A stretch of DNA of 34,247 bases. It comes from Actinomycetes bacterium. Lineage in GTDB: Bacteria; Actinomycetota; Actinomycetes; Streptomycetales; Streptomycetaceae. Position numbers and translations under genes: made by a program. Positions 1-34,247 of the stretch are shown piece by piece. How positions within the stretch are numbered: the stretch's first letter is position 1; every line of letters begins with the position of its first letter. The notes under the pieces were generated by a model. That model had not been told where the DNA came from and made no database searches. It saw only the letters and a list, made by a program, of their open reading frames with translations. The stretch is taken from positions 1 through 34,247 of the forward strand of contig WRCZ01000003.1 of assembly GCA_009783685.1 (NCBI GenBank). Reading direction: 5' to 3'.

Positions 1-218
1 CACGGGCGCAGCACCCGGTGGAACTCGGCCGGGTTGCGCGGGGCGAACACGTCCAGCACCACGTCGGCCGCCGCGCCGGCCAGCGGAAAGGGATGGAAGA
101 CGTCCCACGCCGCCGCGGCGGCCCGCTCGCGCACGCGGGCCGCCGAGCGTAGCGCGCAGCGACGTGTCCGCACCCCTCGGCCGGCGACCTCGTCCGCACC
201 GCGGCGGGCCGTGGTCAC
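1..218 (-). pseudogene. RlmA-like 23S rRNA (guanine) methyltransferase remnant, 3' end off the window
   Basis: Read leftward, the frame gives DVVLDVFAPRN followed by PAEFHRVLRP. This is the signature of the RlmA/RrmA-type SAM-dependent rRNA guanine-N1 methyltransferases, just before their conserved GG(x)LVVVTP segment, which would lie beyond base 1. Upstream there is ALRSAARVRER, corresponding to the helix after the SAM-binding motif. The glycine-rich SAM motif I and the N-terminal zinc finger are both missing. The next gene ends at 333, so at most about 55 codons could precede the recognisable part, where a normal member needs about 100 or more. The only plausible start is GTG at 218, after GGAGGAGG at almost zero spacing. 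I read it as a 5'-truncated gene. The left part cannot be judged because the window ends. Confidence 0.5.
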
Positions 219-268
219 CCCTCCTCCGGCGAGCGGCAGTTCCTCGCTCCCCGGGAGGGGGTGGTCCG

Positions 269-297
269 TCAACGGCCTTGCCCCCGCGGGCGGTTGA
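269..297 (-). terminator. Possible stem-loop terminator after the D-lactate dehydrogenase gene
   Basis: TCAACGGCC at 269-277 pairs with GGCGGTTGA at 289-297 (one mismatch) around an 11-base loop. It lies 36 bases beyond the stop of the leftward dehydrogenase gene. There is no T-run, as is common in GC-rich actinomycetes. Confidence is low because runs of G and C nearby allow other folds. Confidence 0.35.
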
Positions 298-332
298 TCC
301 CCCCCGGGGAGGCCAGGCAAGGGCGAGGGACG

Positions 333-3233
333 TCAGTCGATGGCGTCCGCGAGGATCTCCAGGATGTGGCGGTACGGCTTGCCCGTGGCCCGGCTCATGC
401 CGATCTCGCAGGTGAGGTTGCACGACGCGTAGGCGTCGTGGGAACCGCGGTTGACCTCGGCGGCCTGCGCGGCCGTCGCGGACTGCGTGACCTCCGGGTG
501 CAGCAGCCCGCGGTCGCCCGCGAACGCGCAGCAGCCCCAGGAGTCGGGCACCGTCACCTCGGTGGCCACCGCGCCGGCCAGCGCGCGCAGGTCGTCGGTG
601 ATGCCGAGGTGCACGGTGGAGCACGTCGGGTGCAGCGCCAGGGACTTCATCCGGCGCGGTTCCGGCAGCGCGGGCAGCACGTGCTCGCGGGTGAAGGTCA
701 CGCTGTCGGTGAACCGCAGCGCCTCGTAGCGGGGCCGGTCCTCCTCGGGCAGCGCCCCCGCCAGCTGCGCCAGGCCGTGCGTGCAGGATGAGGCGTCGCA
801 GACCACGGGGAGCCGCCCGTGGTCGCTGGCCTCCCACAGCGCCTGGAGGGTGCGGGACGCCATCGCGGCGTGGCCCTTCGTGTAGCCCTTGGACTGCCAC
901 GGCGTGCCGCAGCACAGCCCGGACAGGCCCTCCGGCACGGTCACCGGCACGCCCGCGCGGTCGCACAGGTGCAGGAACGCGGCGGCGGCACCGGCGGGCC
1001 GCGAGCCGGCCGGTGCGCCTTCCTGCTCGCCGGTGAAGACGCTGCCGATGCACGCGGCGAAGAACACCGCCTGCGCGCCGGGCGCCTGGCGTGCCGCGGG
1101 CCGCGGCGTGCCCGAACGGGGGACGCCCGCCGCCCAGTCGGGGACGAGCTCGCCGGCGCCGAGCCGGCGCGCCGCGGTGGTGGCGGCGCGCACCACCGGC
1201 GCGGGCGCCGCGTGGGCCGCGCCCAGGCCGAGCCGCACGCCCTTGACGGCGCCGCCCCAGTGGCGGGCCGTGGTGCTCCCGGCGGCCTGCGCGAACGCGC
1301 TGTGCCGGTCGCCGCGCAGCCGCTTCATCACCGCGCCGGTGTCGATGGTGACCGGGCAGGCGGTGACGCACAGGCTGTCGGCCGCGCAGCTGTCGACCCC
1401 CGCGTACGCGTAGTCCTCCTCCAGCACCCTGCGCCGCTCGTCGTCGCCCGCGGCGACCGCCAGCGCGATCTCCCGCTGCAGGGCGATGCGCTGCCGCGGG
1501 GTGGTGGTGACGTCGGCCGTCGGGCAGACCGGCTCGCAGTAGCCGCACTCCACGCAGCGGTCCACCTCGCCGTCCACGGCGGGCACGTCCTTCAGCCGCC
1601 GCAGGTGGACCGTCGGGTCGTCGTCCAGCAGCACGCCGGGGTTCAGCACGCCCGACGGGTCGCACAGCCGCTTGAGTTCGCGCATCACCTCGTACAGCTC
1701 GTCGCCGTACTGGCGGCGGACGAACGGCGCCATGGCCCGGCCGGTGCCGTGCTCGGCCTTGAGGGTGCCGCCCTCGCGCAGCACCAGGTCGACCATGTCG
1801 TCGGTGAAGCGCGCGTAGCGGTCGACCTCCGCGGAGGTGTCGAACCGCTGGGTGAGCATGAAGTGCAGGTTGCCGTCGCGGGCGTGACCGAAGATCACCG
1901 CGTCCTGGTAGCCGTGCCGGTCGAACAGGCCGGTCAGCCCCTCGCAGGTGCCGGTGAGCCGCTCCATGGGGACGGCGATGTCCTCCAGCAGCGCGGTCGT
2001 CCCCACCGGGCGCGCCCCGGCCACGGCGGTGTACAGGCCCTTGCGCGCGTGCCACATCGCGGCCCGCTCGCGGGCGTCGCGGGTCAGTGCCGTGCCCGTC
2101 ACCGCGGGCAGCGCGTCGAGCACCGGGCGGGCCGCGGCCAGGACCTGCTCCAGCTCCTCGGCGCGGTCCTCGGCGAACTCGACCAGCAGCGCGGCGTGCC
2201 CCTCGACCCGCAGACCGCGCAGCGCGGGGCTCGCGTCGGGCGCGACCTGCGCCACGCGCAGCGAGGCCGCGTCGAGCAGTTCCGCGGTACGGGCGCCGGC
2301 GGCGAGCAGGGCGGGCAGGGCGTCGGTCGCCTCCGCCAGCCCGGGAAGGATCAGCAGCCCGGTCGCGGAGTGCGGAAGCACCGGGACGGTACGGAACACC
2401 GCCTCGCCCACGAAGCCGAGGGTGCCCTCGCTGCCCACCATCAGATGGGCGAGCACGTCGACGGGGGAGGAGTGGTCGAGGAAGGAGTTCAGGCCGTACC
2501 CCATGGTGTTCTTCATGGCGAACAGCCGCTCCACGGTGGCCCTGGCCCCGGCCGAGGACCGGACCCGGTCGCGCAACCGGAGCAGGCCCGCGTGCAGTTC
2601 CGGCTCCCGGTCGCGCAGCCGGTCGTCGGCGTCGCGGGCCGCCGAGTCGACCACGGTGCCGGACGGCAGCACGAACTGCAGTGATTCCAGGGTCCGGTAG
2701 GCGTTGTCCTTCGTCCCGCAGTTCATGCCGCTGGAGTTGTTCGCCACCATCCCGCCGACGGTGCACGCCGACTCGCTGGCCGGGTCCGGCCCGAGCCGGC
2801 GCCCGTACCGGGCCAGCCGCGCGTTGGCCTGACGGACCGTCAGGCCCGGCTGGAGGCGGATGCGGTGGCCGTCGTCGAGCACCTCCGCCTCGCGCCAGTG
2901 GGTGCGGACGTCGACCATCACGCCGCCGCCGCCGGCCTGGCCGGACAGGCTGGTGCCGCCCGAGCGCAGGGTGAGCGGTATCCCCGCCTCGCGGGCGCCG
3001 GCCATCAGCGCCGCGACCTCCTGGGCGGACGCCGCCCGGACCACGGCCTGCGGCGTGAGCAGGTAGGGCGAGGCGTCGTGGGCCAGTGCGGCACGGCGGG
3101 GCAACTCGGCCGACACGCGCGCCGGGTCGGCGACGCACGAGCGCAGCATCGCCACCAGGCCGGCCGCGCCGTCGCCGTCCGGTGCGGCACCTTCCGGGGC
3201 GTGGGTGGCGGACGTTCGTGCGGTGCGGCTCAT
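333..3233 (-). CDS. FAD- and Fe-S-containing D-lactate dehydrogenase (D-2-hydroxyacid dehydrogenase)
   Basis: Predicted flavoprotein of 966 residues oxidising D-lactate (or a similar D-2-hydroxyacid) to pyruvate and passing electrons through Fe-S clusters to the respiratory chain. Domains in order: FAD-binding PCMH domain with SGGTSLSGQ at about residues 91-99 and GTLGF further on; FAD-linked oxidase C-terminal domain (GHARDGNLHF, AEHGTGRAMAP); two 4Fe-4S motifs (CVECGYCEPVCP near 558, CAADSLCVTACP near 614); then a CCG-type heterodisulfide-reductase-like domain (LCCGTPWQSKGY, SWGCCAFAGDRG). It is one long chain combining what GlcD and GlcF or LldE-type subunits do separately. The ATG at 3233 has GGAGAA seven bases upstream. 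It is last in the leftward operon, 35 bp after anmK. Because MurQ in the same module releases D-lactate, that is the likely substrate. D-2-hydroxyglutarate or glycolate remain possible. Confidence 0.88.
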   Translation of the reverse strand: MSRTARTSATHAPEGAAPDGDGAAGLVAMLRSCVADPARVSAELPRRAALAHDASPYLLTPQAVVRAASAQEVAALMAGAREAGIPLTLRSGGTSLSGQAGGGGVMVDVRTHWREAEVLDDGHRIRLQPGLTVRQANARLARYGRRLGPDPASESACTVGGMVANNSSGMNCGTKDNAYRTLESLQFVLPSGTVVDSAARDADDRLRDREPELHAGLLRLRDRVRSSAGARATVERLFAMKNTMGYGLNSFLDHSSPVDVLAHLMVGSEGTLGFVGEAVFRTVPVLPHSATGLLILPGLAEATDALPALLAAGARTAELLDAASLRVAQVAPDASPALRGLRVEGHAALLVEFAEDRAEELEQVLAAARPVLDALPAVTGTALTRDARERAAMWHARKGLYTAVAGARPVGTTALLEDIAVPMERLTGTCEGLTGLFDRHGYQDAVIFGHARDGNLHFMLTQRFDTSAEVDRYARFTDDMVDLVLREGGTLKAEHGTGRAMAPFVRRQYGDELYEVMRELKRLCDPSGVLNPGVLLDDDPTVHLRRLKDVPAVDGEVDRCVECGYCEPVCPTADVTTTPRQRIALQREIALAVAAGDDERRRVLEEDYAYAGVDSCAADSLCVTACPVTIDTGAVMKRLRGDRHSAFAQAAGSTTARHWGGAVKGVRLGLGAAHAAPAPVVRAATTAARRLGAGELVPDWAAGVPRSGTPRPAARQAPGAQAVFFAACIGSVFTGEQEGAPAGSRPAGAAAAFLHLCDRAGVPVTVPEGLSGLCCGTPWQSKGYTKGHAAMASRTLQALWEASDHGRLPVVCDASSCTHGLAQLAGALPEEDRPRYEALRFTDSVTFTREHVLPALPEPRRMKSLALHPTCSTVHLGITDDLRALAGAVATEVTVPDSWGCCAFAGDRGLLHPEVTQSATAAQAAEVNRGSHDAYASCNLTCEIGMSRATGKPYRHILEILADAID

Positions 3234-3268
3234 GCGGCTTCTCCAGGACGGCGTCGGGGGCGAGGGGT

Positions 3269-4483
3269 TCAGGAGGTGGCGGGGGCGGCTGCGGTGCCGT
3301 CGCCGGGGGCGCCGGCACCGGCCACCCGCAGCGTACGCGGCGCCACCGTCGCCGGCGCGGGGAGCCTGAGCGGCCCCCGACCGGGGGTGATGCTGCCCAG
3401 CAGCGAAGCATGCCGCGCGCCGGTCGCCGACGGCAGGGTGCCCGGCAGCCCGTGGACGGTGAGGAACCCCAGCACCGCGAACGCCAGCGCCTCCTTGGCG
3501 TCGGACGGCACTCCGAGGTCGTCGCTGGACAGCAGCCGCACGCCCGGCAGTTCGTCGGCGATCATGCGCATCATGACGGGATTGTGCGCGCCGCCGCCGG
3601 AGACGGCCAGTTGGGTCACGCCCCGCTCCCGGCACGCGCCGGCCACGGTGACCGCGGTCAGCCGGGTGAGCGTGGCGAGCACGTCGTTCGGGTCGGGCGT
3701 GGGCACGTCGGCGAGCGCGGCCTGCAGGTACGGCAGGTGGAACAGTTCCTTGCCGGTGCTCTTGGGCGCGGGCAGCGCGTAGTAGGGCTCGTCCAGCAGC
3801 CTGCCCAGCAGCGCGGGGGAGACGGTGCCTGCGGCGGCGCCGCGGCCGGACTCGTCGTACGCGGCGGCGCCCGACGTGAAGTGCCGTACCGCCGCGTCGA
3901 GCAGGGCGTTGGCGGGCCCGGTGTCGAAGGCGACCGGGTCGGCACCGGGGGCGACCACGGTGACGTTGGCGATGCCGCCGAGGTTGAGGGCCGCCGGGAC
4001 CCCGGGCAGCCCGCGCAGCAGGAGCGTGTCGGTCAGGCCGACCAGCGGGGCGCCCTGCCCGCCCGCGGCCACGTCGCGGCTGCGCAGGTCGGACACCACC
4101 GGCAGCCCGGTGGCCTCCGCGATCCAGGCGGGCTGGCCGAGTTGCAGGGTGCCGCGCACCACGCCGTCCTGCACCCAGTGGTGCATGGTCTGGCCGTGCG
4201 AGACCACGAGGTCGGCCCGCCCGTCGCACAGTTCGGCATCGGCGCGCACGGCGGCGTCGGCGAACGCCTGCCCGATGCCGGTGTCCAGGGTGCAGAGGGC
4301 CTGCGTGGACGTCGCCGACGGCGGCAGGGCCGCGGCGATCGCGCCGCGCAGCGCCTCGGGGTACTGCGTGCTGATCCGGCCCAGGGGCCGCATCACGAGG
4401 ACGTCGCCCTCCAGCGTGATGTCGGCCGCGGCGGCCTCGATCGCGTCGTAGGAGGTGCCGGACATCAGGCCGATGACGCGCAT
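3269..4483 (-). CDS. anmK: Anhydro-N-acetylmuramic acid kinase
   Basis: Cytoplasmic kinase that opens the 1,6-anhydro bond of anhydro-MurNAc and phosphorylates it to MurNAc-6-phosphate, the substrate of MurQ. The 404-residue product has the family hallmarks: N-terminal GLMSGTSYDAIE (residues 5-16), SHGQT (95-99), the catalytic-base region SRDVAAGGQGAPL with Asp137, NLGGIANV (167-174), FDTGPANALLD, and a late SGGGAHNP loop. The family's usual SLDG is SYDA here. The ATG at 4483 has GGGAG at good spacing; an in-frame extension further upstream would add a non-conserved tail, so I reject it. It is third in the leftward operon. A 172-bp gap with tandem repeats and a hairpin separates it from the symporter gene, so it may also have its own control. 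Confidence 0.93.
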   Translation of the reverse strand: MRVIGLMSGTSYDAIEAAAADITLEGDVLVMRPLGRISTQYPEALRGAIAAALPPSATSTQALCTLDTGIGQAFADAAVRADAELCDGRADLVVSHGQTMHHWVQDGVVRGTLQLGQPAWIAEATGLPVVSDLRSRDVAAGGQGAPLVGLTDTLLLRGLPGVPAALNLGGIANVTVVAPGADPVAFDTGPANALLDAAVRHFTSGAAAYDESGRGAAAGTVSPALLGRLLDEPYYALPAPKSTGKELFHLPYLQAALADVPTPDPNDVLATLTRLTAVTVAGACRERGVTQLAVSGGGAHNPVMMRMIADELPGVRLLSSDDLGVPSDAKEALAFAVLGFLTVHGLPGTLPSATGARHASLLGSITPGRGPLRLPAPATVAPRTLRVAGAGAPGDGTAAAPATS

Positions 4484-4496
4484 GGTGCTCCCGTCG

Positions 4497-4543
4497 TTCG
4501 GAGGGGCGGGCTTCGGAGTTGGCGGGCTTCGCGGAGGGCGGGA
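4497..4543. repeat. Three imperfect tandem repeats of 15-16 bp upstream of anmK
   Basis: Units are TTCGGAGGGGCGGGC (4497-4511), TTCGGAGTTGGCGGGC (4512-4527) and TTCGCGGAGGGCGGGA (4528-4543). They begin 14 bases before the anmK start codon and run back into the hairpin at 4539-4558. Their role is unknown. They may have arisen by slippage or may bind a regulator. Confidence 0.6.
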
Positions 4544-4558
4544 CTGCGGGGAGTCCCG
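4539..4558 (-). terminator. Stem-loop between symporter gene and anmK (attenuator or internal terminator)
   Basis: CGGGACT at 4539-4545 pairs perfectly with AGTCCCG at 4552-4558 around a 6-base loop. It lies about 100 bases beyond the symporter stop and 55 bases before the anmK start in the leftward transcript. There is no T-run. It could reduce read-through into anmK and the dehydrogenase gene, or stabilise the upstream mRNA. Confidence 0.4.
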
Positions 4559-4583
4559 ACGTCGCGGAGACCAACGTGGACGA

Positions 4584-4599
4584 CCATGGACCACCATGG
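4584..4599. repeat. Paired CCATGG palindromes 10 bp apart
   Basis: CCATGG occurs at 4584-4589 and again at 4594-4599, exactly one helical turn apart, in a wider GACCACCATGGCCCACCACG-like repeat between the symporter gene and anmK. Each copy is itself palindromic, so the pair could form a hairpin or be a protein site. No function can be assigned. Confidence 0.4.
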
Positions 4600-4655
4600 C
4601 CCACCACGGACCGGGCGGGGCGGGCCGGATCGCGGCACGCCCCGCCCGGAGCCGG

Positions 4656-6236
4656 TCAGGACGTGCCGGCCGCCGCGTCGATCGGGCCGGCGGTGGCGGG
4701 GTCCTCGGCGGTGCCGGTGCCCGGGGCCACGGCGGGGGCCGCGGCCGGGGCGCCGTGGAACAGGCTCATCACCCCGCCGACGACGAGCGTCACGACGACG
4801 CCGATCGGCACCAGCCACTGCGCGGCGATCGCGGTGGGCACGGTCGCTCCGGCCACGGACACGTCGATCTTCACCTGGCGCACGATGTACGTCATGACGG
4901 CCACGGTCACCACGAACGCGACGACCGCGTCGACCTCGTTCGCCCGCTTGACCAGCCGGCCCAGCAGGAACGCGCCGAGCAGCGCGCCGTAGGTGTAGCC
5001 GGCGATGGTCAGGCCGGTCAGGTAGACGTTGCCGGAGCTGGTGCTGAACGCGCAGGCGAACACCGCCATGAGCACCGCCCACACCAGGGTCATGACCCTG
5101 GCGAGCTTCAGGAGCGTCTCGTCGGAGGGCGAGCGTTTGAAGAGGTTGTGCGCGATGTCGGAGACGGTGGAGTTCGACATCGAGTTCAGCGCGGAGGACA
5201 GCGAGCCCATCGCGGCGCCCAGGATGCCCGCCACCAGCAGGCCCGAGATGCCGACGGGCAGGCTGTGCAGGATGAACTGCGGGTAGAGGTTGTCGGAGCT
5301 GCTCAGGCCGAGGTCCTTGAAGCTGCGGCCCTTGTTGTACGACCACAGCAGCGCGCCGACCAGCGAGAAGGCGGCGAACTGGATGGTGACGAAGATGCCG
5401 GAGGCGATCATCGCCTTCTGGCCGTCGCGCAGCGTGCGGGTGGCCAGGATGCGCTGCACGATGAGCTGGTCGGAACCGTGGCTGGCCATCGCGAAGATGG
5501 CGCCGCCGAGGATCGCGGTGGGCAGCGCGAACGAGCTGGTGAGCACGTGCTGCAGGCCGAAGTCGGTGTCGAACAGCTTGAACTGCCCGTTGTGCAGGGC
5601 CTGGGAGAAGCCGTGGCCGCCGACGTGCCCGGTGAGCACCGCGATGGCGAGGATGGCGCCGCCGAGGTAGAGGCCCATCTGGATGGCGTCGGTCCAGATG
5701 ACCGCCTTGATGCCGCCGAGGTAGGTGTAGACGACGGTGATCAGGGTCAGCACCACGATGATGACCTTGAAGCTGGTGTGCACGCCGAGTTCGTCGAGCA
5801 GCAGCTTGATGGGGATGGCCGACGCGAACAGCCGCACGCCCTCGGCGAGCAGCCGGGTGAACACGAACGTCACCGACGCCAGGCCCTGCAGCTTCAGCCC
5901 GAAGCGGTGCCCGAGGTACTGGTAGGCGCTGACGAAGCCGCCCCGCTTGTAGAGCGGGATCAGCACGGTGGCCACCACGATCCGGCCTATGACGTAGCCG
6001 AGGGCGAGTTCGACGTTGCCGAAGCCCTGCCCGCTGTACGCGCCGCCGGGGACGCTGATGACCGTCAGGACGCTGGTCTCGGTGGCCACCACCGAGAACG
6101 AGACGGTCCACCAGGGCATGTGCCCCTCGCCGACGAAGTAGTCCTTGGCGGACTTCTGCCGTCCGGAAAGGCGCAGGCCGATCCAGGCGATGGCGACGAG
6201 ATAGACGGCGATCACCACGAGGTCGAGTTGACGCAC
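4656..6236 (-). CDS. Sodium:solute symporter (SSS family), probable MurNAc/amino-sugar importer
   Basis: Integral membrane Na+/substrate symporter of 526 residues with about 13-14 hydrophobic segments. Family features are visible: YFVGEGHMPWW after the first helix, ATETSVLTVISVPG in the second/third helix region, SHGSDQLIVQRILATRTL in the middle, and NSMSNSTVSDIAHNLFK late in the chain. I prefer the GTG at 6236 because AAGGAG lies five bases before it; the GTG at 6242 would touch that ribosome-binding site. The gene follows the BadF-type kinase gene and precedes anmK in one leftward unit. Established MurNAc pathways in E. coli and B. subtilis use the PTS protein MurP, which I do not find here. 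That this symporter carries free MurNAc, anhydro-MurNAc or a related sugar is inferred from context. Sequence alone shows only an SSS transporter. Confidence 0.88.
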   Translation of the reverse strand: MRQLDLVVIAVYLVAIAWIGLRLSGRQKSAKDYFVGEGHMPWWTVSFSVVATETSVLTVISVPGGAYSGQGFGNVELALGYVIGRIVVATVLIPLYKRGGFVSAYQYLGHRFGLKLQGLASVTFVFTRLLAEGVRLFASAIPIKLLLDELGVHTSFKVIIVVLTLITVVYTYLGGIKAVIWTDAIQMGLYLGGAILAIAVLTGHVGGHGFSQALHNGQFKLFDTDFGLQHVLTSSFALPTAILGGAIFAMASHGSDQLIVQRILATRTLRDGQKAMIASGIFVTIQFAAFSLVGALLWSYNKGRSFKDLGLSSSDNLYPQFILHSLPVGISGLLVAGILGAAMGSLSSALNSMSNSTVSDIAHNLFKRSPSDETLLKLARVMTLVWAVLMAVFACAFSTSSGNVYLTGLTIAGYTYGALLGAFLLGRLVKRANEVDAVVAFVVTVAVMTYIVRQVKIDVSVAGATVPTAIAAQWLVPIGVVVTLVVGGVMSLFHGAPAAAPAVAPGTGTAEDPATAGPIDAAAGTS

Positions 6237-6337
6237 GCTCACTCCTTACAACTGGCCGGTGGTGTCACCGGGGACGATGGGACGGTGGGGCCGCCGGCCG
6301 GAGGGGTGGTCCGGCCCTGAGCGGTACGGCCCCGGCC

Positions 6338-7315
6338 TCAGGGCGATGCCGCGGGAACGGCCGTGCGGCCGGCGCGGACGAGGAAGGGTTCGTGGGCGGC
6401 GCAGCCGCCGAGTGCCAGCCGCCGCGCGCCGTCGAGCGGGTCGCCGAGCGCCGGCCGGATCTCCAGCGGCGGCGCGGACCGCGAGAGCAGCGCGTGCAGC
6501 GGGCCGGTCAGGGGCGCGCCCAGGTGGGTCAGGCCGCCGGTGACGGCCACCGGCACCGGGCCGTCGTCGCGGCCGCCGACGGTGCGTGCGGCCGCGGCGA
6601 CGGCCTCGGCCAGGGCGCCTGCCGCCTCGCGCAGGACCGCCGCGGCGACGGCGTCGCCGGCGGTCGCCGCCCCGGCGACGGCGGGGGCGAAGGAGGCCGC
6701 GGCCCGCGCCGGGTTGCCGGTGCCGCCGACCGCGTGGGGCAGTTGCTCCAGCGGTCCGAACTGGCGCGCGGCCGCCTCGGTGAGGGCGGTCGCCGGGCCC
6801 CGGCCGTCGTGGGCGCGCAGCGCGGCCCGCAGGCCGGCGCGGCCGATCCACGCGCCGCTGCCCTCGTCGCCGAGCCAGGGGCCCCAGCCGTCGACGCGGG
6901 TGAAGGTCCCGGCGCCGAGGCCGATGGTGACGGCACCGGTGCCCGCGGCCAGCACGACGCCGGTGGAGCCGCCGAGGGCGCCGGCGTGCGCGGTCACCGC
7001 GTCGCTGGTGACCGCGGTCCGCTCGGTGGGCAGCGCCTCCTGGAGCAGGCCGGCGAACTCGCGGGCGGCGGCCGGCGCCGAGGCGGCACCGGCCGCGCCC
7101 ACGCAGACGCAGGCCAGCCGCTGCCCGCCGAGGTGCGCCAGCAGCGGACGGGCCGCGCCGAGCACCGACGACACGGCCGCCGCGACCCCGCCGGACTCGG
7201 CCAGGCCCGGGGCGCCGGGCGCCTCGCCCGCCGCCACGGCCGCGCCGGCCGTCGCGTCCCAGATCTGGGCGCGACAGCCGGTCTTGCCGAGATCCACGGC
7301 CAGTACCGCCGTCAT
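6338..7315 (-). CDS. BadF/BadG/BcrA/BcrD-type amino-sugar kinase (MurK/GlcNAc-kinase-like)
   Basis: ASKHA-fold cytoplasmic kinase of 325 residues. It opens with VLAVDLGKTGCRAQIWD (phosphate-1 motif). The middle has VVLAAGTGAVTIGLG and then GWGPWLGDEGSGAWIG, the family hallmark, and VAVTGGLTHLG near the end is the adenosine motif. The family includes N-acetylglucosamine kinases and the Clostridium MurK enzyme, which phosphorylates MurNAc and GlcNAc. Next to a symporter and murQ the likely job is making MurNAc-6-P from imported MurNAc; GlcNAc or GlcN kinase is the alternative. The ATG at 7315 is chosen because the glycine-rich start follows at once; purine-rich AAGGAAAGGCAGGGGAG precedes it. 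It is first in the leftward operon, whose promoter I place at 7408-7437. Confidence 0.82.
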   Translation of the reverse strand: MTAVLAVDLGKTGCRAQIWDATAGAAVAAGEAPGAPGLAESGGVAAAVSSVLGAARPLLAHLGGQRLACVCVGAAGAASAPAAAREFAGLLQEALPTERTAVTSDAVTAHAGALGGSTGVVLAAGTGAVTIGLGAGTFTRVDGWGPWLGDEGSGAWIGRAGLRAALRAHDGRGPATALTEAAARQFGPLEQLPHAVGGTGNPARAAASFAPAVAGAATAGDAVAAAVLREAAGALAEAVAAAARTVGGRDDGPVPVAVTGGLTHLGAPLTGPLHALLSRSAPPLEIRPALGDPLDGARRLALGGCAAHEPFLVRAGRTAVPAASP

Positions 7316-7407
7316 CTCCCCTGCCTTTCCTTGCCGGTTCCCTGCCGATGGGGACCGCGGTGCGTACGCCGTGACCTGTGGCGACAGCCGTACGGTGCGG
7401 TCGAGCG

Positions 7408-7437
7408 AGTATCGGAACAACATCCTCCGGATGTCAA
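7408..7437 (-). promoter_or_regulatory. Promoter of the leftward MurNAc operon
   Basis: On the minus strand TTGACA (7437-7432, perfect -35) and GATACT (7413-7408, -10) are 18 bp apart. This gives a leader of about 90 bases before the kinase gene. The spacer contains an inverted repeat ACATCC-TCC-GGATGT (7420-7434) that overlaps the -35 hexamer, a possible second operator. Confidence 0.6.
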
Positions 7438-7438
7438 T

Positions 7439-7470
7439 AAGTAACTTTGAACCCCTCGCTTCGTAACTTT
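7439..7470. promoter_or_regulatory. Candidate operator: repeated GTAACTTT between divergent promoters
   Basis: GTAACTTT occurs at 7441-7448 and again at 7463-7470, 22 bp apart (about two helical turns, same DNA face). The first copy lies in the near-perfect palindrome AAGTAACTT (7439-7447). It is an AT-rich island in a very GC-rich region and lies between the two divergent promoters, next to the -35 of each. The neighbouring RpiR/MurR-type regulator is the natural candidate to bind it. The binding is inference. Confidence 0.55.
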
Positions 7471-7500
7471 TTGCCAATCGGCGCGCCGGGAGACTACGCT
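7471..7500 (+). promoter_or_regulatory. Promoter of the murR-murQ unit
   Basis: TTGCCA (7471-7476) and TACGCT (7495-7500) are 18 bp apart, 25 bases before the ATG at 7526. The -35 directly abuts the second GTAACTTT copy, which suits autoregulation by the RpiR protein. Confidence 0.5.
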
Positions 7501-7525
7501 GACGCCCACCCACCCAGGAGGATCC

Positions 7526-8470
7526 ATGGCCCGCCAGGTCTCACGTCGCGCCCCCGCGGAGGCGTCGCACGACCCCGCCGCGGTCGACGTCCTCAAGCGC
7601 ATCCGCACCGCGCTGCCCGACCTGGCACCGTCCGAGCGGCGGGTGGCCGACGCCGTGCTGGCCGATCCGGCGCAGGCCGCGGGCCTGGCCATCAGCGCGC
7701 TCGCCGAGCGGGCCACCACCTCCGCGGCCACGGTCATGCGCTTCTGCCGGGCGGTCGGCCTGACGCACTACCCCCAACTGCGGCTCGCCCTGGCCGCCGC
7801 GGCGGCGCACGAGAACGCGCTGGGCGGCGACCGCCCCGCGCTCGGCACCGACATCAGCGCCGAGGACCAGCTGGACGACATAGTCCGCAAGATCATCTAC
7901 AACGAGGTCCGCGCGCTGGAGGAGTCCTGCGCCGGCCTCGACGTCGCCGAACTGGGCCGCGCGGTGGACGCCGTGGCCGGTGCCCGCAGGATCGACGTCT
8001 TCGGCGTCGGCGCGAGCGCCTTCGTCGGCCAGGACCTGCAGCAGAAGCTGCACCGCATCGGGCTGATCGCCTTCATCTGGACCGACGTGCACGCGGCGCT
8101 GACGGCCGCCGCGCTGCTCGGTCCCGGCGACGTGGCCGTGGCGATCTCCCACTCCGGCGAGACCGCCGACGCCGTCGAGCCCCTGGAGGCGGCCGGCGAG
8201 CTCGGCGCCACCACCGTGGCCCTCACCAACTTCCCCCGGTCGAGCCTGGCCGCCGCCGCCGACATCGTGCTGACCACCTGCGCCCGCGAGACGCCGTTCC
8301 GGTCCGGCGCGACGGTCAGCCGCATCGCCCAACTCGCCATCGTGGACTGCCTGTTCGTCGGAGTGGCACAACGCTCCTTCGACACCACGGCCACCGCCCT
8401 GCAGCGGACCTACGGCGCCGTGCAACGGCGCAAGCGCCCGGCCGGCCGCCGCACCCCGTCCGGCGGCTGA
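7526..8470 (+). CDS. murR: RpiR-family regulator with SIS domain, MurR-like
   Basis: Transcription regulator of 314 residues. The N-terminal RpiR helix-turn-helix spans about residues 15-90 (DLAPSERRVADAVL, AISALAERATTSAATVMRFC). The C-terminal SIS sugar-phosphate isomerase domain spans about 145-275 and includes IDVFGVGASAF and VAISHSGETADAVEPL. In E. coli MurR, the SIS domain senses MurNAc-6-P and the protein represses murQP. Here the gene is immediately upstream of murQ (36 bp) and divergent from the kinase-symporter-anmK-dehydrogenase operon. AGGAGG lies seven bases before the ATG at 7526. It probably controls both directions through the AT-rich site at 7439-7470. The ligand and the sign of regulation are inferred from the family. 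Confidence 0.85.
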   Translation: MARQVSRRAPAEASHDPAAVDVLKRIRTALPDLAPSERRVADAVLADPAQAAGLAISALAERATTSAATVMRFCRAVGLTHYPQLRLALAAAAAHENALGGDRPALGTDISAEDQLDDIVRKIIYNEVRALEESCAGLDVAELGRAVDAVAGARRIDVFGVGASAFVGQDLQQKLHRIGLIAFIWTDVHAALTAAALLGPGDVAVAISHSGETADAVEPLEAAGELGATTVALTNFPRSSLAAAADIVLTTCARETPFRSGATVSRIAQLAIVDCLFVGVAQRSFDTTATALQRTYGAVQRRKRPAGRRTPSGG

Positions 8471-8506
8471 TCGCCGCCCGCACCACCCGGAAAGGAACGA
8501 CCCCAC

Positions 8507-9421
8507 GTGGACATCAGCACGCTGGGCAGCCTCGGCACCGAGACCCGCAACGAGCGCACCGCCGGCCTCGACGCCATGCCGGTGGCGGACCTGCTCGCCG
8601 CCATGAACGACGAGGACGCGACCGTCGCCGGCGCGGTGCGCCGGGCCCTGCCGGAGATCGCCGAGGCGGTGGCGGCCGCCGAGGCGGCACTGCGGCGGGG
8701 CGGCCGGCTGATCTATCTCGGGGCGGGCACCAGCGGCCGGATCGGCCTGCTGGACGCCGTCGAGTGCCCGCCGACCTTCGGCACCGCGCCGGAGCAGGTC
8801 ATGGGCCTGCTCGCCGGCGGCCCCGGCGCGTTCATCACCGCCGTCGAGGGCGCCGAGGATGAGCCGCAGCGCGCGGTGGACGACCTGCGGGCCGCCGGGC
8901 TGACCGACGCCGACGTGCTCGTCGGCCTGGCCGCGAGCGGCCGCACCCCGTACGTGGTGGGCGGCCTGCGGTACGCCCGCGAGGTCGGCGCCGCCACCGT
9001 CTCCGTCGCCTGCAACGCCGGCGCCGAGGTGAGCCGGCACGCCGGCATCGCCATCGAGGTCGTCACCGGACCCGAAGTGCTCACCGGCTCCACCCGCCTG
9101 AAGGCCGGCACCGCAGAGAAGCTCGTCTGCAACATGCTCTCCACGGCCACGATGGTCCGGCTCGGCAAGGTCTACGGGAACCTGATGGTCGACGTGCGCG
9201 CCACCAACGCCAAGCTGGTCGACCGCGCCCGGCGGATCGTCGTCCAGGCCACCGGGGCCGCTCCCGAGGACGCGGAGCGGGCCCTGACCGCCGCCGACGG
9301 CCACGCCAAGACCGCGATCGTCATGCTGCTGTGCGGGCTGACCCGCGACGAGGCGGCCGAGGCGCTGCGGCGCGGCGACGGCAGCATCCGGGCCGCGGCC
9401 GGCGCCGGCACGGCGGGCTGA
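8507..9421 (+). CDS. murQ: N-acetylmuramic acid 6-phosphate etherase
   Basis: Cytoplasmic lyase-type etherase cleaving the D-lactyl ether of MurNAc-6-P to give GlcNAc-6-P and D-lactate. The 304-residue length is typical. The SIS domain carries GAGTSGR (72-78), the signature ECPPTFG (86-92) and AVEGAEDEP (112-120). Glu86 and Glu114 match the glutamates that act as acid/base in E. coli MurQ. ASGRTPYV follows near 143-150. The start is GTG at 8507 with AAGGA ten bases upstream; no better start is near. It is second in the murR-murQ unit and is followed by a strong stem-loop. Its D-lactate product explains the dehydrogenase gene in the divergent operon. Confidence 0.95.
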   Translation: MDISTLGSLGTETRNERTAGLDAMPVADLLAAMNDEDATVAGAVRRALPEIAEAVAAAEAALRRGGRLIYLGAGTSGRIGLLDAVECPPTFGTAPEQVMGLLAGGPGAFITAVEGAEDEPQRAVDDLRAAGLTDADVLVGLAASGRTPYVVGGLRYAREVGAATVSVACNAGAEVSRHAGIAIEVVTGPEVLTGSTRLKAGTAEKLVCNMLSTATMVRLGKVYGNLMVDVRATNAKLVDRARRIVVQATGAAPEDAERALTAADGHAKTAIVMLLCGLTRDEAAEALRRGDGSIRAAAGAGTAG

Positions 9422-9465
9422 CCCGCCGGCCCGCGCCACGCGACCCGCCCGGGCGACCCGGGCCC

Positions 9466-9494
9466 GAGCCCCCGGCCACAGCGGCCGGGGGCTC
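9466..9494. terminator. Bidirectional stem-loop terminator between murQ and the RidA gene
   Basis: GAGCCCCCGGCC (9466-9477) pairs perfectly with GGCCGGGGGCTC (9483-9494): a 12-bp stem with a 5-base loop. It is placed between two convergent genes, 45 bp after the murQ stop and 7 bp from the end of the ridA-like gene. Confidence 0.75.
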
Positions 9495-9500
9495 CGGGCT

Positions 9501-9890
9501 TCAGTGGGGGAGTGCGGCAACGACGTCGATCTCCACGAGGATGTCCATCAGGTCCGAGCCGACGGTGGTGCGCACCGGGTACGGCTCGGTGAAGAACTGC
9601 CGGTAGACCGCGTCGTAGGCCGCGAAGTCGCGGCGCAGGTGCTGGAGGTGGACCGTCACCTTGAGCACGTCGTCCGTGGTCAGCCCGCGGGCCGCCAGCA
9701 CCGCCGCCACGTTGCGCAGCACCTGTGCCGTCTGCTCCTCCACCGTCCCGGCCACCGCACCCGTCACCGGGTCCTGCGGGCCGAAACCGGCCGTGAACAG
9801 CAGCCCGGCCCCCGCCACGCCCTGGCTGTACGCCCCCGCGGGGCGCGGTGCGTTCTCGGTGCGCACCGCCTCCTTGCCGTGCCCGCTCAT
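9501..9890 (-). CDS. RidA family (YjgF/YER057c/UK114) enamine/imine deaminase
   Basis: Small trimeric cytoplasmic protein of 129 residues. RidA-type members hydrolyse reactive enamine/imine intermediates to ketoacids and ammonia. Visible features: GAYSQGV near the N-terminus, LFTAGFGPQDP, and a C-terminal YPVRTTV...LVEIDVVA in which the Arg and Glu match the family's substrate-binding arginine and partner acid. The ATG at 9890 overlaps the stop of the upstream dehydratase gene by 4 bp (ATGA), so translation is probably coupled. It is last in a creatininase - dehydratase - RidA operon. The pairing with a dehydratase suggests that the dehydration product is an enamine, for example from an amino-sugar acid. 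This is inference. Confidence 0.85.
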   Translation of the reverse strand: MSGHGKEAVRTENAPRPAGAYSQGVAGAGLLFTAGFGPQDPVTGAVAGTVEEQTAQVLRNVAAVLAARGLTTDDVLKVTVHLQHLRRDFAAYDAVYRQFFTEPYPVRTTVGSDLMDILVEIDVVAALPH

Positions 9891-11014
9891 CGCGTCAGGT
9901 CCCCCTCGCGCTCGTTGACCGCGGCGAAGTGCCGCAGCTTGTCCTCGTCGACGGTGACACCGAGGCCGGGGCCCTCCGGCACCCGCAGCCGCCCGTTCTC
10001 CAGGTGCAGCGGCTCGATGATGTCGTCGGCGTGCAGGTAGTACATGCTGTCGATGGCCCGCGAGAGCACCGGCGTGCTGGCGACGACCGCCAGGTGCGCC
10101 GCGGTGGCGATGCCCAGCTCGCCGCCGCTGTGCAGGTTCATGCCGAGCCCGAAGGTCTCGCAGTGCGCGGCGAGCGCCTTGGTGGCGGCGATGCCGCCCC
10201 ACTTGTAGACGTCGCCGTGGATGACGTCGACGGCGTTCAGCCGCATCGCGGGAGCGAACTCCTCGAACCGCACCACGCACATGTTGGTGCACAGCGGGAT
10301 CCGGACCTTCGCCTTCACCTGGCTCATGCCCTCGATGCCCGAGCAGGGGTCCTCCAGGTACTCCAGGTCCAGCTCCTCCAGGGCGATGCCCGCGCGCACC
10401 GAGTCCGGCACCGACCAGGCCGCGTTGGGGTCCACCCGCAGGTTCACCTCGGGAAGCGCCGCGCGCAGCGCCCGCAGGATGGCCACGTCCCCGCCGACGT
10501 CCCGGGTGCCCTTGAGCTTGACGGCGTCGAAGCCGCCCTCCGCCACCACCCGCACCGCGTGCTCGGCGAGCGCGTCGGCCAGCGCCGCGCCGCTCGCCCC
10601 GGGGGCGTCCGCGCGGGTGATGAGGGCCGTGATCGGGACCTCGTCGCGCACCCGGCCGCCCAGCAGGTCGGTCACCGGCTGGCCCGTCGCCTTGCCCATC
10701 GCGTCCCAGCACGCCACGTCGATGGCGGCGAGCGCCGCGTAGCCGAGGTAGCCGTGGAAGAACGGCACCATGTGGTGCCTGCGGTGGAAGCTCTCCAGCG
10801 CGAACGGGCTGGTGCCGATGAGGTCCTTGCCCAGCGTCTCGACGATCGCGGCGACCGGCCGGCCCCACATGGTCTCGCCCCAGCCCTCGACGCCGCTGTC
10901 GGTGCGGATGCGGACCACCGTGCGGGTCTCTCCCGTCTTCGTCTCGAAAGAACTGGTGAACGGGTTGACCAGCGGCAGGTTGACGACCCACACGTCGACA
11001 TCGACGATCTTCAT
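9887..11014 (-). CDS. Enolase-superfamily acid-sugar dehydratase, glucarate-dehydratase-like subgroup
   Basis: 375-residue enzyme with the enolase N-terminal capping domain (residues 1-115) and (beta/alpha)7 barrel. Active-site residues are visible: KLK with Lys166 and Lys168, metal ligands Asp195 (VDPNAAW), Glu221 (EYLEDP) and Asn244 (CTNMCV), and an Asp268-His295 dyad (HGDVYKWGG, NLHSGGELG). Asn as third ligand with an Asp-His dyad is the pattern of glucarate dehydratase relatives. Muconate-cycloisomerase and dipeptide-epimerase relatives carry Lys where Asp268 is and Asp as third ligand. The likely reaction is therefore dehydration of an aldarate or aldonate to a 2-keto-3-deoxy acid; the exact sugar acid is not readable. 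ATG at 11014 has GGAGAGAAG upstream. It follows the creatininase gene by 109 bp. Confidence 0.82.
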   Translation of the reverse strand: MKIVDVDVWVVNLPLVNPFTSSFETKTGETRTVVRIRTDSGVEGWGETMWGRPVAAIVETLGKDLIGTSPFALESFHRRHHMVPFFHGYLGYAALAAIDVACWDAMGKATGQPVTDLLGGRVRDEVPITALITRADAPGASGAALADALAEHAVRVVAEGGFDAVKLKGTRDVGGDVAILRALRAALPEVNLRVDPNAAWSVPDSVRAGIALEELDLEYLEDPCSGIEGMSQVKAKVRIPLCTNMCVVRFEEFAPAMRLNAVDVIHGDVYKWGGIAATKALAAHCETFGLGMNLHSGGELGIATAAHLAVVASTPVLSRAIDSMYYLHADDIIEPLHLENGRLRVPEGPGLGVTVDEDKLRHFAAVNEREGDLTR

Positions 11015-11123
11015 GCTTCTTCTCTCCAACTCGGTGGTGCTCTGGGGTGCCGGGCCCGGTGACGGCGGGCTCAGCGGTGGCGCGCCCGGCGGTGCCGGGC
11101 GCCGCGGTGGCAGGGGGCGGGGC

Positions 11124-11897
11124 TCAGCGGGTGGCCGCATCGAACGCCCGGATCGCGCGGGCCAGCCCTTCGGCCCGCGCCTCCAGCAGCCGGCGGCCGC
11201 GGTCCGGGTCGGCCGCCGACGCGTCGTCGGTCGCCCCGCCGACCCTGGCCCACTCGCCGTGGCGCTCCACGGTCAGGCCCGGGTACGGCGGGTGGTCGAA
11301 CAGCGGCGGCGGCTCCACCGGCGCGCGCGCCGGCACGGGCGTGCGGACCAGGTGCGGGTGCGCGGCCAGCATCAGCGACGTCTCGAACCAGCCGGCGTGC
11401 CCAGGCGTGACCTCGGGACGCTCCCCGCCGTCCTCCGCGCCGTCCTCCCCGGAGGTCACCGTCCAGTACGAGCACGCCGCGGCGGTGACGTCGCGGCGCA
11501 GCGCGAACCGCTTGACGGCCAGCCGCATGATCTCGTCGTTCCCGCCGTGCCCGTTGACCACCATGACCCGGCCGTAACCGGACGCGGCGAGCGAGTCCAG
11601 GATGTCGTCGAGGACCGCCCCCAGCGTCGCCGCGCCGAGGGACACCGCGGCCGCGAACAGGTGGTGCGGGCTGTGGCCGAAGGGCAGGGCGGGCAGGCGC
11701 ACCAGTTCCAGGTCGCCGTCCTGCGCGAGCAGGGCCGTGGCCCGGTCGAGCACCTCCTCGGCGAGGAGGGTGTCGGTGCCCATCGGCAGGTGGCCGGCGT
11801 GCTGCTCCTGGGACCCGATGGGGAGCAGCGCGATTCCCGTTGCTCCCGCCGCCCGCACCTCCTGCCAGGTCGACTCGGCCAGTTTTCTGTGGATCAC
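11124..11897 (-). CDS. Creatininase-family metal-dependent amidohydrolase
   Basis: 257-residue cytoplasmic hydrolase. Metal-binding motifs of the creatininase/MftE family are present: PIGSQEQHAGHLPMGTD with Glu31, His33 and Asp42, NGHGGN with His117, and HAGWFETSLML carrying the late glutamate. Members open cyclic amides (creatinine, 2-amino-5-formylamino pyrimidine derivatives) or cleave the mycofactocin precursor. No mycofactocin genes are present here, so a lactam or amide in the sugar-acid pathway is more likely. The start is GTG at 11897, with GGAAGG seven bases upstream. It is first in the leftward three-gene operon and only 41 bp from the divergent ROK-like gene, so a shared control region is likely. 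Confidence 0.82.
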   Translation of the reverse strand: MIHRKLAESTWQEVRAAGATGIALLPIGSQEQHAGHLPMGTDTLLAEEVLDRATALLAQDGDLELVRLPALPFGHSPHHLFAAAVSLGAATLGAVLDDILDSLAASGYGRVMVVNGHGGNDEIMRLAVKRFALRRDVTAAACSYWTVTSGEDGAEDGGERPEVTPGHAGWFETSLMLAAHPHLVRTPVPARAPVEPPPLFDHPPYPGLTVERHGEWARVGGATDDASAADPDRGRRLLEARAEGLARAIRAFDAATR

Positions 11898-11938
11898 AGC
11901 GCTACCTTCCTGAATGCCGGTCGTGGCAGAGTCGGGCC

Positions 11939-12898
11939 ATGACCGATGAACGTTTCCCCCTGCGACTGGTGCCCGAGCTCGAACCGGAACCGGTCGCCCC
12001 GCGTGCTCCGCGCAGGCTGGGGGCGGTCGAGCTGGTGCCCGGCCTGATCAGGGCCGCGGTCCTGGACATGTCCGGCACGGTGCTGGAGCGCACCGAGACC
12101 GGGTACGACGCGGCCGCCGCGCTGCCCGCCGACCTCGACGCGGCGCTCGACCGCGCCGCCCGGGTGTTCGCCGGCACCCCGCCGCAGGGCATCGGCGTGG
12201 CCGCGGCCGGGCTGGTCGACCCCGACGCGGGGCTGATCACCGAGGTCAACGACGTGCCGGCGCTGCGCGGTTATCCGGTGGTGGAGCGGCTGCGGGCGCT
12301 GACCGGGGTGCCGGTCAGGGTGGAGCACCACGCCAGGCTCCAGGTGCTCGGCGACCGGTGGTTCGGCCCCGGCCGCGGCCGCCGCACGTTCGCGTCGGTC
12401 TCCACCGGGGAGGTGCTGGGCGTCGGCATCCTCTACGCCGGCCAGGTGCTCGCCCCGCCCGGCGGCCGCAGCGGCGCCCACATGACCGTGTCGGCCAGCG
12501 GGGAGCGCTGCACCTGCGGCAGCCGCGGCTGCTGGAAGACCGTCGCCACCACCCGCTGGCTGCGGGCCAGGGCGCGGTCCGCCGGTCTGGGGGAGGCGAT
12601 GTCGCTCGCCACCCTGGTGGACCGCGAGGACGAGGCCGCGCGGCAGGTGCTGGCCGAGTACGCGGAGAACGTCGCGCTGGGACTGGTGAACGTCCAGCAG
12701 CTGTTCGCTCCCGGCCTGTTCGTGCTGCACGGCGAGGCGCGCGAGGGCGGCGAGCGGTTCCGTGGGCTGATCGAGGAGCGGCTGCGGTCGGACGTGGTCT
12801 GGGAGGGCGCCGAGAAGCCGCGGGTCGTGGTGAGCACGGCCGCGGTCGACGACGTGGCGCTGCTCGGCGGCGCCGGGATGGTGCTCTCGCAGGTGTAG
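11939..12898 (+). CDS. Degenerate ROK-fold protein without kinase residues or DNA-binding domain
   Basis: 319-residue protein clearly built on the ROK sugar-kinase fold: LIRAAVLD near 37-43, GIGVAAAGLVDP (84-95), GEVLGVGILYAGQVL (157-171), and the ROK zinc site with His181 and Cys191, Cys193, Cys198 in CTCGSRGC. The N-terminal ATP loop (normally DxGGTxxR) is ELVPGLIR. The catalytic VENDA motif is VEHHA (128-132), so the catalytic Asp is replaced by His131. The sugar-binding Glu of GEIGH is replaced by Ser. There is no helix-turn-helix in the 30-residue lead segment, which is rich in Pro, Glu and Arg. It is probably a sugar-sensing or partner protein rather than a kinase or classical repressor. 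No ribosome-binding site is seen before the ATG at 11939. It diverges from the creatininase operon. Confidence 0.8.
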   Translation: MTDERFPLRLVPELEPEPVAPRAPRRLGAVELVPGLIRAAVLDMSGTVLERTETGYDAAAALPADLDAALDRAARVFAGTPPQGIGVAAAGLVDPDAGLITEVNDVPALRGYPVVERLRALTGVPVRVEHHARLQVLGDRWFGPGRGRRTFASVSTGEVLGVGILYAGQVLAPPGGRSGAHMTVSASGERCTCGSRGCWKTVATTRWLRARARSAGLGEAMSLATLVDREDEAARQVLAEYAENVALGLVNVQQLFAPGLFVLHGEAREGGERFRGLIEERLRSDVVWEGAEKPRVVVSTAAVDDVALLGGAGMVLSQV

Positions 12899-12922
12899 CG
12901 GGGCCGCCGCGCGGCGGCCCCG
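12899..12922. terminator. Perfect palindromic terminator between ROK-like gene and dipeptide ABC operon
   Basis: Positions 12899-12910 and 12911-12922 are exact reverse complements (CGGGGCCGCCGC on the left arm). The palindrome begins directly after the ROK-like stop codon and ends 11 bp before the end of the convergent ATPase gene, so it can serve both. Confidence 0.7.
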
Positions 12923-12933
12923 CCCGTCCACGG

Positions 12934-13866
12934 TCATCGACCGCCCCCGGCGGTGGCGGGGCCCCCGTGGCCCGCCCCACCGGAGCCGCCGCCGGTGCCG
13001 CCGGCCGTGGCGGCGTCGGCCCCCGCCGCGGCGCGGGCCCGGCGGCCCCGGCGCGGATCGGGCACCGGCACCGCGTCCAGCAGCTGCCGGGTGTACGGGT
13101 GCTGCGGGTCGCGCAGCACCTGCGCCGCCTCCCCGACCTCGACCAGCCGGCCCTGGCGCATCACGGCGATGCGGTCGGCCACCTGCTGCACGACGGCGAG
13201 GTTGTGGGAGACGAAGAAGTAGGTCAGCCCGCGCCGCTGCTGGAGTTCGGCGAGCAGATCGAGGATCCGGGCCTGGACCGACACGTCCAGGGCGCTCGTC
13301 GGCTCGTCCAGCACGACCAGCCGCGGCTCGACGGCCAGGGCGCGGGCGATGGACACGCGCTGGCGCTGCCCGCCGGAGAACTCGTGCGGGTAGCGGTCCT
13401 GGATCCCGCCGTCCAGGCCGACCGACTCCAGCAGCGCGCCCACCCGTTCCCTGATCTGGCGCCGGCCGTTGCGGCCGCGGGCCTCGGGGTCGTGGGTGAC
13501 CATCGGCTCCGCCACGATCGCGGAGATGGTCAGCCGCGGGTTCATGCTGGAGTACGGGTCCTGGAGGACGACCTGGAACTGGCGGCGCAGACGGCGCAGT
13601 TCGGCCGGGGCGAGGGCACCGAGGTCCTGCCCGTCGAAGCGCACGGTGCCGGCGGTGGGCTGCTCCAGCCGCAGCAGCAGCCGGGTCAGCGTGGTCTTGC
13701 CGCAGCCCGACTCGCCGACCAGCGCGAGGGTCTCGCCCTCGCCGACGGTCAGCGACACGTCGTCCACCGCGACGGTTCCGTGCCGCCCGCCGAACTCCTT
13801 GCGCAGCCCGGCCAGTTCCAGCAGGGGCCGGCGGGTCTTCGGTGCCGTTCCGGCGTCGGTGGTCAT
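12934..13866 (-). CDS. Dipeptide/oligopeptide ABC importer ATPase (DppF/OppF type)
   Basis: Cytoplasmic ATPase subunit of 310 residues. Walker [10 protein letters not shown] is near residues 47-55, the Q-loop is [13 protein letters not shown], the ABC signature FSGGQRQR and Walker [13 protein letters not shown] follow, and the H-loop is FFVSHNLAV. The C-terminal [16 protein letters not shown] is the oligopeptide/dipeptide ATPase tail, followed by a low-complexity Gly/Ala-rich extension (about 35 residues) without known function. The ATG at 13866 overlaps the stop of the partner ATPase gene by 4 bp. It is last in the five-gene importer operon. Confidence 0.9.
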
Positions 13867-14702
13867 GCCAGCTCCAATCGGGGGGTGGCGGCCAGCAGCC
13901 GGCGGGTGTAGTCGTCGGCAGGGCGGTGGAAGACGTCCAGCACGTCGCCGGTCTCCACGACGCGGCCCTGGTGCATGACGGCCACCCGGTCCGCGGTCTC
14001 CGCGACCACGCCGAGGTCGTGGGTGATCAGCAGGACGGCCATGCCGTGCCGCTCCTGGAGGGAGACGAGCAGGTCGAGGATCTGCCGCTGCACGGTGACG
14101 TCCAGCGCGGTGGTGGGCTCGTCGGCGATGAGCACGCGCGGCCGTCCCACCAGGGCGCCGGCGATCATCACGCGCTGGCGCAGGCCGCCGGACAGCTCGT
14201 GCGGGTACTGCCGGAACCGGCGTTCGGGGTCGGGGATCCCGACCTCGTCCAGCGCCTCGACGGCCGCCGCATCGGCCTCCGCCCGGGACAGGCCCCGGTG
14301 GTGGCGGAGCACCTCGGCGACCTGGGCGCCGACCCGGCGCAGCGGGTCGAGGCTGGTCATCGGGTCCTGGAAGACCATGGCGATGTCCTGGCCCCGGATC
14401 GCGCCGAGTTGCTTCTCCGACAGGGTCAGCAGGTCGCGCCCGTCGAAGAGGATCCGGCCGCCCGCGTAGACGCACGGGGGTTGCGGGTTGAGCCGCAGCA
14501 CGGACAGCGCGGTGGCCGTCTTGCCGCTGCCGGACTCGCCGACGACGGCGAGCGTCTCGCCCTGCGCGAGGCGCAGGCCGACGCCGCGGACGGCGTGCAC
14601 GGTGGTGGTGTCCAGCCGGAAGTCGACGCTCAGGTCGGCGATCTCCAGGACCGGCTCTGCGGTCGGCTTGCTGCCGGTGGTCATCGGCTTGTCAGTGGTC
14701 AT
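13863..14702 (-). CDS. Dipeptide/oligopeptide ABC importer ATPase (DppD/OppD type)
   Basis: Second ATPase subunit, 279 residues from ATG 14702. Walker [11 protein letters not shown]-loop [12 protein letters not shown], signature LSGGLRQR, Walker [13 protein letters not shown] and H-loop LLITHDLGV are present in order, and the C-terminal [14 protein letters not shown] is typical of the family. The ATG at 14702 overlaps the permease stop (ATGA); a second Met 18 bases on (14684) is an alternative start. It forms a heterodimer with the downstream ATPase and powers the two permeases encoded upstream. Confidence 0.9.
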
Positions 14703-15613
14703 CGGCGGTACGCCTTCGGGTCCGCGACATCCCGCAGGGCGTCGCCGGTGATGTTGACGGCGAGCGAGGTGAGCATCAGGGCGATGCCGGGGAAGACCGC
14801 GACCCACCACGAGGTGCCCAGGTACAGCTGGCCGTCGGCCAGCATCGATCCCCAGGTGACGGTCTCCTTGGGCACGCCGAGGCCCAGGTAGCTCAGGGAC
14901 GCCTCCGCGACGATCGCGGCGGCGACGTGCAGCGTCCCGATGGTGGCCAGCGGCGCCATCACGTTGGGCAGCAGATGGCGGCGCATGATGGCCACGTCGG
15001 TGACGCCGATCGCCCGTGCCTCGGTGACGAAGTCGCGCGAGCGCAGCGACATCACCTCGGAGCGGACCACCCGGGCGTACGACACCCAGCCGGTGATGCC
15101 GAGCACGAGGATGACGTACCAGAGGCCGGAGCCGAAGAACCCGACGATGGCCAGCGCCAGCAGGATCGAGGGGAAGGCGAGCTGGACGTCGGCCAGCCGC
15201 ATCAGCACCCGGTCCGGCCAGCCGCCGAAGTAGCCGGCGGCCAGGCCGACCACGGTGCCGATCACGCCGGCGAGCAGCGCGGCCCCGGCGCCGACCAGGA
15301 GCGAGACGCGGGTGCCGTAGATGACCCGGGAGAGCATGTCGCGGCCGAGCTGGTCGGTGCCCAGCAGATGGGCGGTGCTGCCGCCGTGCTGCCAGGCGGG
15401 CGGCTTCAACCGCATCAGCAGGTCCTGCGTGTTGGGGTCGGCGGGCGCCAGCAGCGGGGCGAACACCGCGGCGACCAGCAGGACCGCCAGCAGGGCGAGC
15501 GCCACCACGGCGAGTCTGTTGCGCAGCAGGGCGCCCAGCGCGGCGGGGCGGCGGCCGCGCTTCGCCTTCGCCGCGGGGCCCGCGGCGGGCGCGGCGTGGG
15601 AGGTCAGGGTCAT
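14699..15613 (-). CDS. Dipeptide/oligopeptide ABC importer permease (DppC/OppC type)
   Basis: Membrane permease of 304 residues: a cytoplasmic N-terminus rich in Ala/Lys/Arg, one long first helix (about 35-55), the OppC-type extracytoplasmic segment with HLLGTDQLGRDMLSRVIYG, then five more helices. The ATPase-coupling EAA loop is TEARAIGVTDVAIMRRHLLPN. The C-terminal [13 protein letters not shown] is characteristic (usually LRDxLDPRLR). The ATG at 15613 overlaps the preceding permease stop by 4 bp. Confidence 0.9.
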   Translation of the reverse strand: MTLTSHAAPAAGPAAKAKRGRRPAALGALLRNRLAVVALALLAVLLVAAVFAPLLAPADPNTQDLLMRLKPPAWQHGGSTAHLLGTDQLGRDMLSRVIYGTRVSLLVGAGAALLAGVIGTVVGLAAGYFGGWPDRVLMRLADVQLAFPSILLALAIVGFFGSGLWYVILVLGITGWVSYARVVRSEVMSLRSRDFVTEARAIGVTDVAIMRRHLLPNVMAPLATIGTLHVAAAIVAEASLSYLGLGVPKETVTWGSMLADGQLYLGTSWWVAVFPGIALMLTSLAVNITGDALRDVADPKAYRR

Positions 15614-16596
15614 CGGGAGGTCCTCACCCTCGGGTCGAGGAGGCTGTAGGAGAGGTCGACCAGCAGGTTGACCACGACGAAGGTGGCCGCGAAGAACAGC
15701 ACGGTCGCCTGGACCAGCGGGAAGTCGCGGTTGGAGATGGCCTCGATGGTCAGCTGGCCGACACCGGGCCAGGAGAAGACCCGCTCGGTGAGGATGGCGC
15801 CGCCGAGCAGGCTGCCGACCTCCAGCCCGATCACCGTGACCACCGGCAGCGACGCGTTGCGCAGGCCGTGGGTGAGCACCGTCTTCACCGGGCCGAAGCC
15901 CTTGGCGCGCGCGGTGCGGATGTGGTCGGACGAGAGCACGTCGATCAGCGACGAGCGCAGCAGCCGGGCGACGACCGCGACCGAGTAGACGGACAGGGTG
16001 ACCGCGGGCAGCACCAGGTTGGCGAAGGTGCCGTACCCGGAGGCGGGCAGGGCGTGCAGACCCACGGCGAACACCAGGATCAGCAGGATGCCCACCCAGA
16101 ACGGCGGGGTGGACTGCCCGAGCAGGACGCCCGTCATGATGCCGCGGTCGGAGGCGCGGCCGCGGCGCATGGCCGCGATGATGCCGGCCGGCAGGGCGAT
16201 GACGAGGGTCACCACCAGGGCCGCGCCGGCCAGTTGCAGGGTGGCCGGCAGTCGCTCGGCGAGCACGTGGCCGACCGGCTCGTTGTAGGAGATGGACGTG
16301 CCGAAGTCGAAGTGCAGCAGGCCCCAGAGGAAGTCGAGGTACTGCGTGACCAGCGGCCGGTCCAGACCCAGGCTGGCGCGCAGCACGTGCTCCTGCTGGG
16401 CCGTGGCGTCCGGCGGGAGCAGCTGCTTGACCGGGTCGCCGGACAGCCGGACGAGGAAGAAGGAGACGGTCGCGGTGCACAGCAGCACGAGCAGCGCCGT
16501 GCCGATTCTTACCAGGACGGCGCGCAGCAGCCCGGCGCGGGCGGCCGGCCGCGGCCGGCTCGCCGCACGCGGCGGCCGGAGGGTGAGGTCGCTCAT
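15610..16596 (-). CDS. Dipeptide/oligopeptide ABC importer permease (DppB/OppB type)
   Basis: Membrane permease of 328 residues with six predicted helices. It has the N-terminal first helix (about 26-48) followed by the DppB-type RLSGDPVKQLLP, ASLGLDRPLVTQYLDFLWGLL and FDFGTSISYNEPV, a coupling loop RTARAKGFGPVKTVLTHGLRNA, and the ending VDLSYSLLDPRVR. The ATG at 16596 overlaps the binding-protein stop (ATGA). It pairs with the DppC-type permease to form the channel. Peptide versus other (for example nickel or oligosaccharide) specificity cannot be read from the permease itself. Confidence 0.9.
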   Translation of the reverse strand: MSDLTLRPPRAASRPRPAARAGLLRAVLVRIGTALLVLLCTATVSFFLVRLSGDPVKQLLPPDATAQQEHVLRASLGLDRPLVTQYLDFLWGLLHFDFGTSISYNEPVGHVLAERLPATLQLAGAALVVTLVIALPAGIIAAMRRGRASDRGIMTGVLLGQSTPPFWVGILLILVFAVGLHALPASGYGTFANLVLPAVTLSVYSVAVVARLLRSSLIDVLSSDHIRTARAKGFGPVKTVLTHGLRNASLPVVTVIGLEVGSLLGGAILTERVFSWPGVGQLTIEAISNRDFPLVQATVLFFAATFVVVNLLVDLSYSLLDPRVRTSR

Positions 16597-18179
16597 CGGG
16601 AGATCTCCGCAGTCTGCATGGCCAGCACGCCGGCGGACCCCGGCTTCCAGCGCGGACGGTTGTTGCGGGCGTAGATGTTGTCGATCTGGTACAGGGGGAC
16701 GAAGGGGGCCTCCTGCTGGATCAGCCGCTGGAGGTCGGAGAAGGCGCGCTTGCGCTCCGCGGGGTCCCCGGACAGCTCCTCGACGTCGATGAGCCGGTCC
16801 GCGTCCTTGCTGTGCCACCGGCTCTGGCGGCGGTCGCTGCGGACGTTGGACTGGAGCATGCTCTCCCCGTCCAGCGTCCAGACGGTGCTGGCGGCCAGGT
16901 ACATCGGCCCGAGGGCGCCGTGGTCGTCGGAGGTGAGGCGGTCGGCGTAGGTGCCGGGGTCCAGGAGCTGGACCTTGGCGCGCACGCCGGCCCGGGACAG
17001 CAGGCCGGAGATCGCCTCCGCGACGTTGGAGTCCACGTTGGAGGCGGTCAGCGTGGTCGAGAAGCCACGCGGGAAGCCGGCCTCCGTGAGGAGCGCCCGG
17101 GCGGTGTCCACGGAGCGGGTGAACGGTTTGACCGTCGGGTCGAAGCCGAACGCGCCGCGCGGGATCATCGCGGGCACCTCGGTGGCCTTGCCGCCCAGCA
17201 CCGCCTTGATCAGCAGCGGCACGTCCACGGCGTGGTTGAGCGCCTGCCGCACCCGGCGGTCCTTCAACGGGCCGTTCTCCAGGGTGTTCAGCGACAGGTA
17301 GGAGGTCCTGATGCCGGTGTAGCCGTCCAGCCGGACGCCGCCGTAGCCGTCCAGTTGCTGGGCCGCGTCGGGGGTGAGGCCGGCCACCAGGTCCACCTGG
17401 CCGCTCTGCAGCGCGGCCAGCGCGGACGACGGGTTGGGCTGGGGGCTGAACACCAGCGCGTCCACGTGCGGGCGCCCCTGCCAGTGGCCGGCGAAGGCCC
17501 GCATCCGCAGCTCGTGGTCGCGCTGCCAGCGGACGAACGTGAACGGCCCGGTGCCGACCGGGTGTTCGGCGAACCCGGCGTCCCCGACCTCGGCCAGGTA
17601 GCGCGGCGGCACCACGATGCCGCCGAACAGCGAGAGCTTGTCCGGCAGGATCGGGTCGTGCACGGTCGTGTGCACGTCCACGGTGAGCGGGTCCACGACG
17701 GTGACGTCCTTGACGTAGCGGAGCTCGACGATCGGCGACTTGGTCGCGGGGTCGAGGACCCGCTCGATGCTGAACTTGACCGCTGCCGCGTCGAACCCCT
17801 CGCCGTTGTGGAACTTGACGCCGGGACGCAGCGTGAAGCGCCACGTGGTCGCCCCGCGGGCTGCCCAGGACAGCGCCAGCCGGGGCTTGAGCAGGTTGTC
17901 CGTGCCGCGGGTGGTGAGCGTGTCGAACATGTTGATCAGGGCGTTCATCGACGTCATGTCGCCCTGCTTGTGCGGATCCATGGTCTTGGGATCACCGGAC
18001 TGGGACACCCGCAGGACGTTCCCCGCGCTGCTCGCCGGGTTGGTACCGCACCCGGTGAGCAGCGCAGGGGCCGCGACAGCGGGGATCAGCAGGCCGCCGA
18101 GCCGCAGGACGTCGCGTCGGGCCGGGCCCCCGCGGTCCACGCTTCTCGCGCGCCGAAGTCGTTCCATTGAACAGCACAT
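16593..18179 (-). CDS. Extracellular solute-binding lipoprotein, family 5 (dipeptide/oligopeptide type)
   Basis: Substrate receptor of the importer, 528 residues. The N-terminus has a Tat-like motif ARRDVLRLGG (20-29) followed by a hydrophobic stretch and lipobox LLTGC with Cys44, so it is an exported lipoprotein. SBP_5 features: SGDPKTMDPHKQGD near the mature N-terminus, LRPGVKFHNGEGFDAAAVKFS, VGTGPFTF, and LNHAVDVPLLI. The chosen ATG is 18179; ATG at 18167 is equally placed relative to the Tat motif but has no ribosome-binding site, while GGAACGG precedes the first. It heads the five-gene operon and is divergent from iclR. With the adjacent serine hydrolase and the murQ module, peptidoglycan stem peptides or muropeptides are plausible ligands. 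This is inference. Confidence 0.9.
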   Translation of the reverse strand: MCCSMERLRRARSVDRGGPARRDVLRLGGLLIPAVAAPALLTGCGTNPASSAGNVLRVSQSGDPKTMDPHKQGDMTSMNALINMFDTLTTRGTDNLLKPRLALSWAARGATTWRFTLRPGVKFHNGEGFDAAAVKFSIERVLDPATKSPIVELRYVKDVTVVDPLTVDVHTTVHDPILPDKLSLFGGIVVPPRYLAEVGDAGFAEHPVGTGPFTFVRWQRDHELRMRAFAGHWQGRPHVDALVFSPQPNPSSALAALQSGQVDLVAGLTPDAAQQLDGYGGVRLDGYTGIRTSYLSLNTLENGPLKDRRVRQALNHAVDVPLLIKAVLGGKATEVPAMIPRGAFGFDPTVKPFTRSVDTARALLTEAGFPRGFSTTLTASNVDSNVAEAISGLLSRAGVRAKVQLLDPGTYADRLTSDDHGALGPMYLAASTVWTLDGESMLQSNVRSDRRQSRWHSKDADRLIDVEELSGDPAERKRAFSDLQRLIQQEAPFVPLYQIDNIYARNNRPRWKPGSAGVLAMQTAEISR

Positions 18180-18214
18180 CCGTTCCGGCAGATGGAATGG
18201 TGATGCGCTAAGCT
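18162..18214. promoter_or_regulatory. Divergent control region of the peptide importer and iclR
   Basis: TTCCAT at 18162-18167 and ATGGAA at 18192-18197 form an inverted repeat, and the palindrome GTTC-CATT-GAAC (18161-18172) overlaps the first arm. These are candidate sites for the adjacent IclR regulator. TAAGCT at 18209-18214 fits a -10 hexamer whose start site would fall on or next to the iclR ATG at 18222. There is no ribosome-binding site, so the iclR message may be leaderless. No convincing -35 is visible. Confidence 0.45.
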
Positions 18215-18221
18215 AAGCGAC

Positions 18222-19076
18222 ATGGCGAAGACCGTCAACACGCGAAGCACCGAACAGGGCCGCGCCAAGGGCCCGATCGACAAGGCGATGGAGGTGCTCG
18301 AAGCCCTCGTGGAGCCCGGCGGGCCCCATCGGCTGGCCGACCTGGCCCGGCGGACCGGCCTGTCGAAGCCGACCGTCCACCGCCACCTGCAGACGATGGT
18401 GGAGTTCGGGTTCGCGCAGCCCGTCGAGGGCGGCTCCTACCAGGTGGGACCGCGGCTGCTCGGGCTGGCCGCCGCGGCGCTGCACGACGACCAGGACCTG
18501 CGCCTCGCCCGCCCCGTGCTGGCCGAACTGCACCGGCGCACCGGCCAGTTCGCCCACTACGCGGTGCGGCACGGGGACGACGCCGTCCACCTGGAACACT
18601 CCGAGTCGCCTCCCGAGTTCCGGCTGGGCATGCCGCCCGGCGGCCGCACGCCCCTGTACCGCAGCGGCGTCGGCCTCGCGATGCTCGGCGCGCTGCCGCC
18701 CGGCGAGTGCGCCGAGGTGCTCGACGGCGTGCCGCCGCGGGCGTGGGCCGGGCACCCGCTCGGCGGCGCCGCCGGGGTCCGCGCGGTGCTGCGGGAAGCG
18801 GCCGAACTCGGCTACGCGGTCGACGACGGCTACGGCGAGCCCGACGTGCGCTCGGTCGCCGCGCCGGTGGTCGACCGGACGGGACGGGTGGTCGGCGCGA
18901 TCGCCATCTCCGGACTCACGTTCACCCTCGACCAGGAGAGCGTGCGGCTGTTCGGCCCCATGGTGCGGGCGGCCGCCCGCACCGTCTCCGCGGGCCTCGG
19001 CGGCCGGGCCCCGGCCCTGGGCGTGGTCGGTTCCGTCGCGGGGGAGCGGGACGGACGCGACGGGGGCCGCGCATGA
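18222..19076 (+). CDS. IclR-family transcriptional regulator
   Basis: 284-residue DNA-binding regulator. N-terminal winged helix-turn-helix at about residues 18-80 (PIDKAMEVLEALVEP, RLADLARRTGLSKPTVHRHL), then the IclR effector-binding domain at about 95-265 (YQVGPRLLGLAAAAL, LGYAVDDGYGEPDVRSVAAPV, GRVVGAIAISG). It is divergent from the peptide importer and overlaps the serine hydrolase gene by 4 bp, so it probably controls both. The ligand is unknown; the family binds small organic acids or sugars. A C-terminal tail rich in Gly/Arg/Asp is not conserved. Confidence 0.9.
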   Translation: MAKTVNTRSTEQGRAKGPIDKAMEVLEALVEPGGPHRLADLARRTGLSKPTVHRHLQTMVEFGFAQPVEGGSYQVGPRLLGLAAAALHDDQDLRLARPVLAELHRRTGQFAHYAVRHGDDAVHLEHSESPPEFRLGMPPGGRTPLYRSGVGLAMLGALPPGECAEVLDGVPPRAWAGHPLGGAAGVRAVLREAAELGYAVDDGYGEPDVRSVAAPVVDRTGRVVGAIAISGLTFTLDQESVRLFGPMVRAAARTVSAGLGGRAPALGVVGSVAGERDGRDGGRA

Positions 19077-20134
19077 GCCGGCTCGCCGAACTCCTCGCCG
19101 ACGGGCGGGACCGCGGGGTCTACTCCGGGGCCGCCTGGTCCGTCGGCGACGCCGCCGGGGCGTCGGACCGCGGCTGGACCGGGACCAGGAGCTGGGGCGG
19201 CAAGCGGCTGGACGGCAGCGAGCTGTGGGACCTCGCCTCGGTCACCAAGCCGGTGGTCGGGCTCGCGGTGATGGCGCTGGCCGACGCCGGCGCCCTGCGG
19301 CTGACCGACACCGTGGGCGACCACCTGCCGGAGTACCGGGGCGGCGACAAGGCCCAGTTGACGGTCCATCAGCTGCTCGCCCACACCTCCGGCATCCCCG
19401 GCCAGGTCCCGCTCTACCGCGAACACCCCACGCGCGCCGCCCTGCTGGAGGCCATCCGCCTGCTGCCGCTGACCGCGGAACCGGGCACGCGGGTCCAGTA
19501 CTCCTCGCAGGGGTTCATCGTCCTCGGCCTCATCGCGGAGGCCGCCTCGGGGGAGACGCTGGACGTGCTCGTGCGGCGGCTGGTGTGCGACCCGCTCGGC
19601 ATGACCGGCACCGGCTTCCGCCCGGACGCCGAGGCCGGGCGGCGGGCGGTGGCCACCGAGGACTGCCCGTGGCGCGGCCGGGTCGTGGTCGGCGAGGTGC
19701 ACGACGAGAACGCGGTGGTGCTCGGCGGAGTCGGCGGGCACGCCGGCCTGTTCGCCCCGCTGGCCGACATGGAACGCCTCGGCCGGTCCCTGGCCGGCGG
19801 CGCGCGCGAACTGCTCCGCCCCGACACCTTCGCGCGGATGACCGCCGTCCACACCGAGGGCCTGGGGCTGCGCCGCGCCCTCGCCTGGCAGGGCCAGGAC
19901 CCCGAGGACTCCCCGGTCGGCCGGTCCCTGGGGCCGGATTCCTACGGGCACACCGGCTTCACCGGTACCAGCGTCTGGGTGGACCCCGCGACCGGCCGCT
20001 ACGCCGTGCTGCTGACGAACCGGGTCCATCCGTCTCGAGCGGGCGACGGCATCACCGCCGTCCGCCGGGAATTCCACGACCGCGCCTCGGCACTGGCCCG
20101 CGCCACGGATCAGCCCTTCTGCGGTGTCGACTAG
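19073..20134 (+). CDS. Serine hydrolase, beta-lactamase/PBP fold, AmiE/YfeW-like
   Basis: 353-residue serine hydrolase with the three class C-type motifs: SVTK (Ser56-Lys59), YSS (Tyr143-Ser145, where YxN is usual) and HTG (293-295). The segment VGEVHDENAVVLGGVGGHAGLF (207-227, quoted here only by its ends) matches the pattern I associate with B. subtilis AmiE/YbbE, a MurNAc-L-Ala amidase, and E. coli YfeW/PBP4B. Both of those genes lie beside murQ in their hosts. No signal peptide or transmembrane helix is seen, so it should be cytoplasmic, unlike secreted AmiE. The likely role is trimming imported muropeptides or peptides; plain esterase or D-aminopeptidase activity is possible. The ATG at 19073 overlaps the iclR stop (ATGA). 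Confidence 0.82.
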   Translation: MSRLAELLADGRDRGVYSGAAWSVGDAAGASDRGWTGTRSWGGKRLDGSELWDLASVTKPVVGLAVMALADAGALRLTDTVGDHLPEYRGGDKAQLTVHQLLAHTSGIPGQVPLYREHPTRAALLEAIRLLPLTAEPGTRVQYSSQGFIVLGLIAEAASGETLDVLVRRLVCDPLGMTGTGFRPDAEAGRRAVATEDCPWRGRVVVGEVHDENAVVLGGVGGHAGLFAPLADMERLGRSLAGGARELLRPDTFARMTAVHTEGLGLRRALAWQGQDPEDSPVGRSLGPDSYGHTGFTGTSVWVDPATGRYAVLLTNRVHPSRAGDGITAVRREFHDRASALARATDQPFCGVD

Positions 20135-20280
20135 GCGCGCGGCACGGGCCTGCCCGGCCGGGGTGACCCGGAGCCGCCACCGGCCGCCGCGGCGGAGACA
20201 CGCCGCAGGTCGGAGAAAGGCGGCCAGTCCGGCCGGCACTCCGTCACCTTGGGTCTGTACCGCGCGCGCCGCCGACAATC

Positions 20281-20316
20281 GGGCACGCCGTGCCCTTTGC
20301 ATTGGCACGCAGTGCC
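20281..20316. promoter_or_regulatory. Two copies of a 13-bp palindrome at the pyc promoter
   Basis: GGCACGCCGTGCC (20282-20294, extended to 15 bp as GGGCACGCCGTGCCC) and GGCACGCAGTGCC (20304-20316) share the form GGCAC-GCM-GTGCC with a 22-bp period. Between and after them lie TTTGCA (20296-20301) and TAGCGT (20319-20324), 17 bp apart, which fit a promoter. A dimeric regulator covering both copies would block RNA polymerase. The regulator is not identifiable. The remainder of 20135-20280 shows no clear feature. Confidence 0.55.
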
Positions 20317-20388
20317 GCTAGCGTTCTGTGCGGTGTCAGGCGCGGTGAAGCGCCGACCGACGGTCCGGCCGAAGAAGCGGGAGACGCA

Positions 20389-23300
20389 ATGCTCCGGAAG
20401 ATCCTCGTTGCCAACCGTGGTGAGATCGCGATTCGGGCGTTCCGCGCCGGCTATGAGCTGGGCGCGAAAACCGTCGCGGTGTTCCCGTACGAGGACCGCA
20501 ACTCGTTGCACCGGCTGAAGGCCGACGAGGCGTACGAGATCGGTGAACCTGGCCACCCGGTGCGCGCGTACCTCTCCGTCGAGGAGGTCGTCCGGGCGGC
20601 GCGCCGGGCCGGCGCGGACGCGGTCTACCCCGGGTACGGCTTCCTGTCGGAGAACCCCGCCCTCGCGCGGGCGTGCGAGGAGGCCGGCATCACGTTCGTC
20701 GGCCCCGGCGCGGACATCCTGGAACTGACGGGCAACAAGGCGCGCGCGGTGGCCGCGGCCCGGGCGGCCGGCGTCCCGGTGCTCGGCTCCTCGCAGCCCT
20801 CCACCGACGTGGACGAACTGGTCCGGGCGGCGCAGGAGCTGGGCTTCCCGCTGTTCGTCAAGGCCGTGGCCGGCGGCGGCGGGCGCGGGATGCGGCGCGT
20901 CGAGGACCCGGGCACGCTGCGCGAGTCCATCGAGGCGGCGTCCCGCGAGGCCGCCTCCGCGTTCGGCGACCCGACCGTGTTCCTGGAGAAGGCCGTGGTC
21001 GAACCGCGGCACATCGAGGTGCAGATCCTCGCCGACGGCGAGGGCAACGTCATCCATCTCTTCGAACGCGACTGCTCGGTGCAGCGGCGGCACCAGAAGG
21101 TGATCGAGCTGGCACCCGCGCCGAACCTCGATCCGGAGCTGCGGGCACGGATCTGTGCGGACGCGGTGCGGTTCGCCCGGCAGATCGGCTACCGCAACGC
21201 GGGCACCGTGGAGTTCCTGCTCGACCGGGCAGGCAGGCACGTGTTCATCGAGATGAACCCGCGGATCCAGGTCGAGCACACGGTGACCGAGGAGGTCACC
21301 GACGTCGACCTGGTGCAGGCACAGCTGAGGATCGCCGCCGGCGAGACGCTGGCCGACCTCGGGCTGTCGCAGGAGACGATCCAGCTGCGCGGGGCCGCGC
21401 TCCAGTGCCGGATCACCACCGAGGACCCGGCCAACGGCTTCCGCCCGGACGTCGGCCGGATCAGCGCCTACCGCTCGCCCGGCGGCTCGGGCATCCGCCT
21501 CGACGGCGGAACGACCCACGCCGGCACGGAGATCAGCGCCCACTTCGACTCCATGCTGGTCAAACTGACCTGCCGGGGCCGCGACTTCGCCGCGGCGGTC
21601 GGCCGCGCCCGGCGCGCCGTGGCGGAGTTCCGCATCCGCGGCGTGGCCACGAACATCCCGTTCCTCCAGGCGGTGCTCGACGACCCCGACTTCCGGGCCG
21701 GCAACGTCACCACGTCGTTCATCGAGCAGCGGCCGCACCTGCTGACCGCGCGCCACTCGGCCGACCGCGGCACGAAGCTGCTCACCTACCTCGCCGACGT
21801 CACCGTCAACAAGCCGCACGGCGAACGCCCCGCCATCGTCGAGCCGACGACCAAGCTGCCGCCGGTGCCGAGCGTCGAGCCGCCCGCCGGATCCCGGCGG
21901 AAGCTCCTCGATCTGGGCCCGGAGGGCTTCGCGCGATGGCTGCGCGACGCGCCGACGATCGGGGTCACCGACACCACCTTCCGTGACGCCCACCAGTCGC
22001 TGCTGGCCACCCGCGTGCGGACGAAGGACCTGCTGGCGGTGGCGCCGGTGGTGGCACGGACGCTGCCCCAGCTGCTGTCCCTGGAGTGCTGGGGCGGCGC
22101 GACCTACGACGTCGCCCTGAGGTTCCTCGCCGAGGACCCGTGGGAGCGGCTGGCCCGGCTGCGCGAGGCCGTCCCCAACATCTGCCTGCAGATGCTGCTG
22201 CGCGGCCGCAACACCGTCGGCTACACGCCCTACCCGGCCGAGGTCACCGACGCCTTCGTCGAGGAGGCCACGCACACCGGCATCGACATCTTCCGGATCT
22301 TCGACGCCCTCAACGACGTCGACCAGATGCGGCCCGCCATCGACGCCGTGCGCAGCACGGGCACCGCGGTCGCCGAGGTCGCGCTCTGCTACACCTCCGA
22401 CCTGTCCGACCCGTCCGAGACGCTCTACACCCTCGACTACTACCTGGAGCTCGCCGAGAAGATCGTGGCCGCGGGCGCGCACGTGCTGGCGATCAAGGAC
22501 ATGGCGGGACTGCTGCGCGCCCCGGCCGCGGTGAAGCTGGTGACCGCGCTGCGCAGGGAGTTCGACCTCCCGGTGCACCTCCACACCCACGACACCGCCG
22601 GCGGCCAGCTCGCCACCTATCTGGCGGCGATCGGCGCCGGCGCGGACGCGGTGGACGGGGCGGTGGCCTCCATGGCGGGCACCACCAGCCAGCCCTCGCT
22701 GTCGGCGATCGTGGCCGCCACCGACCACTCCGACCGGCCCACCGGCCTGGACCTCGCGGCCGTCGGCGACCTGGAGCCCTACTGGGAGGTGGTGCGCAAG
22801 GTCTACGCCCCCTTCGAGGCCGGGCTGGCCTCGCCCACCGGGCGCGTCTACCACCACGAGATCCCCGGCGGCCAGCTCTCCAACCTCCGCACCCAGGCCA
22901 TCGCGCTCGGCCTCGGCGACCGCTTCGAGGACATCGAGGCGATGTACGCCGCCGCCGACCGCATCCTAGGGCACCTGGTGAAGGTCACCCCTTCCTCGAA
23001 GGTGGTCGGCGACCTCGCGCTGCACCTGGTCGGCGCGGGCGTGTCACCGGCGGACTTCGAAGCCGAGCCGCAGCGCTTCGACATCCCGGACTCGGTCATC
23101 GGCTTCCTGCGCGGCGAGTTGGGCACCCCGCCCGGCGGCTGGCCGGAGCCGTTCCGCACCAAGGCGCTCCAGGGCCGCCCCGCCGCCAGGCCCGTCACCG
23201 AACTGACCGACCAGGACCGCGAGGAGCTCGGCAAGGACCGCCGGGCGGCCCTGAACCGGCTGCTGTTCCCCGGCCCGACGAAGGACTTCACCAGCCACCG

Positions 23301-23769
23301 CCAGAGCTTCGGCGACACCAGCGTGCTGGACAGCAAGGACTTCTTCTACGGGCTGCGCCCCGGGAAGGAGTACGCGGTGGACCTCGAACCCGGCGTCCGG
23401 CTCCTGATCGCCCTCGAAGCCGTCGGCGAGGCCGACGAGCGCGGCATGCGCACGGTCATGTCCACCCTGAACGGCCAACTGCGCCCGATCCAGGTGCGGG
23501 ACACCACCGCGGCCTCCGACATCCCCGTCACCGAGAAGGCCGACAAGTCCGACCCGCGCCACGTGGCGGCGCCGTTCGCCGGCGTCGTCACCTTGACCGT
23601 CGCCGAGGGCGACGAGGTCGCGGCCGGCGCCACCGTGGCCACCATCGAGGCGATGAAGATGGAGGCCACCATCACCGCCCCGCGGGCGGGGACGGTCTCC
23701 CGCCTCGCCATCAGCCGCATCCAGCAGGTCGAGGGCGGCGACCTCCTGGCGGTGATCGGCGAGGGGTGA
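20389..23769 (+). CDS. pyc: Pyruvate carboxylase
   Basis: Single-chain biotin enzyme making oxaloacetate from pyruvate, bicarbonate and ATP. The 1126-residue length is usual. Order: biotin carboxylase (about 1-450; LVANRGEIAIRAFRA at the start, ATP-grasp GGGGRGMR, HIEVQILAD, FIEMNPRIQVEHTVTEEV), carboxyltransferase (about 530-800; TDTTFRDAHQSLLATRVRT, LECWGGATYDVALRFL, QMLLRGRNTVGY, LAIKDMAG, HLHTHDT metal site), conserved PYC domain, and the biotinyl domain with EAMKMEA, biotinylated Lys at about 1090. The ATG at 20389 follows GGGAG. It appears monocistronic with its own promoter. In this neighbourhood it would route pyruvate from D-lactate into the TCA cycle, but it is also a general housekeeping enzyme. 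Confidence 0.97.
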   Translation: MLRKILVANRGEIAIRAFRAGYELGAKTVAVFPYEDRNSLHRLKADEAYEIGEPGHPVRAYLSVEEVVRAARRAGADAVYPGYGFLSENPALARACEEAGITFVGPGADILELTGNKARAVAAARAAGVPVLGSSQPSTDVDELVRAAQELGFPLFVKAVAGGGGRGMRRVEDPGTLRESIEAASREAASAFGDPTVFLEKAVVEPRHIEVQILADGEGNVIHLFERDCSVQRRHQKVIELAPAPNLDPELRARICADAVRFARQIGYRNAGTVEFLLDRAGRHVFIEMNPRIQVEHTVTEEVTDVDLVQAQLRIAAGETLADLGLSQETIQLRGAALQCRITTEDPANGFRPDVGRISAYRSPGGSGIRLDGGTTHAGTEISAHFDSMLVKLTCRGRDFAAAVGRARRAVAEFRIRGVATNIPFLQAVLDDPDFRAGNVTTSFIEQRPHLLTARHSADRGTKLLTYLADVTVNKPHGERPAIVEPTTKLPPVPSVEPPAGSRRKLLDLGPEGFARWLRDAPTIGVTDTTFRDAHQSLLATRVRTKDLLAVAPVVARTLPQLLSLECWGGATYDVALRFLAEDPWERLARLREAVPNICLQMLLRGRNTVGYTPYPAEVTDAFVEEATHTGIDIFRIFDALNDVDQMRPAIDAVRSTGTAVAEVALCYTSDLSDPSETLYTLDYYLELAEKIVAAGAHVLAIKDMAGLLRAPAAVKLVTALRREFDLPVHLHTHDTAGGQLATYLAAIGAGADAVDGAVASMAGTTSQPSLSAIVAATDHSDRPTGLDLAAVGDLEPYWEVVRKVYAPFEAGLASPTGRVYHHEIPGGQLSNLRTQAIALGLGDRFEDIEAMYAAADRILGHLVKVTPSSKVVGDLALHLVGAGVSPADFEAEPQRFDIPDSVIGFLRGELGTPPGGWPEPFRTKALQGRPAARPVTELTDQDREELGKDRRAALNRLLFPGPTKDFTSHRQSFGDTSVLDSKDFFYGLRPGKEYAVDLEPGVRLLIALEAVGEADERGMRTVMSTLNGQLRPIQVRDTTAASDIPVTEKADKSDPRHVAAPFAGVVTLTVAEGDEVAAGATVATIEAMKMEATITAPRAGTVSRLAISRIQQVEGGDLLAVIGEG

Positions 23770-23840
23770 ACGCGGCGCCCCGGGGCCGGCGCTCGGCGAG
23801 AGCACCGGACCCGGGGCCGAATCGACGTGATGTCCGTCGG

Positions 23841-26567
23841 TCAGCCGGTGAGTTCGGCGGGGTTGAAGAGGGAGGAGTCCTTCGCGCCGCCGATGCCGCC
23901 GCCCCACTCGATCCAGCCCCTCCGCCCGCTCCCGTCGTTGTCGTTCACGAGCAGGGACAGGCTGATCAGGCGGTCCGCGGGCTGGATCGGCTGCAGGTGG
24001 GACCACGGGACGGCCAGTTCGTACGTCGTCCGGTGGGTCGCCTCGTCCCGGGTGATCGCGACCTGCGCGCCCGGGATGGCGCCGGAGCTCTCCCCGTCGG
24101 CCACCCAGCGGAACAGCTGGGGCCCCGACGTGGTGAGCGCGGCCCCGATCTCGCTCCAGGCGGTCTGCTCGCCGGGCGCACCGCTGCCGACGGCGAACTG
24201 CAGCGAGTCGCCCTGCCAGATGTCGCTGCCCGTCCCCGGCTGCGACTGCACGTCGTCGGTGATGTCGGCGGACACGTAGAGGTTCTGCTCGTCGTAGGTG
24301 AACCACAGCGAGCCGCTGAGATCCGCCGCGCCCCCGTAGCCGCTCATTTGGACCGTGCCGTCCTCGGGCAACCGGATCGCGGGGAGGCCGCTGAGGTCGT
24401 CGAGTCGCCCGTCGACGGTGATCGTGCGCCGGGGGACGGCCGTGGAGGAGCCGGCCGCCACGGGCATCACGGTTCCGCTGATGTCCAGCGTCGGCTGCCC
24501 CTGCACGGTGAGCTTCGCGGTGTACGGGGTCTTCGTGCCGGCGCTCAGCGGGATGTCGACCTGCTGCCGCCCGCCGCTCGGCACGGCCACTCCCTGGAGC
24601 GCGGTGCCGCCGGCCGGTCCGAGCGTCCAGTCCAGCGCGCCGAGCGTGTGGTCCGAGGCCGACACGTTCGCCACCGACAGCCGCAACTGCTGCCCGCCGT
24701 TGCCGTCCATCACGTGCTTGGCCTGCAACTGCAGGGCGTCGCGTACCGTGAGGTCGGCCCGGAGCCGGCCGACGCGCTCGTCCGCGCTGTAGACGTCGCC
24801 GACGAGCGAGCGGTCACCGGCGCCGCCGGGCGCCGGCAGGCTGATGGCCAGGGTCCGGGACTGCCCCGCGGGCACCTGCAACGCATACGTCCCGCCCGCA
24901 AGCTTCAGCCGCAGGGCGAGCGGCTTGCGGCCGTCGGTGTTGTCCGCCGTCCAGTTCACCGCGAGCGGGTCCCCCACGAACGCCGGCCGCGCCGCCAGTG
25001 CGGAGTTGCCGCCCGCGGTGACGGCGGTGACCGGCCCCGTGACGTACAGCGGGTCGCCGGTCAGTGCCAGGGTGATGGCGCCCCGGCCGTCAGGGCTGTA
25101 GGTCCGGGCGTTGCCGTAGAGGTCGGTCACGACGAGCTTCGTGCCGGTGTGCAGGGTGACCGAGGTCGGGTTCGGGGACCACAGGGCCCGCACCTGCGCG
25201 TTCCCGCGGGCGAACACGAGGTCGTGGACACCCGCGCCGACCGCCTCCTCGCGGCCGAACGTCGCACCGCTCAACTGCCGGGTCAGCGCCGCGTAGGCGG
25301 CGTAGGCCGGCTTGGGGGTGTAGGCGCCGAGGGGATCGGCGGGGCTGTGCAGCAGCCCGAAGTTGTGCTCGAGGTTGCCCGGGTCGGTGCCGTCGTCGAC
25401 GAAGTCGTAGGAGAAGTAGCGGGCGGCGCCGCCCGCGACGGCGAGGAGGCCGGAGCGGACCAGGTCCGCCGCCTGCGCGTTCTCGCTGCCGGCCGTCACG
25501 TTGGTACCCGTCGGCCACCCCTGCTCGGTGATCCAGACGGGCTTGGACGCGCCGCCGCCGTAGCGCTTGATCAGGTCCTGCAACTGGGCCAGGACGGGGG
25601 CGAGCCCCTCAGGGGCCTGCGGGTACATGTAGGGATGCAGCGACACCGCGTCCGTGTAGCGCAGGCCGCCGAGCTTCATCCACTGTTCGAGCCACTGCAT
25701 GTCCGTGCCGGCCAGGGTCGGCGCCACCAGCGTGACGTCGGGGTGATCGGCCTTCACGGTCTCGTACACGGCCTTCTGCAGGGCGAAGTAGCTCTCCGGC
25801 GTCCGCGGGGTGCCGCCGAAGCCGATGTTCCACTCGTTCCAGATCTCGTAGGCGGCGACCTTGCCGCCGTTGTGACCGACCAGCGCGTCGGCGTACTTCG
25901 CGAAGGCGGCGATGCCCTCGGCGGACGTCGGGGCCTGGCCGCCGTCGTAGTTCGGGTTGCCGTAGTCGAGGATGACCAGCGGGGCGACGCCGTTCCCGGC
26001 GAGCTGGTCACGGTAGGCGTCATAGGGGAAGTCGTACTGGCCCTTGGTGCGTTCGACGGATCCCCACATCATCTCGTCGCGCTCGTTCGTGAGGCCGGCC
26101 TGGGCCAGCAGGGGGATCGAGTCCGCGGTCACCCCGGGGAAGCTGTAGTGCGCGGAGACGCCGAACGGTGAACCCCCGGGCGCGGCGGCACCGGGCGGGT
26201 CGAGGCGGGCGAGCGTGGTGGTGGCCGTGCCGAGGACGGTACCGCTGCGCGAGGCGGTCACCGCGACGCTGAACCAGCCGAGGCGGTCGAGCGGCAGGCG
26301 CAGCGCGGTCCGGCCGGCGTGCACGGGCTGCTGCCCGGAGGCGACGACCGTGCCGGCCGTGTCGGTGGCCGTCCACGCGAGCGCGTCGCCGGTCGTGGTG
26401 ACGTCGACCTCCGGCGTCCGGCCGGTGGTGAAGACGTTGCCCACGGTCGCCTCCGAGAGGGCGATCGCGGGGGTGTCGGCGGCGTGCCCGGCACCTGGGG
26501 TGAGGGCGACGGTCATGGGCGCGAGCAGTGCCAGAGCCAACCATCGAGCGGCTCTCGTGAGATTCAC
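23841..26567 (-). CDS. Secreted clan GH-A glycoside hydrolase with C-terminal CBM9-like domain
   Basis: Exported glycosidase of 908 residues. Signal peptide: ARWLALALLAPMTVAL then AGHAA-DTP, cleavage near residue 30. An N-terminal beta-sandwich (about 35-125) precedes a (beta/alpha)8 barrel (about 135-430) with the acid/base in EIWNEWNIGF (Glu245) and the nucleophile in VWITEQGW (Glu348), the two-glutamate retaining pattern of clan GH-A (GH39/GH5-like). After beta-rich linker domains (about 450-700), a CBM9/DUF1083-like domain (about 717-908) starts ITVDGRLDDLSG and contains LYVSADITDD. The start is GTG 26567 because GGAGG lies five bases before it and the signal peptide begins there; ATG 26588 lacks a site. 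It carries a LacI-type operator 20 bp upstream. The substrate is not readable. Confidence 0.82.
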   Translation of the reverse strand: MNLTRAARWLALALLAPMTVALTPGAGHAADTPAIALSEATVGNVFTTGRTPEVDVTTTGDALAWTATDTAGTVVASGQQPVHAGRTALRLPLDRLGWFSVAVTASRSGTVLGTATTTLARLDPPGAAAPGGSPFGVSAHYSFPGVTADSIPLLAQAGLTNERDEMMWGSVERTKGQYDFPYDAYRDQLAGNGVAPLVILDYGNPNYDGGQAPTSAEGIAAFAKYADALVGHNGGKVAAYEIWNEWNIGFGGTPRTPESYFALQKAVYETVKADHPDVTLVAPTLAGTDMQWLEQWMKLGGLRYTDAVSLHPYMYPQAPEGLAPVLAQLQDLIKRYGGGASKPVWITEQGWPTGTNVTAGSENAQAADLVRSGLLAVAGGAARYFSYDFVDDGTDPGNLEHNFGLLHSPADPLGAYTPKPAYAAYAALTRQLSGATFGREEAVGAGVHDLVFARGNAQVRALWSPNPTSVTLHTGTKLVVTDLYGNARTYSPDGRGAITLALTGDPLYVTGPVTAVTAGGNSALAARPAFVGDPLAVNWTADNTDGRKPLALRLKLAGGTYALQVPAGQSRTLAISLPAPGGAGDRSLVGDVYSADERVGRLRADLTVRDALQLQAKHVMDGNGGQQLRLSVANVSASDHTLGALDWTLGPAGGTALQGVAVPSGGRQQVDIPLSAGTKTPYTAKLTVQGQPTLDISGTVMPVAAGSSTAVPRRTITVDGRLDDLSGLPAIRLPEDGTVQMSGYGGAADLSGSLWFTYDEQNLYVSADITDDVQSQPGTGSDIWQGDSLQFAVGSGAPGEQTAWSEIGAALTTSGPQLFRWVADGESSGAIPGAQVAITRDEATHRTTYELAVPWSHLQPIQPADRLISLSLLVNDNDGSGRRGWIEWGGGIGGAKDSSLFNPAELTG

Positions 26568-26586
26568 CGAGACCTCCAGTCCCGTC

Positions 26587-26604
26587 ATGCGAAACGTTTG
26601 GCAT
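26587..26604 (-). promoter_or_regulatory. LacI-family operator upstream of the secreted glycosidase
   Basis: On the minus strand it reads ATGCCAAACGTTTCGCAT, a near-perfect palindrome centred on CG, typical of LacI-family operators. The identical 18 bp, in the same transcriptional orientation, precedes the sugar-binding-protein gene at 27845-27862. It sits 12 bases beyond the -10 of the glycosidase promoter, where a bound repressor would block initiation or early elongation. Confidence 0.8.
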
Positions 26605-26615
26605 GGGGTGGCGTC

Positions 26616-26644
26616 AGACTGGTGAAGGTCGCGTCCGATGTCAA
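26616..26644 (-). promoter_or_regulatory. Promoter of the secreted glycosidase gene
   Basis: TTGACA (26644-26639) and CAGTCT (26621-26616) on the minus strand are 17 bp apart. The -35 is perfect. The operator begins 12 bases further down. Confidence 0.55.
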
Positions 26645-26730
26645 TACCCGGAACCGAAGTCTCCGCGGCGACCCGCCCGCGCGGCTCCAACCGGATTGCG
26701 GGAAGCGGTGGTTGTCTCTCGCGGGACGGT

Positions 26731-27744
26731 CTAGGCGCTGTCCCGCGCCACCACCGCGGGGGCGTACAGCACGCGCTGGCGGACCGCGTCCGGGTCCTCC
26801 AGCCGCTGGAGCAGCAGCCGGCCCACGCCCTGCCCCTGCTCGTGCGGCCGTACCGACACGGTGGTGAGGGCGGGGGAGATCAGGGCCGCGGCCTCGATGT
26901 CGTCGAAGCCCATCACCGCGACGTCGTCCGGGATGCGCAGGCCGCGGGACCTGGCGGTGTCGATGGCGCCTATGGCCACCATGTCGTTGGTGCAGATCAC
27001 GGCCTTCGGCGGCTGCGGGAGATCCAGCAGCCGGCCCATGGCCTCGGCCCCGCCGGCCCGGCTGAAACTGGTGCGCGCCACATAGGCCTTGCGGTAGCGC
27101 GCGTCCGCCTCGGCCAGCGCCTTGCGGTATCCCGCCACCCGGTCCGCCGGCGGGCCCTCGCGCTCCGGGCCGGTGATGAAGGCGATCCTGCGGTGACCGC
27201 GGTGGAGCAGGTGCTGGGTCGCGAGTTCGCCCGCCGCGACGTCGTCGGTGGACAGCACGTCCACCCCGGCGCCCGGGGTCCCCGCGCCCACCAGCACCAC
27301 CGGCGTGCCGTTCGCCACCAGGGGCGCGACGTCGCGCCGGTGGTTGAAGTAGCCGGCGAACGCGACGGCGTCGACGCTCCGGGCCACCATCTGCTTGAGC
27401 GCCGCCTGCTCGCTGGCGTGGTCGCCGTCGGTGTTGCAGACGAACACCTGGTAGCCGTCGGCGGCCACCACGTCCTGCAGGCCGCGGGCCAGCGAGGTGT
27501 AGAACGGGTTGGTGATGTCCGGGATGATCAGCGCGATCGTGTGCGAGCGCCTGGTGCGCAGGCCGCGGGCCAGCTGGTTGGGCTCGTAGCCCATCTCGCG
27601 CACGATCTCCAGCACGTGCTCGCGCGTCTTCTGCGCCACGTGGCGGTGCCCGGAGAAGACGTAGGACACGGTCGTGGTGCTGACGCCGGCCCTTTTGGCC
27701 ACGTCGGTGATGCTGACGCGCCCGCGCTCGTCGGACCCCGCCAC
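26731..27744 (-). CDS. LacI-family transcriptional repressor
   Basis: 337-residue repressor. The N-terminal helix-turn-helix and hinge are clear: VSITDVAKRAGVSTTTVSYVFSGH (split here: recognition helix near residues 12-35) and NQLARGLRTRRSHTIALIIPDI near 50-75. The periplasmic-binding-like sensor domain follows, with NPFYTSLARGLQD, HRRIAFITG, and the C-terminal VAVMGFDDIEAAALISPALTTV. The start is GTG 27744 because ACGGAGG lies four bases before it and the HTH begins at once. It is divergent from the ABC importer and followed in the same direction by the glycosidase gene; both of those carry the 18-bp operator. It probably senses the imported sugar. Confidence 0.92.
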   Translation of the reverse strand: MAGSDERGRVSITDVAKRAGVSTTTVSYVFSGHRHVAQKTREHVLEIVREMGYEPNQLARGLRTRRSHTIALIIPDITNPFYTSLARGLQDVVAADGYQVFVCNTDGDHASEQAALKQMVARSVDAVAFAGYFNHRRDVAPLVANGTPVVLVGAGTPGAGVDVLSTDDVAAGELATQHLLHRGHRRIAFITGPEREGPPADRVAGYRKALAEADARYRKAYVARTSFSRAGGAEAMGRLLDLPQPPKAVICTNDMVAIGAIDTARSRGLRIPDDVAVMGFDDIEAAALISPALTTVSVRPHEQGQGVGRLLLQRLEDPDAVRQRVLYAPAVVARDSA

Positions 27745-27800
27745 CGAACCTCCGTTTCCTGTGCGGGCCGCAGCGTACTCCACCGGTTCCCGCACGCCTA

Positions 27801-27830
27801 TTGACTGTCTCGCGAGCGCCGTGGCAGCTT
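27801..27830 (+). promoter_or_regulatory. Promoter of the sugar ABC importer operon
   Basis: TTGACT (27801-27806) and CAGCTT (27825-27830) are 18 bp apart; the operator starts 14 bases after the -10. The layout mirrors that of the glycosidase promoter. The -10 is weak. Confidence 0.4.
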
Positions 27831-27844
27831 CGTCTGCAGTCCAG

Positions 27845-27862
27845 ATGCCAAACGTTTCGCAT
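27845..27862 (+). promoter_or_regulatory. LacI-family operator upstream of the sugar ABC importer
   Basis: ATGCCAAACGTTTCGCAT, identical to the minus-strand copy at 26587-26604. It lies 24 bases before the binding-protein ATG at 27887 and downstream of the presumed start site. Confidence 0.8.
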
Positions 27863-27886
27863 CCATGTTACGGCAGGAGCGCGCCC

Positions 27887-29266
27887 ATGCATCGCACTTT
27901 CTTCTCCGGGGTGGCCACCCTCGCGGTGGCCGCGGCCCTCACCGGCTCGCTGGCAGCCTGCTCGTCCAGCGACGGCGGCAGTAGCGACGGGAAGGTGAGC
28001 ATCACCGTCCAGGGGCTGCCGCCCACCAGCGACCCCACCGGCCGCAAGGCCTTCCAGGCCCGGATCACCGCGTTCGAGAAGGCCAACCCCAAGATCACCG
28101 TCAAGGCGACGGACAACGCGTGGGATCCGCAGACCTTCGCCGCCAAACTCGCCGGCGGAAGCGCGGAGACGATGGTCGCGGTACCGCTCACCGAACCGCA
28201 GGGCCTCATCGCCCGCCGGCAGGTCAAGGACCTCACCTCGGCGCTCACCTCCTGGCCGCAGTACAGCCAGTACAACCCGAAGCTGCTGTTGCCCAGCAAG
28301 GACGCCGCCGGCAAGGTCTACGGCCTCACCGCACCCGGCGGGGCCTACAGCATGGGCCTGATCTACAACCGGGCGCTCTTCGCCAAGGCCGGTCTCGATC
28401 CCGACAAGCCGCCGACCACCTGGGACGAGGTGCGGCAGGCGGCGAAGGCCATCCACGACAAGACCGGCCAGGTCGGCTACGCCGAGACCACCACCAAGAA
28501 CACCGGTGGCTGGCACCTGACGTCCTACACCTACTCCCGCGGCGGGCAGATGGAGAAGAAGGACGGCGACAAGTACGTCGCCGACTTCACCGGCCGGCCG
28601 ACCCAGGACGCGCTGCAACTGCTGCACGACATGCGCTTCACCGACAACTCCATGGGCAGCAACCAGCTCCAGAACCAGACCGACGTCTGGCGCCGGTTCG
28701 GCGGCGGGCAGGTCGGCATGTTCATCGACGGCGCGGGCGCCGTCGGCCCGATCGTGCAGCAGTACGGCGGCGTGCTCAAGGACTTCGGGATCGGCGCGCT
28801 GCCGCAGGACGGGGGCAACGCCACCCAGCTCGGCGGCACGGTGCTCATGGTCACCGCCAAGGCCACCCAGGCCCAGACCGACGCCGCCGTCAAGTGGATC
28901 CTCTTCGAGTACGTGGAGCCCTACTACGACCCCCAGGCCGCGGTGGCGCAGGCCAAGATCCTGGCCGCGGACCCCAAGAACCTCATCGGGATACCGGCGG
29001 TGGCCGCCTTCTCCGACACCGTGCAGCAGAAGGTCGACGCGGCCCGCAAGCCGTACGTGAACGTGCCGTTGAGCAACTTCCAGCCGTACGTCACGGGTGA
29101 CGCCAAGCTCGACCTGCTGCCCGAGCCCCCGGTGGCGGCGCAGAACCTCTACGCCGCGCTCGACCCGGTCGTCCAGGCCGTGCTCACCAAGAAGGACGCC
29201 GACCCCGCCGCCCTGCTGCAGCAGGCCGCCCGACAGGTCTCCTCGGACCTGGAGCGCGGTCAGTGA
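27887..29266 (+). CDS. Sugar ABC importer substrate-binding lipoprotein (CUT1, SBP family 1)
   Basis: 459-residue exported receptor. Lipoprotein signal MHRTFFSGVATLAVAAALTG with lipobox SLAAC, Cys25, then a Ser/Gly-rich linker. SBP_1 features: ITAFEKANPKITVKATD, GLIYNRALFAKAGLDPDKPPTTWDEV, and GGGQVGMFIDGAG in the second lobe. AGGAG precedes the ATG at 27887. It heads a five-gene unit whose genes mostly overlap by 4 bp. The ligand is presumably an oligosaccharide released by the neighbouring secreted hydrolases. No ATPase gene is present; in Streptomyces such importers commonly share the ATPase MsiK. Confidence 0.92.
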   Translation: MHRTFFSGVATLAVAAALTGSLAACSSSDGGSSDGKVSITVQGLPPTSDPTGRKAFQARITAFEKANPKITVKATDNAWDPQTFAAKLAGGSAETMVAVPLTEPQGLIARRQVKDLTSALTSWPQYSQYNPKLLLPSKDAAGKVYGLTAPGGAYSMGLIYNRALFAKAGLDPDKPPTTWDEVRQAAKAIHDKTGQVGYAETTTKNTGGWHLTSYTYSRGGQMEKKDGDKYVADFTGRPTQDALQLLHDMRFTDNSMGSNQLQNQTDVWRRFGGGQVGMFIDGAGAVGPIVQQYGGVLKDFGIGALPQDGGNATQLGGTVLMVTAKATQAQTDAAVKWILFEYVEPYYDPQAAVAQAKILAADPKNLIGIPAVAAFSDTVQQKVDAARKPYVNVPLSNFQPYVTGDAKLDLLPEPPVAAQNLYAALDPVVQAVLTKKDADPAALLQQAARQVSSDLERGQ

Positions 29267-30222
29267 GTTCGACCGACGTCCGCTCCGCCCCGAGTGGCCC
29301 GGCGGCCCGCCCGGCGAAAGCCGTGCCCGAGCGGGCCCCGCGCCGCCGGGTGCGGCAGCGGACGAGGAACGACCTGGTGGCGCTGCTCTTCCTGCTCCCC
29401 GCGATCTTCTGCTTCGGGTTCTTCGCCTGGTGGCCGCTGGTCAGGGGACTGGAACTGTCGTTCCAGCAGACCAACCTCGTCGATCCGGCGCAGTGGGTCG
29501 GGCTGGACAACTTCCGCCACGTGTCGGACGACCCGCTGCTGGCGACGGCGGTCAAGAACACCCTGCTGTTCGCCGGTCTCGCGCTGGTCATCGGCTTCCC
29601 CGTGCCGCTGCTGCTCGCCGTCCAGATGTCCACGCTCCGCCGGCTGGGAGGGCTCTACCGCTACCTGGTGTACCTGCCGGTCATGCTGCCGCCGGTCGTG
29701 GGCGTCCTGCTCTGGCAGATGTTCTACGAGCCGGACCACGGCCTGTTCAACAAGGCCCTGGGCGCCGTCGGCCTCGGCCCGTACCCGTGGCTCCAGTCGA
29801 CGCACTCGGCGATGCTCAGCCTGGTGCTGGAGTCGACCTGGGCCAACATGGGCTCGGCGGCCCTGATCTACCTGGCCGCGATCACCCGCGTGCCGGCGGA
29901 ACTCTACGAGGCGGCCGAGACCGACGGCGCGCGGATCTGGCGCCGCGTCTGGCACATCACGCTGCCGCAGCTGCGCGGCACCGTGCTGCTGCTCCTGCTG
30001 CTCCAACTGATCGGCACGCTCCAGGTGTTCGCGGAACCGTACCTGATGACCGACGGCGGACCGGAGAACGCCACCGTCACCGTGCTGCTGCTGATCTACC
30101 GCTACGCGTTCGTCGACGGCGACTACGGCGCCGCGAGCGCCATATCGCTGATGCTGGCGGCGGCCCTGTCGCTGCTGTCCGCCGTGTATCTGTGGTCCAC
30201 CCGCCGCTGGAGCACCTCATGA
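29263..30222 (+). CDS. Sugar ABC importer permease (MalF/UgpA type)
   Basis: 319-residue membrane permease with six predicted helices after a basic cytoplasmic lead (RRRVRQRTRND). ELSFQQTNLVDPAQWVGLDNF follows the first helix as is typical. The ATPase-coupling loop is ELYEAAETDGARIWRRVWHITLP. The start is GTG 29263, overlapping the binding-protein stop (GTGA). Confidence 0.92.
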   Translation: MSSTDVRSAPSGPAARPAKAVPERAPRRRVRQRTRNDLVALLFLLPAIFCFGFFAWWPLVRGLELSFQQTNLVDPAQWVGLDNFRHVSDDPLLATAVKNTLLFAGLALVIGFPVPLLLAVQMSTLRRLGGLYRYLVYLPVMLPPVVGVLLWQMFYEPDHGLFNKALGAVGLGPYPWLQSTHSAMLSLVLESTWANMGSAALIYLAAITRVPAELYEAAETDGARIWRRVWHITLPQLRGTVLLLLLLQLIGTLQVFAEPYLMTDGGPENATVTVLLLIYRYAFVDGDYGAASAISLMLAAALSLLSAVYLWSTRRWSTS

Positions 30223-31172
30223 GCCTGATCTCCGACCACGCCCAGCCGCAGCCGCAGCCGCAGGCGCAGAAGCTGGCCGAGCGCACGGACCAGGAGCCGG
30301 TGAGCCGGCTGATCTCGCCGCACGACCGGCAACGCCCGGTGGTGCGCGTGGGGTTGCGCCTCACCGAGGTCCTCGTCCTGGCGCTGCTGCTGGTCTTCTG
30401 CGCGGGACCGGTCCTGTGGATGTTCAAGGCGGCGGTCTCCCCGGCGAGCGACGTGGTCGCGCACCCCCTGTCGGTGTGGCCCTCCCACACCCGGTTCGGC
30501 AACCTGTCCGAGGCGCTGACCTCGTTGGACATCGGCCGCTACCTCCTCAACAGCGTGGTGCTCGCCGCGGGCTGCCTGGCCGTCCAGCTGATCGTGTCGA
30601 CGTGTGCCGGCTTCGCGCTCTCGGTGCTCAGACCCCGCTACGGCAAGGCCGTCTACGCGCTGGTGCTGGCCACCCTGCTCGTGCCGGCGACGGTCAGCCT
30701 GGTCCCGCTCTACCTCACCGTCCAGCACCTGCCCGGGCTGGGCACCAACCTCATCAACTCCTTCTGGGCCGTCTGGCTGCCGGCCGGCGCCAACGCCTTC
30801 AACGTGCTGCTCGTCAAGCGCTTCTTCGACGGCATCCCCGCCGAACTGTACGAGGCCGCCCGGGTCGACGGCGCCGGACCGCTCACCCTGCTCCGGCGGA
30901 TCGTGCTGCCCATGTCCCGGCCGGTCCTCGCCGTGGTGTCGCTGTTCGCGCTCATCGCGTCATGGAAGGACTTCATCTGGCCGCTGATCGCCATCACCGA
31001 CCCCCACAAGCAGCCCATCTCCGTGGCCCTGCCCCTGATCGCGAAGACCTCCGACCAGGGACTCCTCATCGCCGGCCTCTTCCTGGCGAGCGTGCCTCCG
31101 CTGCTGCTGTTCGTGATCTTCCAGCGGCAGGTCGTCAACGGAGTGGGCGGCCACACGGGTTCCAAGGGCTGA
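30219..31172 (+). CDS. Sugar ABC importer permease (MalG/UgpE type)
   Basis: 317-residue permease. The N-terminal tail carries a PQPQPQ repeat (about residues 9-14) and is longer than usual (about 45 residues before the first helix). Coupling loop: ELYEAARVDGAGPLTLLRRIVLP. ASWKDFIWPLIAI is typical of the MalG group. The ATG at 30219 overlaps the preceding stop (ATGA). The last 25 bases of the gene are duplicated in tandem immediately after the stop. Confidence 0.92.
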   Translation: MSLISDHAQPQPQPQAQKLAERTDQEPVSRLISPHDRQRPVVRVGLRLTEVLVLALLLVFCAGPVLWMFKAAVSPASDVVAHPLSVWPSHTRFGNLSEALTSLDIGRYLLNSVVLAAGCLAVQLIVSTCAGFALSVLRPRYGKAVYALVLATLLVPATVSLVPLYLTVQHLPGLGTNLINSFWAVWLPAGANAFNVLLVKRFFDGIPAELYEAARVDGAGPLTLLRRIVLPMSRPVLAVVSLFALIASWKDFIWPLIAITDPHKQPISVALPLIAKTSDQGLLIAGLFLASVPPLLLFVIFQRQVVNGVGGHTGSKG

Positions 31173-31199
31173 GCCGGCCACCCCGGCTCCAAGGGCTGA
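31148..31199. repeat. 25-bp tandem duplication spanning the permease stop codon
   Basis: 31148-31172 (the last codons of the permease, ending SKG-stop) recurs at 31175-31199 with 22 of 25 bases identical and a period of 27 bp. The second copy is untranslated and also ends in AAGGGCTGA. It looks like a slippage duplication that provides an extra stop. Confidence 0.7.
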
Positions 31200-31231
31200 C
31201 CGCCCCCGCTACTCACAGAACCAGGACACAC

Positions 31232-32527
31232 ATGACCGAGCACCGTCCCGACCGCCTCCTGGACGCCACGGGCGCCCTGCCCCAGGCGGCGCCGCCCTGG
31301 ACGCCTCGCGACAGCCTGCGCGTCACCCGCGTACGGGCGATCGTCACGGCGCCGGAGGGGATCCCGCTGGTGGTGGTCCGCGTGGACACCTCCGACGACG
31401 GCCTCTACGGACTCGGCTGCGCCACCTTCACCCAGCGCTACGAGGCAGTCGTGGCAGCCGTGGAGGGGCACATGGCGCCGCTCGTCGTCGGGCGCCACCC
31501 CGCCGACATCGAGGACATCACCCGGCTGGTGCACTACTCGGCGTACTGGCGCAACGGCCCGGTGCTGAACAACGCGCTGTCCGGCGTCGACCAGGCGCTG
31601 TGGGACATCGCCGGCAAGCGCGCCGGACTGCCGGTGTACGAGCTGCTCGGCGGGCGCTCCCGGGCCGCGGTCGAGGTCTACACGCACGCCGCCGCCCCGA
31701 CCATCGAGGCCACCCTCGACCAGGCCGAGGAGTTCATCGCCCGCGGCTTCCGCAACGTGCGGCTGCAGACCGGCCAGCCGGGCCTCGGCACCTACGGAGC
31801 CCCGGGCAGTCCCGGCGGATATCCGCGCTCGCCGCACCCCGACGGCTGGGACGCCGAACGCTATGTGCGCGGCACGCCCGCGCTGTTCGCCGCCGCCCGC
31901 GAGCGGCTGGGCCACGAGATCAACCTGATGCACGACGTGCACAGCCGGCTCACGCCCAAGCAGGCGGTGATCCTCGCCCGGGCCCTGGAACCGTACGGGC
32001 TGTCGTTCCTGGAGGACGTCATCGCGCCCGAGCACTACGACCGGCTGCCCGAGGTGCGCGCCGCGTCCCCGGTGCCGATCGCGGTCGGCGAGCAGCTCGG
32101 CTCGGTGGCCGACGCGGCCCGGCTGGTCAGGGACGGCGGCGTGGACCTGCTGCGGCTCCACACGTCCTCGGTGGGCGGCCTCACGCCGACCCGCAAGCTG
32201 GTGGCGCTCGCCGAACTGTGCGGCGTGCGGACCGCGTTCCACTCGCCGGGCGACATCTCCCCGGTGGGCGTGGCGGCGAACCTCGCCGTCGACGTCTCCA
32301 CGCCCGCCTTCGGCTTCCAGGAGTCGCACGACTACAACGACGCCACCCACGAGGTCTTCCCCGGCACGCCCGTCGTCCACGACGGCCACCTCACCCCGTC
32401 CGCGGAACCGGGCTGGGGCGTGGACCTGGACGAGAAGGCGGCAGCGCAGCACCCCCCGACGAAGTTCCTGCACGAGAGCTGGTCGGCCGGGGTGCGCCGC
32501 CCCGACGGCGGGCTGGAGGCCCCGTGA
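31232..32527 (+). CDS. Enolase-superfamily acid-sugar dehydratase, ManD/RspA-like
   Basis: 431-residue enzyme of the mannonate-dehydratase subgroup. After a non-conserved 25-residue lead comes the capping domain (VLNNALSGVDQALWDIAGK), then the barrel with LMHDVHSRLTP (metal-ligand Asp235 and His237), LEDVIAPEHYDRL, AVGEQL, and RTAFHSPGDISPVG with the conserved His. RLHTSSVGGLTP matches the RspA/ManD sixth strand. The usual C-terminal GxxHDW ending is replaced by RRPDGGLEAP, so specificity may differ. Family members dehydrate D-mannonate, D-gluconate or related sugar acids to 2-keto-3-deoxy acids, some very slowly. The ATG at 31232 has AGGA upstream. It is co-transcribed with the sugar importer and overlaps the next gene by 4 bp. 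Confidence 0.87.
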   Translation: MTEHRPDRLLDATGALPQAAPPWTPRDSLRVTRVRAIVTAPEGIPLVVVRVDTSDDGLYGLGCATFTQRYEAVVAAVEGHMAPLVVGRHPADIEDITRLVHYSAYWRNGPVLNNALSGVDQALWDIAGKRAGLPVYELLGGRSRAAVEVYTHAAAPTIEATLDQAEEFIARGFRNVRLQTGQPGLGTYGAPGSPGGYPRSPHPDGWDAERYVRGTPALFAAARERLGHEINLMHDVHSRLTPKQAVILARALEPYGLSFLEDVIAPEHYDRLPEVRAASPVPIAVGEQLGSVADAARLVRDGGVDLLRLHTSSVGGLTPTRKLVALAELCGVRTAFHSPGDISPVGVAANLAVDVSTPAFGFQESHDYNDATHEVFPGTPVVHDGHLTPSAEPGWGVDLDEKAAAQHPPTKFLHESWSAGVRRPDGGLEAP

Positions 32528-33426
32528 CCGCCGCCCGCGCCGGCCAGGCCCGGCAGCCCCGGCGGGTCCTCGTCACCGGCGGCGCCGGACTGGTCGGCAG
32601 AGCCGTCAACCGGCTGCTGCACGCCCGTGGCGTCAAGGCCACTGCGCTGGTGCTGGACGACCCCGGGGACCTGCCCGTCGACCGGGTGGTCACCGGGGAC
32701 GCCGGTGACCCCGCGGCCGTGCGCGACGCGCTGGACGGCGTGGACACCGTCATCCACCTCGCCGCGCGGCCCTCGCCCCACCACGGCACACCGCTGGAGG
32801 TCTTCGCCGACAACACGCGGGCCACCTTCACGGTGCTGGAGGAGGCCGGGCAGGCCGGCATCACCAGGGCGATGATCGCCAGCAGCTACTCCATCCTCGG
32901 ACTGGCCTGGTCCGCCACCCGGCTGCACCCCGCCTACTACCCGATCGACGAGCAACTCCCGCTGCAGGTCACCGATCCGTACGCGCTGTCCAAACAGGCC
33001 GACGAGGCCACCGGCCGGATGATGACCCACCGCCACGGCATGGACGTCGTCGCGATCCGCTACCCCTTCATCTCCGACGAGACCCGGCTGGCCGAGCGGC
33101 TGGCCGTCACGCTGGCCGACCCGGGCGCGACGGCCGCCGACTCCTGGGCCTACCTGGACATCGACGACGCCGCCGAGGTCGCCTGGCGGGCGGTCACGGT
33201 CCCGCTCAGCGGTTTCCACGCCGTGTTCACCTCGGCACCGGACATCCTCGCCCCCTACCCCACGCAGGAGTTGATCGCCGCCTACCACCCGCAGACCCCG
33301 CTGCGCCGTCCCCTCCCCGGCCGCCGGACGCCGATCGACACGGCTGCCGCCGTCCGGTTGCTGGGCTTCACCCCGCGAGCCGTGACGGGCCTGGACGAGC
33401 AGCCGCTCGGGGTGGCGGCGGGCTGA
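32524..33426 (+). CDS. NAD(P)-dependent epimerase/dehydrogenase (extended SDR)
   Basis: 300-residue Rossmann protein. Dinucleotide motif VTGGAGLVGRAV (about 18-29), HLAARPSP after the fourth strand, catalytic serines in ASSYSILG, and Tyr-Lys in DPYALSKQADEA. The active-site order Ser...YxxxK is intact. The family covers sugar-nucleotide epimerases and uronate dehydrogenases. Next to a sugar-acid dehydratase and no nucleotide-sugar genes, an aldose/uronate dehydrogenase role giving the acid for the neighbouring enzyme is plausible but not proven. The start is GTG 32524, overlapping the previous stop (GTGA). Confidence 0.82.
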   Translation: MTAARAGQARQPRRVLVTGGAGLVGRAVNRLLHARGVKATALVLDDPGDLPVDRVVTGDAGDPAAVRDALDGVDTVIHLAARPSPHHGTPLEVFADNTRATFTVLEEAGQAGITRAMIASSYSILGLAWSATRLHPAYYPIDEQLPLQVTDPYALSKQADEATGRMMTHRHGMDVVAIRYPFISDETRLAERLAVTLADPGATAADSWAYLDIDDAAEVAWRAVTVPLSGFHAVFTSAPDILAPYPTQELIAAYHPQTPLRRPLPGRRTPIDTAAAVRLLGFTPRAVTGLDEQPLGVAAG

Positions 33427-33482
33427 CGGCGGCCGGTTCCGAAGGCCGGCCGGGCCGGCACGTGCTCCACCCCCACGAGACC

Positions 33483-33508
33483 GCGGGGCGGCGGGAACGC
33501 CGCCCCGC
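33483..33508 (+). terminator. 11-bp hairpin with GGAA tetraloop
   Basis: GCGGGGCGGCG (33483-33493) pairs perfectly with CGCCGCCCCGC (33498-33508) around GGAA, a GNRA-type loop. It lies 56 bp after the SDR stop and only a few bases before the AAAGGAG of the next gene. It can serve as a terminator or as a leader structure of the downstream gene. Confidence 0.6.
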
Positions 33509-33525
33509 ACCGAAAGGAGCAAGAG

Positions 33526-34247
33526 ATGTTCTCGGCCGCCAAGCCCCGGACAAGGACGCGCCGCGCGCTCGCCTCGGTGAGCGCCGGAGTCCTCCTGGCC
33601 TCCGCCGGACTGCTCGCACTGGCCGCCCCACCCGCGTCCGCCACGGTCGCCGCCGCCACCGGCGGAAGCGGGGCGAACCTGCCCTACGCCGAGGTGCAGG
33701 CGGAGAACTCCGTCACCAACGGCACCGTGATCGGCCCGAGTTACACCCAGGGTCAGCTCGCCGACGAGGCGTCGTACCGCAAGGCGGTCACGCTGTCGGG
33801 CAGCGGCAAGTACGTCACCTTCACCACACCCGTGGCGACGAACTCCCTCGACCTCCGCTACAGCATCCCCGACACCGCGGACGGCTCGGTCCGCACCGCG
33901 CCGCTGTCGCTCTCCGTCAACGGCGCCCAGCAGCCCGACCTGACACTGACGAACGCCTACAGCTGGTACTACGGCGCCCTGCTGCCCTTCACCAACACCC
34001 CCGGCGCCAACCCGCACCACTTCTACGACGAGGCGCACCGGCTGCTGTCGCAGACCTATCCGGCGGGCACCACCTTCACCCTGCAAGTCCCGTCCGGCGG
34101 CATCACGACGACCATCGACTTCGTGGACTTCGAGAACGTCGGCCCGGCACTCGCCCAGCCGTCGGGCTCGGTGTCGGTGACCAGCAAGGGAGCCGACGCC
34201 ACCGGCGCCGCAGACTCCACCGCGGCCTTCAACGCGGCCGTCGCGGC
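33526..34247 (+). CDS. Secreted beta-helix (pectate-lyase-like) enzyme with N-terminal carbohydrate-binding domain, 3' end off the window
   Basis: 240 codons are visible. The signal peptide starts TRTRRALASVSAG (Tat-like twin arginine) and ends PPASA near residue 40. Then a beta-sandwich resembling CBM6/35 or GH87 accessory domains (about 55-215) begins AEVQAENSVTNGTVIGP. The final residues, SVTSKGADATGAADSTAAFNAAVAA (only the end quoted matters: GADATGAADSTAAF), are the usual first turn of pectate-lyase-3/GH28/GH87-type right-handed beta-helices. The catalytic part is beyond the window, so lyase versus glucanase cannot be decided. AAAGGAG precedes the ATG at 33526. It stands directly downstream of the importer-dehydratase operon and probably supplies its substrate. 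Confidence 0.8.
   Translation, partial: MFSAAKPRTRTRRALASVSAGVLLASAGLLALAAPPASATVAAATGGSGANLPYAEVQAENSVTNGTVIGPSYTQGQLADEASYRKAVTLSGSGKYVTFTTPVATNSLDLRYSIPDTADGSVRTAPLSLSVNGAQQPDLTLTNAYSWYYGALLPFTNTPGANPHHFYDEAHRLLSQTYPAGTTFTLQVPSGGITTTIDFVDFENVGPALAQPSGSVSVTSKGADATGAADSTAAFNAAVA

Follow-up and report, generated by a model that had tools for sequence, protein, structure and literature searches.

A probable murTKQ-like accessory module for MurNAc catabolism with a built-in, predicted D-lactate dehydrogenase in an actinomycete

The stretch of DNA analysed here (34,247 nucleotides, hereafter the window) very likely carries an actinobacterial, murTKQ-like accessory module for MurNAc/anhydroMurNAc catabolism that includes its own D-lactate dehydrogenase. 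Six genes are arranged around a divergent gap of 210 bp, and their coordinates and orientations agree with a preliminary description. On the reverse strand, a BadF/BcrAD-type sugar kinase, probably a MurK-like MurNAc (or GlcNAc) kinase (6338..7315), is followed by an SSS-family sodium symporter (4656..6242), by anmK, encoding anhydro-N-acetylmuramic acid kinase (3269..4483), and by a predicted FAD/Fe-S D-lactate dehydrogenase of the LDHD/Dld-II type (333..3233, 966 aa). The gaps between these leftward genes are 95, 172 and 35 bp, and the genes may be read as one transcript. The 172 bp between symporter and anmK leave space for a second promoter. The forward strand carries an RpiR-family transcription regulator (7526..8470) and an accessory copy of murQ, encoding MurNAc-6-phosphate etherase (8507..9421).

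In the proposed pathway, MurNAc and/or anhydroMurNAc would be brought in by the symporter; MurNAc would be converted to MurNAc-6P by the BadF-type kinase, and anhydroMurNAc to the same product by AnmK, as expected from its family. MurQ, likewise assigned by family, would cleave MurNAc-6P to GlcNAc-6P and D-lactate, and the dehydrogenase would oxidise the D-lactate to pyruvate, handing electrons via its own Fe-S clusters to the respiratory chain, with quinone as the probable acceptor. GlcNAc-6P would be processed by NagA, which is encoded elsewhere in the genome, so that the initial label of a self-contained module was slightly overstated. Growth of engineered C. glutamicum on MurNAc is accompanied by lactate spill (PMC6165865), which provides a physiological reason for a dehydrogenase in a MurNAc module.

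The assignments of the individual genes differ in their precision. The window MurQ scored 379.6 bits against the TIGR00274 equivalog (cut-off 302) and keeps both motif glutamates, Glu86 in DAVEC (DAxEC motif) and Glu114 in EGAED, the catalytic glutamates of the E. coli enzyme being Glu83 and Glu114. AnmK (PF03702) scored 609.8 bits against the NCBIfam equivalog NF007146 (cut-off 440). The kinase is a member of the MurK family (BcrAD/BadFG; PF01869, 88.1 bits, cut-off 31.5) and matches the MurNAc/GlcNAc kinase of PDB 8zo3 (E 4e-17); both hexokinase and 8zo3 are among its best PDB matches, and its pocket motif does not discriminate between MurNAc and GlcNAc. The symporter belongs to the SSS superfamily (PF00474, 112.5 bits), and its position, together with the sodium symporter superfamily of Tannerella forsythia MurT (PMC5790795, PMC10465942), points to a probable MurNAc/anhydroMurNAc importer with a MurT-like role, a likeness drawn at the level of the superfamily. 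The regulator, previously called MurR-like, contains HTH_6 and SIS domains (PF01418, PF01380) and is assigned to the RpiR family; its score against the MurR equivalog NF012026 was 136.9 bits (cut-off 408), and the claim is limited to the family. The host is a soil actinomycete, and a second, canonical murQ is found elsewhere in its genome (G000:C537). Such a core murQ is present in 35/35 genomes of the genus, with no adjoining dehydrogenase in the loci inspected, and presumably recycles wall material of the cell itself.

The regulator would govern the divergent promoter region. The gap contains a single sigma-70-like promoter facing the kinase (TTGACA at 7437-7432, GATACT at 7413-7408; 0.1 expected from shuffles), preceded by two AAGTTAC direct repeats (7469-7463 and 7447-7441) 22 bp apart. 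This element (7408..7469, reverse strand), which is kept in 12 modules, is probably an RpiR operator combined with the promoter of the leftward unit.

The dehydrogenase is a single chain comprising an FAD-binding domain (FAD_binding_4, PF01565), an FAD-oxidase_C domain (PF02913), a 4Fe-4S ferredoxin domain (PF13183) and a LutA/GlcF-like CCG C-terminal part (PF02754). In its AF2 model (pLDDT 86.6), mouse D-lactate dehydrogenase LDHD aligns with residues 22-536 (Z 30) and LutA with residues 720-964 (Z 22), the nearest fold to the FAD half being LDHD with D-lactate. The substrate and metal residues of LDHD are kept as Arg397, His450, His457, Glu494 and His495, which are invariant in 43 homologues, and the hydrophobic subsite B is formed by Tyr401, Ala414, Leu416 and Met459 (Trp351, Ala363, Ser365 and Ile407 in LDHD), residue roles being taken from PMC10589216 and PMC7801405. 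Its nearest relatives are neighbours of lactate permeases or belong to sugar-acid pathways expected to end in lactate or glycolate, and its catalytic and pocket residues are identical to those of the relatives adjoining lactate permeases. The modelled fold, the catalytic residues, the side pocket and the lactate permeases next to relatives together give a strong indication that D-lactate is the substrate. The linked enzyme may be dispensable, because a paralogue with 43-45% identity is encoded elsewhere in the window's genome (G000:C225). No relatives of the dehydrogenase were found in viral contigs.

Linkage of the two genes was assessed within the genus using thresholds of at least 73% identity for window-type murQ and at least 79% for window-type dehydrogenase. 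Both were present in the same 5/35 genomes and neither in any other (Fisher p 3e-6, ancestry uncorrected). These five Actinacidiphila genomes hold the murQ-dehydrogenase link, two of them across contig ends: G008 and G025 have the gene order of the window with different flanks, and G002 and G013 have the pieces at contig ends, where the summed distances of 5290 and 5294 bp agree with the 5277 bp of the window. Across Streptomycetaceae the window murQ type was found in 9/395 genomes, seven of the nine with an intact dehydrogenase; G089 carries murQ and the symporter but has neither anmK nor the dehydrogenase, and G280 retains a dehydrogenase remnant only. The reverse count for this family, dehydrogenase without murQ, rests on the genus and the class sample, and the majority of dehydrogenase relatives do not adjoin murQ.

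The possibility, raised beforehand, that the linkage is unique to this genome did not hold, as it recurs in other genera and in diverged operons. The window gene order is found in Actinacidiphila, Streptomyces and Micromonospora; for Streptomyces and Micromonospora relatives with 75-83% identity, murQ was in the module at 13/13 testable named loci, one further locus being interrupted by a contig end. With diverged sequences of both murQ and a dehydrogenase of the same subfamily, Arthrobacter has murQ-dehydrogenase-nagB-MFS-anmK with overlapping genes, Microbacterium and G483 have murQ-ABC-badF-dehydrogenase, and Cryobacterium and Actinotalea show further separate pairings. Streptomyces G070 has rpiR-dehydrogenase-murQ-MurP-like PTS, in which the dehydrogenase, closely related to that of the window (75% identity), is paired with a murQ of the other clade. 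Across the pairings murQ and dehydrogenase are constant and transporter and kinase vary. In a class-wide sample, murQ lay at most 10 kb from the dehydrogenase in 2 of 20 cases, with 0.10 expected (P 0.005). The expected conservation of the linkage across actinomycetes was borne out as recurrence and not as universality, its distribution being patchy (as in the Streptomycetaceae).

On an alternative reading, the substrate of the dehydrogenase would be a different 2-hydroxy acid (glycolate, D-2-hydroxyglutarate or a longer D-2-hydroxy acid, for instance), and its adjacency to murQ would serve some other step. The family is broad, mouse LDHD accepting many hydrophobic D-2-hydroxy acids (PMC10589216), and certain relatives belong to sugar-acid pathways from which glycolate may be released. 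This is nonetheless unlikely. The protein scored 167 bits against the model for the D-2-hydroxyglutarate dehydrogenase YdiJ (NF049975, cut-off 1350) and 168 bits against that for the glycolate oxidase GlcD (TIGR00387, cut-off 567.9). Met459 occupies a position that is Arg in YdiJ and in a serC-linked paralogue, the pocket having no Lys/Arg for a second carboxylate, and Ala414 replaces the pocket-closing Tyr of GlcD. The paralogue beside serC in the same genus is the better YdiJ-like candidate (429 bits), and the product of MurQ is D-lactate. No lactate would arise if the MurQ-like protein had some other sugar phosphate as its substrate, as with the SIS-domain GlcNAc-6P dehydratase NagS; streptomycete NagS is related to MurQ and present in Actinacidiphila (PMC12680351), but it forms a separate clade. 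With the window protein above the MurQ equivalog cut-off and its motif glutamates intact, and with both anmK in the unit and the lactate-type dehydrogenase pairing in agreement with MurNAc-6P, we regard such an activity as highly improbable.

Hitchhiking, in which a dehydrogenase for external lactate landed beside murQ once by chance and was then inherited, would fit the observations that most window-type modules form one clade and that related dehydrogenases beside permeases serve external lactate. It is hard to credit given that the pairing recurs in operons whose genes have diverged, with murQ of further clades and alongside different transporters, and that genes overlap in Arthrobacter; moreover, the window's genome (72% complete) yielded no lactate permease. 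Dedication of the dehydrogenase to the D-lactate made by MurQ, as suggested at the outset, is supported by the recurrent linkage, fold, residues and context of relatives, and the enzyme is very probably made to burn D-lactate released by the pathway.

Among the closest known systems is murTKQ of T. forsythia, a MurNAc auxotroph (PMC5790795, PMC10465942), which shares PTS-independent MurNAc uptake via a sodium symporter, a BcrAD/BadFG-type MurK and MurQ; a lactate dehydrogenase and anmK are not described in that operon, and its regulator and gene order are unlike those of the window. The E. coli murQP divergon with murR shares murQ, an RpiR-type regulator and divergent control of MurNAc catabolism, but uses MurP PTS uptake, lacks a kinase gene and leaves D-lactate to unlinked enzymes (PMC5061867). 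Streptomyces coelicolor SCO4305-SCO4308, also from an actinomycete, combines an RpiR-type regulator with murQ (PMC5061867), but is of the core recycling type, with no symporter, kinase or dehydrogenase described there. Shewanella Dld-II, a D-lactate dehydrogenase and distant homologue of FAD-dependent yeast LDH likened here by description, lies in a lactate operon beside lldP and lldEGF and serves external lactate (PMC4468914), whereas the window enzyme lies in a MurNAc operon; relatives of the latter also adjoin lactate permease and LutABC. Mammalian LDHD (PDB 8jde and relatives) shares the FAD-domain fold, the Arg/His/His/Glu/His active site and the hydrophobic side pocket, but is mitochondrial, lacks the Fe-S and CCG parts and is about 25% identical over the aligned structure. 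Within the open-access literature searched, no publication describing a murQ operon that includes a lactate dehydrogenase was found.

More tentatively, and less likely than not, the dehydrogenase may be a plug-in part gained several times by actinobacterial MurNAc operons that use transporters of five types (SSS, carbohydrate ABC, Dpp-type ABC, MFS and MurP-like PTS), and the Micromonospora core of SSS, AnmK, MurQ and dehydrogenase, without a MurK-like kinase, may import 1,6-anhydroMurNAc. We know of no anhydroMurNAc symporter described before; if this proposal were true, the SSS protein would be the first, and the module would be a tool for feeding on the walls of other bacteria.

The accounts of mur operons cited here (PMC5790795, PMC10465942, PMC5061867) do not settle what becomes of the D-lactate released by MurQ, and the operons considered here appear to bring the two halves of MurNAc breakdown together in a single gene set. 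The module supplies a candidate SSS importer, and its dehydrogenase would be a ready-made part for the engineering of MurNAc use, in which lactate spill is a known limit. It is also a candidate marker of bacteria that eat MurNAc as food and do not merely recycle their own wall.

The gene identities and order that can be read from the sequence are those of the preliminary description, with all six genes present as described in positions 333-9421 of the window. The stretch belongs to an Actinacidiphila draft assembly of 658 contigs that is 71.5% complete. A BadF-type kinase (6338-7315), an SSS symporter (4656-6242), AnmK (3269-4483) and an FAD/Fe-S dehydrogenase (333-3233) are encoded leftward, and a regulator (7526-8470) and MurQ (8507-9421) rightward; AnmK and MurQ score above their curated equivalog cut-offs. 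The regulator, previously termed MurR-like, belongs to the RpiR family and is not MurR by NCBI's model. The divergent gap of 210 bp contains two AAGTTAC repeats 22 bp apart, followed directly by TTGACA-18 bp-GATACT towards the kinase, and this repeat-promoter block is kept in 12 Streptomycetaceae modules. The anmK-dehydrogenase gap is 35 bp in the window and 15-25 bp in most relatives. This block and these short gaps fit a putative single transcript of the leftward genes under the divergent regulator, which would control the module.

The AF2 model of the dehydrogenase (pLDDT 86.6) was best matched by mouse LDHD with D-lactate (Z 30.0, rmsd 2.5, 442 residues), followed by an Acetobacterium lactate dehydrogenase and the Porcellio gut D-lactate dehydrogenase; human D-2-HGDH gave a Z of 27.6, so that the common fold by itself does not decide the substrate. 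In the structure comparison LutA is the match for residues 720-964. All LDHD residues that bind the metal and the glycolate moiety are kept, and the side pocket is hydrophobic like that of LDHD and the same as in homologues beside lactate permease. D-2-HGDH requires Lys401 and Asn443, and YdiJ, which is without D-lactate activity, has Arg at the position matching Met459 of the window enzyme. Beyond the predicted fold and these pocket residues, the substrates of the kinase, symporter and dehydrogenase are putative, as are the electron acceptor of the dehydrogenase and the nutritional role of the module. Elsewhere in Actinacidiphila, a YdiJ-like FAD/Fe-S protein adjoining a phosphoserine-aminotransferase-like gene (L040:8115-10883, G010:C90) probably oxidises D-2-hydroxyglutarate as part of the serine pathway.

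The linkage is not unique to this genome, since the pairing recurs in Actinacidiphila, Streptomyces, Micromonospora and other actinobacterial operons. Canonical murQ is found in 35/35 Actinacidiphila genomes, and window-type murQ (the accessory copy of the module) and the window-type dehydrogenase co-occur in the same five. The six module genes lie between unrelated flanks in genomes G008 and G025; in G002 and G013 the module is broken by contig ends whose summed distances agree with the intact spacing. Window-type murQ occurs in 9/395 Streptomycetaceae genomes, and in seven of these the dehydrogenase is intact and close by (across contig ends in two cases). The otherwise complete module of G280 holds a dehydrogenase remnant, residues 787-964 alone (L127:9158-9691), which is a natural loss, and in G089 the dehydrogenase is absent. 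Among the named relatives compared (n=80), all testable ones at 75-83% identity (Streptomyces, Micromonospora) have murQ within the module; one further locus, L053, is cut by a contig end. The Micromonospora modules (L044, L046, L051, L062, L113) keep SSS, anmK, murQ and the dehydrogenase and are without badF and rpiR, a content suggesting that the sugar taken up may be anhydroMurNAc. In Micromonospora a diverged form of the repeat-promoter block, CAAAAAGTTTCG ... CACTTATTGACA, precedes the symporter gene.

Window positions 9501-20134, beside the module, encode RidA, an enolase-superfamily protein, creatininase, a ROK protein, a Dpp-type ABC transporter, an IclR regulator and a serine hydrolase (best NCBIfam model PBP4B, below cut-off). 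This set, possibly a wall-peptide part, is kept beside the module in G013 (L026) and, up to the contig end, in G002 (L024), whereas G008, G025 and the loci from Streptomyces lack it. A pyruvate carboxylase-like gene (20389-23769), 11 kb past murQ, does not adjoin the module in the relatives inspected.

Judged from gene order and homology, the same dehydrogenase subfamily met murQ again outside the window-type clade, in independent pairings. These comprise murQ-dehydrogenase-nagB-MFS-anmK with overlapping genes in Arthrobacter sp. B2a2-09, murQ-ABC-badF-dehydrogenase in Microbacterium mitrae and G483, and rpiR-dehydrogenase adjoining a divergent Dpp-type ABC-murQ-anmK in Cryobacterium tepidiphilum. 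In Actinotalea sp. K2 the dehydrogenase stands at the end of a NamZ, rpiR, murQ cluster but convergent to it. A presumed Streptomyces (G070) has rpiR-dehydrogenase-murQ-PTS, in which a dehydrogenase 75% identical to that of the window is paired with a core-clade murQ; for the PTS, the model of the MurNAc PTS scores highest, below its cut-off. The genus is presumed from the family and the genus code g9 of G070, which G240 shares, and the murQ of G240 is identical to the one in Streptomyces spinosus. In Leifsonia aquatica, rpiR, badF and the dehydrogenase are present and murQ is absent. The murQ label requires six changes on the dehydrogenase tree, five of these forced by starred branches, in a quick tree with some long branches that does not tell gains from losses. 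In the class-wide sample of 148 genomes, murQ lies within 10 kb of 2/20 non-window dehydrogenases (at least 51% identity), where uniform placement would give 0.10 (P 0.005). The Actinotalea locus (L063:9995-19453), with NamZ exo-muramidase, amidohydrolase, D-serine dehydratase-like protein, RidA, murQ and dehydrogenase, is a fuller wall-digestion set.

Homologues of the dehydrogenase group by context, 18 loci having lactate permease (some also LutABC) and 23 having genes for an FAH hydrolase or IlvD dehydratase of sugar-acid pathways, with weak context assignments in the 47% group. By well-known chemistry, sugar-acid pathways of this kind finish in pyruvate and lactate or glycolate, and those at the homologue loci (L029, L030, L031, L032, L058, L060, L061, L068, L088, L089, L110, L119, L122) should release lactate or glycolate. 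The subfamily therefore appears to travel with any pathway releasing a short 2-hydroxy acid, and many pathways may have recruited it as an all-purpose oxidiser of 2-hydroxy acids.

The nearest known plan is T. forsythia murTKQ, with which the module has a sodium symporter, BadF kinase and MurQ in common (PMC5790795). The described mur operons of E. coli, S. aureus, B. subtilis and S. coelicolor, some genes of which lack known function, have no lactate dehydrogenase (PMC5061867), unlike the window module with its linked enzyme. When engineered to use MurNAc, C. glutamicum releases lactate, and higher dld expression was proposed in that study (PMC6165865). No published account of dehydrogenase-murQ linkage was found in the open-access literature, nor a description of this actinobacterial variant. 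The proposal of a MurNAc salvage module with its own D-lactate dehydrogenase is upheld and extends more widely than first put forward, MurQ and an LDHD/Dld-II-type dehydrogenase being recurrently paired in actinobacteria.
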